A stretch of DNA of 64,000 bases. Origin: a bacterium 336/3. Lineage in GTDB: Bacteria > Bacteroidota > Bacteroidia > Cytophagales > Thermonemataceae. The stretch lies in contig LJIE01000001.1 in assembly GCA_001281695.1 (NCBI GenBank), positions 1,626,586 to 1,690,585 of the forward strand, read 5' to 3'. The notes under the pieces are model-generated. The model was not told where the DNA came from and made no database searches. It was given only the letters and a program-made list of their open reading frames with translations. Both the position numbers and the translations under genes were made by a program. Within the stretch, counting starts at the first letter, position 1. Every line of letters starts with the position of its first letter. This document shows positions 1 through 64,000 of this stretch, in pieces.

Positions 1-991
1 TTGCAAAATTGCCACTTCCTAAAATATTTACCTGATAATCAACTGTTTTACCTGTTTGGATTTTCAGATAAGTAATAGCTTCTTGCCATTGAAAACGCCC
101 TACGGGTACTTTTACATCTGTATTTGGCAATGGCTTCACCAGAATATTTACAGAATTGGACTTAAAAACGACAATTTTTTCTTTTTCCTTATCTTCCATC
201 TGGAGTTCAAGTACAGGAATAGTATATTTACCTGCTTCTGAGGGAAAAAAAGATGCTTGATAAAATTTAAAACGTTGATATTTGCGTTTTCCAATTACGA
301 TTTTCTCTTTTGAGACACTGTCTAATTTATAGTCTTCTTCCCACGATTTAGGAATACGAATTTGTTTAATAATCTTAGATAATTGTTTGTTGAGTTGGTA
401 TAAATCTAAAGAACGTGGGGCATCTTCTGCTAAATAAAAGGCAAAAGATACATTGATTTCTTCACCTACAAAAAGTTCATCTCTATTGACAGTTAGGGCT
501 GTAAAAGCTTCTTGAAGTTTTCCAATACCAATGTTGGGGTCTTTTTGGTTTTCTTCTAATATTGTAAGAATATTTTCTTCTTCTTTTTTTTCTTCTGAAT
601 TATCTTTATCTCCCAAAACTATAATTTCTTCTCCCTTAAATGAATATTTTTTACCATTGACCCTTATTTCAAAAGTAGGTATATTGAATGTACCTCCTTT
701 GGTAGCTTTATAATTTTGCTCTACACCTTTTGTGATTTGCCCTTGGGCGTTGGTGTATTCTAAAGATACTTGGAAAGCCTTTTCAAAACTAACAACTTCT
801 GGAAACTCATCTATAGTACGCAAATCCTCATTACTACATAAAACTCTGATTTGCAAGAAATCGTTGATTGAAATTTTCTTACGGGCAACTTCTATTCGAA
901 TATCTTGAGCATTTACTATCAAAGAAAATAGCATTGCTATTAAAATAATAGACTTTTGCCAATTTTTTTTTATACTTTTTGAAGAATTCAT
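1..991 (-). CDS. batD: BatD-like protein, 3' end beyond window
   Basis: An open frame starts at the ATG whose complement is at 989-991 and stays open for about 330 codons to the left edge, so the C-terminus is missing. It begins with a basic stretch and a hydrophobic signal segment ending near VNAQD, followed by beta-rich sequence with the motif pattern LTVNRDELFVGEEINVSF that is characteristic of BatD (the 'oxygen tolerance' family). In Bacteroidota BatD is a periplasmic or inner-membrane anchored protein encoded with MoxR and BatA/B/C/E; those partners would lie to the left, outside the window. An acidic low-complexity patch (EEKKEEEN) separates two beta domains around residues 135-145. The family call is from remembered motifs and the cellular function of Bat proteins is poorly defined. 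Confidence 0.75.
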   Translation of the reverse strand, partial: MNSSKSIKKNWQKSIILIAMLFSLIVNAQDIRIEVARKKISINDFLQIRVLCSNEDLRTIDEFPEVVSFEKAFQVSLEYTNAQGQITKGVEQNYKATKGGTFNIPTFEIRVNGKKYSFKGEEIIVLGDKDNSEEKKEEENILTILEENQKDPNIGIGKLQEAFTALTVNRDELFVGEEINVSFAFYLAEDAPRSLDLYQLNKQLSKIIKQIRIPKSWEEDYKLDSVSKEKIVIGKRKYQRFKFYQASFFPSEAGKYTIPVLELQMEDKEKEKIVVFKSNSVNILVKPLPNTDVKVPVGRFQWQEAITYLKIQTGKTVDYQVNILGSGNFA

Positions 992-1100
992 TAGGTTGTT
1001 TTTAAAAAACGTTGTATATTAGCAACACTTTAGGATTAAATCAAGACGCCTATGAAAAAATATTAACTCCAAGTTTGTTGGGTTAAAACTATTTCAAATT

Positions 1101-1292
1101 ATGTTAGACTATTTTAAATTAATTTTAGAAAAAGTAAGTTTTGATAAATTTTTGTTTCAAAAGGAGCTTCGTAAAGCACTTGCATCCTTAAAACCTTCAG
1201 AAAAAGAAGACCTTCGCAAGTGGTGTTATCATAAATTTGAACCACAATACAAAAGTGTCCTTAACAACGAATTCAAAATAATACTTTCTTAA
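1101..1292 (+). CDS. Small conserved-looking protein (63 aa)
   Basis: This 63-aa protein is rich in Lys, Leu and Phe and predicted to be helical. The pattern KVSFDKFLFQKELRKAL followed by LKPSEKEDLRKWC looks like small uncharacterised cytosolic proteins that I recall from Cytophagales genomes, but no function is known to me. It is divergent from the BatD-like gene (109 bp between starts) and convergent with queG (15 bp between stops). Its frame is clean and its composition is not that of a random shadow frame, so I treat it as a real gene. A shorter alternative start is not obvious. Confidence 0.6.
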   Translation: MLDYFKLILEKVSFDKFLFQKELRKALASLKPSEKEDLRKWCYHKFEPQYKSVLNNEFKIILS

Positions 1293-1307
1293 AACACAGA
1301 CATTTCA

Positions 1308-2270
1308 TCATTCATTATCATCACTGGCTTGCAGGAAATTAATATTTCGTTGCAAGCCTTTTAGTTTAGTTCTTTTTACTGCCGAATTTTTGAAAACTTT
1401 GTTAAAAGTTTCTTCAGTAATATCTATCCATTCTTTTTTTGACATCTTTTCTAAATCTTCATGAGGCTCAAATGCTTGCGTTTGGTGTGGGCTTGCAAAA
1501 CGATTCCAAGGGCATACATCTTGGCAAATATCACAACCAAAAATCCAATTTTCAAACTTTCCCTTCATCTCTTGGGGGATTTGGTCTTTGAGTTCAATGG
1601 TAAAATAGGAAATACATTTACTTCCATCTACCACATACGGATTCACGATAGCATCTGTGGGACAGGCATCTATACAACGAGTGCATGTACCACAATAATC
1701 TTTGGTAGGAGCATCATATTCAAGATCTAAATCTACAATCAGTTCGCCAATGAAAAAAAAGCTACCCATATTTCGGTTGAGTAAATTACTATGCTTTCCA
1801 ACCCAACCCAATCCACTTTTTTCTGCCCATACTTTGTCCATCACAGGGGCAGAATCGACAAAGGCTCTGCCACCAATTTCTCCAATTTCTGTATGCATAA
1901 ACTCAAGCAAACTTTTAAGTTTATCTTTTAATACAAAATGGTAATCTGTACCATAAGCATATTTAGAGATTTTAAAATCGTTTTCTTGAGCTAAATCTTG
2001 TTTAGGAAAATAATTGAGTAATACTGAAATGACAGATTTGGCATCATCTACCAGTAATCGAGGATCAAGGCGTTTGTCAAAATGGTTATTCATGTATGCC
2101 ATCTCTCCATGCATATTCTGTTTGAGCCATTGCTCTAATCTTGGGGCTTGGTCTTCTAAAAAATCAGCTTTAGAAATTCCACAAAAATCAAAGCCCAATT
2201 CCTTGGCTTTTTGTTTGATAAGTAGGGTATATCTTAATTTTTCATGATTCATAAATTGCAAAGTAGGCAT
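1308..2270 (-). CDS. queG: Epoxyqueuosine reductase QueG
   Basis: QueG performs the last step of queuosine synthesis in tRNA, reducing epoxyqueuosine to queuosine with a cobalamin cofactor and two 4Fe-4S clusters in the cytosol. Residues 193-203 carry the first ferredoxin-type set (CGTCTRC then DACP) and residues 246-253 the second ([11 protein letters not shown]). The core motif [19 protein letters not shown] at about 138-156 matches the active-site segment of the family. At about 320 aa it is the short form without the C-terminal HEAT extension of the E. coli protein. An in-frame ATG at 2252 (MNHEKLRY) is an equally plausible start. The gene follows the unknown gene 2295-2975 after 24 bp and may be cotranscribed with it. 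No other queuosine genes are in the window. Confidence 0.93.
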
Positions 2271-2294
2271 TTAATATCAAATACCATTCAATAT

Positions 2295-2975
2295 TTAGCA
2301 TCCCATTGGTATATTAATAATGATTAATTTTGTTACCTTTTGTCCATTGTCCTTGCGTTTTCCAATTATTCTTAGATAATAGCGACTAATGCCTATTTCA
2401 ATTGGATATTCGGTTGTATTTTTTACTTTGTCTAAAATGCCTAACCAATGTTTGCCACATTTTTCTTTTACTTTATTCTTTAAATCTTGAATTGAAATTT
2501 TTGGAAATTTCTTATAATCGGTTTCAGTATATTGATTACCAATAAATTGCCCTGCTTTATTTGATAGCAATAGTTTCCAATCTGAATTAAAATGTTTCCA
2601 GTCTGTCAAATCACAATGTTTGCCTTCATAAGAAATAGTTATACTTGTTTGATAACGTTGTTCTATTGTTAAATCAGTAAGCTGATTGCTAGAAAGTGAT
2701 ATAAGTTGTCTCTCAATTGTCTCGCCTGGTTGAGCATAGATTTCAACAGTTTCTTTTTGGATTTTATCAATTTTCTTATCTTCATCATTGATAATGAAAT
2801 GATTGATTGAAACAGAAAGCTCTTTAAATTTTATTGTTGTAATTGAATCATTTTTTTTTCCCTCTTTTAAAGATGAAATTCTTATAGAGTTGTTGAGCTT
2901 ATAATTCGTGGATTTTTTGTATGAAAAAAAAACTATAAAACTCAAGATCATAATTATATTTCTTGATATTATCAT
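2295..2975 (-). CDS. Unknown membrane-anchored or secreted protein
   Basis: This 226-aa protein has a hydrophobic N-terminus (about residues 5-19) that could be a signal anchor, followed by a hydrophilic, Lys-rich, probably beta-containing domain. There is no lipobox cysteine near the N-terminus. I do not recognise the family. The body contains a pattern of short charged strands and a Cys/Trp-containing centre (GKHCDLTDWKHFNSDWKLLL), and it ends in a hydrophobic strand (KVTKLIIINIPMGC). It lies 24 bp upstream of queG on the same strand, with no reason to think they share a job. It is divergent from the DUF3857 gene at 3110 with a 134-bp AT-rich spacer. Confidence 0.6.
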   Translation of the reverse strand: MIISRNIIMILSFIVFFSYKKSTNYKLNNSIRISSLKEGKKNDSITTIKFKELSVSINHFIINDEDKKIDKIQKETVEIYAQPGETIERQLISLSSNQLTDLTIEQRYQTSITISYEGKHCDLTDWKHFNSDWKLLLSNKAGQFIGNQYTETDYKKFPKISIQDLKNKVKEKCGKHWLGILDKVKNTTEYPIEIGISRYYLRIIGKRKDNGQKVTKLIIINIPMGC

Positions 2976-3109
2976 AATGTTTAGTGTTAATGCTTTTAAT
3001 AATAATGCTATTTAAACTAAAAATTTCAACAATTTCTATTATCAAATAGTATTTTACAATTATTTTTTTATTTATTTTTACATGATTTTTTATTTCAACA
3101 ACAAACCCT

Positions 3110-5059
3110 ATGAATACTATGTTTAAAGCAACTATACTCAGTATAAATCTGATTTTCTTTACCCTTGTTTCTTTTGCTCAAAAAGAAGTGAAATTTGGAG
3201 AAATTGACAAAGCCACAGTAGAAAGCAAAGTTTATGATAAAGATAAAAATGCTGTTGCTGTGATGCTTTATGATTATGGTAAAGTTCAAATTATACCTTT
3301 TTCTGCAGGTTGGAAGCAAGTATGTTACTATCATCAAAGAATTAAAATCCTCAAGAAAGAAGGGTTAAGTGAGGCTAATTTTCAAAGAAGATATTTTAAC
3401 TCAAACAAAGAAGTTATTGCTCAATTAAAGGGTTATACTTATAATATAGAAAATGGTCAGGTTAAAAAAACTAAATTAGAAAAAAGCCAAATATTTGACA
3501 TAAAAACTACTAAAAATTATGGAGAAGTGAAAGCCTCTATGCCGGATGTAAAAGAAGGCTCTGTAATTGATATTTCTTATCGTTTTGAATCTGATGATAT
3601 TTTCATTTTAGAACCGTGGTATTTTCAATCTGATATTCCTGTTGAATGGAGTGAGTTGGAAACCCTTATACCTCAATATTTTAATTATGTGAGTACATCG
3701 ACAAAAAACAAACCTTTTTATATTGATAAAACTTTTACAGAGTCAACCAGCGATTACAGAATCAATGGACATAAATGGGTTATGACAGATTTGCCTGCTA
3801 TCAACAGAGACGAAAGGTTTGTAGCTAATTCAACAGACTACATGAATAAAATACGTTTTCAGTTAAGTGCTACCATTGCTCCAGATGGTGCAATCAAAAC
3901 TGTATTACCTGATTGGGGGAAATTTATAGAAAGATTAATGGAAGTAGAAGTTTTTGGAGGATATTTGAAAAAAAATGCAGGGAAAGATGTAATAATAGAA
4001 TTGGTTAAAGATAAAAAAGATATAGAAAAATTACCTGTTATTTTTGATTATGTAAAAAGTAATTTCAAACATAATGGAGGAATAACTGCGTACACAAATC
4101 AAAGTGTAAAGGATGTATTAGAAAAGAAAACAGGAAATAGTGCAGAAATAAACCTTTTATTGGTGAATTTCTTGCGTTTTGTAAATATAGAGGCTCATCC
4201 TGTGATATTAAGTACTCGTTATAATGGAAGAGTAGTTACAGAATATCCAATAGCTGACCAATTCAATTATTGTGTGGTGTATGCAAAAGATAGTCAAGGG
4301 AAAGAGTATTTATTAGATGCAACTAATTCTCAGCATACATTGGGTATGATAGCTGAACGAGCATTAACAAGAGAAGGATTACTTATTTTGCCTCAAAACA
4401 AGCATGAATGGATACCTCTCAATAACCCGCCTAAAACCTCTACTCTTAAAACTGGATTTATTGAAATCAATACAGATGGTACAACAAAAGGCAAAATTAC
4501 AACACAATATCAGGGTTATAAGGCTTTAAAGCTTAGAAATAGAATTATGGGAGTAAAAGACACACTGATTGCTGAAACTATAAATCTTCAAGAGTCTGAA
4601 ATATCTAAAATTCAGTTCAAAAATGTTCAAGACCTCAATAAACCAATAGAATTTACATTAGATGTGGTTTCTCAAAAAGGTGTTCAACAAAATGGAGATT
4701 TTATTTATATTACACCACTGATGAATGACAAACTCAAAGAAAATCCTTTCAAACAAGAAAAAAGAGATTTTCCTATTGATTTTACATACCCTACAGAAGA
4801 AACATATATCTACACATTTGTTGTTCCTGACAATTATACAGTGGAAGAAGTTCCTCAATCAGTTAAATTACAATGGGCGGATGGTAAATCTATAAAATTT
4901 GATTATTTAGTTAAAAAATCAGAGACTACTATTCAAATAAACTGTAAATTTTTTATTAATAGAGTGATATTTGAACCAGAAGAATACCAATTTATTAAAG
5001 ATATGTTTGCTAAAATTCTTGCTAAACAAGAAGAACAAATTGTACTAAAGAAAAAATAA
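3110..5059 (+). CDS. DUF3857/transglutaminase-like protein, catalytic residues lost
   Basis: This is a 649-aa exported protein: signal peptide 1-23 ending SFAQ, an N-terminal DUF3857 beta domain (about 40-230), a transglutaminase-like fold (about 280-420) and a C-terminal DUF3858-like beta domain. In the next gene the transglutaminase core has GDCK and FNHA; here the aligned positions read GNSA (Ser344 for Cys) and FNYC (Tyr387 for His), while the downstream Asp (LLDAT) is kept. It is therefore probably a non-catalytic binding or scaffolding member. ATG at 3110 gives MNTMFKA; the ATG at 3119 would also leave a signal peptide. Only 7 bp separate it from the active-looking paralogue at 5067, so the two are surely one operon. 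Substrates of this envelope family are not known to me. Confidence 0.85.
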   Translation: MNTMFKATILSINLIFFTLVSFAQKEVKFGEIDKATVESKVYDKDKNAVAVMLYDYGKVQIIPFSAGWKQVCYYHQRIKILKKEGLSEANFQRRYFNSNKEVIAQLKGYTYNIENGQVKKTKLEKSQIFDIKTTKNYGEVKASMPDVKEGSVIDISYRFESDDIFILEPWYFQSDIPVEWSELETLIPQYFNYVSTSTKNKPFYIDKTFTESTSDYRINGHKWVMTDLPAINRDERFVANSTDYMNKIRFQLSATIAPDGAIKTVLPDWGKFIERLMEVEVFGGYLKKNAGKDVIIELVKDKKDIEKLPVIFDYVKSNFKHNGGITAYTNQSVKDVLEKKTGNSAEINLLLVNFLRFVNIEAHPVILSTRYNGRVVTEYPIADQFNYCVVYAKDSQGKEYLLDATNSQHTLGMIAERALTREGLLILPQNKHEWIPLNNPPKTSTLKTGFIEINTDGTTKGKITTQYQGYKALKLRNRIMGVKDTLIAETINLQESEISKIQFKNVQDLNKPIEFTLDVVSQKGVQQNGDFIYITPLMNDKLKENPFKQEKRDFPIDFTYPTEETYIYTFVVPDNYTVEEVPQSVKLQWADGKSIKFDYLVKKSETTIQINCKFFINRVIFEPEEYQFIKDMFAKILAKQEEQIVLKKK

Positions 5060-5066
5060 AAACACT

Positions 5067-6977
5067 ATGAAAAAAATATTATGGTTACTATTGTTTGTAC
5101 CTACATTATTGTTGGGGCAAAAAAATATTGATTATAGCTTTTTGCTGATACCTGCAAAACTGACTGAAAATGCAAATGCTATTGTAAGGCTTGATGAGGG
5201 GGTTTTTACAATTCAAAATATTGGAAAAGCCACTCTCAAAAAGAAATATGTGTGTACGGTTCTTAATCAAGAAGGAGATGATAATGCAGAATTGAGAATA
5301 CCTTATTATAGCTTAATGACCATTTCCAACATATCGGGCAAATTATATGATAGAATGGGAAAGGTAGTAGATAAACTAAAGAAAACTGAAATTACAGATG
5401 TGAATACATCAAATTATGCTGAAATAGGTGATGCTCGAATAAAAGTAGCTAAATTTAACTATAATACATACCCTTATACAGTAGAATTTGAGTATGAAAT
5501 GAATTATGAAAGTTTACTTTTCTATCCATCTTTTTTCCCTTGTCAAAGTACACATATTTCTATCGAAAAAGCAAGTTTGCAAATGATAACCCCAAAAAAT
5601 CATCAGGTTTATTATCAGGAACGCAACTTACTCAACAAAGGAGAAATCAAAGAAGAGAAAGATAAGAAATTTTATACTTGGGGTGTAGATAATTATCCCG
5701 CTTTCAAACGAGAAAAGTATTCCATAGATTGGATGGAGCAAGTTCCTTGGGTCATGATTTCTCCCAAAGAATTTGAAGTAGATAATAAACACAAAGGTAA
5801 AATGGATTCTTGGGAGTCGCTTGGTATGTTTTTTAAGGAGTTAAATAAAAATAGACAAGATGTTCCTGAATCTACTAAAGCTAAATTACAGCAAATTACA
5901 GCAAATGCAAAAGATGATTATGAGAAAACAAGAATCATCTATAATTATATGCAATCTAAAACTAGATACATCAGCATACAGCTTGGTGTGGGAGGTTGGC
6001 AAACAATGCCTGCTAATTTAGTAGATACTAAGGGTTATGGTGATTGTAAAGCCTTGTCAAATTACACAAAATCCTTATTGGATGTTGTGGGTATAAAGTC
6101 GCATTATGCTTTGATTAATGCAGGACCAGAGGGTGGTTTTCCTGTTTCTGCAAACTTTCCATCACCAAGATTTAATCACGCTATACTTTGTGTACCTATC
6201 CAAAAAGATACCATCTGGCTTGAATGTACAAGCCAACAACAATCAACGGGTTTTTTAGGAGATTTTACAGATGATCGTTATGCTCTACTCATTACAGATA
6301 ATGGTGGAAAATTAGTAAGAACTCCTAAATATACCATGCAAGATAATCAACAAGTCAGAAAAGCAGAGGTTCTTATCAAGGAAACAGGAGAAAGTAAGGC
6401 AATTATCAAAACAAAGTATTCTAACTTAGAATATGGTGAACTGATGAATAGAGGATATATAACTGGTTCACAGGAAGAACAAAAAAAATATCTTTATGAG
6501 GCAATGAACATTGCAAAGTTTGATATTATTTCACTTAATTTAAAAGAAGATAAATCTCGAAAACCATCTTTAGAAGAGAATCTTGAAATTAAAATAGACC
6601 AAATTGGAGCTAAAAATGGAAAAAGAATATTTTTTACGCCAAATCTATTTAACAAATTTTCAATTCCTCTTATAGATTATAAAGAAAGAAAAACAGATAT
6701 AGAGCTACCTTTCAGAGATTTTGAACACAACGATGAGCTTCGATTTACAATTCCTGCTAATTTTCAGTTAGAAGGTAATTTTGAGAGTGTAAATCTTACA
6801 TCAAGTTTTGGAGCATACTCTATTTCACTTACTAAAGAAAATAATGTATTGGTGTATAAAAGAAAACTTCAAGTGAAGTCAGGACGTTATCCTAAAGAAA
6901 AATACCAAGAGTTTTTAGATTTCTTTAGAAAAGTGGATAAATACGATAAAATGAAGGCTGTTTTGGTAAGTCAATAA
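5067..6977 (+). CDS. DUF3857/transglutaminase-like protein, intact triad
   Basis: This 636-aa exported protein has a signal peptide ending LLLGQ at about residue 18, a DUF3857 domain (about 40-240), a transglutaminase-like cysteine protease fold (about 270-410) and a C-terminal DUF3858 beta domain. The catalytic residues are present: Cys327 in GYGDCKAL, His371 in FNHAILCV and an acidic residue shortly after in IWLECTS. It is a paralogue of the upstream protein 3110-5059 and is cotranscribed with it. The family is common in Bacteroidota and predicted to act in the periplasm or at the cell surface as a peptidase or crosslinking enzyme, but the substrate is unknown. A strong intrinsic terminator follows. 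Confidence 0.88.
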   Translation: MKKILWLLLFVPTLLLGQKNIDYSFLLIPAKLTENANAIVRLDEGVFTIQNIGKATLKKKYVCTVLNQEGDDNAELRIPYYSLMTISNISGKLYDRMGKVVDKLKKTEITDVNTSNYAEIGDARIKVAKFNYNTYPYTVEFEYEMNYESLLFYPSFFPCQSTHISIEKASLQMITPKNHQVYYQERNLLNKGEIKEEKDKKFYTWGVDNYPAFKREKYSIDWMEQVPWVMISPKEFEVDNKHKGKMDSWESLGMFFKELNKNRQDVPESTKAKLQQITANAKDDYEKTRIIYNYMQSKTRYISIQLGVGGWQTMPANLVDTKGYGDCKALSNYTKSLLDVVGIKSHYALINAGPEGGFPVSANFPSPRFNHAILCVPIQKDTIWLECTSQQQSTGFLGDFTDDRYALLITDNGGKLVRTPKYTMQDNQQVRKAEVLIKETGESKAIIKTKYSNLEYGELMNRGYITGSQEEQKKYLYEAMNIAKFDIISLNLKEDKSRKPSLEENLEIKIDQIGAKNGKRIFFTPNLFNKFSIPLIDYKERKTDIELPFRDFEHNDELRFTIPANFQLEGNFESVNLTSSFGAYSISLTKENNVLVYKRKLQVKSGRYPKEKYQEFLDFFRKVDKYDKMKAVLVSQ

Positions 6978-6980
6978 AAA

Positions 6981-7017
6981 CAAAAAGAGATTTTCAATAA
7001 CTGAAAATCTCTTTTTG
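6981..7017. terminator. Bidirectional intrinsic terminator
   Basis: A perfect 16-bp inverted repeat (6981-6996 with 7002-7017) with a 5-nt loop is flanked by A-rich and T-rich runs. It lies between the convergent DUF3857 gene and the efflux adaptor gene and can serve both. Confidence 0.88.
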
Positions 7018-7035
7018 TTTATTCTGATGGTTCGA

Positions 7036-8406
7036 TTATTTCTTCTTTTCTTTATCTTTTTTGGTAGCGTCTGCTAGTTGAACTTCATCACCTTCTTTAA
7101 GCTTTTTGTCTATCGCTTGGAATGGTCCAATAACAATCTTCTCGCCAGCTTTTAAGCCTGTAATAACTTCAATATTTTCAAAATCGCTGATACCTGTTTT
7201 TACTTCTTTCAAAGAAACTTTTTTGGTAGTACTATCAAATACAAAAACAAATTCTTTCTTTTCTGTTTCTTCTTTACTTTTCTTATTGTCTTTGGAATTG
7301 TCAGCATTTTTAGAGTTTTCTTCTCCTTTTTTACCTTGTTTTTTAATTTCATCAGAGCTTTTGGCAACAACTGCTGCAAGAGGCACAGCCAATACATTGG
7401 CTTTTGTTTCAGTGATAACTTCTACACTGGCACTTGTACCAGGGCGGAAAGGTGATAAACGACCACTTTTAGCTTTCAAATCTTTATAAGATTCTCCTAA
7501 AATACGTACTTTTACCTGAAACTCAGTAACAGATTCAGTTGTGAGAGCCTGATTAGCTGTATTGGCAATAGAAGTTACAATTCCTTTGAATTTTCGATTT
7601 CTATAAGCCTCTACTTCTACATCTGCCGTATCGCCAAGAGCTACACGAACAATATCATTTTCGTTTACATCCACACGAACCTCCATATCATTGAGGTTTG
7701 CAATTCTTAAAAGCTCTGTACCAGCCATTTGAGCAGTACCCACTACTCTTTCACCTTTTTCTACGGCAAGTTTAGAAACAACACCACTGATAGGAGCATA
7801 AACAGAAGTTCTTGTTAAATTCTGGATGGTTTCATTAACAGTAGAACTTGCACTTTGTATATTGTATTGTGAGGCAACAACAGCTTGCTTAGCTGATTCC
7901 AAATCTTGTTGAGCCACTTTATACTCTGCTGTGGATTGTTCAAATTCCAATGCTGAAATAATTTTTTGCTCAAATAAGCCTTTCTGACGAGTATAATTAG
8001 CTTGAGCACGCATAAACTGAGCCTCAGCTTGTAATTGTCTAGATTGAGACTGAGCTAAACTTGCTTTACTGGTGTTCAAAGATGCTTGTGAACGCTGAAC
8101 AGCCAATTCATAATTGTCTGGGCGAATACGTAATAAAAGTTGCCCTTTTACTACCGAATCTCCTTCTTTTACATACAATTCTGTGATTTCACCAGAAACA
8201 TCTGGACTCAATTTAATTTCAGTTTCAGGTTGTACTTTACCCGAAGCCCCTACTTTTTCTGTGATAACTACATTTTTGACATCTGTAACTTCCACAGTTT
8301 CTAAGTTTTTCTTGCCCTTACTCAATACAACGGAAACAATTACTAACAACACAACTCCTCCCACCAAATACCAAATAATACGATTTGATTTCTTCTTTTT
8401 ACTCAT
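7036..8406 (-). CDS. HlyD/RND-type efflux periplasmic adaptor subunit
   Basis: This 456-aa membrane-fusion protein has one N-terminal membrane anchor (about 9-30), a biotinyl-lipoyl half motif (about 60-95), a long coiled-coil hairpin rich in Ala, Gln and Ser (about 100-195), the second lipoyl half, a beta-barrel domain and a membrane-proximal domain. Such proteins bridge an inner-membrane transporter and an outer-membrane TolC-like channel. The C-terminal part has a Lys/Glu-rich insertion (about 345-385) inside the membrane-proximal region and a Lys-rich tail (KKDKEKKK), both unusual in length. No transporter or TolC gene is adjacent, so its partners must lie elsewhere; MacA-type ABC partners are the likeliest. 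It lies 46 bp downstream of the SPFH gene on the same strand. Confidence 0.88.
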   Translation of the reverse strand: MSKKKKSNRIIWYLVGGVVLLVIVSVVLSKGKKNLETVEVTDVKNVVITEKVGASGKVQPETEIKLSPDVSGEITELYVKEGDSVVKGQLLLRIRPDNYELAVQRSQASLNTSKASLAQSQSRQLQAEAQFMRAQANYTRQKGLFEQKIISALEFEQSTAEYKVAQQDLESAKQAVVASQYNIQSASSTVNETIQNLTRTSVYAPISGVVSKLAVEKGERVVGTAQMAGTELLRIANLNDMEVRVDVNENDIVRVALGDTADVEVEAYRNRKFKGIVTSIANTANQALTTESVTEFQVKVRILGESYKDLKAKSGRLSPFRPGTSASVEVITETKANVLAVPLAAVVAKSSDEIKKQGKKGEENSKNADNSKDNKKSKEETEKKEFVFVFDSTTKKVSLKEVKTGISDFENIEVITGLKAGEKIVIGPFQAIDKKLKEGDEVQLADATKKDKEKKK

Positions 8407-8452
8407 AACTAATGAATTGATAAGCTTATAAATTTAATTGTTATTAAAATGA

Positions 8453-9340
8453 TTATTTAGGTTGAATAAGAAAACTTCCACCAGTACCTACATAAGTAGG
8501 AGATTGTCCATTCCACTTTTTTACTTTTTCATATTCAATTAAGTTTTGAGATAACGACTCAGCAAGTTTTTTATTGTATTCAGCCTCAGCTTCAGCCTTG
8601 ATACGCATAGATTCAGCAAAACCTTTTGCTTTTTCAATTTCTTTTTGAGCTTCTGCTCTCTCTTGAGCTACCTCTTGTTCTTTTTTGAGAGCAATTTGGC
8701 GAGCATTTATCTTAGCATCAATATTATCAACAACGCCTTTGGGTAAACGCAATTCATTCAGTAATACAACTTGCTCAACCACAAAGCCTTCTCGTGTCAT
8801 AAAATTTTTAATCTCTTGCTCAGACTCATTCTGAAAAGTAATTTTCTTTTCGTAGAGTTGCTCAGCAGTATATTTACCAGAAACCTTGTTGTAGGCATCA
8901 CGCATATAATTACGCATAATAGTTCTGTTTAAAAATTCTAAAGGTTTTCTGTACTTCTTAAAAATATTGGCAGCTTGGTTTGGAGCAATACGATAGTTCA
9001 TAGATACATCAAAAGAGACAACTAAACCATCTTGTGTTGTAACTCTAAATTCCTCATTTTCTGGACTTCCTTCATGTTTATCTTTTGTAAAAACAATATT
9101 TTGTACAAAGGTTGGAAACTCATAAATTTCGGTAGTAAAAGGATTATACCAAACAAGTCCTGTTGCTTCTGTTACATCCTGAACACCTTTTTCTGAACCA
9201 TAAAGTTTTACTACAAGTCCTACATGCCCTGCATCAATGCGTTTGCAAGCACTCGAAAGTGAAACGACTAAAATTACAAATACAATACCTGCTCCTATCA
9301 ATTTGAAAAGACCAGAAATACCACCAGATTGGGTTGCCAT
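8453..9340 (-). CDS. SPFH/Band 7 (prohibitin-type) protein
   Basis: From the chosen start (MATQSGG at 9340) this 295-aa protein has one membrane segment (about 10-30) containing a Ser-Ala-Cys turn, an SPFH/Band 7 domain (about 35-200) and a C-terminal coiled coil rich in Ala and Glu (about 200-265), as in prohibitins and other membrane-scaffold proteins. The frame extends 25 codons further upstream (to 9415), but those codons read like untranslated AT-rich DNA and homologues begin near the later Met. SPFH proteins oligomerise on membranes and organise microdomains or regulate proteases such as FtsH; no protease gene is adjacent. It is divergent from sufS. Confidence 0.85.
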   Translation of the reverse strand: MATQSGGISGLFKLIGAGIVFVILVVSLSSACKRIDAGHVGLVVKLYGSEKGVQDVTEATGLVWYNPFTTEIYEFPTFVQNIVFTKDKHEGSPENEEFRVTTQDGLVVSFDVSMNYRIAPNQAANIFKKYRKPLEFLNRTIMRNYMRDAYNKVSGKYTAEQLYEKKITFQNESEQEIKNFMTREGFVVEQVVLLNELRLPKGVVDNIDAKINARQIALKKEQEVAQERAEAQKEIEKAKGFAESMRIKAEAEAEYNKKLAESLSQNLIEYEKVKKWNGQSPTYVGTGGSFLIQPK

Positions 9341-9432
9341 AAGAATAAAGTTTATATAATATAGAACGATAAAAATCTTGAAATGTGTACGAATTTTAGT
9401 AAAAATTCCTTTCAAAGAAAAAGATTTTTTAG

Positions 9433-9464
9433 TTTCGCAACACTTTTCTTGTTAGAAATGTTTG
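9433..9464 (+). promoter_or_regulatory. Candidate Bacteroidota-type promoter for sufS
   Basis: AATGTTTG (9457-9464) resembles the TAnnTTTG -7 element, with TTTC (9433-9436) 20 bp upstream in place of the usual TTTG. It would start transcription about 30 bp before the ATG at 9501 and overlaps the upstream alternative start, which favours 9501. The first base of the -7 box and the last of the -33 box are off-consensus. Confidence 0.25.
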
Positions 9465-9500
9465 GTATTAATAGGTACAATCCATCTAATAACATTTTTT

Positions 9501-10733
9501 ATGAACTCAACAGCCATTTTAGATATACAATCTATTCGCAAACAATTTCCGATATTGCACCAACAAGTAAACGGAAAACCTTTGGTTTATCTAGACAATG
9601 CAGCTACTTCTCAAAAACCTCAAAGTGTTATCAATGCTCTTACAGCTTATTATGAGGGCTATAATGCTAATATCCACAGAGGAGCACATTATCTAGCTGC
9701 TAAAGCTACAGATATTTATGAGCAAACTCGCCATAAAATTGCTCAATTTTTAAATGCACCAAGCCCTGACGAGATTATTTTTGTAAGAGGTACAACTGAA
9801 GGCATTAATTTGGTAGCCAGCACTTTTGGACGAAAAATGATACAAAAAGGAGATGAAATTATCATTTCTACCATGGAACATCACTCCAATATTGTTCCTT
9901 GGCAGATGCTTTGTGAAGAAAAAGGGGCAGTTTTAAAAGTAATACCCATTACTGATAGTGGTGAACTAATTTTAGAAGAATACGAAAAACTACTTTCAGA
10001 AAAGACCAAATTGGTTTCTATTGTCCACATTTCTAATGCTTTAGGGACGATTAATCCTGTGAAAGAAATGATACAAATGGCTCATAAAGTAGGAGCAAAG
10101 GTTTTTGTAGATGGAGCTCAGGGGGCTGTACATTTGGATATTGATGTCCAAGACTTGGATTGCGATTTTTACGCATTTTCAGGACACAAAGTGTATGCTC
10201 CAACAGGTATTGGAGCTTTGTATGGAAAAAGAGAGATTTTAGAGGTTATTCCGCCCTATCATGGTGGAGGAGAGATGATTAAGGAAGTTACTTTTGAGAA
10301 AACAACTTACAACGATTTACCTTTTAAATTTGAAGCAGGTACTCCCAATATCGCTGATGTCATTGCGTTTGGCACAGCCTTAGACTTTGTGGCAGATTTA
10401 GGTAAAAACAATATTGCTACTCACGAACAGCAACTTTTGGAGTATGGTACTCAAAAAATTCAAGAAATAGAAGGCTTAAGAATTATTGGAACAGCCAAAC
10501 ACAAAGCAAGTGTCATTTCTTTTGTGTTTGATGATATTCACCATTCGGATGTGGGGACACTTTTGGATAATCAGGGGATAGCTGTTCGTACAGGGCATCA
10601 TTGTACCCAACCACTTATGAAACGTCTTGGACTTTCAGGAACAACAAGAGCCTCTTTTGCTGTTTATAACACTTTTGAAGAAGTAGATGCTTTGATAGTT
10701 GGCTTGCAGAAAGTAGTGAAAATGATGAGTTAG
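9501..10733 (+). CDS. sufS: Cysteine desulfurase SufS
   Basis: SufS is a PLP enzyme that takes sulfur from cysteine as an enzyme-bound persulfide for Fe-S cluster assembly. From ATG 9501 the protein has 410 aa, the usual SufS/CsdA length. The PLP lysine is Lys230 in FSGHKVYAPTG, the PLP-binding HH pair is in TMEHHSN (about 126-130), and the catalytic cysteine is Cys368 in RTGHHCTQP, in the short loop typical of group II desulfurases. The frame is open from a codon at 9462, but the extra 13 residues look non-coding. No sufE, sufU or sufBCD gene is adjacent, which is unusual because Bacteroidota often place sufS with them. It is followed after 6 bp by an unrelated unknown gene. Confidence 0.94.
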   Translation: MNSTAILDIQSIRKQFPILHQQVNGKPLVYLDNAATSQKPQSVINALTAYYEGYNANIHRGAHYLAAKATDIYEQTRHKIAQFLNAPSPDEIIFVRGTTEGINLVASTFGRKMIQKGDEIIISTMEHHSNIVPWQMLCEEKGAVLKVIPITDSGELILEEYEKLLSEKTKLVSIVHISNALGTINPVKEMIQMAHKVGAKVFVDGAQGAVHLDIDVQDLDCDFYAFSGHKVYAPTGIGALYGKREILEVIPPYHGGGEMIKEVTFEKTTYNDLPFKFEAGTPNIADVIAFGTALDFVADLGKNNIATHEQQLLEYGTQKIQEIEGLRIIGTAKHKASVISFVFDDIHHSDVGTLLDNQGIAVRTGHHCTQPLMKRLGLSGTTRASFAVYNTFEEVDALIVGLQKVVKMMS

Positions 10734-10739
10734 TGTAAT

Positions 10740-11984
10740 ATGATGAAATTCATAACAATGTTCATGTTTTTGATAACATTTGAGTCTTTTGCTCAAAAAA
10801 GTGAAAAGATATGGATTTTAGCAGAAGAAATGTATGTAAATAGAATCATTTCATTAGATTCTTTGAAGAAAATCAAAACGATTTATAAAGAGGATGATTA
10901 TGCACATAGTTCAGAAATATGGGCATATAGTCCGTTTTATACATTATTCAAAGCAAATGCTACTGACTATGATAAAAAATATGTAGAAGCCCTTCGAAAA
11001 CTTCTGCCTCAAATGCGATTTGAAGCATATCAGCATAAAATTAAACAAAAAAATGCATGGACTCGAGTAGGAGAGGAAAAAACACTTTATTGTGATTTCT
11101 ACAATTATGCTACTATCAATAATAAAAAATATGGTTATGTAGAAAGTGATAAATGTGTATTTGAAAGCAAAATAAACAATCCTTTTCTTATTAAAAACTA
11201 CTATAACCTTGTTAATAGATACTTATCAGACCAAAATAGTCCTTTGAGACTTATTGAGAAAATAACAGATAATCAAGTAGAGCTTTTCTTGCTTGATTCG
11301 TTACAAGGACATTTTCTGAAAAATAAGGGAGTTGATATAGGCTATATAAATCCCAACTGGAAAAATATCTGGAATTATGAATATGTGGAAAAGAAAATAG
11401 ACGTATTTGAAAAATATGGTTTATTTAAACACTTATCTAAAAAAGAGTTTGAAAAAGCAAAAGAAGAAGCACATTTGTTTTTGGTAAATGAGGATGATGA
11501 TATTTTATCTGTATTTCCTAAAACAAGGTTTTTTATTGGTATTTGTAATGAAAAGCACTCAGTAAAAAGTATAAAAGAATTTTATCAGAGTTGTTTTTTG
11601 AATCTGTCAAAAATTTCACATGAACAGTTTCAAATACAGAACCTCAAAATAAATTATCAAAGAAAATATAAAGAAGGAAATGAATCAAGTGGCTTAAAAA
11701 TTTTATACCAATTTCAATACAAAAATAAGTATTACAAATCTATTATAGAAACAGGTTATTGGCATTGTGAGCCATGTTGTCCTGTTGTTTTTGTAAGAAG
11801 AATCAATGAAATACTAAGGGAAAATAAAACAGACGGGCAATTTTATCTAATAAATTGCAGTTATGAAGAAAATGGTGAGAAACCAAGTTTAGATAACATG
11901 CAATATGGAACTTTTATTTTCTTAGATAAAAAAACGTATATAGCCCTCAAAAAGGATAAAATCTTTGATTTTCAGGAGCTTTAA
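10740..11984 (+). CDS. Unknown secreted protein (414 aa)
   Basis: The protein has a signal peptide (about 1-19, ending ESFAQK) and then a hydrophilic Lys/Asn/Tyr-rich domain without a motif I recognise. A CEPCCP cluster with a preceding Trp-His (residues about 340-350, WHCEPCC) is conspicuous in an otherwise Cys-poor protein and could bind a metal or form disulfides. It starts 6 bp after sufS, but the AT-richer coding sequence suggests a different history, so cotranscription may be incidental. Two adjacent ATGs at 10740 and 10743 are both possible starts. A terminator hairpin follows at once. Confidence 0.6.
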   Translation: MMKFITMFMFLITFESFAQKSEKIWILAEEMYVNRIISLDSLKKIKTIYKEDDYAHSSEIWAYSPFYTLFKANATDYDKKYVEALRKLLPQMRFEAYQHKIKQKNAWTRVGEEKTLYCDFYNYATINNKKYGYVESDKCVFESKINNPFLIKNYYNLVNRYLSDQNSPLRLIEKITDNQVELFLLDSLQGHFLKNKGVDIGYINPNWKNIWNYEYVEKKIDVFEKYGLFKHLSKKEFEKAKEEAHLFLVNEDDDILSVFPKTRFFIGICNEKHSVKSIKEFYQSCFLNLSKISHEQFQIQNLKINYQRKYKEGNESSGLKILYQFQYKNKYYKSIIETGYWHCEPCCPVVFVRRINEILRENKTDGQFYLINCSYEENGEKPSLDNMQYGTFIFLDKKTYIALKKDKIFDFQEL

Positions 11985-11988
11985 AACA

Positions 11989-12014
11989 AAAAAGCAGCTT
12001 TAAAGCTGCTTTTT
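11989..12014. terminator. Bidirectional intrinsic terminator
   Basis: The palindromic arms AAAAGCAGCTTT and AAAGCTGCTTTT form a stem with A and T tracts on the two sides. It sits between the convergent genes ending at 11984 and 12016. Confidence 0.8.
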
Positions 12015-12015
12015 A

Positions 12016-12327
12016 CTATTTTATCACTTTCTTTCTTAAAATCTCAACAATTTCCTCAACAGCTTTTTCTCTGATAGGTTTTTCTATCATCTCAGGAATA
12101 CCTTCTTGGGTTACGAGAGGGGTTATACTTTCAGCATAAAGGTCATTAGCTACCTCAGCCAACGCATCATCCAATTCTTTTCCTGTTTTGTCTTTTGTAC
12201 GTGGGTCAGCTTGCATACCTTCCACTTTTTGCAAAAGAGCTTTTACCTTTGAGCCAATATAAGCTGCTTGTACCACAGGACCTACTACAGGAAACCCTTT
12301 GAATACCTTGTAAATAGTTTCGTTCAT
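12016..12327 (-). CDS. Small unknown protein (103 aa)
   Basis: From ATG at 12327 (MNETIYKVF) this is a 103-aa protein that is hydrophobic at the N-terminus (VFKGFPVVGPVVQAAYIG) and highly charged after that, with a long Glu/Lys-rich C-terminal helix (REKAVEEIVEILRKK). The upstream extension to 12396 would run through a perfect inverted repeat and is poor coding sequence, so I reject it. I do not recognise a family. The profile of a short membrane-touching segment plus a helical tail would suit a small membrane-associated protein, but that is inference. It is divergent from the M3 peptidase gene. Confidence 0.55.
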   Translation of the reverse strand: MNETIYKVFKGFPVVGPVVQAAYIGSKVKALLQKVEGMQADPRTKDKTGKELDDALAEVANDLYAESITPLVTQEGIPEMIEKPIREKAVEEIVEILRKKVIK

Positions 12328-12362
12328 AATTCTAGTAAAGTTTGAAAGATGGTTAAATAAAC

Positions 12363-12392
12363 TTTTCAAATTTATTGAAATAAATTTGAAAA
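12363..12392. repeat. Perfect 13-bp inverted repeat in divergent spacer
   Basis: TTTTCAAATTTAT (12363-12375) and its exact reverse complement (12380-12392) are separated by TGAA. It falls in the leader of the 103-aa gene and about 55 bp before the pepF -7 box. It could be an operator or a leader hairpin; there is no adjacent T-run of terminator type. Confidence 0.5.
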
Positions 12393-12447
12393 TCAAGCAG
12401 ATAGTGAATTATCTTATTGTTTAGGTTTTTATTTAAAATCTTCTTTT

Positions 12448-12455
12448 TAGATTTG
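12448..12455 (+). promoter_or_regulatory. Candidate -7 box TAGATTTG for pepF
   Basis: TAGATTTG is an exact match to the Bacteroidota -7 consensus TAnnTTTG, 29 bp before the ATG at 12485. The -33 region is T-rich (TTTT near 12426-12430) without a clear TTTG at 19 bp. Confidence 0.4.
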
Positions 12456-12484
12456 TGCATAGAGTAAACTTTAATATGTAGAAT

Positions 12485-14182
12485 ATGCTCAAAAAACGCA
12501 ATTTCCTGCCTGAAAACTTTGTGGTACAAGAATGGGCTACCATCGAACCTTTTTACAAGAATTTATTAGAAAGAAATATCAACACAGTTCATGATTTAAG
12601 AGCTTGGTTTAGAGATAGAAGCGAACTGGAAAGTATGCTCTCAGAAGATATGGCTTGGCGTTATATCAAGATGACTTGCAACACAGCGGATGAGAATTTA
12701 CAAAAAAGTTTTAATGATTTTGTAAGTAATATTCAGCCTTCAGCCATTCATTATAATCACCAACTCAACGAAAAATGCTTGGCAAATCCTTTTTTACAGG
12801 AATTGGAAAAAGAAAGTGATTTTAGAATTACAATTCGAGGTTTAAGAAAGCAAGCAGAAATTTTCAGAGAAGAAAATATTCCATTACAAACTGAACTCCA
12901 AATCAAAGAACGTGAATATGGAGCCATTGCAGGGGCAATGATGATAGACTGGAAAGGTGAAGAACTCACTTTGCAACAAGCAGGCAATATTTTAGAAGAT
13001 AAAGACAGAAAAAATAGAGAAGAAGCCTATTTTGCTATCCAAAACAGACGTTATCAGGACAAAGATAAATTAGATAATTTACTTTCAGAACTTATCAAAC
13101 TACGCCATCAGGTAGCCCTGAATGCAGGTTTTAAAAACTACAGAGACTATGCTTTTGCTGCTTTGGGCAGATTTGATTACAGCCCTGAAGATTGCTTCAA
13201 ATTTCATGAGGCAGTAAGCCAGAAAGTAATGCCACTCGTTGAAAAACTTGCTGAAGAAAGAAAACAACTCATGAAACTCGATAGCCTGAAGCCTTGGGAT
13301 ATGCAAGCCGACCCTACGGGTTTACCTGCTCTCAAAGTTTTTGACAATTCAGAAGAACTTATCCAAGAAACCATTGCTTGTTTTGATGATTTGGATGGTT
13401 TTCTGGGTGATTGCCTGAGAACTATGAAAAAAATGAAGCATCTTGACCTTGATTCTCGTAAAAATAAAGCTCCTGGTGGTTACAATTACCCATTAGCTGA
13501 AACGGGCTATCCTTTTATTTTTATGAATGCAACGTCTAATCTAAGAGATTTAACAACTCTCTTACATGAGGGAGGACATGCTGTTCACTCTGTACTTTGT
13601 AAAGATATGGAAATCAATACCTTTAAAGAGCCACCAGCAGAAGTAGCTGAATTGGCTTCTATGAGTATGGAGTTGATTACATTGCCATTTTGGAAACATT
13701 TTTTTGAGAAATCAGAAGATTTACAAAGAGCTAAAAAAGAGCATTTGGAAGATTTATTGGCTGTATTGCCTTGGATTGCCTGTATCGATAAATTTCAACA
13801 TTGGATGTATGAAAATCCTGAACATAGTGTTTCAGAGCGTCAAGAGGCTTGGGTACGTATTTACTCCGATTTTTCGCCTAAATCTGTTGATTGGAGTGGG
13901 GTAGAACATTTCAAAGCTTATCATTGGCAAAAACAATTACATTTGTACGAAGTGCCTTTCTATTACATAGAATATGGCTTTGCACAATTGGGAGCCATTG
14001 CTGTATGGAAAAACTGCCAAAAAGATTTAAAATTGGGGTTGAAAGGCTATTTAGATGCTTTGTCTTTGGGCTATACCAAAACTATTCCTGAAGTTTATCA
14101 GGCAGCAGGTATTCAGTTCGACTTTTCACCTGCTTATATTGAGGAATTGATGCAATTTGTAAAAAGTCAGATTGATGCGTAA
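12485..14182 (+). CDS. pepF: M3 family oligoendopeptidase (PepF-like)
   Basis: This is a cytosolic zinc metallopeptidase of family M3, predicted to cleave oligopeptides. The zinc motif HEGGH is at residues 361-365 (His361, Glu362 catalytic, His365), with the third ligand Glu in the following PPAEVAELASM segment (about 382-390). The 565-aa length and the helical N-terminal half match PepF/M3B enzymes, and the C-terminal FxxAYIEELM region is typical. There is no signal peptide. The last 8 bp overlap the start of trmN6, so the two are translationally linked. A good -7 promoter element lies 29 bp upstream of the start. Confidence 0.93.
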   Translation: MLKKRNFLPENFVVQEWATIEPFYKNLLERNINTVHDLRAWFRDRSELESMLSEDMAWRYIKMTCNTADENLQKSFNDFVSNIQPSAIHYNHQLNEKCLANPFLQELEKESDFRITIRGLRKQAEIFREENIPLQTELQIKEREYGAIAGAMMIDWKGEELTLQQAGNILEDKDRKNREEAYFAIQNRRYQDKDKLDNLLSELIKLRHQVALNAGFKNYRDYAFAALGRFDYSPEDCFKFHEAVSQKVMPLVEKLAEERKQLMKLDSLKPWDMQADPTGLPALKVFDNSEELIQETIACFDDLDGFLGDCLRTMKKMKHLDLDSRKNKAPGGYNYPLAETGYPFIFMNATSNLRDLTTLLHEGGHAVHSVLCKDMEINTFKEPPAEVAELASMSMELITLPFWKHFFEKSEDLQRAKKEHLEDLLAVLPWIACIDKFQHWMYENPEHSVSERQEAWVRIYSDFSPKSVDWSGVEHFKAYHWQKQLHLYEVPFYYIEYGFAQLGAIAVWKNCQKDLKLGLKGYLDALSLGYTKTIPEVYQAAGIQFDFSPAYIEELMQFVKSQIDA

Positions 14183-14894
14183 AAAGAATACTTATTTTCA
14201 GTTTAAGCAGTTTAGAATAGAACAAGACAAAACTGCTATGAAAGTAAGTACAGAAGCTTGTATTTTGGGAGCATATAGTCATTTAGATGCTCCCAAAACT
14301 ATTTTAGATATTGGTTCTGGAACAGGTTTATTGGCTTTGATGCTTGCTCAACGTTACTCGGAGAGCCAAATAACTACTGTAGAAATAGAATCATCAGCTT
14401 TTTTGCAAGCTCAAGAAAATATTATTAATAGTGCATTTTCAGAACAAATCAGGTGTATTCATCAGTCTATTCAAGAATTTTCTTCTCAAGTAGATTATAA
14501 GTATGATATGATAGTTTCTAATCCACCTTTTTACGAAAATCATCTGCTCTCTGGTAACAAAGAGCAGGATAAAGCTCTACACCAAGAAACTCTAAATTTT
14601 AAAGAAATTATAGATACTGTTAAAAAACATCTTGAATCGAAAGGGATATTCTGGTTGATATTGCCACCTTATCAAATGGAGCAATTTGTAAGTTTAGCAC
14701 AAGAATCACAATTATATTTAAAAAACACACTAGAAATTTTCCATAGCCCTAGACATCCTCTTTTTAGGAAAATTTGCTCATTTATTTTCTATGAGATAAA
14801 ACCTTCACAAAATGTTCTGTATATCAAAGATAAGTTAGAAAATTATACAGAAAACTTTAAAAACTTACTGAAAGATTTTTATCTTGCTTTTTAG
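14175..14894 (+). CDS. trmN6: tRNA1(Val) A37 N6-methyltransferase TrmN6
   Basis: This SAM-dependent methyltransferase of about 239 aa is predicted to make N6-methyladenosine at A37 of valine tRNA. The SAM-binding glycine loop DIGSGTGLLAL is at about 44-54, and the N6-adenine catalytic motif NPPF follows VSNPPFYEN at about 116-119. The N-terminal FxFKQFxIxQDKxAMKV pattern, with ST(E)ACILGAY, is diagnostic of the YfiC/TrmN6 family. I chose ATG 14175 over the TTG immediately upstream at 14172. The start overlaps the pepF stop by 8 bp. The C-terminal ~50 residues match other members less clearly. Confidence 0.85.
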   Translation: MRKKNTYFQFKQFRIEQDKTAMKVSTEACILGAYSHLDAPKTILDIGSGTGLLALMLAQRYSESQITTVEIESSAFLQAQENIINSAFSEQIRCIHQSIQEFSSQVDYKYDMIVSNPPFYENHLLSGNKEQDKALHQETLNFKEIIDTVKKHLESKGIFWLILPPYQMEQFVSLAQESQLYLKNTLEIFHSPRHPLFRKICSFIFYEIKPSQNVLYIKDKLENYTENFKNLLKDFYLAF

Positions 14895-14992
14895 AAAAAT
14901 TACAAATAAAGACATAAAGCTTGAAAAATCAGTTACAAATCATTAACTTTAAATAATAAACCTTACAACTACATCTAAAAACTTTATTTGGT

Positions 14993-17900
14993 ATGAAAAA
15001 GCTATATACCACAATTTTTTTCTGTTTTGCTATAGGATGGATATATGCTCAAAAAGTTTCTTTTGAAAGTATGTTTTCCAAGCCAGAAAAAAACTATGAG
15101 TTGGGCAAATATAAAAAAGCGTTGAAGCAATCTAAAAGCATTTCAGAGGGTAAGACTAATGTAGTTACTCAAGCTTGGGGGGCTATTCATCTGGCTCGAA
15201 TTTATGAAGCTATGGGACTTTATGAAGAAATGAATAAAGCTTTGCAACAAGCAGAGTTAAAAATGAATGAGTTACGCCAAAATAATATCGAAGAATATCT
15301 CATAGGACTGATTAAAATAGCTGAAATCCACAATGGTTATGGTAATTCTTTGAAAGCTCTGCAAATTCTTGAAAATGAGGAGTATGTAAAGCTTATTGAG
15401 CAAACTAATAAAGCAATTCAAAACGACTGGAGTCAGCAACTTGTAAAAGCTAACTTATTAGCAGGAAATTTTGGTGATGCAGAAAACAAACTCATTTCGC
15501 TTTTAGATGCTAGAAAAAATCAGATAGAGAAAGATAAATTAAGTGGTACAGATAAAAAACATGTTAAAAAGCAGTATGCTAAATCTCTCACTCTGAGAGG
15601 AATGCTAGAAACTCAAAGAGGTGATTATGTCAAAGCAGATTCATTGCTCAAATTATATCAAATACAAGTCAGAAAATTAACAGGCGTAACCAAACCTACT
15701 TATATTGAGCACCTCATTGCACTTGCCGAAAATGCAGAAGAACAAGGCGAATACACCAAAGCCAATCGTTATTATGCAATGAGTAAAAGAGCAACAGAAT
15801 ATTATACCAATACTTTTCGTCAGTCTTCTAAAACATATTTTCGCTTGCAAGAAGGAATTGCAAGAAATGTAGTTGAAAACAATGGTATTTTACAAGTCTT
15901 AAGAGTGTTTGAGCTTAACAGAGATGCTAAAAGATATTTTGATAAAAACTCTATCTATCCTATCAAGGCTCGATTGGTAAAAATAGAGCAAATGATGAGT
16001 CGCAGACGTTATCCTGAAGCCCGTAAAGAACTTTTAGATATATTGAGTAAAGAAGCCATTGTTCCTAAAGACCACGAAGTCAGAGCAAAAGCTATGAAAT
16101 ATTTAGGGCAAATTTATACAAAAATAGATGTTAGTTCATCTGAAATGGAAAAGGTATATCAGGATTGGTTTACAATTCAAAAATCTCGATACAAAGAAAA
16201 TAGTTTCTATTATCAAACTTCTGAAATAGAAATGGCAAACTATTATAATGAGGAAACAGAAGATTATAAAAAAGCTAAAGTTGCTTTTGAAAAAAGCCCT
16301 TTTGAGGTTATAGAGAAGAATATAAATCCTGCTCATCCCGATTATGTTCGTTTTAGTAACTATTATGCTCGCTACTATGAAACTAATGATAATTATAATA
16401 AAGCATTGATGATTACTAAGAAGTCGGCTGATTTAGTAGAAAAAAAATATGGCTTTGATAATATTAGGCTTGCAGATCAATTGCGTAGATTGGCTGATAT
16501 AGAAGTAAAAAATGGTGACTATCGTTCAGCAGAAGGAAGTATCAGTAAGGCTATTGGAATTTTAAAAAGTAAGTATGGTGAAGAAGCAGAACGTTCTCCA
16601 CTATTTGCGGAAGCCCTTGGTAAAATGGCAGGCATTCATGGTGTTATTGCTAACTATTCTTTAGCAGATAGTTTACTACGAAAATCAGAGTCCATTTATA
16701 AGAACTATGAAATTGAACAAGCCACTACTAAAAAGAAAAAGAAAAAAAGAGATGATGATGAAGATGAAGTACTTTTTGATGTAGAAGCCATGAAAATGGA
16801 GTCTATTGAGGAGCTTGCTCGTCAGTATGTACGTATAGGTGATTATACAACTACAGAAATACTTTTGAAAGAAACAATTGTTGAAAGAGAAAAAAAATAT
16901 GGAGTAGATAGCCGAAGACTTATAAAGCCTCTTATTGAGCTATCTAACTTGTATTTGATAAAAGGTGAATATGTTCAAACAGAAGGAAATATTGTAAGAG
17001 CCACCAACCTCAGCGAAAAAGTATATGGCAGAGAAAGCCTTATTTTTGCTGAAAGTCAGGAAATAATGGCTCGTCTGCATACCAATCTTGGTGATTTTGA
17101 TAAGGCTAAAAGAGAAATTTCAGAATGTATTAAGATTGTGAGCAAAAACTTGAATCAAGAACATATCCGAAATGCTCCATTTATTACAGACTTAGCTATT
17201 ATTGAATTGGCTGAAAATTCACAAAAAAATGCAGGAAAAGTAGAAAAAGACTTGAATCAAGCAAAACAAATTATAGAAAAAACATTTGGCAACAAGCATC
17301 CTCAATATGCAGAAGCGTTACAAAATTTAGCTTTGGTATATATTGAAACCAAAAAATTACAAGAAGCTTTGAGTTTTTTAAATCAAGCAGAAGGTATTTG
17401 GCAAGCAAAACTGGGTGGGCAAAATATTCATATTGCTAAAATTAGTAGTCTAAAAGGAGATGCACACCTCAAGAGCTCCAATTTGCAAGAGGCTGAAAAA
17501 GATTATGAAAAAGCAAAAACTTTGTATGCTCAAATTTTTGGAGAACGTTATGAAGGTTATATCAAGACTATCAGTAAGTTAGGAAGAGTTTATTACATCC
17601 AAAAAAACTATGATAAAGCAAATTTAGCACTTTCGCAAAGTACAGAAGCCTATTTGAGTTTTATACAAAAGAACTTCCCTGCCATGAGTGAAAGAGAAAA
17701 AGCTAAATATTGGGTTTCTATTCAATCTGATTTTGAGTTTTTTAAAACGTTGGCTTCCCAACAAATCAAAACTAAACCTGATCTTTTAGGACAAGCCTAT
17801 AACCATATTTTGGTTACAAAAGGTCTGTTATTAAGTTCTTCCATGAAGGTTCGTCAAAGGATTTTAAATAGTAAAGACCAAAATTTAATCAATACTTATA

Positions 17901-19216
17901 ACAACTGGATTAAGAAAAAGGAATATTTAGCTCAAGTATTGGCACTTACAGCAGAAGAAAGAAAATTGGCTAAAATAGACTTTGTAAAATTAGAACAAGA
18001 AATTGAAGTATTGGAAAAACAAATGAGTAGTGCCTCTGAGGTACTTGCGGGTGTTTTGGAACATAAAAACCCTACTTGGAAAGATGTACAAACCAAACTC
18101 AAAGACAATGAAGTAGCTCTTGAAATTGTAAGATTTAGATACTTTGACAAGAGCTTTACAGATTCTACAATGTATATGGTATTGAAAATAGGGAAAAATA
18201 GCATGAATCCTGAAGCTGTTTTGTTGGATAACGGAAACGAAATGGATAAAGATATGCTTAATTATTACCGAAATACAATTCGTTTCAATAAATCGAATAC
18301 CAATACATATAAAACCTACTGGAAACCCATAGAAGGATTGGCTCAAGGAGCCAGTAAAGTATATATCTCTCCCGATGGGGTTTATACACAAATTAATTTG
18401 GAGACACTCCAAAGCCCTAAAGGATTCTTAATAGATGAGTATAATTTTATATCTATCAGTAATACCAAAGATTTACTCCTCAATACAAATACTGTAGTAA
18501 ATACCTCCAAAACAGTGATGATTGTGGCTGACCCCAGTTTTTATTTGAAAACAAATGGTTCTAAAATTGTAAGTTTGCCAGGTACAGCTACCGAAGCCAA
18601 TAATATTAAGAGTAAAATTCTTGCTAAAAACTGGAAAGTAGTAGAATATAGAAAAGCAGAAGCAGAAGAAGAGCGTATCAAACAAAACAATTCTCAACCT
18701 AATGTGATTCATTTTGCAACACATGGATATTTTGTAGAAGATGTAATAACTGTAGCAGATGCTTCTGAAGAACTGGCAGAAATACAAGCTTTACAAAGTC
18801 CAATGCTTCGTTCAGGAATATTACTTGCAGGAGCAGGAGATGCCTTAGAAGACAATTCAAGTGTCAATACTCGTAATGGTATCTTAACAGCTTACGAAAT
18901 GGCAAATATGCCTTATGACAACGTGGATATAGCCATTCTTTCAGCTTGCGAAACAGGACTTGGAGATGTACAAGTTGGTGAAGGAGTATTTGGTTTACAA
19001 CGTTCTTTACTTGTAGGTGGAGCAAAATCAATTATAATGAGTTTATTTAAAGTGGATGACGCTGTAACAGCTGAATTGATGTCTGAGTTTTATGAACATT
19101 ACTTGCAAAATCCACAAGAGCCTCGTGAGGCATTTAGAAAAGCAAAAATGACTATCAAGGCAAAATACCCTAAACCCTTGCTTTGGGGAGCATTTGTTAT
19201 GATAGGTTTAAAATAA
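14993..19216 (+). CDS. Secreted TPR-CHAT protease-like protein (1407 aa)
   Basis: A signal peptide (about 1-20, ending IYAQ) is followed by about 1000 residues of TPR-type helical repeats, recognisable by recurring ALxxLAxxY and GDYxxAExxL patterns, and a C-terminal CHAT domain (about 1080-1407). CHAT is a caspase/separase-like cysteine protease fold. The catalytic dyad is present: His1244 in HFATHGYF and Cys1319 in LSACETGLG, followed by the family motif GVFGLQRSLLVGGA. A basic-acidic stretch KKKKKKRDDDEDE (about 577-590) sits between TPR blocks. Related TPR-CHAT proteins occur in many bacteria and, in some systems, are activated by a partner to cleave targets. Here the protein is exported, so substrates would be periplasmic or surface-located. 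The gene at 19238 follows after 21 bp and may be linked to it. Confidence 0.9.
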   Translation: MKKLYTTIFFCFAIGWIYAQKVSFESMFSKPEKNYELGKYKKALKQSKSISEGKTNVVTQAWGAIHLARIYEAMGLYEEMNKALQQAELKMNELRQNNIEEYLIGLIKIAEIHNGYGNSLKALQILENEEYVKLIEQTNKAIQNDWSQQLVKANLLAGNFGDAENKLISLLDARKNQIEKDKLSGTDKKHVKKQYAKSLTLRGMLETQRGDYVKADSLLKLYQIQVRKLTGVTKPTYIEHLIALAENAEEQGEYTKANRYYAMSKRATEYYTNTFRQSSKTYFRLQEGIARNVVENNGILQVLRVFELNRDAKRYFDKNSIYPIKARLVKIEQMMSRRRYPEARKELLDILSKEAIVPKDHEVRAKAMKYLGQIYTKIDVSSSEMEKVYQDWFTIQKSRYKENSFYYQTSEIEMANYYNEETEDYKKAKVAFEKSPFEVIEKNINPAHPDYVRFSNYYARYYETNDNYNKALMITKKSADLVEKKYGFDNIRLADQLRRLADIEVKNGDYRSAEGSISKAIGILKSKYGEEAERSPLFAEALGKMAGIHGVIANYSLADSLLRKSESIYKNYEIEQATTKKKKKKRDDDEDEVLFDVEAMKMESIEELARQYVRIGDYTTTEILLKETIVEREKKYGVDSRRLIKPLIELSNLYLIKGEYVQTEGNIVRATNLSEKVYGRESLIFAESQEIMARLHTNLGDFDKAKREISECIKIVSKNLNQEHIRNAPFITDLAIIELAENSQKNAGKVEKDLNQAKQIIEKTFGNKHPQYAEALQNLALVYIETKKLQEALSFLNQAEGIWQAKLGGQNIHIAKISSLKGDAHLKSSNLQEAEKDYEKAKTLYAQIFGERYEGYIKTISKLGRVYYIQKNYDKANLALSQSTEAYLSFIQKNFPAMSEREKAKYWVSIQSDFEFFKTLASQQIKTKPDLLGQAYNHILVTKGLLLSSSMKVRQRILNSKDQNLINTYNNWIKKKEYLAQVLALTAEERKLAKIDFVKLEQEIEVLEKQMSSASEVLAGVLEHKNPTWKDVQTKLKDNEVALEIVRFRYFDKSFTDSTMYMVLKIGKNSMNPEAVLLDNGNEMDKDMLNYYRNTIRFNKSNTNTYKTYWKPIEGLAQGASKVYISPDGVYTQINLETLQSPKGFLIDEYNFISISNTKDLLLNTNTVVNTSKTVMIVADPSFYLKTNGSKIVSLPGTATEANNIKSKILAKNWKVVEYRKAEAEEERIKQNNSQPNVIHFATHGYFVEDVITVADASEELAEIQALQSPMLRSGILLAGAGDALEDNSSVNTRNGILTAYEMANMPYDNVDIAILSACETGLGDVQVGEGVFGLQRSLLVGGAKSIIMSLFKVDDAVTAELMSEFYEHYLQNPQEPREAFRKAKMTIKAKYPKPLLWGAFVMIGLK

Positions 19217-19237
19217 ATTGTTCACAATATAAAAATT

Positions 19238-19684
19238 ATGATTATGGTAGAATATGGATTATTTGTTCTCTTGTATTTGGCAACATTGATAGTTCCAAGC
19301 AATAAAGATAAAATTACATTTACTGTTGAAAAAGATAATAGAAAAGAAACATTCTTTTTGGAAAGGACAAAAGAGAAGTTTTCAGCAGATGAAATTTTCT
19401 GGCTTTTTAGTACCAATAATGATGCTTCTAAAGAAAAACTGCTGATTAATCCCAAAAAGCATGAAATTAAATCTCCAATGGGTATGGGAAATGAGCCTAT
19501 TAAAATTATAGATTATATAAAAATACCCAAAGATGCCTCGAAAGCAAATGCTATTCAGCCCAGTGATGTACTTCTCAAGGAAAAACACACACCAATTATA
19601 CTTAAAAGGGTAGGAAACAAAGTACAACTGAAACAGCAAAAAGGATGGATGGAAACATTCAAAAATGTTGAAATTTCTTGGTAA
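19238..19684 (+). CDS. Small membrane-anchored protein downstream of CHAT gene
   Basis: This 148-aa protein begins with a hydrophobic segment (about 2-19, VEYGLFVLLYLATLIV) that could anchor it, followed by a Lys-rich soluble domain. I do not recognise a family. It begins 21 bp after the TPR-CHAT gene and ends in the same terminator, so it is likely coexpressed. Such a partner could be a substrate, inhibitor or regulator of the CHAT protease, but this is positional inference only. An alternative ATG lies 6 bp downstream (19244). Confidence 0.6.
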   Translation: MIMVEYGLFVLLYLATLIVPSNKDKITFTVEKDNRKETFFLERTKEKFSADEIFWLFSTNNDASKEKLLINPKKHEIKSPMGMGNEPIKIIDYIKIPKDASKANAIQPSDVLLKEKHTPIILKRVGNKVQLKQQKGWMETFKNVEISW

Positions 19685-19722
19685 AAAAAGTAGCTTCTTA
19701 ATATTAAGAAGCTACTTTTTTT
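19683..19722. terminator. Long perfect palindromic terminator
   Basis: A 40-bp perfect palindrome, 20 bp per arm (AAAAAAAGTAGCTTCTTAAT and its complement), lies between the convergent CHAT-operon and trpD. The right arm contains the trpD stop codon. Confidence 0.88.
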
Positions 19723-20699
19723 AATGTTTCAAATGCTTGTAGAGCTTTGCCACTTTCAAGACTTTCAGTAGCCATTCCTATACATTCTGTAAGTGTTTTA
19801 TGTGGTTGGGCAGTTTTGAGAGCCATGGAGGCATTGGCAACAACAACAGATTTTTGAGGCTGAGTTCCTTCATTTTTAAGAACATTCATAAAAATTTGAG
19901 CAGATTCTTCAATCGTATCACCACCACTAATTTGCTCCAAACTTAGCTTTTCAGTGTTTAAACTTTCTACTTGAGTCAAGATATCTTCATTTCTTGAAAA
20001 CACCTTGAAATCGCTTGTAAGTGAAATTTCATCATAGCCATCCAAACTGTGTACAATACTGAAATTTTTATCTGTCTGTTGATACAAATAGGCATACAAA
20101 CGAGCCAATTCCAAGCTGAAAACGCCAACCATTTGGTTTTTGGGAAAGGCAGGGTTTACCATAGGTCCCAACATATTAAAAAAGGTTTTTACACCCAATT
20201 CTCTACGAATAGGAGCTACATTTTTGAGAGCAGGATGAAACAAAGGAGCATGCAAAATACAAATATTGGCTTGGTCAAGTTGTTTTTGGATAGAATTTTT
20301 GTCACTAGTAAATTTAATACCAAAATATTCTAAAACATTGGAACTACCACAAGCCGATGAAACACCATAATTACCATGTTTGGCAACAGCCTGCCCTGCT
20401 CCAGCTACCACAAACGAGGCAAGTGTAGAAATATTGAATGTGTTTTTGCCATCTCCACCTGTTCCACACAAATCAATAGGGTTGTAGGCATTCAAATCCA
20501 AGCCAATACACAAATCGAGCATAGCATCTCTGAAACCTTCTAATTCTTCTACTGTAATACTTCGCATCAGATAAACTGTCATGAAGGCAGCAATTTGAGA
20601 ATTATTATATTTGTTAAGAGCTATATTTTTGAGTATTTCAGTAGCTTCCGATTTACTAAGTGTTTTATGTTCAAAAAGATGATTGAGAATTTCTTTCAT
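19704..20699 (-). CDS. trpD: Anthranilate phosphoribosyltransferase TrpD
   Basis: TrpD transfers phosphoribose from PRPP to anthranilate, the second committed step of tryptophan synthesis. The PRPP-binding signature CGTGGDGKNTFNIST is at about 82-96, and the conserved KHGNYGVSS stretch follows at about 112-120. The 331-aa length is normal. The start is 2 bp after the stop of the upstream DAHP synthase/chorismate mutase gene (20702), so the two are one operon. No other trp genes are in the window, so the tryptophan pathway is dispersed in this genome. Confidence 0.94.
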   Translation of the reverse strand: MKEILNHLFEHKTLSKSEATEILKNIALNKYNNSQIAAFMTVYLMRSITVEELEGFRDAMLDLCIGLDLNAYNPIDLCGTGGDGKNTFNISTLASFVVAGAGQAVAKHGNYGVSSACGSSNVLEYFGIKFTSDKNSIQKQLDQANICILHAPLFHPALKNVAPIRRELGVKTFFNMLGPMVNPAFPKNQMVGVFSLELARLYAYLYQQTDKNFSIVHSLDGYDEISLTSDFKVFSRNEDILTQVESLNTEKLSLEQISGGDTIEESAQIFMNVLKNEGTQPQKSVVVANASMALKTAQPHKTLTECIGMATESLESGKALQAFETLKKVAS

Positions 20700-20701
20700 A
20701 C

Positions 20702-21799
20702 TTATGCTTTTTCAGTAATTTTTGTCATCACTTCAGTTTGTTTACGAATAGACTCCACATGGATGAGTTTATAAATTTCTTGAATCAAATCTTTGCTTAA
20801 CCCCATTTTTTCTGCCCAAATAGGGCGAGTACGGAAAATCTCATTCCAACGGTCTAATTGAAAAATACTGATATTATTATCTTTTTTATAATCACCTATT
20901 TGTTCAACAAGTTTCATACGAGTAGCAAAAACTTCAATCAGTTCTCTATCTATTTCGTCTATTTGTTTACGTAATTGTTCCAAATGATTGTTAAACTCTA
21001 CATCATCCGTTTTTTGCTTTCTAATTTGGAAATTAGCTATCATTTCACCCAATTCTTCAGGGTTTACTTGCTGTTTTGCATCACTCCAAGCCTTGTCAGG
21101 TGTGATGTGCGTTTCAATCATCAAGCCTTCATAATTCAAATCTAAAGCTTTTTGAGATACTTGAGCTACCAGACTTCTTACTCCTGTAATGTGGCTTGGG
21201 TCGCAAATAATAGGCAATTGAGGAAAAATACGTTTCAACTCCAAAGGTATTTGCCATGTCGGAGGATTTCTATATTTACTTTCTTGTAGAGAAGAAAAAC
21301 CTCTATGAATAGCTGCAATTTTATTGATACCCACTTTATGAAGACGCTCAATAGCACCCAGCCACAGTGCTAAATCAGGGTTTACAGGGTTTTTAACCAT
21401 GACAGGGATATCCACACCCCTTAAAGCATCAGCCAAATCTTGTACATTAAATGGATTTACAGTTGTTCTTGCTCCAATCCAAAGTATATCCACGCCATAT
21501 TTCAAAGCAAGTTCAATATGCTGAGGTGTTGCCACTTCAATGGCAAAAGGCAAATTGACTTCTTTTTTTACAGTTTGTATCCAAGGCAATGCTATTTCTC
21601 CATGTCCTTCAAAGTTACCAGGACGGGTACGAGGTTTCCAAATACCAGCTCTTAAAGCACTAATATTAAGGTTTTTAAGTTGTAAACAAGTAGCAACAAG
21701 TTGCTCCTCTGTTTCGGCACTACATGGTCCTGCGATAATAGCCACATCTTTATAGGGCAACCATGTAGAAAGAGGCGTACAATTTAATTCAAATTCCAT
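20702..21799 (-). CDS. Bifunctional DAHP synthase/chorismate mutase type II
   Basis: This is a 365-aa fusion. Residues 1-260 are a DAHP synthase of the KdsA-like type I-beta class (motifs IAGPCSAETEEQL near 23-35, KNPVNPDLALWLGA and ICDPSHITG). Residues about 265-355 are a chorismate mutase of the AroQ class (LRKQIDEIDRELIEVFATRM and the following basic helix). The first domain makes 3-deoxy-D-arabino-heptulosonate 7-phosphate from PEP and erythrose 4-phosphate; the second converts chorismate to prephenate. This arrangement is typical of Bacteroidota, where the mutase often contributes to feedback control of the synthase. It is the first gene of an aromatic amino acid operon with trpD. The spacer before fmt carries a 12-bp palindrome. 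Confidence 0.93.
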   Translation of the reverse strand: MEFELNCTPLSTWLPYKDVAIIAGPCSAETEEQLVATCLQLKNLNISALRAGIWKPRTRPGNFEGHGEIALPWIQTVKKEVNLPFAIEVATPQHIELALKYGVDILWIGARTTVNPFNVQDLADALRGVDIPVMVKNPVNPDLALWLGAIERLHKVGINKIAAIHRGFSSLQESKYRNPPTWQIPLELKRIFPQLPIICDPSHITGVRSLVAQVSQKALDLNYEGLMIETHITPDKAWSDAKQQVNPEELGEMIANFQIRKQKTDDVEFNNHLEQLRKQIDEIDRELIEVFATRMKLVEQIGDYKKDNNISIFQLDRWNEIFRTRPIWAEKMGLSKDLIQEIYKLIHVESIRKQTEVMTKITEKA

Positions 21800-21837
21800 A
21801 ATCTATTCTGTTGAAGGGAAATACAAATTTAGAAAAA

Positions 21838-21849
21838 TTCTAATTAGAA
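21838..21849. promoter_or_regulatory. 12-bp perfect palindrome in aro/fmt spacer
   Basis: TTCTAATTAGAA is self-complementary and is nested in a wider inverted-repeat context (TTAGAA-AAA-TTCTAA just to its left). It lies 39-50 bp upstream of the DAHP synthase start, a place where an operator could act. In such AT-rich DNA a 12-bp palindrome can arise by chance. Confidence 0.3.
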
Positions 21850-21941
21850 ATACTAAAACACTTCTGATTCTAAAAAAATTTGTTTCTTGATAAGAAAAAC
21901 ATTTTATTTGAACCTCTTGTTTTAATTTTAAAGTTTTTTTA

Positions 21942-22847
21942 ATGCGAATTATTTATCTTGGAACGCCTGAGTTTGCTGTACCTTCTCTACAAATACTTGT
22001 AGAAAATGGTTATGAGGTGGTGGCTGTGGTTACTGCCCCTGATAAACCTGCAGGTAGAGGAAATCAAATACAAATGTCAGATGTAAAAAAATATGCATTA
22101 AGTCAAAATTTAAACATATTACAACCCGAAAAACTAAAAGATTCTGAATTTTTAGAAACACTAAAAGCTTTAAAAGCTGATTTACAGATAGTAGTGGCAT
22201 TTAGAATGTTACCTGAAGTAGTTTGGAGTATGCCATCTTTGGGAACGTTTAATTTACATGCTTCATTGCTACCTAAATACAGAGGTGCAGCCCCTATCAA
22301 CTGGGCGATTATCAATGGAGAAAAAGAAACTGGGGCTACAACATTCTTTCTACAACACGAAATAGATACAGGAAATATTATCTTTCAAGATAAAGAACCT
22401 ATCAATCAAACTGACACAGTAGGAACATTATACGAACGCTTGATGTATAAAGGAGCAAAATTAGTACTGAAAACAGTACAAGCTATCGAAAAAGGAGAAG
22501 TACAGACAAGTCCACAAATTGGAGAAATTACACATGCTCCTAAAATTTTTAGAGAAACTTGCCAAATAGATTGGAACAAAGAACACTCTGAAATTTATGA
22601 TTTTATAAGAGGGCTTGCACCATACCCTGCAGCTTGGACAAATCTGCAAGGAAAAAATTGTAAAATTTACGAAATTAGTACTGAAAAAAGTGATATTTCC
22701 TCACAAGGCCAAATTGGAGATGTATATGCTGATGGTAAAAAATTAGCTTTTTTTTCAAAAAGTGGTTGGATTGAGATAAATGACTTGCAATTGGAAGGAA
22801 AAAAGCGTATGTTAGTTTCTGAGTTCTTAAAAGGTTTTCGCCTATGA
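21942..22847 (+). CDS. fmt: Methionyl-tRNA formyltransferase
   Basis: Fmt formylates the methionine on initiator tRNA using 10-formyl-THF, for translation initiation. Residues 1-200 hold the formyltransferase fold, with the active-site motifs FNLHASLLPKYRGAAP (about 102-117) and HEIDTGNI (about 141-148). The OB-fold C-terminal domain occupies about 205-301. The 301-aa length is slightly shorter than E. coli Fmt. The stop codon region overlaps folA by 4 bp, so the pair shares a folate theme: Fmt consumes formyl-THF and DHFR feeds the THF pool. It is divergent from the DAHP synthase gene. Confidence 0.95.
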   Translation: MRIIYLGTPEFAVPSLQILVENGYEVVAVVTAPDKPAGRGNQIQMSDVKKYALSQNLNILQPEKLKDSEFLETLKALKADLQIVVAFRMLPEVVWSMPSLGTFNLHASLLPKYRGAAPINWAIINGEKETGATTFFLQHEIDTGNIIFQDKEPINQTDTVGTLYERLMYKGAKLVLKTVQAIEKGEVQTSPQIGEITHAPKIFRETCQIDWNKEHSEIYDFIRGLAPYPAAWTNLQGKNCKIYEISTEKSDISSQGQIGDVYADGKKLAFFSKSGWIEINDLQLEGKKRMLVSEFLKGFRL

Positions 22848-23344
22848 CATCATTAGTAGTAGCCGTTGCTGAAAATAATATTATTGGAATACAAGGTAAG
22901 TTGCCTTGGCGTTTATCAGATGATTTAAAGTTTTTTAAGCACCTTACAGAAAATCATGTACTGATTATGGGTAGAAAAACTTTCGAATCTCTGCCAAAAA
23001 AATTGCCTAACAGAGTACACATTATTGTCACACGTAATAGAAAGTATAATTTGGATGATGATGATTGTTTTGTTGTTAGTTGTTTGGATGAAGCATTAGA
23101 TTTCTCTAAAACCTTTTTTGGAAAACAGGCTTTTGTAATAGGAGGAGGAGAGATATATCAGCAAGCCTTGGAAAAGAAAATTGTAGATAAAATATATATG
23201 ACCAGAGTAAAAGCTAAGCCAGAAGGAGACACATTTTTTATGAATACAAACTGGGATAATTGGCAAGAAAAAAGCCGAACATCATTTTTTAAAGGAGAAA
23301 AAAACGAGTTCGACTTTGATATTGTTGAGCTTATTAAAAAATAA
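22844..23344 (+). CDS. folA: Dihydrofolate reductase
   Basis: DHFR reduces dihydrofolate with NADPH. At 166 aa it has the usual size. The visible motifs are IGIQGKLPWRLSDDLKFF (about 15-32) with the acidic catalytic residue in LSDDLK, MGRKTFESLP at about 44-53, and the cofactor motif VIGGGEIYQQAL (about 97-108). Its ATG overlaps the fmt stop (ATGA), so translation is coupled. The convergent PorP/OmpA gene ends 8 bp downstream. Confidence 0.95.
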   Translation: MTSLVVAVAENNIIGIQGKLPWRLSDDLKFFKHLTENHVLIMGRKTFESLPKKLPNRVHIIVTRNRKYNLDDDDCFVVSCLDEALDFSKTFFGKQAFVIGGGEIYQQALEKKIVDKIYMTRVKAKPEGDTFFMNTNWDNWQEKSRTSFFKGEKNEFDFDIVELIKK

Positions 23345-23352
23345 GAATTCTT

Positions 23353-24792
23353 TTATTTAGGAGCTATAATCCTAAATTCTACACGCCTATTGCGAACTCT
23401 ACCAGCCTCTGTCTCGTTGTTTGCAATAGGTTTTTTATCATACCAACCTCTTACTACAAGACGTTTTTTGTCTATTCCTTTACGTATAAGATAATTGTAA
23501 ACAATTACGGCTCTTGCTTTGGAAGTGAATAAGTTTTCTTTACCCAAATTGCAGGTATGTCCTGAAATTTCAATCATTGTTTCAGGTTTAGCAATGAGAG
23601 TAGAGGCTATTTTATCCAAGAATGCCTTTGTTCCTTCATCAAGCAAATAACTACTATAACTGAATAAAACAGAACGTTTGAACAAGTCGAATTCTTCTCC
23701 AGTTAGAGTATAATTCAATGTAGAGTCTTCTGGAATACAAACTGAAACGTCTAAAATATCAGAAGGTGTAATGATGCTATCTTTTTTAACTGGAATAGTT
23801 TCTTTTTTACGTTTTTTGCCAATATATTTTCTATAACCAATACCTATTTCAGCAGAACCATTGGCTGTTCCTAAATTTTGAGGGCGTGTGGAACTAAAAT
23901 CATAACTAAAATTGAAAAAATAATCTTTATGATAGAGCTCAACACCTGCTAAAAAAGCATTTTGTAAACTATACCAACCATTGAAAGCAATAAAACTTCT
24001 TTGATTTTCAGGATTTAGATAATAGCGAAAAGCTGAACCAACATTGGTTTGACGTATACTACCTTGTTGAACATGTCTTATATTTGGGAAAATAGAAATC
24101 TGTTGATTGTTAAATACTTGAGCTCCTGCAATAAAAACCAATGCAATGGGTATTTTATTGCTAATATCTGTAAAAGCATCATTAGGCTGATTGAGTTGTT
24201 TACCTGAAATACCTAAATAAGCTTTTTGTATTCCGTTGGTGTCAAGCATTTGCCACATTATACCAATATCTACCATTGGAAGATTGACATTTGTATTCAA
24301 AGTGTTGAGATTATTAGGCAGAGTAGCATCAAAGGTTCTACGAATATCGTTCCACTGACTACCTGTATTGAGCTTGTCTAAGAATATATTTCTACTATAA
24401 AATCCTCCTTGAGCTCCTAACGTGATTTTTTGATACTTGGGTAAATCAAAATTATAAGCAAAAGCCACAGAGCCTCCAGTTGTACGCATCAGACCACCAA
24501 TACCTGCATTATCACTTAAAATTTGCAAACCAATACCAGCCCAATGTTTGTTATCTTTTTTTCGGATAAGGGGATAAAATCCATATAGTAAAGGTGTAGT
24601 GAAGGCTTGCCCACCCCCAACAGCCTGATTCTTATAGAAAAACCCACCTTTAATAGAAGTTTCTGTGCCTACCATTGCAGGATTGGTAAGTAGAGGTGTT
24701 TGATGAAATTGAGAAAAATATAAATTTTGAGCCTTTATTTCCAATAAACATCCTAAAATAAAGCAAAATGATATAATAGTTTTAATGTACAT
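23353..24792 (-). CDS. PorP/SprF-family protein fused to an OmpA domain
   Basis: After a signal peptide (about 1-21) residues 22-320 match the PorP/SprF beta-barrel family that accompanies type IX secretion and surface adhesin export (LYFSQFHQTPLLTNPAMVG motif near 24-42). A linker with a basic patch (KKRKKE, about 326-331) leads to residues about 365-479, an OmpA-like peptidoglycan-binding domain with NLFTSKARAVIVYNYLI and RNRRVEFRI motifs. PorP/SprF and OmpA parts are more usually separate proteins, so this is a fusion. It lies 11 bp downstream of the SprB-like adhesin gene on the same strand, which is the classic SprB/SprF arrangement. Predicted role: outer membrane component that helps secrete or anchor the adhesin. 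The fused OmpA domain would add peptidoglycan anchoring. Confidence 0.85.
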   Translation of the reverse strand: MYIKTIISFCFILGCLLEIKAQNLYFSQFHQTPLLTNPAMVGTETSIKGGFFYKNQAVGGGQAFTTPLLYGFYPLIRKKDNKHWAGIGLQILSDNAGIGGLMRTTGGSVAFAYNFDLPKYQKITLGAQGGFYSRNIFLDKLNTGSQWNDIRRTFDATLPNNLNTLNTNVNLPMVDIGIMWQMLDTNGIQKAYLGISGKQLNQPNDAFTDISNKIPIALVFIAGAQVFNNQQISIFPNIRHVQQGSIRQTNVGSAFRYYLNPENQRSFIAFNGWYSLQNAFLAGVELYHKDYFFNFSYDFSSTRPQNLGTANGSAEIGIGYRKYIGKKRKKETIPVKKDSIITPSDILDVSVCIPEDSTLNYTLTGEEFDLFKRSVLFSYSSYLLDEGTKAFLDKIASTLIAKPETMIEISGHTCNLGKENLFTSKARAVIVYNYLIRKGIDKKRLVVRGWYDKKPIANNETEAGRVRNRRVEFRIIAPK

Positions 24793-24803
24793 AGCTTTTG
24801 TGT

Positions 24804-27800
24804 TTATCTAACAAGTAATACAGTTCCTGATTTTTTTCCTTTGTAACTAAGTTCATTACCAGTAAGGTATTTTCCTTTCAGTTCCCAAGTGAATATGCCT
24901 GTTGGTAAATCTTTACCATTAAAAGTACCATTCCAACCTGTTGTGGTAGCCTCAGCTACATTGCTGGTTTCATAAACTACTTGCCCCAATTTATCGAAGA
25001 TTCTTAAAGTAATTTCTCCAATTCCATTACCAAAAACTTTAAAACTTTGATTTTTAGGATCTGAGTTTTGAGGTGTGAAGGCATTAGGCACAAATAATTC
25101 ACTACCAAATACTTCTATTGTAATTTGAGAAGTATTTGTACAGCCCCTGTTATCTGTGGCTGTTACAGTATAGGTTGTCGTTTGATTAGGATTAGCAGTT
25201 GGATTCAAACTGTTTGCATCAGAAAGCCCTTCAGCAGGTGACCAAACAGCACTTACAAGTGTTTGAGAACCTGTAACACTCAAATTGGTACTTTCTCCCT
25301 CATTGATGCCTATAATATTTGCATTAACGTTAAGTGTTAGATTTGGGATATTGGTTCCTACAGTAAAACTTGTAACAACTGACTGACAGTTGAAAAAATC
25401 ACGAACAGTAACACTATAAGACCCTGCTGTAAGATTTGCTATATCTTCAACGGTTGCACCATTTGACCATGTAAAAATATAAGGAGCTTGCCCACCTGTA
25501 ATACTGATATTGACTGCTCCACTATTAGCAGGATTACAAGTAGTTACATCTGTTATAACTCCAGTAACTGTAATTGTAGTGGGGGTAAGTTGTACCAAAG
25601 CTTGTACTGGTACACGAGCACTTTCACAGGAACCATTTACAGCTGATACAAAATAAGTAGTAGATGCTACTACTAGACTAGGTGTGGTATAAGTGTTGTT
25701 TGTTTCTCCAGCAATAAGAGTTGTTCCATCAGGCTCATACCAACGATAATTACCATTTGTTCCTCCAGATGCAGTTAGTACCACACTACCTGCACCACAA
25801 CGGGTTCCATTGGTAGTAGTTGGGGCAGTAGGTGTTTGTACAACTGTGAGAGTAAATGTGTTACTACTTGTACAACTGCCATTTGCGAGTGTATAAGTAA
25901 TTGTATAAGCTCCTGATGTGCTACCTGCCAAATTAATAACTCCAGTTGAGGCATTGATGGAAAGTCCAACAGGTAAAGCAGAAAAAGTCCCTCCAGCCTG
26001 TGAAACAGTGGGACTCGGATTAGTGTCTGTGGTACAATAACTTGGTTGTGAGTAGCTGATTGTTGGTGTTGCAGGAGTTGTGACAATACTAACATTAAAA
26101 GTTCCACTATTAGAACCACAACCATTCGTAAGTGTATAAGTAACGGTGTAAGAATTAGCGGTGCTACTTGCTAAATTAATAACTCCAGAAGAAGCATTGA
26201 TACTTAACCCAGCAGGTGAGGCAGAAAAAGTTCCCCCAGCCTGTGAAACTGTAGGGCTTGGGTTAGTACCAGTAGTACAATAACTTGTTTGCGGATAGCT
26301 CACAGTTGGTGTTGTAGGTAACGGATTGATTGTAACAGAGAAATTCTGAGTGGTACTACACCCTCCTGAAGTAATTGTATAACTAACACTGTAAGTTCCT
26401 GCCGTACTGCTTGCTAAATTAATCAACCCACTCACAGCATTGATTGAGAGTCCAGCCGTAGAAGCAAAAGAGCCACCAGTTGGGTTTACAGTAGGGCTTG
26501 GGTTAGGGTCATTTTGACAAAAAGTATTGCTTGGATAAGTAAATGTTGTAATGGTTGGGTTGGGGTTGATAGTTACACTGCTTGTAACTTGTCTTGAACA
26601 ACTTCCCAAAGTTACAGTGTAAGTAACTGTATATGTACCAGTTGCAGAGGTGCTGGGTTTTATAACTCCAGTTGATTTATTTAAGCTTAATCCAGCAGGT
26701 AAGGCAGAAAAAGTCCCTCCAGCAGGAGTAAAAGTTGGTGTAGTTGGGCTATCATTCACACAATAAGCTGTTTGAGAATAAGATAGTGTAGGAACAGCAG
26801 GAGCAGGATTGATTGTAACAGAGAAATTCTGAGTGGTACTACACCCTCCTGAAGTAATTGTATAACTAACACTGTAAGTTCCTGCCGTACTGCTTGCTAA
26901 ATTAATCAACCCACTCACAGCATTGATAGAAAGTCCAGCAGTAGAGGCAAAAGAGCCACCAGTTGGGTTTACGGTAGGGCTTGGGTTAGGGTCATTTTGG
27001 CAAAAAGTATTACTTGGATAAGTAAATGTTGTGATAACTGGGTTGGGGTTGATGGTAACATTGGTTGTAACTTGTCTTGAACAACCCCCTAAAGTTACAG
27101 TGTAAGTAACTGTATATGTACCAGTTGCAGATGTGCTAGGTGTGATAACCCCAGTTGATGTATTTAAGCTTAATCCAGCAGGCAAGGCAGAAAAAGTCCC
27201 TCCAGCAGGAGTAAAAGTAGGTGTAGTTGGGCTATCATTCACACAATAAGCTGTTTGAGAATAAGATAGTGTAGGAACAGCAGGAGCAGGATTGATTGTA
27301 ACAGAGAAGTTTTGAGTGGTATTACACCCTCCTGAAGTAATAGTATAACTAACACTATAAGTTCCTGCCGTACTGCTTGCTAAGTTAATTAGTCCACTCA
27401 CAGCATTGATTGAGAGTCCAGCCGTAGAGGCAAAAGAGCCACCAGTTGGGTTTACAGTAGGGCTTGGGTTAGGGTCATTTTGACAAAAAGTATTACTTGG
27501 ATAAGTAAATGTTGTAATGGTTGGGTTGGGATTGATGGTAACATTAGTTGTCACTTGTCTTGAACAACTTCCCAAAGTTACAGTGTAAGTAACTGTATAT
27601 GTACCAGTTGCAGAGGTGCTGGGTGTGATAACTCCAGTTGATGTATTTAAGCTTAATCCAGCAGGTAAGGCAGAAAAAGTCCCTCCAGCAGGAGTGAAAG
27701 TAGGTGTAGTTGGGCTATCATTCACACAATAAGCTGTTTGAGAATAAGATAGTGTAGGAACAGCAGGAGCAGGATTGATTGTAACAGAGAAGTTTTGAGT

Positions 27801-29534
27801 GGTATTACACCCTCCTGAAGTAATAGTATAACTAACACTATAAGTTCCTGCCGTACTGCTTGCTAAGTTAATTAGTCCACTCACAGCATTGATTGAGAGT
27901 CCAGCCGTAGAGGCAAAAGAGCCACCAGTTGGGTTTACAGTAGGGCTTGGGTTAGGGTCATTTTGACAAAAAGTATTACTTGGATAAGTAAATGTTGTAA
28001 TGGTTGGGTTGGGATTGATGGTAACATTAGTTGTCACTTGTCTTGAACAACTTCCCAAAGTTACAGTGTAAGTAACTGTATATGTACCAGTTGCAGAGGT
28101 GCTGGGTGTGATAACTCCAGTTGATGTATTTAAGCTTAATCCAGCAGGTAAGGCAGAAAAAGTCCCTCCAGCAGGAGTGAAAGTAGGTGTAGTTGGGCTA
28201 TCATTCACACAATAAGCTGTTTGAGAATAAGATAGTGTAGGAACAGCAGGAGCAGGATTGATTGTAACAGAAAAATTTTGAGTAGTACTACATCCCAAGT
28301 TTGTAACAGTATAATTGACATTATAAGTTCCTGTTATACTTGTAGTTAAGTCAATAACACCACTCACAGCATTGATAGAAAGTCCAGCAGTAGAGGCAAA
28401 AGAGCCACCAGCTGGGTTTACGGTAGGGCTTGGATTAGGGTCGTTTTGACAAAAAGTATTGCTTGGGTAAGTAAATGTTGTAATAGTTGGGTTGGGGTTT
28501 AAGGTAAAACTAGTATTGATAGTTTTAGTACAAAGCCCTGAACCAACAGAATAAGTGATGGTGTATGTACCTACTGTACTAGCTACAATATCAACTACTC
28601 CAGTTGAAGTATTGATAGAAAGCCCAGCAGGTAAGGCAGAGAAAGTCCCTCCAGCAGGAGTGAATGTAGGACTTGGGTTTGTATCTGATTTACAATAACT
28701 TGCTTGTGGATAGCTAAGTGTGGGGTTAGCAGGTTCTGCAATTACAGTTAAGTTGAAATTAGCTGTTTTATTACCACACAAATTACCAATAGTATAAGTA
28801 ATTGTATAAGAACCACCTGAACTGGCAGATAAATCAATTACCCCAGTAGTTGCATTGATAGAAAGTCCAGCAGGTGAGGCAGAAAAAGTCCCTCCAGCAG
28901 GAGTAAAAGTTGGTGTTGGGTCTGTTTCTAATTGACAATAACTTGCTTGAGGATAACTAAGCGTAGGATTAGCCACAGGCTGAAATAAATTAATATCAAA
29001 TGTCTCACTATCAATACAACCTGCTTGATTTACAGTATAAGTAATTGTATATGTACCTTGTGGTGTAAAAGAATTAAAACTAAGTAAACCTGTAGTTGTA
29101 TTGATAGAAAGTCCAGTAGCAGCAGGACTAATCGAAAAAGTCCCACCTGGAGGTCCAAAACTGCTGGGTTGCCTTTGAGAAGGTGGAGGCAAAGGGGTCA
29201 TACAAAGTTGCGTATTTGGATAGTTTATTGTGGCAATAGGCACATCCACAATAAACATAGAAGCATTTGCAGAACTTAATCCAACAGTGTATGTAACAAT
29301 ATAAGGGCCTCCAATCACAGATGTAGTTAAATCTATTTCCCCTGTGACAGGATTAACTACTAAGTTGGCTGAATTGCTTGAAAAAGTTCCGCCTACTGGA
29401 GTCGCTGTAATAGGTAGAGGGTTGGAGGGTGAGAACTTACAGAACTCGGTTGCTCCATAATCAAGAATCTGCCCTTTTGCACTCCAAGAAATAAATAAAA
29501 TTAAGATAGAAAAGTAGTGTAACAATAATCTCAT
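24804..29534 (-). CDS. SprB-like repeat adhesin with T9SS type B C-terminal domain
   Basis: This 1576-aa secreted protein begins with a signal peptide (about 1-21) and then carries about 15 beta modules of ~80 aa, each with a LSYxQxxYC.. start, a GGTFSA/GGSFAS turn, a GLSINxxTGxI strand and an YTVTYT strand. Two module kinds (starting NPTITTFTYPSNTFC and APAVPTLSYSQTAYC) alternate in the middle. After the array come an Ig-like segment (TTNGTRCGAGSVVL), an SprB-type repeat (GGQAPYIFTWSNGAT), one further beta module, and a C-terminal gliding-motility-associated/T9SS type B domain (LFVPNAFTPQNSDPKNQ to the terminus). Predicted as a cell-surface adhesin moved or exported by the gliding/T9SS machinery, with the adjacent PorP/SprF-OmpA protein as partner. 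The internal repeat DNA is described separately. Confidence 0.9.
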   Translation of the reverse strand: MRLLLHYFSILILFISWSAKGQILDYGATEFCKFSPSNPLPITATPVGGTFSSNSANLVVNPVTGEIDLTTSVIGGPYIVTYTVGLSSANASMFIVDVPIATINYPNTQLCMTPLPPPSQRQPSSFGPPGGTFSISPAATGLSINTTTGLLSFNSFTPQGTYTITYTVNQAGCIDSETFDINLFQPVANPTLSYPQASYCQLETDPTPTFTPAGGTFSASPAGLSINATTGVIDLSASSGGSYTITYTIGNLCGNKTANFNLTVIAEPANPTLSYPQASYCKSDTNPSPTFTPAGGTFSALPAGLSINTSTGVVDIVASTVGTYTITYSVGSGLCTKTINTSFTLNPNPTITTFTYPSNTFCQNDPNPSPTVNPAGGSFASTAGLSINAVSGVIDLTTSITGTYNVNYTVTNLGCSTTQNFSVTINPAPAVPTLSYSQTAYCVNDSPTTPTFTPAGGTFSALPAGLSLNTSTGVITPSTSATGTYTVTYTVTLGSCSRQVTTNVTINPNPTITTFTYPSNTFCQNDPNPSPTVNPTGGSFASTAGLSINAVSGLINLASSTAGTYSVSYTITSGGCNTTQNFSVTINPAPAVPTLSYSQTAYCVNDSPTTPTFTPAGGTFSALPAGLSLNTSTGVITPSTSATGTYTVTYTVTLGSCSRQVTTNVTINPNPTITTFTYPSNTFCQNDPNPSPTVNPTGGSFASTAGLSINAVSGLINLASSTAGTYSVSYTITSGGCNTTQNFSVTINPAPAVPTLSYSQTAYCVNDSPTTPTFTPAGGTFSALPAGLSLNTSTGVITPSTSATGTYTVTYTVTLGGCSRQVTTNVTINPNPVITTFTYPSNTFCQNDPNPSPTVNPTGGSFASTAGLSINAVSGLINLASSTAGTYSVSYTITSGGCSTTQNFSVTINPAPAVPTLSYSQTAYCVNDSPTTPTFTPAGGTFSALPAGLSLNKSTGVIKPSTSATGTYTVTYTVTLGSCSRQVTSSVTINPNPTITTFTYPSNTFCQNDPNPSPTVNPTGGSFASTAGLSINAVSGLINLASSTAGTYSVSYTITSGGCSTTQNFSVTINPLPTTPTVSYPQTSYCTTGTNPSPTVSQAGGTFSASPAGLSINASSGVINLASSTANSYTVTYTLTNGCGSNSGTFNVSIVTTPATPTISYSQPSYCTTDTNPSPTVSQAGGTFSALPVGLSINASTGVINLAGSTSGAYTITYTLANGSCTSSNTFTLTVVQTPTAPTTTNGTRCGAGSVVLTASGGTNGNYRWYEPDGTTLIAGETNNTYTTPSLVVASTTYFVSAVNGSCESARVPVQALVQLTPTTITVTGVITDVTTCNPANSGAVNISITGGQAPYIFTWSNGATVEDIANLTAGSYSVTVRDFFNCQSVVTSFTVGTNIPNLTLNVNANIIGINEGESTNLSVTGSQTLVSAVWSPAEGLSDANSLNPTANPNQTTTYTVTATDNRGCTNTSQITIEVFGSELFVPNAFTPQNSDPKNQSFKVFGNGIGEITLRIFDKLGQVVYETSNVAEATTTGWNGTFNGKDLPTGIFTWELKGKYLTGNELSYKGKKSGTVLLVR
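26320..28505 (-). repeat. 483-bp tandem repeat array inside the adhesin gene
   Basis: About 4.5 tandem units of 483 bp (161 aa, one pair of beta modules). Two neighbouring units are identical over 575 bp at a 483-bp offset: 27214-27788 equals 27697-28271 by my line-by-line comparison. The other units differ by scattered substitutions. The outer limits given here are approximate. All lengths are multiples of three, so copy changes keep the frame. Confidence 0.9.
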
Positions 29535-29661
29535 AACCTTAAACAGATTTTTAAGTATATGCGTCTAAGATATAAAAAAGTAAGTAGGTTTACAATTTCT
29601 CTTTATGAAAAAAAACTAAACTAAATGTAAGATTTTGAAAAGATTAGCAAGAAAAAAAAGG

Positions 29662-30237
29662 TTAATTTTCTATTTGTCGCCTCCAATTCCTTTTTTCAAT
29701 AGTTCTTACACTTTGCTCATCTTTTAAATAAAGTAAGTATTTTGAAAGAATTGTCAATTCTTTATCATCTTTTTCACCTTTAAACTCTTTGGAATAAATA
29801 GCATTTCCATAATTATTTGCAACCTTAGCAGGAGTATCATCTACAATCAGCACTCTTTTCAAATCATAACCTTTTCTTTTTACTTTAAAGAGTTTTTTAG
29901 CATATTCATAATGGCTTGTTACATCCAAATTATAATAACCATACTCATCAATTTGAGGCGAAATGATAGGCGTACAACGGCTTCTACCCCAGACAAAAGC
30001 TAAAGGAATATGATGAGGGATGATGTTTTTTACTATTTCGATAACATAATCGTCTGAAGCTGAAGACCAAATAGCTAACTGAAAATTCTCTGAACAGGTT
30101 TTTATAAATTCATCTAAGAAAGGACGTTTATAAACATAATAGTGAAAAACTTTAAAATCATAATTGTCATGTATCAATACTTTGGAAGCATGTATAAGCG
30201 TTTCATCTAAATCTAAAATAAGAAGTATTTTATTCAT
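29662..30237 (-). CDS. HAD-like phosphatase of the NIF/FCP1 type
   Basis: This 191-aa protein has the HAD signature LDLDETLIH at 8-16 (nucleophile Asp9, acid/base Asp11), motif II IWSSASDDYV near 55-64, and a final motif VLIVDDTPAKVANNYGNA at about 140-157 with the DD pair. That set fits the NLI-interacting factor/FCP1-like serine phosphatase subclass of the HAD superfamily, found in eukaryotes and sporadically in bacteria. It is cytosolic with no extra domains. The substrate is unknown. Downstream is the AT-rich spacer (29535-29661) before the adhesin gene, and upstream a terminator separates it from the outer-membrane protein gene. Confidence 0.85.
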   Translation of the reverse strand: MNKILLILDLDETLIHASKVLIHDNYDFKVFHYYVYKRPFLDEFIKTCSENFQLAIWSSASDDYVIEIVKNIIPHHIPLAFVWGRSRCTPIISPQIDEYGYYNLDVTSHYEYAKKLFKVKRKGYDLKRVLIVDDTPAKVANNYGNAIYSKEFKGEKDDKELTILSKYLLYLKDEQSVRTIEKRNWRRQIEN

Positions 30238-30253
30238 AAAGGTAAATAATAAA

Positions 30254-30283
30254 AAAAGCTACTATTGGTGTATAGTAGCTTTT
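30254..30283 (-). terminator. Intrinsic terminator of the outer-membrane protein gene
   Basis: Arms AAAAGCTACTAT (30254-30265) and ATAGTAGCTTTT (30272-30283) with a 6-nt loop. Read on the minus strand a U-run follows. It lies just downstream of the stop at 30305 and upstream of the HAD phosphatase start. Confidence 0.8.
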
Positions 30284-30304
30284 TGGTATGAAAGAATTAT
30301 GTTT

Positions 30305-31315
30305 TTACTCATTTTTACCAAATCCCAAACCTACACTTGCTGAAGGATATTTGCTTGCTGTGCCTACAATATGGAAAGAGAACCATCCAAGTTTTAATTT
30401 AAAGCCTAAAGCTAAACCTACTCTGCTACCTGTAAAATCTTGACTAATAGGATCTTTCATAACAACAGAGTTTGGAGAGTCACCTACTAAATATGTCCCT
30501 TTCAAATCCATACGAGTTTTGGAATTGTCATAACGTATGCCACCCATCAGAGTAAGTATAGGTAGTCTTTTTGATGCTAGAATTCCAAATGAAGTAGTAG
30601 TATTATTAAATACCCATTGTTGATCTCTAGGGTTAGTTGCTAAATTTGTAATTTCAATATCGTATTCAGCAATAGCTTTGTTGTAGTTAGCTACTAACGA
30701 TAAACTAAAATTTGATAAAGCAATGGATGGTATCCATTGTTTTAAATCATGTTTAAAACCAAATCCAAAAGAAGTGAAGGTAACAGCTCTGTCATCAAAT
30801 TGGATAGGAAAATAAAACACTCGAGCATTTAGCTCAGTATTTCGGATAAAACCAACATTAAATTGTACCGTTGGAAAAGGAAAAACAGGTAAACCACTGC
30901 CATTTAACAAACGAACAGTATCAGGTGTATTACCAGCACCTCCTGTTAATCTATTAATTAGTTTTGTACCACCATTACTAGCTCCTAAAACAGTAGCCGA
31001 ATTGCCTGTTTCTCCTGCAGGAATGATACCATTTTGTAAATTGAGACTACGAATATCGAAACTTTCCTGATCTTGAGGAATGAGAGTTGCATTTCCAATA
31101 AATTGGATGCCTACATTACCTGGTTTTAAAGGTCTTGCAGAGTGATGCCAACCTTCAGCTTGGGTAAGTCCTCCAATAATAGCAGCGGGTTCTGCATAAG
31201 CTTTGAAAAGTTTTGTTGCATCAGATTTTCCCAATAATAAAGTGTTTTGTAACCTTTCTTGTGCATGAGCATAAGAAACAAAAAAGATGAAGCACAAAAG
31301 ATATAGTTTTTTCAT
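30305..31315 (-). CDS. Predicted outer-membrane beta-barrel protein (DUF6588-like)
   Basis: This 336-aa exported protein has a signal peptide (about 1-18, SYAHAQ) and beta-strand-rich sequence with alternating hydrophobic residues and a C-terminal strand typical of outer membrane proteins (SASVGLGFGKNE). The N-terminal pattern LLLGKSDATKLFKAYAEPA with a GWHHSA turn resembles the DUF6588 family as I remember it, which is found in Bacteroidota; that assignment is not verified. It is followed by its own terminator, so it is probably monocistronic. No ligand or function can be deduced. Confidence 0.7.
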   Translation of the reverse strand: MKKLYLLCFIFFVSYAHAQERLQNTLLLGKSDATKLFKAYAEPAAIIGGLTQAEGWHHSARPLKPGNVGIQFIGNATLIPQDQESFDIRSLNLQNGIIPAGETGNSATVLGASNGGTKLINRLTGGAGNTPDTVRLLNGSGLPVFPFPTVQFNVGFIRNTELNARVFYFPIQFDDRAVTFTSFGFGFKHDLKQWIPSIALSNFSLSLVANYNKAIAEYDIEITNLATNPRDQQWVFNNTTTSFGILASKRLPILTLMGGIRYDNSKTRMDLKGTYLVGDSPNSVVMKDPISQDFTGSRVGLALGFKLKLGWFSFHIVGTASKYPSASVGLGFGKNE

Positions 31316-31392
31316 AGGTGTAAGCGTTTGAGAAGTATCAGTTCAGTGATTCAATTTAATAAAATGTAATGAGAAAAACAATCTTTTAAAAT

Positions 31393-32196
31393 TTAACCTT
31401 TGTAATTTTCAATAGCTTTTCTCACATTTCCATATTGGTTTAGAAGTTCTTTGGCTTGTGATTCTGAAATATGAAGCTCTTGGATAATCATTCTTATACC
31501 ACGTTCAATGAGCTTATGATTAGCCAGTTGCATATCTACCATTTTATTACCTTTAATCCTGCCGAGTTGTATCATGGTAACCGTAGAAATCATGTTGAGT
31601 ACGAGTTTTTGAGCCGTCCCAGCTTTCATGCGTGTACTGCCTGTTACAAACTCTGCTCCTACAATTACTTCTATGGGAACATTGGCATGTTTAGCCACTT
31701 CCGAATCGGGATTGCAAGTAATGCTCCCTGTAAAAACACCTTTTTCCTGAGCTTTTTGTAAACCTCCTATTACATAAGGTGTTCTACCAGAGGCTGCTAT
31801 ACCCACCAAAACATCCAATTCATTGATATTATAGGCTTCTAAATCTTTCCAAGCTTGCTCTCTGTCATCTTCAGCAAATTCTACGGCTTTTCGGATAGCC
31901 GAATCCCCTCCAGCTATCAGCCCAATGACCCAATCGTGAGGGACACCAAAAGTAGGAGGGCATTCAGAGGCATCTAAAATGCCCAATCTGCCACTTGTAC
32001 CAGCTCCAATATAAAACAATCGTCCTCCCATACGCATGCGAGGAACGATTTCAGAAACCAATTTTTCAATAGCAGGAATGGCTTTTTCTACAGCCAAAGG
32101 AACAGTTTTATCTTCATTATTGATGCCCTCTAAAAGTTCTTGAATTGATTTTTGTTCTAGATTCTCATATTTAGAAGAGGATTCTGTATAATTCAT
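31393..32196 (-). CDS. murQ: N-acetylmuramic acid 6-phosphate etherase MurQ
   Basis: MurQ cleaves the ether of MurNAc-6-phosphate to give GlcNAc-6-phosphate and lactate in cell wall recycling. The 267-aa protein has the SIS-domain signature YIGAGTSGRLGILDASECPP (about 62-81) and the ESPFV-type segment with MKAGTAQKLVLNM (about 190-202). It is shorter at the C-terminus than the E. coli enzyme (~298 aa), ending soon after the UBA-like segment, but looks complete. It lies 6 bp downstream of an APC permease on the same strand, so the two are likely cotranscribed. Upstream of the pair on the minus strand is an M23-family peptidase gene. Confidence 0.94.
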   Translation of the reverse strand: MNYTESSSKYENLEQKSIQELLEGINNEDKTVPLAVEKAIPAIEKLVSEIVPRMRMGGRLFYIGAGTSGRLGILDASECPPTFGVPHDWVIGLIAGGDSAIRKAVEFAEDDREQAWKDLEAYNINELDVLVGIAASGRTPYVIGGLQKAQEKGVFTGSITCNPDSEVAKHANVPIEVIVGAEFVTGSTRMKAGTAQKLVLNMISTVTMIQLGRIKGNKMVDMQLANHKLIERGIRMIIQELHISESQAKELLNQYGNVRKAIENYKG

Positions 32197-32202
32197 AAAA
32201 AG

Positions 32203-34101
32203 CTATGAGTTTGATGCTGCCAATTTACTCTTTTTATAACCATAATTGAAGTAAATCACAAGACCTACAGCAAGCCAAATCAAGAAACCAATCCAATTAT
32301 GAATGCCTATCTCAGACATCAAATAAAAATTAACTAGTAAGCCTAATACAGGAATAAGAGAAAGATTTCTCTTAAACGAAAGCCATGTCATTATTAAACA
32401 TACAAAGAAAAATACCCAAAGTGGTAAACGTTGAAAGAATAACTGAACTCCGCTTTTTTCTTTTTCTTCTTTCAAATGTGATTCTGCATTACTTATAACC
32501 ACTTGTTGTTCATCTTTCTTTTCTGCTGTAACTGATTTTGCTTTTTGTTCTTCTAATTTTTTAGAAAGTGAAATAACTGTATTTGTATTGCTAAACGTAA
32601 AGAAATCTTCAAGAGCTTTACCATTGTATTTTACAGATGCTACAACACCAATTACAAGAATAATAGGCATAACCCATTTAGCATTGTAATAAGGTACTTT
32701 GAAACGAGAATTGGCAATTTGTTCTTTGCCTTTTTCTGTATTTTGTAAAATTAAAATACCTCCACAAACCAAAATAAAAGCGAAAAGTGTTCCAATACTT
32801 GTTAAATCTACTACAAAGCCAATAGTAATGAAAGGAGTAGGAATCGCTACAAGCAAACCTGCTACAATTGTTGAATATGCAGGTGTTTTGAAGCGTGGAT
32901 GAATTGATGCAAAGCGTTTGGGTAAAAGTCCATCACGACTCATTGTCATCCAGATACGGGGTTGTCCTAATTGGAACACTAAAAGGACACTCGTCATAGC
33001 AAAAATAGCACTCACAGCTACAATTCCAGACAAGAAATCCATTTTAAGGAAGCTAAACATAGCAGCCAAAGGGTCATCAGTATTCAATTTCGTATAGTGC
33101 ATTACACCTGTAAGCGTAAGAGTTACAAGTACGTACAAAATAGTAGAAATAACTACTGATAAAATCATGGCTTTGGGTAAATCTCGTTGTGGATTTTTAC
33201 ACTCTTCTGCTGTAGTAGAAACAGCATCAAAACCAATATAAGAAAAGAAAATTGCAGCAATGCCTTTTAAAACACCTTCTGTTCCATTGGGTGCAAAAGG
33301 ATCCCAATTGGAAGTATTCACGTATCCAACACCTACTATAATGACAACAAATACTACAATAACTTTTACAGCAACCATAACATTACTGGCATTTTTAGAT
33401 TCTTTGATGCCAATGTACGCTAAAATAGAAACAAGAGCTACACTCATAAAAGCAGGTAAATCTCCAATAATTCTTAAACTTCCAATTTGAGGAGCTTTCA
33501 TCCATGCCAAATAACCTTCTTTAATATTTGGGGGTAAATCTTTTAATAAAACACCTTCAGAAAGCAATTTAGAACCTTCTTCAAATCCTAATTTTGCTTC
33601 TGTATAGTTAGTAGAAAGAAATTGTGGAAACTCAACCCCAAACCCTTGCAAAAAGCCCGTAAAATATCCTGACCACGAAATAGCCACTACAATATTACCC
33701 ACAGAATACTCTAAAATTAAAGCCCAGCCAATAATCCAAGCGACTAACTCACCAAAAGTTGCATAAGAATAGGTATAAGCACTACCACTAACAGGAATAA
33801 TAGAAGCAAATTGAGCATAGCACAAAGCTGAAAAAATACAGGCAATTGCTACAAATATAAATAACAACGAAACAGCAGGACCCCCATCATAAGAAGCTTT
33901 GCCTATGGTGGCAAAAATACCAGCTCCAATGATGGCAGCAATACCTAAAGAGGTTAAATCTAACAAACCCAAACTCTTACTGAGCCCTGAACTACCATGT
34001 TCTGATTCGGTGTATCCTGAGTTTACGTCTGATAAAATTTGGTCAATACTTTTTTTACGGAAGAGTTGTTTCACTTGTGTAATAGATTTTTTAACAAACA
34101 A
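32203..34101 (-). CDS. APC-superfamily amino acid permease
   Basis: This 632-aa integral membrane protein has about 12-14 predicted hydrophobic segments. The start of the APC fold is visible as LGIAAIIGAGIFATIGKAS (about 52-70), typical of the cationic amino acid transporter (CAT/YfnA-like) branch. A hydrophilic loop at about 165-205 and another charged cytoplasmic loop (KKLEEQKAKSVTAEKKDEQQ, about 525-560) are longer than usual. The substrate cannot be read from the sequence; amino acid uptake or exchange is the general role. It precedes murQ by 6 bp, and the pairing of a permease with murQ could be incidental or reflect recycling of wall-derived amino acids. Confidence 0.88.
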   Translation of the reverse strand: MFVKKSITQVKQLFRKKSIDQILSDVNSGYTESEHGSSGLSKSLGLLDLTSLGIAAIIGAGIFATIGKASYDGGPAVSLLFIFVAIACIFSALCYAQFASIIPVSGSAYTYSYATFGELVAWIIGWALILEYSVGNIVVAISWSGYFTGFLQGFGVEFPQFLSTNYTEAKLGFEEGSKLLSEGVLLKDLPPNIKEGYLAWMKAPQIGSLRIIGDLPAFMSVALVSILAYIGIKESKNASNVMVAVKVIVVFVVIIVGVGYVNTSNWDPFAPNGTEGVLKGIAAIFFSYIGFDAVSTTAEECKNPQRDLPKAMILSVVISTILYVLVTLTLTGVMHYTKLNTDDPLAAMFSFLKMDFLSGIVAVSAIFAMTSVLLVFQLGQPRIWMTMSRDGLLPKRFASIHPRFKTPAYSTIVAGLLVAIPTPFITIGFVVDLTSIGTLFAFILVCGGILILQNTEKGKEQIANSRFKVPYYNAKWVMPIILVIGVVASVKYNGKALEDFFTFSNTNTVISLSKKLEEQKAKSVTAEKKDEQQVVISNAESHLKEEKEKSGVQLFFQRLPLWVFFFVCLIMTWLSFKRNLSLIPVLGLLVNFYLMSEIGIHNWIGFLIWLAVGLVIYFNYGYKKSKLAASNS

Positions 34102-34140
34102 AACAGTAGATTTTTTTGCAAAAATAAAAATTTTGTTTGC

Positions 34141-34806
34141 CTATTTTATTAAACTACTTTGAAGTATAAAGTTTGAATTAGGGCAAATTTTTTGATAAAA
34201 TTCAATTTGTGAGCTTTCACAAACTCCAAAGAAATCCCCTTTTTTACCCTGTAAATCTAAAATAATCTGAAAATGTAGATGAGGTGACCAGTCGCCATTG
34301 ATAGGAAAATCTCCAAAATCTGCAAATTTTTCACCTTTCTTAATACTTTGTCTTTCCATCTTACCCTCCAAAGATTCCAGACTTAAATGTCCATAAAGTG
34401 TATAAAACGTAAGCTCCTCAATATAATGTTCTAAAATAATGGTTGGACCATAATCTCCAAAATTATTGTTATTCTGAAAGCTATGAATTACCCCATCACA
34501 AGGAGCAAAAACTGGTGTTCCTGCCTCTGCCCAAATATCAATGCCCAAATGAATATTACGAGCTCCTGTATCAGAACCAAAATGTTCACTTCTTCGATAA
34601 ATACTTCTTTTTTCTAAATATCCACCAATAGCAGCCTTTTTCTGATTAGAAGCAAGTATGTTTTTAAGCCATTTGTCGAAAGTGGCTGTATCCCAATGAG
34701 ATGCTTGAGAAAGTTCTGTGTTATTGGCAGAAAGATCTAAAACAAGAGTATCAGTTTCATCTAATTTAAAAGGGGTAACAGGAGCAAAATGGGTATTATT
34801 GAACAT
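34141..34806 (-). CDS. M23-type peptidoglycan endopeptidase domain protein
   Basis: This 221-aa protein has the LytM/M23 zinc site: His86 and Asp90 in NIHLGIDIW, His140 in TLYGHLS, and the HxH pair His176/His178 in SPHLHFQI. It is predicted to cleave peptide crossbridges. There is no signal peptide, transmembrane segment or LysM domain, so the location is uncertain: it may act on internalised fragments or be exported another way. The start at 34806 (MFNNTHF) gives the whole domain plus a short helical N-terminal stretch. The APC permease starts 40 bp downstream, and the first inverted-repeat element (34828-34895) lies 22 bp upstream of the start. Confidence 0.85.
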   Translation of the reverse strand: MFNNTHFAPVTPFKLDETDTLVLDLSANNTELSQASHWDTATFDKWLKNILASNQKKAAIGGYLEKRSIYRRSEHFGSDTGARNIHLGIDIWAEAGTPVFAPCDGVIHSFQNNNNFGDYGPTIILEHYIEELTFYTLYGHLSLESLEGKMERQSIKKGEKFADFGDFPINGDWSPHLHFQIILDLQGKKGDFFGVCESSQIEFYQKICPNSNFILQSSLIK

Positions 34807-34827
34807 CGGACTATTTTTTTAATGTGG

Positions 34828-34895
34828 AAACCTATAAGGTTTTGTAATGAGTCTACTTTTAGTTTTTGATATACAATTTTAAACCTTATAGGTTT
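34828..34895. repeat. Interspersed inverted-repeat element, copy 1
   Basis: AAACCTATAAGGTTT (34828-34842) and its exact reverse complement AAACCTTATAGGTTT (34881-34895) enclose 38 bp. Each arm is itself an inverted repeat (AAACC-N5-GGTTT). It lies in the spacer between the M23 gene and the divergent glycosyltransferase gene. The same arms recur at 38168-38245 and 50310-50378 with unrelated centres. Confidence 0.85.
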
Positions 34896-34960
34896 AAAAA
34901 ACACTTTTATTTGAGTATAAAGTGATATTTTGTTTAATTTGCTTTCCAAAAATCTGAATT

Positions 34961-35956
34961 TTGAATAAGAAATCCAAAATACTCGTTATACGTTTTTCGT
35001 CTATTGGTGACTGTATTTGGGTAACGCCTGTACTTCGTTGCCTGAAAGAACAGTTAAATTGTGAATTGCATTTTGCCACCAAAAAGGCTTATGAAGAGCT
35101 TTTTGAATGCAATCCACACGTTGATAAATTACAACTTTTAGATGAAAAAGGCTTGAACAATCTGATTTCAAGACTTAAAACAGAAAATTACGATTACATC
35201 ATTGATTTACACAAAAACTTAAGGACTTTGTGGCTCAAGATGCGTTTATGGGGAGTGAAAAGTTATTCATATCCCAAACTCACCTTCCAAAAATGGCAGT
35301 ATGTAAGCCTTAGAAAAAAAGATGCTTTGCCTCAAAATCATGTAGCTGATAGATACTTACAAACTGTTGAACCTTTGGGGGTAAAACCTGATAACAAAGG
35401 TTTGGAACTTATTATTCCTGAAAGAAATATTGTTCAAAAAGATTATTTTCCTGTATCGCATCAAAATGGATTTGTGGCTTTTGTGATAGGGGCAAGCTAT
35501 TATACTAAAAGATTACCACTTGAGAAATTGATAGAATTTTGTGAAAATATACAAAAGCCTGTGGTGTTGGTGGGTGGTAAAGAGGACAAAGAAATAGCAA
35601 ATGAAATAGAAATTTATTTTGCAGAAAAACGCCCTGATTTTATTTTAAACTTGTGTGGAAAGCTCAATATTGGGCAATCTGCTTCTGTGGTGAGCCAAGC
35701 AGAATATCTATACGGACACGATACAGGCTTGATGCACATTGCAGCCTGTTTTCAGAAGAAAATATATGCCATTTTTGGAGGCACAACACCTGAACTGGGT
35801 TTGTATCCATACCAAACTCCCCACAAAATTATTGAAAACAAAGATTTAGATTGCCGACCCTGCTCCAGATTAGGCAAAAAAACTTGTCCCAAAGGTCATT
35901 TTAATTGTATGATGACTTTGAGTAATGAGAAAATTGAAAAAAATAATGAGAGTTGA
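34961..35956 (+). CDS. Glycosyltransferase family 9 (heptosyltransferase-like)
   Basis: This 331-aa GT-B-fold protein has the GT9 features: N-terminal ILVIRFSSIGDCIWVTPVL (about 7-25) and the conserved second-domain segment YGHDTGLMHIAACFQK (about 250-265) with the downstream AIFGGTTPELGLYPY. A pair of Cys in DCRPCSR near the end is also common in the family. GT9 enzymes add heptose or related sugars to lipopolysaccharide core; the acceptor here is not known. The frame opens with TTG at 34961 with no ATG close by, so it probably uses a TTG start. Upstream lies inverted-repeat copy 1. Confidence 0.88.
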   Translation: MNKKSKILVIRFSSIGDCIWVTPVLRCLKEQLNCELHFATKKAYEELFECNPHVDKLQLLDEKGLNNLISRLKTENYDYIIDLHKNLRTLWLKMRLWGVKSYSYPKLTFQKWQYVSLRKKDALPQNHVADRYLQTVEPLGVKPDNKGLELIIPERNIVQKDYFPVSHQNGFVAFVIGASYYTKRLPLEKLIEFCENIQKPVVLVGGKEDKEIANEIEIYFAEKRPDFILNLCGKLNIGQSASVVSQAEYLYGHDTGLMHIAACFQKKIYAIFGGTTPELGLYPYQTPHKIIENKDLDCRPCSRLGKKTCPKGHFNCMMTLSNEKIEKNNES

Positions 35957-35992
35957 ATAGTTATCAGTTTATAATCAAAACCATTATCTCAA

Positions 35993-36436
35993 ATGAAATT
36001 TATCAATGTAGATATAACCAAATATAGTAAGATTTCTCATGATATTTTATATAGTGAGGATGATACTATCATGTATGCAAAGTTTTCAGGTAATTATGGG
36101 ATTGGTAGTCTTGGTAATGCAGATGGAACATATATATTTTCAACCTTAGCCTCATATTATTTTGCTTATGAAACGATAACTATTATACTTGATTTAACAG
36201 ATTTGGAATATTCTTGGGGAAACACCATTCTTAAATCATTAAACTTTTTTGAGGAAATAGGTCGAGATGAATTTGAAAAAGAACAATTGATGATTATAGT
36301 ATGCTCTCAAAATAATCAGGAAGCAATAGGAAATTTATTAAAATTTTCTTCAAGAGGACATAGATTTTTGTGTTTGGATAAAAATGTTGCAATAGAAACA
36401 GCTTTAAAATATGTTAAGGATTATTTAGATGAGTAA
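35993..36436 (+). CDS. Unknown small cytosolic protein (147 aa)
   Basis: The protein contains alternating strands and helices, e.g. FAYETITIILDLTDLEYSWGN (strand then turn) and EKEQLMIIVCSQNNQEAI, a layout similar to small alpha/beta domains such as STAS or ClpP-like folds, but no diagnostic motif is present and I do not name a family. It starts 36 bp after the glycosyltransferase stop. Composition is like its neighbours. The spacer after it (36437-36519) carries a perfect inverted repeat that reaches the M14 start codon. Confidence 0.6.
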   Translation: MKFINVDITKYSKISHDILYSEDDTIMYAKFSGNYGIGSLGNADGTYIFSTLASYYFAYETITIILDLTDLEYSWGNTILKSLNFFEEIGRDEFEKEQLMIIVCSQNNQEAIGNLLKFSSRGHRFLCLDKNVAIETALKYVKDYLDE

Positions 36437-36459
36437 ATGCTATAAAAAAATAATATCTC

Positions 36460-36522
36460 CATACTATTTTACATTAATCTGCGTTGCAACAGCAAACAAC
36501 ATAAACCAATTAAAATAGTATG
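36460..36522. repeat. 12-bp inverted repeat reaching the start codon of an M14 gene
   Basis: CATACTATTTTA (36460-36471) and its exact reverse complement TAAAATAGTATG (36511-36522) are separated by 39 nt. The last three bases of the right arm are the ATG of the next gene (36520). If transcription begins upstream of 36460 the stem would include the start codon. Confidence 0.6.
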
Positions 36523-38145
36523 CTACAAAAAAATGTACTCCTCATAGCTCTGATGTTGAGCTTTTATGGGTTGTTTGGGCAATCAGAATACAAAAGCTTT
36601 TCCCAGCTAACAGCCTCTCTCAAACAACTGAATAGCAAATATGGCAATCTTGCCGAACTTAAAAGTATTGGTAAAAGTGTACAGGGTAAAGAAATTTGGC
36701 TCTTGACACTCTCAAAAGGCGGTAAAGCCTCTGAAAAACCTGCCATACTGATTGCCTCTGGGCTTGATGCCTACCACTTGGCAGGCGTTGAAAGTAGCGT
36801 TCAGATTGCTGAAAAGTTTCTTCAAAATGCTTCAAAAGATAGCATTAACAAAGTTTTGGAGACTAAGACTATTTACGTTATACCTTGTGTAAATCCTGAT
36901 GCTTATGAGCAGGCATTTTCCAAAATTAAGTATGAAAGAAATGTAAATGGCTCTAATGCAGATAATGACAGAGATGGAAGATTCAATGAAGATGGTGTTG
37001 AAGATCTGAACAGTGATGGACTTATTACCATGCTTCGTATAGAAGACCCTACAGGAACGTTTAAAACACACAAAGATGATGCTCGTGTTCTTGTAAAAGC
37101 CGATGCCACCAAAGGAGAAACAGGAAAGTATATCGTTATTTCGGAAGGAACTGATAATGATAAAGATGGGAAATTTAATGAAGATGGAGAAGGTGGAATT
37201 GTCATGAATAAAAATTTTACACATGGTTATCCATTTTTTACAGATGGAGCAGGCGAATTTGCAGTTTCTGAGCCAGAAAACAGGGCATTGTTAGATTTTA
37301 TGTATGATGCAAAAAATATTTATGCTGTTTTCCAGTTTGGAGCAGCCAATAACCTAACGGAACCCAATAAATTTGATAGGGTAAAAGCTACTCAAAAAAT
37401 AGTATCAGGCTGGCAAGAAAAGGACGCTACCATCAACGACCAAGTTTCTAAACTTTATGGAAAAGCTGGCATCAAAGATTTGCCTAGTTTGCCTACAGGT
37501 GGTGGAAATTTCTCGAATTGGGCATATTATCATTATGGAAGACTGAGTTTTGCTACACCTGTTTGGTCTATTCCCAAAGATACAGCCAAAAAAGCTCAAA
37601 CAGATAATGAAGATGTTCGTTTTTTACGTTGGGCAGAAGCCAATAAAATTCCGAATGTGTTTGTGGACTGGAAGACCATCCAACACCCCGATTTCTCTGA
37701 TAAAAAAGTAGAAGTAGGTGGAATGACACCTTTTGTGAAACTAAATCCTCCTACACAATTTCTACAAAGTACTATTCAGAAACATAGTCAGTTTTTCTTG
37801 GATTTTGCATTCCTGATGCCTTCTGTTCAGATTGCCAACGTACGTACAGAAGCTGTTTCGGGTGGACTGACACGCATCACAGTAGATATTCATAACAAAG
37901 GTTCACTGCCTACACACAGCGAAATGGGCGAACGTACACGCCATGTAGATAAACTCAAAATTGAACTTGTTCATAGCAAAAGCCAAACCATTGTTGCAGG
38001 AAAGAGAATGGAAGTAGTCAGAAGGGCAATGGCTGGTGGCGAAAAAATGGAAGTTTCTTGGCTGGTGGCAGGCTCAGGAAGTGTACAGGTACAAGTAAGT
38101 GCAGGTACAATTGGTAAAGAGTCTGTGAATGTTAGTTTAAAGTAA
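36520..38145 (+). CDS. M14 carboxypeptidase-like protein, probably inactive
   Basis: The protein is 541 aa with a signal peptide (about 1-20, YGLFGQ) and an M14 zinc carboxypeptidase-like domain with an all-beta C-terminal extension. Compared with its neighbour at 38289, the HxxE zinc motif (HSNE) reads DAYH (Asp83-His86), the third ligand region GSQHYHN reads AVFQFGA, and the catalytic Glu in FVNELMT is replaced in SFATPVWS. Without those residues zinc binding and catalysis are unlikely. It carries three acidic loops of EF-hand/thrombospondin-3 style (DNDRDGRFNEDG near 147-158, DLNSDGLI and DNDKDGKFNEDG) that look like Ca2+ sites. The two genes are probably cotranscribed, with inverted-repeat copy 2 between them. 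Confidence 0.8.
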   Translation: MLQKNVLLIALMLSFYGLFGQSEYKSFSQLTASLKQLNSKYGNLAELKSIGKSVQGKEIWLLTLSKGGKASEKPAILIASGLDAYHLAGVESSVQIAEKFLQNASKDSINKVLETKTIYVIPCVNPDAYEQAFSKIKYERNVNGSNADNDRDGRFNEDGVEDLNSDGLITMLRIEDPTGTFKTHKDDARVLVKADATKGETGKYIVISEGTDNDKDGKFNEDGEGGIVMNKNFTHGYPFFTDGAGEFAVSEPENRALLDFMYDAKNIYAVFQFGAANNLTEPNKFDRVKATQKIVSGWQEKDATINDQVSKLYGKAGIKDLPSLPTGGGNFSNWAYYHYGRLSFATPVWSIPKDTAKKAQTDNEDVRFLRWAEANKIPNVFVDWKTIQHPDFSDKKVEVGGMTPFVKLNPPTQFLQSTIQKHSQFFLDFAFLMPSVQIANVRTEAVSGGLTRITVDIHNKGSLPTHSEMGERTRHVDKLKIELVHSKSQTIVAGKRMEVVRRAMAGGEKMEVSWLVAGSGSVQVQVSAGTIGKESVNVSLK

Positions 38146-38167
38146 TGAATGTTTCTTATTTACATCA

Positions 38168-38245
38168 AAACCTTATAGGTTTATAAAGTATAAAATAATT
38201 CTAATAACAGTTTTCAATTATTTAAAATTCAAACCTATAAGGTTT
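38168..38245. repeat. Interspersed inverted-repeat element, copy 2
   Basis: AAACCTTATAGGTTT (38168-38182) and AAACCTATAAGGTTT (38231-38245) flank 48 bp, with the arm order swapped compared with copies 1 and 3. It lies between the two M14 genes and does not touch coding sequence. Confidence 0.85.
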
Positions 38246-38288
38246 CTGTTAAGGGTTTATTTAGTATTTACATCAATCAAAGAATTTT

Positions 38289-40046
38289 ATGAACAAATAT
38301 ATATTGATTTTATTTTTTCTGATTTCTTTGGCAACTTTTGCCCAGAAGAAAGACGAATTGGGTTTAAGAGCCATCGGAACGCCACACAACCCCAAAGTGC
38401 AAGTGGCTTGGAACAGATATTATGCCTATGATGAAGTAGCAGAAATCTGTAAAAAAATACAAAAAGCTTATCCAAATCTGGTTACCTTAGAAAGTATCGG
38501 AAAGTCTTTCAAAGGAAAGGATATGTGGATAATGACTATTACAGACTCAAAAGGAGGAAAAGCTGAAAACAAACCCGCTTTTTACATTGATGGAAATATC
38601 CATTCCAATGAAATACAAGGTACAGAAATAGCACTTTATACAGCTTGGTACCTGACTGAAAATCATCAGAGTGTAAAATTTATCCAAGAACTTCTACAAG
38701 AAAAAACATTTTATATCATTCCATCCATCAACCCTGATGCAAGAGATGAGTTTTTGAAAAACCTTAACAATGCCAATACACCTCGTTCGGGTGTTGTTCC
38801 TGTGGATGATGATGGAGATGGAATCTTGGATGAAGACGATTTTGATGATTTGAATGGAGATGGCGAAGTAACCCTGATGCGTAGAAAAACCAAAACAGGA
38901 AGATACATTCCACATCCCGAAGATCCCAGACAACTGATTTTGGCAAAGCCGGGTGAAGAAGGAATGTACGAATTGCTTGGTTATGAAGGACTTGATAATG
39001 ATAATGATGGCTTTGTAAACGAAGATAGAAAAGGTTATTACGACCCTAATCGTGATTGGGGCTGGAACTGGCAACCAGACTACATTCAGTCAGGGGCAAA
39101 TAAATATCCATTTTCTCTGCCCGAATCAAGAAGTGTAATGGAATTTGTGATGAAACACCCCAATATTGCAGGTTCACAACATTATCATAATTATAGCGGA
39201 ATGTTTTTGAGAGGACCAGGTGCAGAGGAAGACCAATTTACTTACGCTCCTTCTGATATTGCCGTTTATGATGTACTAGGCAAAACAGGCGAAAAAATGA
39301 TACCAGGGTATAAATATTTAGTTTCTTATAAAGATTTGTATACTACTTATGGTGGAGCTTCTGAATGGATGCATGCAGGAAGAGGCGTAACAGCTTTTGT
39401 AAACGAATTGATGACATCTTATCTGCTTTTTGATAAAAATCCAGATGCAGGAATAGGCAGATTTGAAAACAATGAGTTTTATGAATTTGATAAATTACTA
39501 CTTTTTGGGGATGCTTTTATTGAATGGAAACCTTTCAAACACCCTAATTATGGTGATATAGAAATTGGAGGCTTTAAGAAAAACTATGTACGCAATCACC
39601 CAGGGTTTTTATTGGAGCAAGATGCTCACAGAAATATGGCTTTTACGCTGTTTCATGCATACAGTACACCCAAATTGGAGGTAGTAGAAGTAAAAAGTAA
39701 GTCTTTGGGTAATGGATTTACTCAAATTACGGCAACAGTTGCCAATACACGCCTTATACCCACACATTTGAGCCACGACATCAAAAATAAAATCAATCCG
39801 CCTAATTATATTACACTCAAAGGAGAAAATGTAGTGGCAGGTTTATTGATGGAAAATGCAGATTTTAATATTGGTAAAGAACAAAAAGGAAATCCGCCAG
39901 CAACTGTAGAAGTTACCAATATTGCAGGAATGGGTAATGTGAAAGTTCGTTGGATTGTAAAAGGCTCACCTAAAAATTATAACATTGAATTAAAAAGTGC
40001 CAAAGGTGGATTCAATACCCACACAGGTACTATACAACCTGAATAA
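38289..40046 (+). CDS. M14 family zinc carboxypeptidase, intact site
   Basis: This 585-aa exported protein has a signal peptide (about 1-19) and a peptidase M14 domain. Zinc ligands are His105 and Glu108 in GNIHSNEIQG, with the third His in GSQHYHN (His298 or His300); the catalytic Glu is Glu373 in FVNELMTS. An Asp-rich insertion with EF-hand-like loops (DDDGDGILDEDDFDDLNGDG near 174-193, and DNDNDGFVNEDRKG) breaks the domain and probably binds Ca2+. A C-terminal beta domain follows (about 460-585). It is predicted to remove C-terminal residues from peptides outside the cytoplasm. A terminator follows at 40053. Confidence 0.88.
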   Translation: MNKYILILFFLISLATFAQKKDELGLRAIGTPHNPKVQVAWNRYYAYDEVAEICKKIQKAYPNLVTLESIGKSFKGKDMWIMTITDSKGGKAENKPAFYIDGNIHSNEIQGTEIALYTAWYLTENHQSVKFIQELLQEKTFYIIPSINPDARDEFLKNLNNANTPRSGVVPVDDDGDGILDEDDFDDLNGDGEVTLMRRKTKTGRYIPHPEDPRQLILAKPGEEGMYELLGYEGLDNDNDGFVNEDRKGYYDPNRDWGWNWQPDYIQSGANKYPFSLPESRSVMEFVMKHPNIAGSQHYHNYSGMFLRGPGAEEDQFTYAPSDIAVYDVLGKTGEKMIPGYKYLVSYKDLYTTYGGASEWMHAGRGVTAFVNELMTSYLLFDKNPDAGIGRFENNEFYEFDKLLLFGDAFIEWKPFKHPNYGDIEIGGFKKNYVRNHPGFLLEQDAHRNMAFTLFHAYSTPKLEVVEVKSKSLGNGFTQITATVANTRLIPTHLSHDIKNKINPPNYITLKGENVVAGLLMENADFNIGKEQKGNPPATVEVTNIAGMGNVKVRWIVKGSPKNYNIELKSAKGGFNTHTGTIQPE

Positions 40047-40052
40047 TAAACG

Positions 40053-40079
40053 AAAAGGAGGTTTGAAAAACCTCCTTTT
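40053..40079. terminator. Bidirectional terminator
   Basis: AAAAGGAGGTTT (40053-40064) and AAACCTCCTTTT (40068-40079) form a 12-bp stem with a 3-nt loop and a T-run on each side, between the convergent genes ending at 40046 and 40080. Confidence 0.87.
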
Positions 40080-40478
40080 TTACTTTTCTGAAATAAAATA
40101 TACTTCTTGAATTTTGCCTAAAGCTATTTTATAAATAGCCACAGCATGTATAAGAGGCGTTCCTTTTTTAATAAAAACCTTTTCTTCATCAATCACAGTA
40201 TTTCCGACTACCACTCTGCTTTTGAGGGTACAATTCAGTTCAGGAAAGCTCTTAAACATCTCTGCATACGACTTTCGCATGGTTTCTTTTCCTTTGTACA
40301 TCAGTTTGTTAGGAAACTCATAAACTTTCACGCTATCACTATAAGGCTCTAAAAAAGCTTCGATATTGCGTTGATTATAGGCTTTGAGTTGTTGCTGGGC
40401 AAGGTCTGTAGGGGAGTTTTTTTGAGCCAAAAGGCTGAATGAGCCTAACATGGAGCAGAGTAAAAAGAGTTTTTTCAT
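40080..40478 (-). CDS. SnoaL/NTF2-like secreted protein
   Basis: This 132-aa protein has a signal peptide (about 1-18, FSLLAQ) and an NTF2/SnoaL-type alpha+beta domain: the pattern AQQQLKAYNQRNIEAFLEPY (about 27-46) followed by MYKGKETMRKSYAEMF is typical. Members serve as small-molecule binding or isomerase domains; no ligand or catalytic residues can be named here. It stands alone between convergent and divergent genes. Confidence 0.78.
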   Translation of the reverse strand: MKKLFLLCSMLGSFSLLAQKNSPTDLAQQQLKAYNQRNIEAFLEPYSDSVKVYEFPNKLMYKGKETMRKSYAEMFKSFPELNCTLKSRVVVGNTVIDEEKVFIKKGTPLIHAVAIYKIALGKIQEVYFISEK

Positions 40479-40580
40479 AAAAGGAAATAGAGATAAATGA
40501 TCAAATACTATTCAATAAAATTGCCTAATTTTACATAAAAACAAGGAAAAATGCTAACTTGGATTTCAAAATATAAAACT

Positions 40581-41285
40581 ATGTCTTCTGTTTTTCTTAC
40601 TGCTCAGTGGCAAAATTTGATAAATCTTACTTATGAAGTTCCTGTAAAAGTGTTAGAGCCTTATACCCCCAAAGGTGTTGAAATAGATACAGCACTCAAT
40701 GGGAAGGCTCATGCAAGTTTTGTGGCTTTCGATTTTCTAGACACCAAAGTAAAAGGTATCAAAATTCCTTTTCATGTCAATTTTCCTGAAATTAATCTGC
40801 GTTTTTATGTAAGATACAAAGGTGAAGTAGGAGTGGTATTTGTACGAGAATTTGTACCAAAATTCTGGATAGCTCTTGTGGCAAATGTTATTTATAATGA
40901 GCCTTATAAGGCTATTTCAATGCAATCAGAAGTGAAAACCAGTCCCGAGAACATTGCAGTAAAGCACAATTTTGGCTTTGATAACCAAAAATTTTCGGTA
41001 GAAACAATTGCCAAAAATGAGCCTTTTTTTCCTGAAAAAAATTCTGTTGAACATTATTTTAAAGAACATACTTGGGGTTTTGGACAAACTAGGGCAGGAA
41101 AAACCTTGCGTTATGAGGTAGAACACCCTATTTGGAGAATTTACCCTCTCGAAAGCTACAACTTAAATGTTGATTTTGGTAAAATATACGGCTCACAGTG
41201 GAGCTTCTTAAACGAAACTGAACCCAAGTATGCACTGTTGGCAGAGGGTTCAGCTATCAAGGTTTTTGGAGCAAAGGATTTATAA
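40581..41285 (+). CDS. YqjF/DUF2071 family protein
   Basis: From ATG 40581 (MSSVFLTAQW) this is a 234-aa protein with the DUF2071 pattern TAQWQNLINLTYEVPVKVL followed by PKGVEIDTALNGKAHASFVA and the VFVREFVPKF segment. The family is an acetoacetate decarboxylase-like beta fold with unknown substrates. An upstream ATG at 40551 would add 10 residues that do not fit the family's usual start. The stop lies 2 bp from the end of the large beta-helix gene on the other strand. Confidence 0.8.
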   Translation: MSSVFLTAQWQNLINLTYEVPVKVLEPYTPKGVEIDTALNGKAHASFVAFDFLDTKVKGIKIPFHVNFPEINLRFYVRYKGEVGVVFVREFVPKFWIALVANVIYNEPYKAISMQSEVKTSPENIAVKHNFGFDNQKFSVETIAKNEPFFPEKNSVEHYFKEHTWGFGQTRAGKTLRYEVEHPIWRIYPLESYNLNVDFGKIYGSQWSFLNETEPKYALLAEGSAIKVFGAKDL

Positions 41286-41287
41286 GA

Positions 41288-44200
41288 TTAATTTTTAATC
41301 ACTTTGTATCTTTTAGTGTTTTGTTCATCAGAAAATACCAAATAATACATTCCTGCTGGTAATTTTTGAAAATCAATTTGATTGAAGTTACCTTTAATAT
41401 TGTAAAAACCTAAGTTAGTACCTTTTACATCAAATATCTGCATTATTAGATTTTTACCAATATTATCTGGGTGTATTTTGATGTTCAATATACCATCAGT
41501 TGGGTTGGGGTAGATATTTTCTATAAAGTCTGAATTGGCAAAAAGATTAACACTGACAACTTGAGAATAACTAAACTGGTTATTTTTATCTACTTGACGT
41601 AAACGATAATAGATGGTGTTTTTACCTATTTCTTCAGCTTTTTTATCTTCAAAAAGATACTCTTTGATAGTTTTTGAAGTGCCTTTTGCTTCTGTTCTTC
41701 CAATTTTCTCAAAGGTAATCCCATCAAGGCTTCTTTCTATATCAAAATAGGCAGTATTTGTTTCTGAAACAGTTGCCCACAAAACTAAGGGAGTTTGTGT
41801 GCGTTCTTTCAGTGTAGCCCGAACATAAAGCCATTGTACAGGAAGTGGATTGGCAAGGTCGCTAATAGTCCATTGAGAAAACTCAGCTACATTGACAGCG
41901 ATACTATTGCGTAAGGGCGTTGAGGAATCAGCGAAATCACTACTTCTCTTCTCCCAATTACCTCCTGGGGCAGGGTTCAAACGCCAGATAGAAAGATTTG
42001 TTAGGTTTTTACCGTTATCCAAATCAGGCAACCAATTGAAGCTTACACCATTTCTGGCAACATTAAATTGAGGTTGAATGAACCAATTACAGGCAATAGA
42101 AATGCCAGATGGAGTTGTAACAATGCCTGCAACATCAGAAGTACGCAATAAATCTACATCACCCAAGTCTGCTCCAGCAGGAATATCAACACCCAAAAAT
42201 GTAAAAGCTCCAACGCCCACACTACGAACAGTTTGGGCTTGCCCAAGAATTCGACTATTACTTTTCTCTCCTACAGTAGCAGGATTAACAGCAGGGTCTA
42301 TGGCTGTTGCAGTAAAAATAAGGGTATTAGCATTTGTTTGAATATTGCCATCTGTAAAAGTAATTTGATTGCTAATACTCAAATTTCCTAATAAATTAAG
42401 TGTTTTGGCTACGCCATTCATTGTCCAGTTGGGTGTAACGACTGGTGTAGCTCCAACGGGTACAAAATCCATATCAAAGGCTGTAATAGGAATAGTAGTG
42501 ACATCATCAGTATATGTAAAACCCTCTACATTGATAGTGAAGCCATCTGTAGTTGGTACGCCAGTGCCTCGTTGTATGCGTGGTGAAGTAGTAAAAGGTG
42601 TTAAAAAACTGTTTTGAGTAACAAAAACATGATTTACTTTTACTGTAACAAAACCTAAAGGTTGATATTCGATGCGATGACTAACTTTATTTTCTAATAA
42701 AATTAAATCTGGATTTGACATCACAGAAGGTAATTGTAGCCCTGAACCAACATCAAAGTTATTAAATTGAGCATCAAAATTTTCGGCAACGGCAATGGTA
42801 GAAGTTACTGGGGCAGTCCAGATGGCAGGAACTACTGCCGAAGAAAGCCCAGCTTGCGGGTCTAAACTGATAAATGTAGCAATATTGTTTGCAAAATTAT
42901 TGGCTTCACCTGCTCCAGTTCCCCCTATATTGACGTTGGTAAAAGCTGGATTAGCACCTGAATGATGATTGGCAAAAAGAATGCTTGTCCCTCCTAAACT
43001 AGCATTTGCATTAAAATTATTGCCTCTGATAGTAATATTGTTACAGGAAACAGCTACAGATGCTCCTGTTGTTCTGAATTTTGTATTGACATGCACAAAA
43101 TTATACGTAGTATTGCCTGTAATGGGTGTAAAAGTATTATTTGTGATACTAATATTACTTGAATGTCCAACAAATACCCCAAAATTAACTACATCAGTAA
43201 AAGTATTGTTGTTGATATTGATGGCTGATGTTGTACTTCCATTTGCATTACCATTGTCTTTAATTTCTATCATTGAAAATGGATTTGTTGCAGTAACAGT
43301 AGCAAAAGTATTGTTAGAGATGGTATGTGTGCCATTGGGTTGTCCGGGTACATTGATTTCAATGCCTGCATCTCCAATCACATTAAAAGTATTACCACTT
43401 ATAGTCATGTTACCACCAAAAAGATTGGGAAGTTGTAAACCATAAAACGTTGTAAATGTATTATTACTAATAGTTCCAAAATTACCAACGCTTCGTACTC
43501 CACGACCAAAAAGAGCATTTCCAGCCCCTGAAAATATGGTGTTATTAGAGATGCTAACATTATTGTTGCCAATAGCAAAGCCACTACCAGCCTCTGAAAG
43601 TCCAATACCAAATGCATTGAAATTAAGAGCTCCAGAGGAAATGTTTTCTATCAAATTATTTCTAATATCAAGATTATTATAAGAAAGCGATACACCCTGA
43701 TTGGCTACACCAATGCCATATTTTCTTGGAAAAGTTACAGTGGTTTGCCCAATTATTCTTAAATGTAAATTATCAATTGTAATATTTTGGGCAGCTACTT
43801 GAAGTACAGCCAATATGTCTGTGGTGTTGGTGAGTGTGGGGCGTGTACCACCACCATCACCAAGTAGTGTGATAGCTCTGTCAATAGTAATCATGGTGGC
43901 AATAGGATAATTACCAGCCCTGATGTCTAAAATATCTTTAATAACAGGGTTTGCAATATTAATACCTTGTTGAATAGGTAATAAAGCTGTAGTAATGCGT
44001 GTAGTTACATCTGCTTCAGCTCTGTAAGTTTTTGAACTATTCATTTGAACACCTCTTTGGAGTGAGTTGGTGCCAGCAACATCATCTAAATCTGTAGCTG
44101 CCCAAGGATTGAAAGCTGCATTGTTGTTGGGACTTGAGGCAAAAGAAGCAAAAGCAGGGTTAGAAACGACATGACTTTCAATATCAGAAATAGTAAAAGT

Positions 44201-45541
44201 AACTCCACCAAGAAAATTGCCAGTATAATCTACAACATTATTGGGTAGGAAATTTGAATTTTGAATATTTCTAATGGATTTTGATGTATAGGCTGTAATG
44301 TTATTGTATCTGACAATAGAACCATTGCAACTTATGGAATTGTCTCTATCAAAATATAAGGTATTAGCATTACCAGTTGTAGAGGGGCTATCTGAAGCAG
44401 TGCCTGCATTGGTATTTCCTCCTTGAAGTTGTACACCAATCTGACAACCTGTAACTTGGTTGTTGATAATTTTGTGATTTTCGCCTCCAGCTACGATTCC
44501 AAAACCATTGCCAATAACACCAGCACAAGTACCACAAGTACCATCTCCAGGCTGTATATTTTCTATGGTATTCCCTGTGATGACTACACCACTGGGCTCC
44601 AAAAGTGCTGCCGTACCAGCTCTACGACAAATAACAGCAATCCCAGCATAATCTCTGGAGTTATTGCCTACACCATTTTTGAATACATGATTATCAGAAA
44701 CTACCACACGCCCATTTCCTGTAAGATTACCAGTACCAACCATGTTTTTTATTTCCATTCCAAAACGCTGGTTAGCAGACATTTCAATGATATTATTGGT
44801 GATAAGTATTTGGCACGAAGCAGGTGAGGCGTTACCTTTATACAGGCTCATGCCAGCATCTCCATTGTTGCGAGCTTCACAACCTGAAATAGTCAAGTTA
44901 TTTATGGAAGTGTGGGGACCTAAATCAAATCCAACTAAACCATTGTTGTTAAATTGTGTATTGTTCAGTGTAATATCTCCATAAGTGGCATTAGAAGTAA
45001 GGAGCCATATACCTCTGCCAGAAGCTACAGTATTATTATTGTTAAAAAAAGAATTACTAATGACCAATCCTGTTGTACCCGTAATATTTGCTCCACTTAC
45101 CAAAAAACCATATGTAGTATTTTGATTAGAAGCTATATTTAGCATATTCAGGTTTGTGATTGTAATAGCTGTTGTAGCATTTAAGCCATTTACAAAACCT
45201 GTTATGGTAATATCTTGTATTGTTATATCATTAACATTAGTTGTAAAGTTTATACCATTGCCCGTTCCGCTACCTTGTATAATAGTAGTACCTAATCCAG
45301 CTCCAGAGATATTTACAGATTTATTGAGAATAACATTTTCATTGTAAGAGCCAGCAGCAATTTGTATGGTTTCATTGGATAAAGCCTGTGAAATTGCATG
45401 ATTGATGGTCTGACAAGGAGAACCCGCAAGACTACAATCGTTGGCAGTATCATTGCCTGTAGTAGATACAAAACGAGTTTGAGCATGGATAGAAACTCCA
45501 AAAAATGAAGTAACTACCAAGAAAAAAGTAAATTTATTCAT
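41288..45541 (-). CDS. Giant beta-helix T9SS cargo protein (1417 aa)
   Basis: A signal peptide (about 1-20, SIHAQ) is followed by the motif RFVSTTGNDTANDC, typical of extracellular right-handed beta-helix proteins, and then long stretches of Asn/Ile-rich coils (VISNNTF, INNNTFTDV and similar) that make a parallel beta-helix over about residues 30-900. Later regions include beta-sandwich segments and, at about 1340-1417, a type A T9SS sorting domain (NIYPNPTDGILNIKI and a Lys-rich end). It is therefore secreted across the outer membrane and cleaved or attached at the surface. The substrate, likely polysaccharide or another surface polymer, is unknown. The gene is isolated: 303 bp of AT-rich DNA lie upstream. 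Confidence 0.85.
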   Translation of the reverse strand: MNKFTFFLVVTSFFGVSIHAQTRFVSTTGNDTANDCSLAGSPCQTINHAISQALSNETIQIAAGSYNENVILNKSVNISGAGLGTTIIQGSGTGNGINFTTNVNDITIQDITITGFVNGLNATTAITITNLNMLNIASNQNTTYGFLVSGANITGTTGLVISNSFFNNNNTVASGRGIWLLTSNATYGDITLNNTQFNNNGLVGFDLGPHTSINNLTISGCEARNNGDAGMSLYKGNASPASCQILITNNIIEMSANQRFGMEIKNMVGTGNLTGNGRVVVSDNHVFKNGVGNNSRDYAGIAVICRRAGTAALLEPSGVVITGNTIENIQPGDGTCGTCAGVIGNGFGIVAGGENHKIINNQVTGCQIGVQLQGGNTNAGTASDSPSTTGNANTLYFDRDNSISCNGSIVRYNNITAYTSKSIRNIQNSNFLPNNVVDYTGNFLGGVTFTISDIESHVVSNPAFASFASSPNNNAAFNPWAATDLDDVAGTNSLQRGVQMNSSKTYRAEADVTTRITTALLPIQQGINIANPVIKDILDIRAGNYPIATMITIDRAITLLGDGGGTRPTLTNTTDILAVLQVAAQNITIDNLHLRIIGQTTVTFPRKYGIGVANQGVSLSYNNLDIRNNLIENISSGALNFNAFGIGLSEAGSGFAIGNNNVSISNNTIFSGAGNALFGRGVRSVGNFGTISNNTFTTFYGLQLPNLFGGNMTISGNTFNVIGDAGIEINVPGQPNGTHTISNNTFATVTATNPFSMIEIKDNGNANGSTTSAININNNTFTDVVNFGVFVGHSSNISITNNTFTPITGNTTYNFVHVNTKFRTTGASVAVSCNNITIRGNNFNANASLGGTSILFANHHSGANPAFTNVNIGGTGAGEANNFANNIATFISLDPQAGLSSAVVPAIWTAPVTSTIAVAENFDAQFNNFDVGSGLQLPSVMSNPDLILLENKVSHRIEYQPLGFVTVKVNHVFVTQNSFLTPFTTSPRIQRGTGVPTTDGFTINVEGFTYTDDVTTIPITAFDMDFVPVGATPVVTPNWTMNGVAKTLNLLGNLSISNQITFTDGNIQTNANTLIFTATAIDPAVNPATVGEKSNSRILGQAQTVRSVGVGAFTFLGVDIPAGADLGDVDLLRTSDVAGIVTTPSGISIACNWFIQPQFNVARNGVSFNWLPDLDNGKNLTNLSIWRLNPAPGGNWEKRSSDFADSSTPLRNSIAVNVAEFSQWTISDLANPLPVQWLYVRATLKERTQTPLVLWATVSETNTAYFDIERSLDGITFEKIGRTEAKGTSKTIKEYLFEDKKAEEIGKNTIYYRLRQVDKNNQFSYSQVVSVNLFANSDFIENIYPNPTDGILNIKIHPDNIGKNLIMQIFDVKGTNLGFYNIKGNFNQIDFQKLPAGMYYLVFSDEQNTKRYKVIKN

Positions 45542-45844
45542 GGAAATAAAGTTTTAGTGAAAGTGTTTGTGTTTATCCCTTAAAAAACTATTAAGTAACT
45601 ATTTATAAATTTCTTATGAAGCTCTACTTAGACAATTGTTATCTAAAAAATGTTCTGATTTCTGTTTTTGAAAAGTTTTTAGCTTTGAAAAAATATTTTT
45701 TCTTTATTAAAGGTGCTAATTTTTGTTTGGCGTGAAATATTGTATAAAAAACAATAGTGAAGATACAATTTTTTTCTCTTTTTGATATATGTATTAATAA
45801 AAATTTTGGGTGTTTTTTTAATCATCCAAAATAATTTGCAAATT
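45542..45844. other. AT-rich spacer without a gene
   Basis: This 303-bp region lies upstream of the beta-helix gene and downstream of the serine hydrolase gene, both on the minus strand. I see no gene, tRNA or repeat element in it. It probably holds the promoter of the beta-helix gene; no clear TAnnTTTG box was found on the minus strand. A weak terminator candidate lies at its right end. Confidence 0.6.
45804..45831 (-). terminator. Possible terminator of the serine hydrolase gene
   Basis: On the minus strand TTTTGGATG and CACCCAAAA pair with one mismatch around a 10-nt loop, followed by TTTTTATT. It starts 14 bp after the stop at 45845. Confidence 0.4.
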
Positions 45845-47236
45845 CTACTTTAAAAGCCATTCAATAATTTGAATACCAACACTATCGGGACCTTCGGAGG
45901 CGTTTGTGAGTATGACAATACCTACTTTTTTATTTTTATCGAAAGCCATAAAACTACGATAACCACCTGTTCCTCCATTGTGCCAAAGAATTGTGTTTAC
46001 ATCTTTTTTCATTTTGAACCAACCCAAACCTATTTCTTCTTTAGCAGAGTAGGTAGTAGTTTGAGCCAAATTAAAAGCACTACTCCACAAAAGTTTGTTG
46101 TAAGTATTTATTTGAGCATTGGTATATAAAAGCATATCTGAAACCGTTGAACGAATAGCCCCAGCAGCAGCCAAAGCCTGAAAATCCCAATTACTGTTTT
46201 CCTCTGTAGCTTCATTATAGCCTTTGGCAAATCTTGTAAACTGATTTTCAGATGTTTTGAGATGAGTGTCTTTCATTTCTAAAGGCAAAGCAATTTTTTC
46301 TTTTATTAATTCTTCATAGCTTTTTTTATACACTCTCTCTAAAATAACACCCAATAAACCCACGCCTAAATTGGAGTATTCAAGTTGTTTTTCAGGCTCT
46401 CTGGTAAGTTTTAGTTTCTTGAGATATTCGAAAAGCTCTTTATTGGTATAGTTTTTATAAGGATTTTTTTCATCGAAGCCTGCAAGTTGGAAGAAATCTT
46501 CGGGCATACGAGGTAAGCCTGATGTATGGTTTGCCAAATGCTTTATAAGAATAGGCTTCCCATTAAAGGCTAATTTTGGAATATCTTTGGGTAGATACTT
46601 GTTAATTTCGTCATTAAGACTGATTTTTTTCTCTACAACAGCCATAGCAAGCAAACTACCTGTAAAAGTTTTTGAAATAGAGCCTATCTCAAAAATGGTG
46701 TTTTCGGTTGGGAGAGTTTTATTACCTTTTTGGGTTTCACCATAATTATAGAAATAGATCTTTCCATCTCTGATAATGCCAATACTCATACCCATTGTAC
46801 CAGTCTGTTGCATAAATGGGCTTACAAATGCGTCAATTTGCTTGTCTAAATTGGTTTGGAGAGGGTTGGAGGTGATAGCTTTTTCTTTGGTTTGTTCTGT
46901 ATGGGGTTTAAACTGCAAACCTGCAATTTTACCTGATTTATCTGTGTATAAAAGCATTTTAAAAGTCTTCTTTTCTCCTTTTACGAGATATTCATTAGGT
47001 TTTTGAAGAGTAATAGATTGTATTTTACCCATAGCTTGCATCAAACCAGCACTAAACCCTTCAAAATCTGTTGCAGGAACTTGTTTTTGGAATTTTTCGG
47101 TGAGTGTGGCATAAATTGCAGAAAACTCTCCTGTATTCATTTTGTCTTTGATAAACTGAGCTGTTTGGTCTGTAGTCATTTGTCCAAAAACAGTATTGAG
47201 GGAAAAGAAAAGCAAAAATGAAAATAAACGTTTCAT
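45845..47236 (-). CDS. Serine hydrolase of the class C beta-lactamase type
   Basis: From ATG 47236 (MKRLFSF) this is 463 aa: signal peptide 1-19 (VFGQ), a small N-terminal DUF3887-like domain (about 22-110) and a beta-lactamase/transpeptidase-like domain. The active-site motifs are SISK with Ser186-Lys189, YSN with Tyr287-Asn289, and HNGGTGG near the C-terminus. Such proteins are peptidases or esterases more often than antibiotic resistance enzymes. Upstream codons to 47365 are open but read as non-coding. A TAATTTTG element at 47308-47315 on the minus strand fits a -7 box. It is divergent from the ABC-F gene. Confidence 0.88.
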   Translation of the reverse strand: MKRLFSFLLFFSLNTVFGQMTTDQTAQFIKDKMNTGEFSAIYATLTEKFQKQVPATDFEGFSAGLMQAMGKIQSITLQKPNEYLVKGEKKTFKMLLYTDKSGKIAGLQFKPHTEQTKEKAITSNPLQTNLDKQIDAFVSPFMQQTGTMGMSIGIIRDGKIYFYNYGETQKGNKTLPTENTIFEIGSISKTFTGSLLAMAVVEKKISLNDEINKYLPKDIPKLAFNGKPILIKHLANHTSGLPRMPEDFFQLAGFDEKNPYKNYTNKELFEYLKKLKLTREPEKQLEYSNLGVGLLGVILERVYKKSYEELIKEKIALPLEMKDTHLKTSENQFTRFAKGYNEATEENSNWDFQALAAAGAIRSTVSDMLLYTNAQINTYNKLLWSSAFNLAQTTTYSAKEEIGLGWFKMKKDVNTILWHNGGTGGYRSFMAFDKNKKVGIVILTNASEGPDSVGIQIIEWLLK

Positions 47237-47364
47237 ATTGATAAAGTTTGTAAGAAGGCTCTTTTTATTAAAACGTTTGAAATAAGGTGAAATTGCATAA
47301 ATACATACAAAATTATAAGCGTTAAAAAAGATAAAGTCGTAACTTGCACCCAAAAAAAGAAACA

Positions 47365-49239
47365 ATGAATATACTTTCAGCTGATAATATTTCTAAACAA
47401 TTTGGTGACCGTTATTTACTCAAAAATGTTACATTGGGAGTCTTAAAAGGGCAAAAAATAGCTTTAGTAGGAAGCAATGGTTCAGGTAAAACAACTCTTT
47501 TGAATATACTGACTGGCTCAATATTGCCCGATGAGGGCAAAGTAGCCACTCGAAAAGATGTGAAAATTGGATTTTTAAGCCAGAATCCACAATTTGATGA
47601 AAAACTAAGTATTGCAGATACTATTTTTACATCTGAAAACCCTCAACAAAAGGCTATCAAAGCTTACGAACAAGCTCTTTTACATCCAGAAAAGCCTGAG
47701 GCCTTACAAAAATCTTTAGAAATGATGGATGATTTGCAGGCTTGGGATTATGAAATTAAAATTAAACAGATTTTAGGAAAACTGGATATCCATGATTTAG
47801 ATAAAAAGATTTCAGAGCTTTCAGGTGGACAGAAAAAGCGAGTAGCTTTGGCATACTTCCTAATTGACGACCCTGACTTGCTGATATTGGATGAGCCTAC
47901 CAACCATTTGGATGTAGAAACGATTGAATGGCTTGAGTACCAATTGAGTATGTCTGAAAAGTCTCTATTGCTGGTTAGTCACGATAGATACTTTTTAGAT
48001 AAAGTTTGTAATAAAATTGTAGAACTCGATTTTGGACAAATCTATCATTACGAAGGAAATTATGGTTACTTCTTAGAGAAAAAAGCAGAGAGAGAGGCTA
48101 TTGAACAATCTGAAATCCAGAAAGCTAAAAATCTTTTCAGAAAAGAACTCGAATGGATTCGTAAACAACCCAAAGCAAGAGGTACAAAAGCTAAATATAG
48201 AATTGATAATTTCTATAAAATTCAGGAAAAGGCTCAATCAGGTAAACAAGAACAAAACCTTCAGATTGATACAAAAACAAGTCGTTTGGGGAATAAAATT
48301 TTAGAATTAAAAGATGTTTATAAAAAATACGGTGTTCAGAAAATAGCAGAAAACCTAACTTATACATTCCAAAAAGGTGAAAAAATAGGTATTGTAGGGG
48401 TTAATGGAGTAGGTAAGTCAACACTTCTCAAAATGATAACTGGACAGATTGCACCAGACCAAGGAACTATCGAATTGGGTGAAACTGTGAAGTTGGGATA
48501 TTACTCACAAGACGAACTCAAGTACCAAGAAGGACAAAGAGTTTTAGATTTTATCAAGGAAATAGCCGAAGTAGTAACTTTAGGTAATGGTGAAACCATT
48601 ACGGCATCACAATTTCTAAATCGTTTTTTGTTTTCGCCTGAAGTACAATATAAACCCATTGAAAAATTGAGTGGAGGAGAGAAGAGACGTTTACAACTGA
48701 TGCAAGTACTGATTCAAAATCCTAATTTTCTGATATTGGATGAGCCTACCAATGATTTAGACATCCAGACACTCAATATTTTAGAAGAATTTCTTGAAAA
48801 CTTTCAAGGGTGTTTGTTATTGGTTAGTCACGACCGTTATTTTATGGATAAATTGGTTGAACATCTTTTTATTTTAGAAGGAGAAGGTAAAATCAAAGAT
48901 TTTAATGGTAATTATTCTGATTATAGAAACTGGCTTGATGAACAGACAGAACAAGAAAAAATGCAAGAAAAAAATAAATCAGAGAAAATAGAGACTAAAA
49001 TAGAACCAACAATCACTGCCAGTGTTTCCAAACGTAAACTAAGTTTCAAAGAAAAGCAAGAATTTGAAAGTTTAGAAAAAGAAATCAAGCAACTTGAACA
49101 GAAAAAAGCTCAATTAGTGGAAAAACTTAATGTTGGTGAAGGCTCACATGAAGATTTGATAAATTGGGCTAAAGAAATTGAACAGATTTCAAGCCTCTTG
49201 GATGAAAAAGAAATACGTTGGTTAGAATTGAGTGAGTAA
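47365..49239 (+). CDS. Uup-type ABC-F ATPase
   Basis: Start chosen at ATG 47365 (MNILSAD) rather than the upstream TTG; 624 aa. Two ABC cassettes are present: Walker A GSNGSGKT (about 35) and GVNGVGKS (about 345), signature motifs LSGGQKKR and LSGGEKRR, and Walker B LLILDEPTNHLD and FLILDEPTNDLD. There are no transmembrane segments. A C-terminal basic coiled coil (KRKLSFKEKQEFESLEK region, about 550-615) marks it as an Uup-type ABC-F protein. ABC-F proteins act on ribosomes; Uup has also been linked to ribosome rescue and DNA transposition control. The start of the next gene overlaps or nearly touches its stop. Confidence 0.9.
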   Translation: MNILSADNISKQFGDRYLLKNVTLGVLKGQKIALVGSNGSGKTTLLNILTGSILPDEGKVATRKDVKIGFLSQNPQFDEKLSIADTIFTSENPQQKAIKAYEQALLHPEKPEALQKSLEMMDDLQAWDYEIKIKQILGKLDIHDLDKKISELSGGQKKRVALAYFLIDDPDLLILDEPTNHLDVETIEWLEYQLSMSEKSLLLVSHDRYFLDKVCNKIVELDFGQIYHYEGNYGYFLEKKAEREAIEQSEIQKAKNLFRKELEWIRKQPKARGTKAKYRIDNFYKIQEKAQSGKQEQNLQIDTKTSRLGNKILELKDVYKKYGVQKIAENLTYTFQKGEKIGIVGVNGVGKSTLLKMITGQIAPDQGTIELGETVKLGYYSQDELKYQEGQRVLDFIKEIAEVVTLGNGETITASQFLNRFLFSPEVQYKPIEKLSGGEKRRLQLMQVLIQNPNFLILDEPTNDLDIQTLNILEEFLENFQGCLLLVSHDRYFMDKLVEHLFILEGEGKIKDFNGNYSDYRNWLDEQTEQEKMQEKNKSEKIETKIEPTITASVSKRKLSFKEKQEFESLEKEIKQLEQKKAQLVEKLNVGEGSHEDLINWAKEIEQISSLLDEKEIRWLELSE

Positions 49240-49243
49240 AATA

Positions 49244-49639
49244 ATGGAGATTTTTAGTTTGGAAAGTTTATTAGGTAAGAAAGTAGAAAATATTGAAATT
49301 TTTTTAGACAAGGATTACCCCAATCAACATAATGTTTTAGAAAAAATAGTTTTCTATTTGGACAATAAAGCTTTGTCTATTGAACCTATTATAAATAATG
49401 ATGAAATTAAAATTAGTATTTATAATGCTAAAAAAGAAGTATTACAGGACAATGAGCTTCATATATTATCTAAATTTATTGGAACACATTTAAACTATAC
49501 ATGGAATTGTATTAATACAAAAGGTTATTTTGATATATTTTTAATGTCTTTCCATAATTTAAGACCCTCACTTATGATTTTAAGTGAGGGAAGTGGTTTG
49601 AAATTATTTTTTCTTGATACAAACATTCCATTGTTTTGA
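49244..49639 (+). CDS. Unknown small protein (131 aa)
   Basis: From ATG 49244 (MEIFSLES) this is a 131-aa protein with a strand-rich pattern (KIVFYLDNKALSIEPI then DEIKISIYNAK) and no known motif. A GTG at 49232, overlapping the uup stop, is an alternative start. Close linkage to uup suggests cotranscription, although the function may be unrelated. A perfect 10-bp inverted repeat lies within its 3' coding part (49565-49590), and a weak terminator-like hairpin (GTTTTGAG/CTCAAAAC at 49633-49657) follows its stop. I do not recognise the family. Confidence 0.6.
   Translation: MEIFSLESLLGKKVENIEIFLDKDYPNQHNVLEKIVFYLDNKALSIEPIINNDEIKISIYNAKKEVLQDNELHILSKFIGTHLNYTWNCINTKGYFDIFLMSFHNLRPSLMILSEGSGLKLFFLDTNIPLF
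49565..49590 (+). repeat. Perfect 10-bp inverted repeat within coding sequence
   Basis: CCCTCACTTA (49565-49574) and TAAGTGAGGG (49581-49590) are separated by TGATTT, in the region coding for RPSLMILSEG. There is no T-run behind it. It could be an mRNA hairpin or coincidence. Confidence 0.45.
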
Positions 49640-49666
49640 GAGTTAGATACTCAAAACCATCTTTTT

Positions 49667-50305
49667 ATGCAAAAACGTTTTACCAAAGAAGGAATAGCTG
49701 AATTAGAAACACTCTATCGCAGAAATTTAATGAATACACTGATTGGTTTTAAAAATGCCAATCTGATAGGTACTAAAAATTCGCAGGGACAAACAAATCT
49801 AGCTGTATTTAATTCTTTTGTACACTTAGGAGCAAATCCGCCCCATATTGCCTTTGTGATGCGACCAACCACCGTAGAAAGACATACCTACGATAACATT
49901 CGTGAAACAGGTTTTTATACCATCAATCATATTCAAACGAGTATTGTAAAACAGGCTCATCAGACTTCAGCCAAATACCCCAAAGAAGTATCTGAGTTTG
50001 AGGCTTGTGGATTGGAAGAGGAATATAAAAATGACTTTTTTGCACCTTACTTAACAGGGGCAAACATTCAAATTGGGTTGAAATTTGTGGAAGAGATTTA
50101 CATTAAAACCAATGATGTATATCTGATGATAGGCGAAGTACAGGAGTTTTATATTCAGGAAGATTGCATCCGTCCTGATGGTTTTATAGACCTTGCCAAA
50201 GCCCAAACGGCTGTAATTAGCGGATTGGATGCTTATTACAAAGCTACTGAAATAGCCCGATACAGTTATGCAAGACCTAATCAGGAAATTCAGAGTATTT
50301 TTTAG
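49667..50305 (+). CDS. Flavin reductase family protein
   Basis: This 212-aa protein has an FMN-binding flavin-reductase-like split beta-barrel: LMNTLIGFKNANLIGT (about 21-36), LAVFNSFVHLGANPPHIAFVM and the TxERHTYDNIRETGFYTINH segment. Members reduce flavin with NAD(P)H or act as flavin-dependent oxidoreductases with a partner monooxygenase. No partner gene is adjacent; it is followed by inverted-repeat copy 3 and then trxB. Subfamily and substrate are uncertain. Confidence 0.85.
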   Translation: MQKRFTKEGIAELETLYRRNLMNTLIGFKNANLIGTKNSQGQTNLAVFNSFVHLGANPPHIAFVMRPTTVERHTYDNIRETGFYTINHIQTSIVKQAHQTSAKYPKEVSEFEACGLEEEYKNDFFAPYLTGANIQIGLKFVEEIYIKTNDVYLMIGEVQEFYIQEDCIRPDGFIDLAKAQTAVISGLDAYYKATEIARYSYARPNQEIQSIF

Positions 50306-50309
50306 AGTT

Positions 50310-50378
50310 AAACCTATAAGGTTTTCAAAATATTTCAAAGAAAAATTATAGATACATTACCCCAAACCTTATAGGTTT
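50310..50378. repeat. Interspersed inverted-repeat element, copy 3
   Basis: AAACCTATAAGGTTT (50310-50324) and AAACCTTATAGGTTT (50364-50378) flank 39 bp in the spacer between the flavin reductase gene and trxB. It begins 4 bp after the flavin reductase stop, so it could act as a hairpin at the 3' end of that transcript. Confidence 0.85.
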
Positions 50379-50475
50379 TTCATCCTTTTGTTTGAATATC
50401 ATTGAACTTTTTAGGAAAATTTATTTGTTTTGCCTTTAGAAATTGTGTAGAAATTGTCAAAATCTTAAAATTCAA

Positions 50476-51423
50476 ATGGAAGTTAAAGAACGAGTAAAAT
50501 GTTTTATTATAGGCTCTGGACCAGCAGGTTATACAGCAGCTATTTATGCTTCAAGAGCAGGATTGAACCCAGTGCTTTATACAGGTGGTCAGCCTGGTGG
50601 ACAGCTTACTATTACCAATGATGTAGAAAATTACCCTGGTTATCCTGATGGAGTAGTAGGACCTCAAATGATGATGGATTTCCAACGCCAAGCTGAGCGT
50701 TTTGGTACACAAGTACGCAATGGAGTAGTTACAAAAGTAGATTTTTCAGGAGAAATACATAAACTTACCATAGATGACAGCTTTATTATTGAAGCTGAAA
50801 CAGTAATTGTTTCAACAGGAGCATCAGCAAAATGGTTAGGTTTGGAATCTGAACAACGTTTGAATAGCAAAGGTGTTTCTGCTTGTGCTGTTTGTGATGG
50901 ATTCTTTTTCAGAGGGCAAGAAGTGGCAGTAGTAGGTGGTGGCGATACAGCCTGCGAAGAGGCAAGCTACCTTTCTAAACTTTGTAAAAAAGTATATCTC
51001 ATTGTTCGTAAAGACCAGATGAGAGCTTCACAAATTATGCAAAAAAGAGTTTTAAACACACCTAATATCGAAATTCTTTGGAATTCGGTTACAGAAGAAA
51101 TTTTAGGTGAAGATAAAGTAGAAGGGATGCGTATTAAAAATACTGTTACAAACGAATTAAAAGATTATCCTGTTACAGGTTTCTTTGTAGCCATTGGACA
51201 TCAGCCCAATACAAATATTTTCAAAGGTATTCTGGATATGGATGAAAGTGGTTATCTAATTACAGAAAAAGGTTCTACTCGTACCAATATCGAAGGTGTT
51301 TTTGCTTGTGGAGATGCTCAAGACAATGTGTATCGTCAGGCTGTAACAGCAGCAGGAACAGGTTGTATGGCAGCTTTGGACGCTGAAAGATACTTGGCTA
51401 CCAAAGAGGCTGAATTAGCTTAA
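50476..51423 (+). CDS. trxB: Thioredoxin reductase TrxB
   Basis: TrxB reduces thioredoxin with NADPH through FAD. From ATG 50476 (MEVKERV) it has 315 aa. The FAD motif GSGPAGYTAAIYASRAGL is at about 13-30, the redox pair is Cys137/Cys140 in ACAVCDG, the NADPH motif is GGGDTACEEASYLSK, and the C-terminal FAD motif reads GVFACGDAQDN. The open frame continues 11 codons upstream to 50443, but family members begin near the later Met. A strong terminator follows. Confidence 0.95.
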   Translation: MEVKERVKCFIIGSGPAGYTAAIYASRAGLNPVLYTGGQPGGQLTITNDVENYPGYPDGVVGPQMMMDFQRQAERFGTQVRNGVVTKVDFSGEIHKLTIDDSFIIEAETVIVSTGASAKWLGLESEQRLNSKGVSACAVCDGFFFRGQEVAVVGGGDTACEEASYLSKLCKKVYLIVRKDQMRASQIMQKRVLNTPNIEILWNSVTEEILGEDKVEGMRIKNTVTNELKDYPVTGFFVAIGHQPNTNIFKGILDMDESGYLITEKGSTRTNIEGVFACGDAQDNVYRQAVTAAGTGCMAALDAERYLATKEAELA

Positions 51424-51447
51424 TCAACAAAAATATAAAATATACCA

Positions 51448-51475
51448 GCCAGCTAAGTAATTTTACTTGGCTGGC
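51448..51475 (+). terminator. Intrinsic terminator of trxB
   Basis: GCCAGCTAAGTAA (51448-51460) pairs with TTACTTGGCTGGC (51463-51475), with one G-U pair, and is followed by GTTTGTTTTTTT. Confidence 0.88.
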
Positions 51476-51476
51476 G

Positions 51477-51507
51477 TTTGTTTTTTTATAGAATTGTTGC
51501 ATATTTG
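51477..51507 (+). promoter_or_regulatory. Candidate promoter for the SIR2 gene
   Basis: TTTG (51477-51480), a 19-bp spacer and CATATTTG (51500-51507) fit the Bacteroidota sigma-A pattern TTTG-N19-TAnnTTTG apart from the first base of the -7 box. It overlaps the U-run of the trxB terminator and lies 21 bp before the ATG at 51528. Confidence 0.4.
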
Positions 51508-51527
51508 AAAACAAGATAATACTCAAA

Positions 51528-52343
51528 ATGCAATATTTAGAAACTGTTAAAAATTGGTTGGAAGAATCAGAAGCTTTGGTAATCAGTACAGGGGCAGGAA
51601 TGGGTATTGATGCAGGGCTTGCTGATTATCGAGGAAATGGAGGACAATGGGGACAAGTTGAAACAGAGACAGGACAGAGTATTTTTGAGACAGTAAATCC
51701 GCAAGCATTTATTGAAAACCCGACTTTTAGCTGGGGATTTTTTGCTCAAAGAATTAAAGAATATGAAAATACTCAGCCTCATGAAGGCTTTGATATTTTA
51801 AAGGAATGGATAGAAAAATATCATTTAGATTATTTTATTCTGACATCAAATATTGACAGAATGTTCCAGAAGGCAGATTTTGATGAAAACAGAATCAGAG
51901 AGTTACATGGTACGCTTGAATACTTTCAGGCTGTGGATATTGAGAAAGAAGGTGAGGTCTGGAAAAATGAACAGTCTGGAGACGAAATTTTAGAAAATAT
52001 AGCCAAAGGTGTTTTTCCTGTTTCACCTAAAACAAGTTTACAGGCAAGACCTAATGTGTATATGTTTAGAGATTTTACATATATCAATACAATCTCTAAA
52101 AAGCAAGAAGAACGTTTTCAAGCATTTTTACAAAAAAATAAAGGGAAGAAACTTCTTGTTTTTGAAATAGGCTCAGGACCTCATGTACAAACAGTTAGAA
52201 TTAAAACAAGAATGCTCAAAACAGAATATGGGGCAAAAATCGTTAGAATTAACCCTAAAGATTATGCTATCAAAGAACCTCATATAGGTATTGCCAAAGG
52301 TGCATTAGAAGCTCTAAAAGAAATAAATTTGTATATTAAATAG
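51528..52343 (+). CDS. SIR2-family protein lacking zinc cysteines
   Basis: This 271-aa protein has the sirtuin NAD-binding start ISTGAGMGIDAGLADYRG (about 19-36), the TSNID motif (about 105-109) and the catalytic His in ELHGTLEYFQ (about 123-132). Classical sirtuins bind a structural zinc with four Cys; this protein has no cysteine at all, so it would have to fold without it. NAD-dependent deacylation or ADP-ribosylation is possible, and the target is unknown. It is followed 17 bp later by scoB on the same strand. It has its own likely promoter. Confidence 0.85.
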   Translation: MQYLETVKNWLEESEALVISTGAGMGIDAGLADYRGNGGQWGQVETETGQSIFETVNPQAFIENPTFSWGFFAQRIKEYENTQPHEGFDILKEWIEKYHLDYFILTSNIDRMFQKADFDENRIRELHGTLEYFQAVDIEKEGEVWKNEQSGDEILENIAKGVFPVSPKTSLQARPNVYMFRDFTYINTISKKQEERFQAFLQKNKGKKLLVFEIGSGPHVQTVRIKTRMLKTEYGAKIVRINPKDYAIKEPHIGIAKGALEALKEINLYIK

Positions 52344-52360
52344 TTTTAAATACTAACAAT

Positions 52361-53020
52361 ATGCCTTTAGATAAAAACGGAATTGCTAAAAGAATAGCCA
52401 AAGAATTGAAAGATGGTTATTACGTAAATTTGGGTATTGGAATACCGACACTTGTTGCAAACTACATTCCAGAAGGAATGAATGTGGTTTTACAATCCGA
52501 AAATGGTTTATTAGGAATAGGACCTTTTCCCACAGAAGCCGAAGTGAATCCAGATTTGATTAATGCTGGTAAACAGACTATTACGATGGTAGACGGTTCA
52601 TCATTGTTCAGTTCTTCTGATAGTTTTGCCATGATTCGTGGAGGACATGTAGATTTGACCATTTTGGGAGCTATGGAAGTAGATGAAAATGGTGATATTG
52701 CCAACTGGAAAATCCCAGGGAAAATGGTAAAAGGTATGGGAGGAGCGATGGATTTGGTTTCATCTGCCAAAAATATTATTGTTGCCATGCAACAAGTAAA
52801 TAAAGCAGGAGAGTCCAAACTCTTATCAAAATGTACATTACCTCTGACGGGTACTCGTTGTGTAAAGAAAATTGTTACTGAATTGGGTGTATATGAGGTA
52901 CTTCCAGAAGGAGGGTTTAAACTACTTGAAAAAGCTGCTGATGTAAGTCTTGACCAAATCAAGGCAGCTACTGAAGGTAAATTGATTATTGAGGGCGATA
53001 TTCCAGACATTGCAGTATAA
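52361..53020 (+). CDS. scoB: 3-oxoacid CoA-transferase subunit B
   Basis: This 219-aa protein has the beta-subunit features of succinyl-CoA:3-ketoacid CoA-transferase: NLGIGIPTLVANYIPEG (about 23-39), the catalytic-glutamate segment SENGLLGIGP (about 46-55) and GGHVDLTILGAMEVD. The enzyme moves CoA between succinyl-CoA and acetoacetate and normally needs subunit A, which is not in this window. It probably shares a transcript with the SIR2 gene. A terminator follows directly. Confidence 0.92.
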   Translation: MPLDKNGIAKRIAKELKDGYYVNLGIGIPTLVANYIPEGMNVVLQSENGLLGIGPFPTEAEVNPDLINAGKQTITMVDGSSLFSSSDSFAMIRGGHVDLTILGAMEVDENGDIANWKIPGKMVKGMGGAMDLVSSAKNIIVAMQQVNKAGESKLLSKCTLPLTGTRCVKKIVTELGVYEVLPEGGFKLLEKAADVSLDQIKAATEGKLIIEGDIPDIAV

Positions 53021-53022
53021 AT

Positions 53023-53053
53023 AAAAAAAGACCTGATTATCAGGTCTTTTTTT
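53023..53053. terminator. Bidirectional terminator
   Basis: AAAAAAAGACCTGA (53023-53036) and TCAGGTCTTTTTTT (53040-53053) with loop TTA, between convergent scoB and the gene ending at 53052, whose stop codon it reaches. Confidence 0.87.
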
Positions 53054-53645
53054 ATTGCTCTTTAGTTAATATCTTTTGTGATTGTAGTATCAAATATTTC
53101 CTTTTTTCTTCTGATAATTTACTCAAGTCCAGTTCGTAACGTTTGTCTTGGTCTTGTTCATCATGAGTTTCATTGATCATGGAGCCTTTCAAGAGTTCAA
53201 TTTTATTGTCTTTCTCAAAAGCCTTGACATATTCTATCCATTTTGCTTCATTGGCTTGATTGAGATTGAAAGGAGGAATGTGTACCCAAAAAGTAGCTTT
53301 TTTGACTTCATACTCAAAAAGCGTTTTAACATCTACAAGTTTGTATTTGAGTCGAATAGTTTGATGTATTTGTTTAACAAACTCTTGAAATTTAGCTGAT
53401 TTTAGCTCTTTACTGGTGTACATAAAAAGCCTTTCGCCTTCTCGTCCCCATCTGATGGTTGCTTTCTGAAAGTATTGAGCATAATTTTTTTCTAAAGTTT
53501 CTAATTGCTTCAAACCATCTTGATTGATGCCACAACATTCACTACTAAAGTTTATATAAAAACCTTCGTAAAAATACTGATTCTGAGCTAAAACTGTATT
53601 TTCCATTGTTAGAAACAAGAAAAAAGTGATGACATATTTGAACAT
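53052..53645 (-). CDS. Unknown secreted protein (197 aa)
   Basis: From ATG 53645 (MFKYVITFF) this has a signal peptide (about 1-21, VLAQ) and a hydrophilic alpha+beta body with a CC pair near residue 37 (FSSECCGINQDG). I do not recognise a family. The upstream open frame to 53696 would overlap the SUKH-LRR gene and is rejected. It follows that gene after 17 bp on the same strand, so the two may be cotranscribed, but the cytosolic/secreted difference argues against a close functional pair. Confidence 0.6.
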   Translation of the reverse strand: MFKYVITFFLFLTMENTVLAQNQYFYEGFYINFSSECCGINQDGLKQLETLEKNYAQYFQKATIRWGREGERLFMYTSKELKSAKFQEFVKQIHQTIRLKYKLVDVKTLFEYEVKKATFWVHIPPFNLNQANEAKWIEYVKAFEKDNKIELLKGSMINETHDEQDQDKRYELDLSKLSEEKRKYLILQSQKILTKEQ

Positions 53646-53662
53646 AGTTTTGGGTGTTAGGG

Positions 53663-55357
53663 CTACCAAATAGAAATATTTGCCTTTGGAAACCATTGTT
53701 TTACTTTATCTTTCTCCTCAATTTTAATACCAAAATGACTATCTTCTTTTTCTGCTAAACTTCCTTCAATTTCTGAAAGATTTTCAAGTTGTTGAAGGCT
53801 ATCAGGAAACTCCCTAATAGCAGTAGCTCCTATGTGCAACGATTTAAGATTTTTCCAATTGCCAATACCTTGAGGTAGGGCATTGGCTTGATTGTTATTG
53901 ACTACATCCAAAACCTCGATATTGGGCATGAGTGTAAGGTTTTCGTGAAGAGGAAAAACCTTATGCCCTTTTCTCCATAAATCATAGTTTTGACTTACCA
54001 AAAGTGTTTTGACAGATATAAGGTGCTTCAATGTTTCTGGATACTCCAACTGTGCCGAAATTTTCAGATAATGCAATTTGGGCAAATCCTTTATTTTTTC
54101 TACTAAATCCACGACATCCAATTTTTCTGCATCAACAGCCAAATATTCCAAATTTTTCAGTTCTTTGAAACTTTCAGGTAATTTCTGAATATCTGTATAG
54201 CCTATAAACAAAGATTTTAGATTTTTGAGTTTCCCAAAACTTTCAGGTAAAACCTTTAATTTAAGGCAATCATTTAGATATAAATGTTCTAAATTTTCTA
54301 ACTCATCAATGTTTTTAGGTATAGATTTAAGTTCTTGACTATGACTGAAATGAAGACTTTTAAGACTCTTCATTTTTGTGATAACAGCAGGAATTTTTGA
54401 AAGTTTATAACTGTAAAACATCAAAATCTTTTCAAGATTTTTGAGTTCTGCAAGCCCTTCAGGTAAATCTAGGGTATAATTATAGTTAAGTTTGAGCTGT
54501 TTCAGGTTTTTTAGTTTCTTAATCTCATCAGGGATTTCTACGATAGGAGTCATGGATAAATCTAAAATTCTGAGTTGTTCAAAATCTAAGATTTCCATAG
54601 GAAACTGCTCTAAGGCATTTCTTGAAAAAACAAGTTTCTTTAAATTCTTACATGTCAAAATCTCTTTTGGAATTTCTTTGAGTTGCCAGCCATCATAATT
54701 TAAAATGGTGCTATTGGGAGATATACCACTACTTTTAGATTCTGGAGCTAAATCAGCAAGACTTTTATCAAGCCATTCTTCATACCATTCGGCAAAATTT
54801 AAAATTCTGTTTTCATGGATACAAGGACTCAAATAATCTCCCTGAAACCAAACCGTACCCGCCAAATCACCTTTTACAACCAAAAAATACGACCATCCAC
54901 ACCCATATTCAGCTAAAAAAATAGCTCCAGTAAGAGGTGTGATACTATCAAAATACTTGATTTCATCATCATCTCCATCATCTAAACACTGATAATAATA
55001 TTTGATAAAATCGTCTGTTTCTGTTTTAGAAATAGGAAAATCGAGTGTAAACGGCTCTTTTATACTTTCTGTTTCATTGATATACGAAAAATTTTCAGCC
55101 TCTTGCATGCCAGCTTCCAACGAATAAAGCCCGTAATAAGGTCCTGCTCCACCATTAGCGATTTGTGTCAGAAAATCTTTGTAATCAGTAGGTAAACTTA
55201 ATTTGTACTGAGTTTCCCATGCTTGCAGAGCCTCCAACGAAAGAAGCTCATTGAGTTTGAAAAGATGCCCATCTTCAGCTCCAAAGGTATTGAATCCTTG
55301 GTCTTTGTTGATGAGAGTTTTCAGCTTTGAATAAATGGAAGTAGTTTGAGCATTCAT
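53663..55357 (-). CDS. SUKH (SMI1/KNR4) domain plus leucine-rich repeats
   Basis: This 564-aa cytosolic protein joins two domains. Residues about 25-190 are a SMI1/KNR4-type SUKH domain (ALQAWETQYKLSLPTDYKDF, then NGGAGPYYGLYSLE and a CGWSYFLVVKGD segment). Residues about 215-540 form a leucine-rich repeat array of roughly 13 repeats, each with a LKNLKxLxLxxxx(I/L)xxLPxxI pattern. SUKH domains often serve as immunity proteins against toxins, and LRRs as binding platforms. No toxin gene is adjacent, and no signal peptide or transmembrane segment is seen. A general adaptor role is as likely as immunity. Confidence 0.85.
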   Translation of the reverse strand: MNAQTTSIYSKLKTLINKDQGFNTFGAEDGHLFKLNELLSLEALQAWETQYKLSLPTDYKDFLTQIANGGAGPYYGLYSLEAGMQEAENFSYINETESIKEPFTLDFPISKTETDDFIKYYYQCLDDGDDDEIKYFDSITPLTGAIFLAEYGCGWSYFLVVKGDLAGTVWFQGDYLSPCIHENRILNFAEWYEEWLDKSLADLAPESKSSGISPNSTILNYDGWQLKEIPKEILTCKNLKKLVFSRNALEQFPMEILDFEQLRILDLSMTPIVEIPDEIKKLKNLKQLKLNYNYTLDLPEGLAELKNLEKILMFYSYKLSKIPAVITKMKSLKSLHFSHSQELKSIPKNIDELENLEHLYLNDCLKLKVLPESFGKLKNLKSLFIGYTDIQKLPESFKELKNLEYLAVDAEKLDVVDLVEKIKDLPKLHYLKISAQLEYPETLKHLISVKTLLVSQNYDLWRKGHKVFPLHENLTLMPNIEVLDVVNNNQANALPQGIGNWKNLKSLHIGATAIREFPDSLQQLENLSEIEGSLAEKEDSHFGIKIEEKDKVKQWFPKANISIW

Positions 55358-55433
55358 AAAAAAATAAGAAAAGCTATACTACTTATTTTTACTTAAAAAA
55401 TCAAAAAAAGTATTCATTCTCAGGCAAAAAACC

Positions 55434-56150
55434 TTATTCAATTTGAGGAACCTCAAAATCTTTGTGATGAGAAATAATCTTTCCGTCTGCCAGTTCTATC
55501 GTTCTATCACTGGCTTTTGCAAAATCATTGTCATGGGTAACGGCAATAATCGTCTGATTGAATTCTTGTGAGAGTTGCTTGAATATATCAAACACAATTT
55601 GCGTATTTTTACTATCCAAATTGCCTGTAGGTTCATCACACATAATCAGTTGAGGATCATTAATTAAAGCCCTTGCAATAGAAACTCTTTGTTGTTGCCC
55701 TCCACTGAGTTTAGAGGCTGGTTTCAAAGCTTGGTCTTTGAGTCCCAATATTTCAAGTTTTTGATATGCTTTTTCTTCCACTTCTTCATAACTTCTATTG
55801 CCCAATTTCAACGCTGGAATCATCACATTTTTAAGACAAGTAAACTCTGGCAATAAATAATGAAATTGAAAAACAAAGCCTATATGATGGTTTCTGATTT
55901 CAGCCAAATAATCTGTTTTTTTGCCTGTAACATTTTCACCCAAAATATATAATTCCCCTTCATAACGAGTATCCATCGTACTCAAACAATACAGCAAAGT
56001 AGATTTCCCTGAACCACTTTTGCCAACCAAAGTAAGAAACTCCCCTCTGTATGCCTGAAAGCTCACATCATCCAAAGCCTTAAACTTGACAGGCTCATAA
56101 AAATACTTGTATATTCCTTTTGTACTCAAAACTATCTCTAAATTTTTCAT
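55434..56150 (-). CDS. ABC transporter ATPase (LolD/MacB type)
   Basis: The 238-aa ATPase has Walker A GKSGSGKST (about 43-51), the Q-loop FVFQFHYLLPEF, signature LSGGQQQR, Walker B LIMCDEPTGNLD and the switch His in VTHDNDF. It energises the FtsX-type permease encoded just upstream (13-bp gap including its start region). With the HlyD and TolC genes it forms a likely export or efflux system for lipids, peptides or small molecules. It is the last gene of a cluster whose transcription appears to begin with the TonB receptor or the sensor kinase. Confidence 0.93.
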   Translation of the reverse strand: MKNLEIVLSTKGIYKYFYEPVKFKALDDVSFQAYRGEFLTLVGKSGSGKSTLLYCLSTMDTRYEGELYILGENVTGKKTDYLAEIRNHHIGFVFQFHYLLPEFTCLKNVMIPALKLGNRSYEEVEEKAYQKLEILGLKDQALKPASKLSGGQQQRVSIARALINDPQLIMCDEPTGNLDSKNTQIVFDIFKQLSQEFNQTIIAVTHDNDFAKASDRTIELADGKIISHHKDFEVPQIE

Positions 56151-56162
56151 AGTGGTAAAGGT

Positions 56163-57392
56163 TTATTTTCTAAAAATTTCAACAGGATCAACGTTGGCAG
56201 CTTTTCGGGCAGGGAAGTAACCTGCACAAAACGTAATGAATACGCCCAATAAAAAGCTTTGTGCAAATAGTTCTGGCTCAATTTTGATAGGAAAATAACC
56301 CACAGGTCCTCCCATATATACATTAGACATAATCGTTATCAGAATTGCTCCACAACATAAACCTATGAATGTACCTATAAGACCCATAATAAAAGCCTCA
56401 GAAACAAATATTTTAATTACATCTCGACCACTAAAACCCATAGCCTTGAGTATGGCTATATCATTGATTTTTTGTGTAATAGTAGCACTTAAAATATTGT
56501 ATATTCCAAAAGAAGCTACCAATAGAATAGAAAAAGAAATTGCATTCATCATGGTTCTACGAGTTTTATCACCACTGATAACATCAGCATTGGTAGTTTG
56601 CCAATCTTCTACTCTGTATTCTGTCAGAGATTGTAGTTTTTCAACAAAATCAAGACTTTTATCAGCATTGATGGTGTTGGCATAAATAGTTGTAACAAAC
56701 GAAGCGTTTTCTTTTAAAAATTGTTGGGCTGTACTGATATTCACAAAAGACCTGCTGTCATCCATTACACTATTGCCCATATTAAAAATACCTACAATTC
56801 TCAATACCTTGCTCACACCATAAGAAGAGGAAACCGTAATATTATCGCCCAAGCCCAAACTTAGTTTTTCTGCAATGCCTTTGCCAATGATAATACCATT
56901 CAGGTTTCCTTGTAAATCGTTGATAGAGCCTGCTACCATGTATTTATTGGTGTTAAACATATTTGAGTATTCAAGCATATTGACACCATTGCCTGAACCC
57001 TTGATTTGCGTTTTGCCACGATTATAAAAAGCTGCAAAATCTACCTGAACAAGGGCATTTGTAATATAAGGCTCTTGCTTTACACGATACAAAAGGGCTT
57101 GTGGATTAATAATGGTTTTAGACGTTGTTGTAATTTGTGGATTATGAATAACTGTAATGGCTTTTGAGTTTTCTTGCAAAGGTTTACTTAGCTCATCATT
57201 CTTGTAAATCTTGATATGAGCGTTCGCCTGAAAAATATTATCCCTTGAGAAATTACTAAATCCAGAGCTTAAAGAATTCATAAAAAGATAAATGGCTACG
57301 CCAATGGTTACACCCAAAGCTGCTACAAACGTTTGTTTTTTACGAGTAACAATATGGGTAAGGGCTATATCGTAATTGATACTTAGTTTCAT
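56163..57392 (-). CDS. ABC transporter permease (FtsX/MacB type)
   Basis: This 409-aa permease shows four hydrophobic segments: one near the N-terminus (about 20-40) and three in the C-terminal half (about 285-400), with a large periplasmic MacB-PCD-like domain between (about 45-275). That is the FtsX/LolC/MacB topology. The C-terminal PARKAANVDPVEIFRK end is typical. It lies between the HlyD adaptor gene (10 bp) and the ATPase gene (12 bp), so the three work as one transporter with the TolC-like channel encoded upstream. Confidence 0.9.
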   Translation of the reverse strand: MKLSINYDIALTHIVTRKKQTFVAALGVTIGVAIYLFMNSLSSGFSNFSRDNIFQANAHIKIYKNDELSKPLQENSKAITVIHNPQITTTSKTIINPQALLYRVKQEPYITNALVQVDFAAFYNRGKTQIKGSGNGVNMLEYSNMFNTNKYMVAGSINDLQGNLNGIIIGKGIAEKLSLGLGDNITVSSSYGVSKVLRIVGIFNMGNSVMDDSRSFVNISTAQQFLKENASFVTTIYANTINADKSLDFVEKLQSLTEYRVEDWQTTNADVISGDKTRRTMMNAISFSILLVASFGIYNILSATITQKINDIAILKAMGFSGRDVIKIFVSEAFIMGLIGTFIGLCCGAILITIMSNVYMGGPVGYFPIKIEPELFAQSFLLGVFITFCAGYFPARKAANVDPVEIFRK

Positions 57393-57402
57393 AAGAGTTA
57401 AG

Positions 57403-58539
57403 TTATTTCATGAGTGAACTACCTGCTTCAGATGTTTTTATCTGATTGGATGCAATATTTTCTGTGATAAGAACAGCATTTTCATCTATCCCTTCTAACA
57501 CTTGTACCCAATCGCTACTGATGAATTGTGTTTTGATTTTTGTTCTTTCTTTTTTGCCTTTAATCTGCACAAAGCCACCAAAATCCATATAATTACGAGG
57601 AATGAGTAAGGCATTTTTCTGAAAACCTGTCATGATGTTTGTTTGGAGTTGTGTATTGATGATTCTGAAATCTAAAGAATCTTTAAAAGCTATTTTGGCA
57701 ATAAAAGATTGAGATGCCTCATCAAAAGAAGGGTAAATCTCTGTTACAATGCCCATATAGTTTTTACTTTTCTGAGTATTGAGTTGAATAACAGCTTCTT
57801 GTCCAACTTTTATTTTAGCAATATTGCTTTCATCAATATTCACTTTGGCATACATATGTTGAGCATCGCCAATGGTGGCTATTATATCGCCTCTGCGTAC
57901 ATAGTCGCCTACTTGTTTATTTTTTTTGTAAATTTTTCCTGCTACAACAGCTCTTATCTGATTTTTTCCTAAAACTACAGTATTCACATCTCTACTTACT
58001 TTATTATTGATAAGTTGCTGCTCGGCATCTCTTTGGACTCTTTTGTAATTTTCGATAGCTGCCTCATAATTGCTTTTGGATGTTTGATAACCCAATGAAA
58101 TGTTTTCGTACTCCACTCTTGCAATGCTATTACTCTCTAAAAGTTTTTTGTAACGTTGTTCTTGAAGAGCATCTTGTTCCATTTTTTGTTTGGCTATATC
58201 AATCGAAGTTTTGGCTTGAGCCAAAGCAGGAGCGTTGGATTGTGTGTTGCTTTGTGCCAACTGATACAATGCAGAAGCACTTTCTGTATTAAAACTACTT
58301 TCCTTATTTTCTACTACTGCCAATATTTTACCTTCTTTTACCAAATCGCCTTCTTCAAAACTAATTTGTACTAAATAGCCTTCCATTTGTGCTGTAAGAT
58401 TGTATGTACCTTTGGCTTCTAAAATGCCAGAAGCAAAAACGGTTTCCGTTACATCTTTGCGAATAGGTTTGGTTTCTTCCGTTTTTTTGCCACAAGAAAC
58501 TATTCCTAAAACAAGAGAAAATATCATAAGCTTTTTCAT
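57403..58539 (-). CDS. Lipoprotein HlyD-type efflux adaptor
   Basis: The 378-aa adaptor has a lipobox (LGIVSCGKK) with Cys16 as the probable lipid anchor, then a biotinyl-lipoyl motif (about 45-75), a coiled coil (about 75-185) and a beta-barrel domain. It connects the permease to the TolC-like protein. The lipid anchor differs from the membrane anchor of the other adaptor in this window (7036-8406). Its gene follows tolC by 4 bp and precedes the permease by 10 bp. Confidence 0.9.
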   Translation of the reverse strand: MKKLMIFSLVLGIVSCGKKTEETKPIRKDVTETVFASGILEAKGTYNLTAQMEGYLVQISFEEGDLVKEGKILAVVENKESSFNTESASALYQLAQSNTQSNAPALAQAKTSIDIAKQKMEQDALQEQRYKKLLESNSIARVEYENISLGYQTSKSNYEAAIENYKRVQRDAEQQLINNKVSRDVNTVVLGKNQIRAVVAGKIYKKNKQVGDYVRRGDIIATIGDAQHMYAKVNIDESNIAKIKVGQEAVIQLNTQKSKNYMGIVTEIYPSFDEASQSFIAKIAFKDSLDFRIINTQLQTNIMTGFQKNALLIPRNYMDFGGFVQIKGKKERTKIKTQFISSDWVQVLEGIDENAVLITENIASNQIKTSEAGSSLMK

Positions 58540-58543
58540 ATAA

Positions 58544-59845
58544 CTATCTGATTTTATTGTGAATATCTATTTTGGCTTGAGCAAGTAAAATGCTTATTTT
58601 AGAAGAAATAAGACTATACTCTGCGTTTACCATTGTATTAAAACTATTGAGCGTTTGGTCTAAACTGATTAAACCTTGAGTGTATAAATTTTTGTTTTTT
58701 TCGTAAGTATCTACTCTCAAACCATAAATATCTTTGTTGGTAATATTTTGAGAGGTGGCTTTATCAAAATCGTTGGCTAATTGCTTCGTTTCCAAATCCG
58801 TTTTAATTTTAGCTTGTTCTGTGGCTTTTTTAGCAAGTTTATAATTGTAGCTTGCTTGTGTTCTGTTGGCAATGAGGGTAGCATTGGGTAAAGCAAAATT
58901 TAACTTCAAGCCTATATAATTGCTGTTTATCCAATTACCGTTAAACATTTTAAACTCTGTATTGAACAACTGATAAGAATTACTTGCTACAAAAGAAAGT
59001 GTAGGCAACGACATTTTTCTTGTTTGGTTGAAACTACTCCAAGCATATTGTTCTTTGAGAATACTGTTGTTGAATTGCAAAGAGGCTGTTTCGATAGCTG
59101 GACGTACAGGGGTTTGACTATCAATATCTTGTGTTATTTCAATGGTTTCATCATCAGGTATATCACAAAGCGTTTTTAAAGTGATATAATGTTGATTGAT
59201 TAAAAAAACTATCTGTTTAATATTTTCTTGAGTGGTTAAATAATTGACTTTGGTATCGTTTACATCTTGTTGTTTGGCAAGCCCCAAATCGTATTTATTT
59301 TGGGCTATTTGGCGAAGCGTGTCTGCTACAGCCAAGTTTTTTTGGGTACTTTTGAGTTGTTCTTGGAGTGTAATGATGTTAAAATAGCTGGTTGCAATGT
59401 TTTCTTGTAATGTTTTAAGTGTTATTTGGTTGTTGGATTCTGTAAGCTGAATATTTATTTTAGCCAATTTCAAATTTTCCCAACCCGAAGGATTGATAAG
59501 TTTCAAATCTAGGCTTTGTGTGGTAGCAGTATTGTATTGTACACCTGTTTGTACCTCTCTGAATGTCCCTGCTTGCCCTCCAAAGGCTTCAGCAGGAAAT
59601 ATATTGACAGGCAGACGAGTATTATCAGTAAAAGAGCCATTGATATTCACCAAAGGGTCTATTGTACCCAACAGGGCAGCTAACTTGGCTTTTTGAGCCT
59701 GCTCCAAACGAATTTGGTTAGACTGTAAAGTGATACTTTTCTCTTGAGCGTAGGTGAGTAAAGCATCCAAACTGTTGAAACTCTTTTGAGCAAATGCCGA
59801 AAAAGTTTCTAAAAAAAGCAAGGTGATGAAAAAAAGAAGTCTCAT
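58544..59845 (-). CDS. TolC-family outer membrane efflux protein
   Basis: From ATG 59845 (MRLLFFI) this is 433 aa with a signal peptide (about 1-20, FSAFAQ) and the two long helical hairpin regions of an OEP/TolC family channel, rich in Gln, Asn and Lys heptads (e.g. LARQQDVNDTKVNYLTTQENI-type segment). It forms the outer-membrane duct of the adjacent ABC efflux system. The open frame runs 8 codons further upstream to 59869 but a signal peptide starting at 59845 fits better. It is the first gene of the efflux set, 106 bp after the LytTR regulator. Confidence 0.9.
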   Translation of the reverse strand: MRLLFFITLLFLETFSAFAQKSFNSLDALLTYAQEKSITLQSNQIRLEQAQKAKLAALLGTIDPLVNINGSFTDNTRLPVNIFPAEAFGGQAGTFREVQTGVQYNTATTQSLDLKLINPSGWENLKLAKINIQLTESNNQITLKTLQENIATSYFNIITLQEQLKSTQKNLAVADTLRQIAQNKYDLGLAKQQDVNDTKVNYLTTQENIKQIVFLINQHYITLKTLCDIPDDETIEITQDIDSQTPVRPAIETASLQFNNSILKEQYAWSSFNQTRKMSLPTLSFVASNSYQLFNTEFKMFNGNWINSNYIGLKLNFALPNATLIANRTQASYNYKLAKKATEQAKIKTDLETKQLANDFDKATSQNITNKDIYGLRVDTYEKNKNLYTQGLISLDQTLNSFNTMVNAEYSLISSKISILLAQAKIDIHNKIR

Positions 59846-59951
59846 ATTTTTTTTATTTCTATGAGACAAAATTGTATGAATTTGAATACCTAAACAATCA
59901 GTAATTTACCCAAATGGACAAATTGAAAACTAAAATGGACAAATACTAAAA

Positions 59952-60713
59952 CTATTGATTAGCAAGCCAATCTACAAAGGCTGTTACTTTGAGCTTTCCA
60001 ACAATAATTTGCTCATCAAAAGGTATATTGAGGTTTACAACTACCTTTCTATGAAAAAAATGAGAAGCATCTTTTACAGCTTTCCTATTGATAAGAAATT
60101 GCCTGTTTGCCCTGAAAAATTGAGGAGCGAAGGTTTTCTCTAAAGCATCTAATTTTTGTGAGAGAATGTGCTTTTTTTGATCGAAAGTGTAAGCAAATAC
60201 ATAATCGTCCTCAATAAAAAAGAAGGCTATTTTATCGCCTTCCAAAGGAACAATTTTATCGCCTTGTTGGAGAATTACAGAAGGTAATTTGATAGGGGCA
60301 AGCTGTTGTTTGAGAGCATTCATCAATCCCGAGAAATCGCTTTGAGGAGTTAATTTCTCTTTGAGATGAAAATACTTTTCAAAAGCCTTTCCAACAGCTT
60401 GTGGCGTAAAAGGTTTTAATAAATAATCTATTCCCACAGTTTTAAAAGCCTCCAAAGCATAATCGTTATAGGCTGTGCAGAAAATTACAGGAATTTGATT
60501 TTGCGTTTTTTCAAAAATTTCAAAACTCAAACCATCTCCCAACTGAATATCAGAAAAAATCAGGTCTATTTCTTTATTTTTACCTAAGTATTCAATAGCC
60601 TCTTCTACAGAATACAAAATAGCCAAAATTTCAGCATCAGGCTCTACATTTGTAATGGTTCTATGTAAATCCTTGGCAGTTAGTTTTTCATCTTCTATGA
60701 TTACAATTTTCAT
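59952..60713 (-). CDS. LytTR-family response regulator
   Basis: This 253-aa protein has a receiver domain (1-120) with phosphoacceptor Asp55 (FSDIQLGD) and Lys100 (YLLKPF), and a LytTR DNA-binding domain (about 155-253; FFIEDDYVFAYT and FFRANRQFLINR motifs). It is paired with the sensor kinase encoded immediately upstream, overlapping by 4 bp, so translation is coupled. Its position between the kinase and the efflux genes suggests that it regulates them, probably autoregulating the cluster. LytTR sites were not identified in the 106-bp spacer. Confidence 0.93.
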   Translation of the reverse strand: MKIVIIEDEKLTAKDLHRTITNVEPDAEILAILYSVEEAIEYLGKNKEIDLIFSDIQLGDGLSFEIFEKTQNQIPVIFCTAYNDYALEAFKTVGIDYLLKPFTPQAVGKAFEKYFHLKEKLTPQSDFSGLMNALKQQLAPIKLPSVILQQGDKIVPLEGDKIAFFFIEDDYVFAYTFDQKKHILSQKLDALEKTFAPQFFRANRQFLINRKAVKDASHFFHRKVVVNLNIPFDEQIIVGKLKVTAFVDWLANQ

Positions 60714-61702
60714 GGTTTTATCAGATAAATGCTGACACTAAAACTATCTTCATTATCCACAATTTCTATACTTTTTCCCAAAATAAGTTCATAGCGTTTT
60801 TTTAGGTTTTCAAGTCCTGTAGATGTTTTTTCTGTGAGTTTTACAGATACTTTTTTATTAAAAACAGTTAGAATATCATCTTGGGCAGTAATAGAAAAAT
60901 GAATCGGATTTTTTTCTGTAAAATAATTGTGTTTAAAAATATTCTCAACTAATGTTTGCAAAGCGAAAACGGGTACTTTGTATTCAAAAATCTCTTTAGG
61001 AATATTCAATTCGTAACTAAAAGCATTATCAAATCGAACCTTTTGCAACTCAATATAATCTTTTACAAATGCTAACTCCTTTTCTAATGATATAATTTCT
61101 TGTTTATGAGCCTCTACAGAGTAACGCAGAAACTCAGAGAGTTTGATGGTATAGTCTTCTGCATCATCAGGATTCTCTTTGATAAGCGACTTGAGAACAC
61201 TCAATGAGTTAAATAAAAAATGAGGTTGTAATTGTTGCATCAAAATTTGCTTTTGGGCTTCACTATTCTGGAATTTTAGTTCTTTAACCAACTGTTCTGC
61301 TTCATTTTTTTTAAAACTCTTTACAATCGAATCTGCAATCACCATAATGACAGCATTGACAGCAAATGAAGTAAAAATAGGATAAATGAAGTAGTTTTCT
61401 TCAATAGTTGGAGGAGGTTTGGGAAGAAACTCAAAGGGGCTTGTAATCAGAAATAGAGTTAATCTGAAAAGTAAATTTATAATATAGGTAACAACAAATC
61501 TCCAAAAATGACTCCAATGAGGGTATTTCTCTAAAGTATATATTTGTGTGAGCCATATAATAAAAATACTAAGGGTTAACCCAAAATTAAAAGTTAAAAA
61601 CTCTAAAAAATTAACTTTCTCAAAAATATAAAACGGACTCGACCCATACAATGAAATGATGGGTGAGGTAATGGCTGCCATGATATAGAGTCGTTTCTTC
61701 AT
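60710..61702 (-). CDS. LytS/YehU-type sensor histidine kinase
   Basis: This 330-aa membrane kinase has four hydrophobic segments (about 8-24, 33-54, 68-88 and 104-125), a short coiled linker, the His-kinase motif with His161 in QLQPHFLFNSL, and an HATPase domain with the N-box LQTLVENIFKHN and GLENLKKRYELI. It lacks a large extracytoplasmic sensing domain, so the signal is likely sensed in the membrane. It forms a two-component pair with the LytTR regulator and lies 19 bp downstream of the DUF4249 gene. Confidence 0.92.
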   Translation of the reverse strand: MKKRLYIMAAITSPIISLYGSSPFYIFEKVNFLEFLTFNFGLTLSIFIIWLTQIYTLEKYPHWSHFWRFVVTYIINLLFRLTLFLITSPFEFLPKPPPTIEENYFIYPIFTSFAVNAVIMVIADSIVKSFKKNEAEQLVKELKFQNSEAQKQILMQQLQPHFLFNSLSVLKSLIKENPDDAEDYTIKLSEFLRYSVEAHKQEIISLEKELAFVKDYIELQKVRFDNAFSYELNIPKEIFEYKVPVFALQTLVENIFKHNYFTEKNPIHFSITAQDDILTVFNKKVSVKLTEKTSTGLENLKKRYELILGKSIEIVDNEDSFSVSIYLIKP

Positions 61703-61721
61703 TACTCAATAATACTCAAAA

Positions 61722-62516
61722 TTAATTCACTAAAACAATCTTTTTTTGAGAAGTATAAGCAGAAAAATAACCCAAAGCTCCTCCCTGAATATTTGAAACA
61801 GGATTTGCTGGTGTTGTTCCGCCACCTGGTCCGTTTCCTTGTGACTGATTGAGTGAAAAGAAATAATCATAAGTAGCCTTATCAATACACATCATCTCAA
61901 GCGTTAATGTATCTCCTTTTTTCAATTCAAAATCTTGGCTAAAAATAGGGCGACTATTCGCTACACCATTGTCTATATTGTCATTGGCAACAATAATAGT
62001 TGGGTCAGCTTCTCCATTTTTAGATTGAATAAAACGATAGTTGTTTCCCAATTCAAGAGGGTCTATAAATTGAGGATAGACAATATAGTTATCTTCAGTT
62101 TGCCCTGGGGGGCTAAAAGTGCTGATACTGATTTTAACATCATCTAAATTAACCTTTTGAGGCATTGTACTTTGAGCTGAATAAACGTTGTTTTCAACAG
62201 TGACCTCTAAAGTGTAAGTTCTGCCTTCTGTACCTTTTAAAAGAGAAGTTTCATAAACACCAGAAGCTGTTTCTAAAAGTTGCTCAGTATTGCCTAAATC
62301 ATCTTTTATAATCACAATTGCTCCTGAAACAGCAGGATAACTATTTGCATCATCTACATCTACTGTTTTAGAGATTTTCACTTGTGCTGTCTCATTTTGG
62401 AGTATTTCACCCTCAATTACAATTTTTGAATTGGCAGAATTGAGATTCAAGTCTATCTCTTTTTGGCATGAGAAAAATATCATTCCCAACATCCAGATTA
62501 TTATTTTGTTTTTCAT
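61722..62516 (-). CDS. DUF4249 lipoprotein
   Basis: This 264-aa protein has a lipobox-like N-terminus (IFFSCQKE) with Cys17 as a probable lipid anchor, followed by an N-terminal beta domain (VIEGEILQNETAQVKISKTV near 34-53) that fits DUF4249, and a longer beta-rich region. DUF4249 proteins regularly sit beside TonB-dependent receptors in Bacteroidota and are thought to be surface lipoproteins of the uptake system. At 264 aa it is shorter than many members, perhaps lacking part of the C-terminal half. It starts 11 bp after the receptor stop. Confidence 0.85.
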   Translation of the reverse strand: MKNKIIIWMLGMIFFSCQKEIDLNLNSANSKIVIEGEILQNETAQVKISKTVDVDDANSYPAVSGAIVIIKDDLGNTEQLLETASGVYETSLLKGTEGRTYTLEVTVENNVYSAQSTMPQKVNLDDVKISISTFSPPGQTEDNYIVYPQFIDPLELGNNYRFIQSKNGEADPTIIVANDNIDNGVANSRPIFSQDFELKKGDTLTLEMMCIDKATYDYFFSLNQSQGNGPGGGTTPANPVSNIQGGALGYFSAYTSQKKIVLVN

Positions 62517-62527
62517 AGCTTTTTATG

Positions 62528-64000
62528 TTAAAATTTGAAATTATATGTTACACTAGGCACCCAACGAAATAAAGATGTTTGAACAGCTCTTGTTCGAGCA
62601 GGATTGTTCGGGTCATCTTCAAATGTAATGGTGTAAGCATTTTGCCTTCCATAAGCATTATAAATTGAAAAATTCCATGAGCTTTGAAATCTGCCTTTTC
62701 GCTGATTCTCATACGTAGCACTCAAATCAAATCTATGATAAGCGGGCATTCTATAACCATTTCTTTCAGTATAATAATACACTGTATTGCCTGCTACATT
62801 GTACTTTCCACTCGGAAAAGTAACAGCATTGCCTGTATAATAGACAAAATTACCTGAGAGTGACCATTTGGGAGATAATTGATAAATCCCTACCAAAGAA
62901 ATATCATGAGTTCTGTCTTGTTTGGCTACATACCAATCTCCCTCATTGATTCCATCAATTTTTCTTTCGGTTCTTGATAAAGTATAACTCAGCCAGCCTG
63001 TAAATCTTCCTTTTTTCTTCTTGAAAAGCAATTCTAAGCCATAAGCTCTCCCAATACCATACAACAATTCACTTTCTACATCAGGAGAGGTATTGATATC
63101 AGCTCCATTTTTATAATCAACTTGGTTTTGCATAGATTTATAATATACTTCCGAACTGAGTTCATAGGTGTTATCTTTTAAATTTTTAAAATACCCAAAA
63201 CTTACTTGGTCAGCTATTTCTGGTTTGATGTTATAACTGTTCCCAATCCACTGGTCTGTGGGATTAGAGCTGGTTGAATTGCTCAATAAATGTAAATTCT
63301 GGGTGTTTCGAGCATATCCCATTTTTAAACTGGTTTGCTCATTGATGATGTAATTGAAAGACAATCGAGGTTCTACATTGAAGTATGTTTTGCCAAATTC
63401 ACCTTTCGATAAAGTCACACTATCAGTCTTAATATCACCATTGTACAAATTATAAACACCTTCCCCTAAAATGCTATAAGAAGATAAACGAAGCCCATAA
63501 TCCATACTGAATTTTGAACTGGCTAAAAATGTGTTATTGGCATATATGGCATTTTCCCATCCAAAACGGCTTTGTTTTGCCTGATTATCAGTTTCATTGT
63601 TCTCTATACGGCTTGGCGTAATTGTATGATGAATACTATTAAATCCAAACCTCCATGAGTTTTTGTTATTTGGGAAAAATTGAAACTCTTGTTTGAGATT
63701 CCAGTCTTTAATCTCAGAACGGTTAGAAAAACTATTGCCATTGCCCGAAATTTTAAACTCATAGTTATAGTCGCTGTAAATAAAAGATGTATTAGAGAAC
63801 CATTTTGAGTTTACAATGCTATTCCAACGAATGGTAGCTGTTTTATTTCCCCAATCTATTCCAAAATCTTCACTCAAACCCAGTTTGTCTCTTCCAAAAT
63901 ACCCTGAAACATATATTCTGTTGTTTTCATTGATACGATAATTGGCTTTCATGTTCAAATCGTAGAAATAAAGGCTATAATCCGAATAATCAGGACTTGC
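62528..64000 (-). CDS. TonB-dependent receptor, 5' end beyond window
   Basis: The frame is open to the right edge at 64000, beyond the Met at 63958, so the window holds only the C-terminal 490 codons. The sequence is a run of beta-strands with alternating polar and hydrophobic residues typical of the 22-stranded barrel: SLKMGYARNTQNLHLLSN, GWLSYTLSRTERKI, a DRTHDISLVGIYQLSPKW segment and a final strand RWVPSVTYNFKF ending in aromatic Phe. The N-terminal plug and any carboxypeptidase-like domain are outside. With DUF4249 it should form an outer-membrane uptake or sensing system, and the following two-component genes could respond to it. Substrate unknown. Confidence 0.93.
   Translation of the reverse strand, partial: ASPDYSDYSLYFYDLNMKANYRINENNRIYVSGYFGRDKLGLSEDFGIDWGNKTATIRWNSIVNSKWFSNTSFIYSDYNYEFKISGNGNSFSNRSEIKDWNLKQEFQFFPNNKNSWRFGFNSIHHTITPSRIENNETDNQAKQSRFGWENAIYANNTFLASSKFSMDYGLRLSSYSILGEGVYNLYNGDIKTDSVTLSKGEFGKTYFNVEPRLSFNYIINEQTSLKMGYARNTQNLHLLSNSTSSNPTDQWIGNSYNIKPEIADQVSFGYFKNLKDNTYELSSEVYYKSMQNQVDYKNGADINTSPDVESELLYGIGRAYGLELLFKKKKGRFTGWLSYTLSRTERKIDGINEGDWYVAKQDRTHDISLVGIYQLSPKWSLSGNFVYYTGNAVTFPSGKYNVAGNTVYYYTERNGYRMPAYHRFDLSATYENQRKGRFQSSWNFSIYNAYGRQNAYTITFEDDPNNPARTRAVQTSLFRWVPSVTYNFKF

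Follow-up and report, generated by a model that had tools for sequence, protein, structure and literature searches.

Three intergenic inverted repeats in the window (the whole 64,000-nucleotide stretch of DNA that was analysed) appear to belong to a dispersed intergenic repeat that is non-autonomous and resembles REPINs and BIMEs, for which the mobilising enzyme would be something other than a linked RAYT. This reading is advanced tentatively, at slightly less than even probability. From sequence comparison, we infer that the repeat is mobile. The copies, to which no strand is assigned, and their surroundings are as follows.

34828..34895: copy 1, order F-R, exact match; arms 34828-34842 and 34881-34895, spacer 38 bp
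34141-34806 (−) and 34961-35956 (+): divergent genes around copy 1, a peptidase M23-type ORF and a glycosyltransferase family 9-type ORF
38168..38245: copy 2, order R-F, exact match; arms 38168-38182 and 38231-38245, spacer 48 bp
36520-38145 (+) and 38289-40046 (+): ORFs flanking copy 2, the second of peptidase M14 type
50310..50378: copy 3, order F-R, exact match; arms 50310-50324 and 50364-50378, spacer 39 bp
49667-50305: ORF whose stop is 4 bp before copy 3
50443 or 50476: start of the pyridine-nucleotide-disulphide oxidoreductase ORF downstream of copy 3, which we take to be thioredoxin-reductase-like

Each copy consists of two perfect, fully complementary 15-bp arms and lies between predicted ORFs, with the arm order of the middle copy inverted relative to the other two, all as an earlier sequence-only reading had described. 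Its account of the arm as an AAACC-N5-GGTTT inverted repeat was right in that the arm is self-palindromic, but the palindrome is really AAACCT-N3-AGGTTT, one base pair longer. Six AAACCN5GGTTT sites occur in the window against 0.16 expected, a number attained in none of 100 shuffles. RNA folding predicted hairpins on both strands of copy 1 (z of −3.1/−3.6), copy 2 (−4.3/−5.3), and copy 3 (−3.7/−4.0).

A genome-wide search, which the sequence-only reading had proposed, identified 38 exact arms in the 4.7-Mb genome, not just three copies, and no occurrence of the reversed control pattern. AAACCTN3AGGTTT was found 43 times in this genome (G000) and AACCTN3AGGTT at 49 places against 8. In a 464-kb sample of the host genome (the window together with 20 roughly evenly spaced stretches, picked with copy positions already known; the stretch at 1.26 Mb, which holds one copy, was shifted), AAACCT, with 16 occurrences, headed the 98 self-complementary hexamers containing two or more G/C, the next reaching 2, and all seven inverted pairs of self-palindromic arms were of the AAACCT type. 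Of 28 clusters in the genome, 27 are intergenic and the remaining one lies within a mechanical ORF, a count that omits three single variant sites (L064 to L066), of which L064 is inside an ORF. Codirectional gene pairs flank 24 of the 28, with 13 clusters nearer the last stop and 11 nearer the next start; three clusters, one of them in the window, occupy divergent-gene gaps. None of the 27 placed clusters was in a convergent gap, which is weak evidence because few of the gaps in this genome are convergent (8 of 145 measuring at least 80 bp and 45 of 330 of any length).

Complementary centre triplets were found in 16 of 18 neighbouring arm pairs in this genome, and no pair was direct. Over five sets, 96 of 104 neighbouring pairs were complementary, three direct, and five neither (G000, 16/18; the congener G001, 19/20; G065, 16/17; MAGs, 33/36; and viral contigs, 12/13, a set in which two loci are present twice). 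The triplets vary among loci and genomes, though they are complementary within a pair. Measured from start to start, the spacing lies between 15 and 68 bp and depends on arm order, being mostly 48 to 55 bp for F-R and 63 to 68 bp for R-F. Together with the unrelated genes downstream, these inverted neighbours and order-dependent spacings are what the proposed survey of spacing, orientation, and flanking genes returned.

The arms are far better preserved than the spacers. Spacers of the R-F copies in this genome are alike (local score z of 12.1 for the seven long ones, compared with 2.5 and 1.0 for the 50-bp flanks), with an identity of 0.68 against a shuffled mean of 0.61 and a highest shuffled value of 0.63. 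As these copies share a spacer but hardly their flanks, R-F constitutes, in this genome, a dispersed unit of ∼80 bp. F-R spacers gave a local score z of 3.3 and an identity of 0.609 (shuffled mean, 0.593; highest, 0.615), hardly above shuffled, and the F-R form is therefore perhaps not a single mobile unit. The identity comparison used 9 of 10 R-F and 9 of 14 F-R spacers, the short ones and L048 having been dropped. In MAG 2_bin.42, the flanks of seven R-F copies (z of 10.3 and 12.6) were as similar as the spacers (z of 11.5), so the repeat extends past the arms there. Stems in G001 run past the arms by 1.41 bases against 0.60 expected (2 of 500 shuffles); such extension would also result from a terminator or replication slippage.

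The core recurs beyond this genome, in a patchy manner. Among 98 relatives in the Bacteroidota, AAACCT arms numbered 0 to 213 per genome (at least 10 in 21 of the 98) and the reversed pattern 0 to 8, and in a phylum sample at least one match occurred in 112 of 296 genomes, most at chance-level numbers, with at least 10 in 23 by our own count. G065 carries 213 AAACCTN3AGGTTT and G001 has 92 arms; arrays in relatives are mainly alternating (L068, L070, L073, and L075). Of 20 congener loci matching the surroundings of the window copies (31 places), one had AACCTN3AGGTT, ∼0.8 kb from the match. The window copies were not at corresponding sites in congeners, and no empty site was found, gene order being disrupted even between congeners.

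The AAACCT doublet was also identified in 12 viral contigs, some sharing loci, compared with none for the reversed pattern and one for an equal-composition scramble; the ATA form with 0 to 30 bases between arms gave no match there. An AAACCC analogue was present in eight viral contigs as direct or unrelated pairs, none complementary. Among named phages, three other short forms (the ATA form not among them) gave at most three weak Vibrio phage matches. In plasmids, the ATA form matched Bernardetia and Spirosoma records along with weak matches, and two other forms matched nothing at an E value of 0.1. The Bernardetia plasmid, in another six stretches of 50 kb, had no AAACCT arm and one AAACCC-type doublet. 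The protein beside the L220 hairpin was considered as a transposase and rejected, Pfam having assigned it no family.

The suggestion of a family of the REP type is supported by genome-wide dispersal, intergenic position, inverted doublets, the mainly alternating arrays of relatives, and the better conservation of arms than of spacers. MITEs have inverted arms and intrinsic terminators a stem-loop; the AAACCT repeat has both features but shows no target duplication at its arms, unlike MITEs, and, unlike intrinsic terminators, lacks a U-tract of 6 in the genome studied. The REPINs of Pseudomonas fluorescens SBW25 (PMC3116915) are inverted REP doublets that form hairpins and have spacers less conserved than the REPs. 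The AAACCT repeat resembles them in being an intergenic inverted doublet of a short palindrome with a less-conserved spacer, a predicted hairpin in single-stranded DNA or RNA, and decayed singlets. It differs in that no cognate RAYT lies beside the examined loci and no foot tag was seen, the AAACCT core is common to distant families, and the centre triplet covaries with its partner. BIMEs are described as palindromes alternating in orientation, with REPs usually numbering more than 100 per genome and, in BIME-1, binding of IHF at a motif between the palindromes (PMC2817692). Alternating orientation, order-dependent spacing, and a common motif between R-F palindromes are shared with BIME-1 and BIME-2 as described there; unlike them, the AAACCT repeat has no RAYT link and perfect arms, and binding of IHF or gyrase is only a candidate property. 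TnpA-REP subclasses 2.4 and 2.6 occur in Bacteroidetes, with hairpin repeats flanking their own gene (PMC6006769). These are likewise hairpin repeats of the same phylum, but AAACCT hairpins flank the gene in 0 of 58 distinct loci.

Several findings weigh against a REPIN/BIME assignment. The 43 arms in G000 fall short of the REP norm of over 100, a number exceeded in G065. No RAYT flanked by the same repeat was found, and no conserved tetranucleotide or foot tag (GT[AG]G or CGTC) was seen by eye beside the arms of seven aligned R-F copies. The lack of an empty site that would reveal movement, near-shuffled F-R spacers, the alike flanks of MAG 2_bin.42, the stem extension in G001, and the close following of stop codons by the short form in phage-like contigs also count against it.

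Under a mechanism that would fit the favoured reading, the element is two 15-bp self-complementary palindromes inverted around a spacer, whose arms in single-stranded DNA or RNA could either join in a single 15-bp hairpin or fold separately, as two weak 6-bp hairpins. The hairpin in single-stranded DNA would be recognised by an enzyme leaving no target duplication, so that copies spread; tandem gain would yield the alternating arrays of relatives, and effects on host transcripts containing copies would be secondary. A further step, for which we see perhaps one chance in four, is that these hairpins form a DNA-element class of their own, in which hairpin pairing or template switching would keep the palindromes complementary and a non-RAYT single-strand-processing enzyme would spread them across Bacteroidota and into phage-like contigs whose G+C reaches 68%. 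REPIN-like repeats are explained by a linked RAYT transposase; a widespread paired palindrome lacking that link, with a core common to distant families and centres that vary by locus but remain complementary, would imply that the formation and upkeep of these repeats can fall to a different enzyme or to the replication of DNA. With 92 arms and no Y1_Tnp match, G001 makes a non-RAYT origin testable.

Alternatively, the repeat could be an ordinary REPIN or BIME whose RAYT has been lost from the genome or acts in trans from an unlinked gene, which we consider unlikely. The architecture matches, and among genomes of at least 2.5 Mb a Y1_Tnp match was present in 20 of 21 with at least 10 arms versus 33 of 46 with two or fewer (Fisher p, 0.049; Spearman 0.24 over 86 genomes). 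Y1_Tnp matches, sought also in the 98 relatives, numbered 64 in 13 many-copy genomes, 37 in six MAG genomes, and one in this genome. Yet AACCTN3AGGTT was found within about 1.5 kb of none of 61 Y1_Tnp loci (30 of the 64, 30 of the 37, and the host's own), of which 58 are distinct, three being the same DNA twice since one MAG genome repeats G027, and seven are cut by contig ends; G001 also argues against it. As for a REP-type transposase, the host has a single RAYT-like gene, but it is bordered by different hairpins of the TTCG...CGAA type, further copies of which were not seen in the stretches searched. This gene may be related to subclass 2.6 (PMC6006769), although its motifs fit only partly. 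Other AACCN5GGTT palindromes lie beside two of the Y1_Tnp loci, namely, eight AACCCGTCGGGTT and one variant in a direct array beside the transposase gene at L288 and one unrelated AACCN5GGTT at L296.

A transcript-level element, whether a terminator, an attenuator, or an RNase III-type processing hairpin selected in intercistronic RNA, is also doubtful. The hairpins predicted for either strand of each copy in the window (z of −3.1 to −5.3) and the codirectional setting of most clusters would suit it, as would at least seven T in 10 nt in 7 of 36 tails. In the viral set, six of the seven clusters with a stop on the reading side (13 clusters in total) are 4 to 18 nt after that stop, and two plasmid copies, from Bernardetia and Spirosoma, adjoin stop codons. 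However, a T run of at least six directly after the stem was present in 0 of 36 tails in this genome, unlike three of four hairpins taken from convergent gaps of the window, which have 6 to 7 T. Codirectional clusters are as often near a start as a stop, and three lie between divergent genes. A terminator scan was limited to loops of 3 to 8, being blind above 8, and is no evidence either way. Given tails without a T run of six and placement not biased to stops, a terminator reading is not favoured for this genome, and caution is due before such hairpins here are read as terminators. Termination may apply to the short form carried by phage-like contigs, where terminator-like hairpins were seen by eye at two related loci.

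That the arms are a pair of binding sites for a nucleoid, gyrase-like, or IHF-like protein or a regulator seems improbable, although palindromic arms at set distances would allow it. GATTAWCAA, a motif chosen by eye from these spacers, occurs in six of nine R-F and none of nine F-R spacers, and the IHF consensus WATCAANNNNTTR matched two of the nine R-F spacers (0.10 expected). Centre triplets complementary from arm to arm would not be needed by a palindrome-binding dimer, and spacing of 15 to 68 bp also argues against it. The 28 neighbouring proteins scanned on the downstream side belong to unrelated families, four having no family, and the earlier suggestion of a protein-binding site thus finds no support in the form of a regulon.

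No description of this repeat was found in the open-licence literature by arm or variant letters or by topic words. Rfam covariance models applied to 10 loci gave five matches up to an E value of 1, none reaching its gathering score; one sub-threshold match falls on the L075 array.

Least probable is a MITE of the DDE type whose terminal inverted repeats would be the arms: R-F copies in this genome are similar within the arms and hardly outside, which is not so in MAG 2_bin.42, but the proposed check for target-site duplications found a flanking direct repeat of at least 3 bp at none of 79 pairs, where chance would give 1.6, which leaves the MITE label in its strict sense unsupported, and the 28 neighbouring proteins included no transposase. 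In G065, the short hairpin is carried in a young ∼120-bp repeat with inverted ends of its own and short flanking duplications identified by eye, which would speak for such an element.

The three arm pairs of the window lie exactly where the sequence-only reading had placed them. With F denoting AAACCTATAAGGTTT and R its reverse complement, each arm being a 15-bp palindrome of the form AAACCT-N3-AGGTTT, they are arranged as follows.

34828-34895: copy 1, arms in F-R order, 38 bp between them
38168-38245: copy 2, arms in R-F order, 48 bp between them
50310-50378: copy 3, arms in F-R order, 39 bp between them

AAACCN5GGTTT occurs six times in the window against 0.16 expected, a number reached in none of 100 shuffles. 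The suggestion of a wider family was borne out by a genome-wide search for both 15-mers, which identified 38 exact F or R arms and no match to the reversed pattern, used as a control; AACCTN3AGGTT gave 49 matches against 8 for its reversed pattern. When self-complementary hexamers around three bases were counted in 464 kb of the genome, in stretches picked with the places of copies already known, AAACCT was found 16 times and each other of 98 at most twice, and all seven inverted pairs of self-palindromic arms there were of the AAACCT family. Exact arms on the main contig (24 loci) were absent from its first 1.27 Mb (KS p = 0.016). Positions 1 to 1,270,315 of this contig carried no exact arm with an ATA centre (P = 0.0004, computed from the 21 loci that lie outside the window and for a boundary chosen post hoc).

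Neighbouring arms <110 bp apart in this genome were complementary in 16 of 18 pairs (22 loci put in) and direct in none, the two exceptions being mismatched in the centre triplet. A spacing survey tolerating two mismatches per arm gave 10 R-F and 14 F-R pairs, with start-to-start distances of 63 to 68 in seven of the former (the rest 30, 39, and 42) and 48 to 55 in nine of the latter (the rest 15, 17, 18, 18, and 39). Some seemingly lone arms, those at L056, L058, and L062, had a decayed partner. The spacers of the seven long R-F copies were mutually alike (local score z of 12.1 against mononucleotide shuffles) and their 50-bp flanks barely so (z of 2.5 left and 1.0 right). GATTAWCAA, a motif chosen by eye from the R-F spacers themselves, was present in 6/9 R-F and 0/9 F-R spacers; the latter were at best weakly alike (z of 3.3, and within the shuffle range in a second test). 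The predicted fold of the window copies on both strands was a 15-bp hairpin (z of −3.1 to −5.3), and that of a lone arm had −3 kcal/mol. At L050 (2048-2465), a NifU-like gene was flanked by two F-R pairs, each with one slightly decayed arm.

Of 28 clusters in this genome, a count that omits three single variant sites, 24 lay in codirectional gaps, three in divergent gaps, none in convergent gaps, and one inside a mechanical ORF. This codirectional excess is only modest, since background gaps of any length are also mostly codirectional (230, with 55 divergent and 45 convergent). Distances to the nearest gene were similar (median of 29 to a stop and 26 to a start). No shared function was found among 28 proteins scanned from downstream or divergent genes, four of which had no family; neighbouring families include RuvB, M23 and M14 peptidases, a pyridine-nucleotide oxidoreductase, NifU, a gyrase-B-like protein, PorZ, and a pseudouridine synthase. 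The PorZ domain, together with the relatives, places the host in the Bacteroidota, and it probably belongs to the Cytophagales.

AAACCTN3AGGTTT was present in 65 of 98 genomes, this one included (range, 0 to 213 matches), with 10 or more in 21; the reversed pattern ranged from 0 to 8. Of 296 genomes sampled across the phylum, 112 carried at least one match, many at chance level, and 23 carried 10 or more by our count. Pairing in relatives was judged in fetched loci only. Paired copies examined in the congener G001 (92 matches) and the relative G065 (213) were short hairpins, mostly with 3 to 5 bases between 15-bp arms. In G001, centre triplets varied (ATG, ATC, ATA, and ACA), yet were complementary in 19/20 neighbouring pairs, and stems extended outward beyond the arms more than by chance. 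MAGs labelled Cytophagales, Saprospiraceae, Flectobacillus, and others contained either R-F copies of ∼80 bp or arrays in which orientation mostly alternated. In MAG 2_bin.42, seven R-F copies resembled one another as closely in their flanks as in their spacers, so the repeat is longer there. Pooled over five sets, 104 neighbouring pairs comprised 96 complementary, three direct, and five neither. Window genes were present in G001 and two further congeners, dispersed across contigs, and only 1 of 20 matching loci examined had any AACCTN3AGGTT; thus, the positions of the window copies are not shared with congeners.

Short doublets were identified on twelve phage-like contigs, several with 50 to 68% G+C and some with loci in common, against none for the reversed pattern and one for a scrambled pattern. 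On phage-like contigs at L308 to L315, units of AAACCCN3GGGTTT formed pairs that were direct or unrelated but in no case complementary. A Bernardetia plasmid (L303, 41280-41310; NZ_CP147018.1, 141280-141310) had one like-built doublet of AAACCC-N3-GGGTTT arms with complementary centres.

The AAACCT repeats resemble REPINs and BIMEs in being dispersed, inverted, and in alternating arrays with a similar conservation pattern. Neither of two defining features, the tag and a cognate RAYT, was found for the repeats at the loci available for testing, and the family is therefore filed as REPIN/BIME-like, a repeat that would work in the manner of a REPIN/BIME. AAACCT copies may have moved, and their pairs would form hairpins in vivo and may have some effect on transcripts.

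A distant or lost RAYT may lie behind the repeats, given that Y1_Tnp was somewhat commoner in arm-rich genomes (20/21 versus 33/46; p = 0.049). However, an associated REP-type transposase, which the sequence-only reading had proposed to look for, did not emerge: 61 Y1_Tnp loci, 58 of them distinct and 7 cut short, were inspected and none carried AACCTN3AGGTT, and G001 (97% complete), despite its 92 arms, gave no Y1_Tnp match. The single Y1_Tnp (RAYT-like) gene of this genome (L059, 9851-10501; main contig, about 2,819,850-2,820,500) is flanked by two hairpins unlike the AAACCT arm, TTCGAGATTTGTAATCTCGAA and TTCGTGATTACAAATCACGAA, with no further copies in the stretches of this genome searched. 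In the genome of the Saprospiraceae MAG (L288, 1995-2292), eight copies of AACCCGTCGGGTT in direct orientation, plus one variant, come after a RAYT-like gene.

The AAACCT hairpin, in its short form in the viral set, may be a terminator. There, 6/7 clusters with a stop on the reading side lie 4 to 18 nt past it (13 clusters in all, some occurring twice), and two relatives of one viral locus (proteins 54 and 57% identical) have terminator-like hairpins, by eye, directly after the same gene. In this genome, 7/36 tails had seven or more T in 10 nt, but none of the 36 (both strands) had a T-run of six or more, whereas 3/4 printed comparison hairpins from convergent gaps of the window had 6 to 7 T.

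The MITE alternative, in which the arms would serve as the ends of an element moved by DDE-type transposition, is unlikely because flanking direct repeats of ≥3 bp, as target-site duplications, were found at 0/79 pairs (1.6 expected by chance). In G065, the short AAACCT hairpin sits within a ∼120-bp repeat having its own inverted ends, of which it would be a passenger; with 40 of 534 candidates scored, 25 matches of about 100 bases or more were identified, 23 at 94 to 100% identity. At L242 to L267 of G065, the ∼120-bp repeat is MITE-like, with ends TGTTCAATAAA and the AAACCT hairpin central; visual inspection suggests that it is bordered by short NTAN-type duplications.
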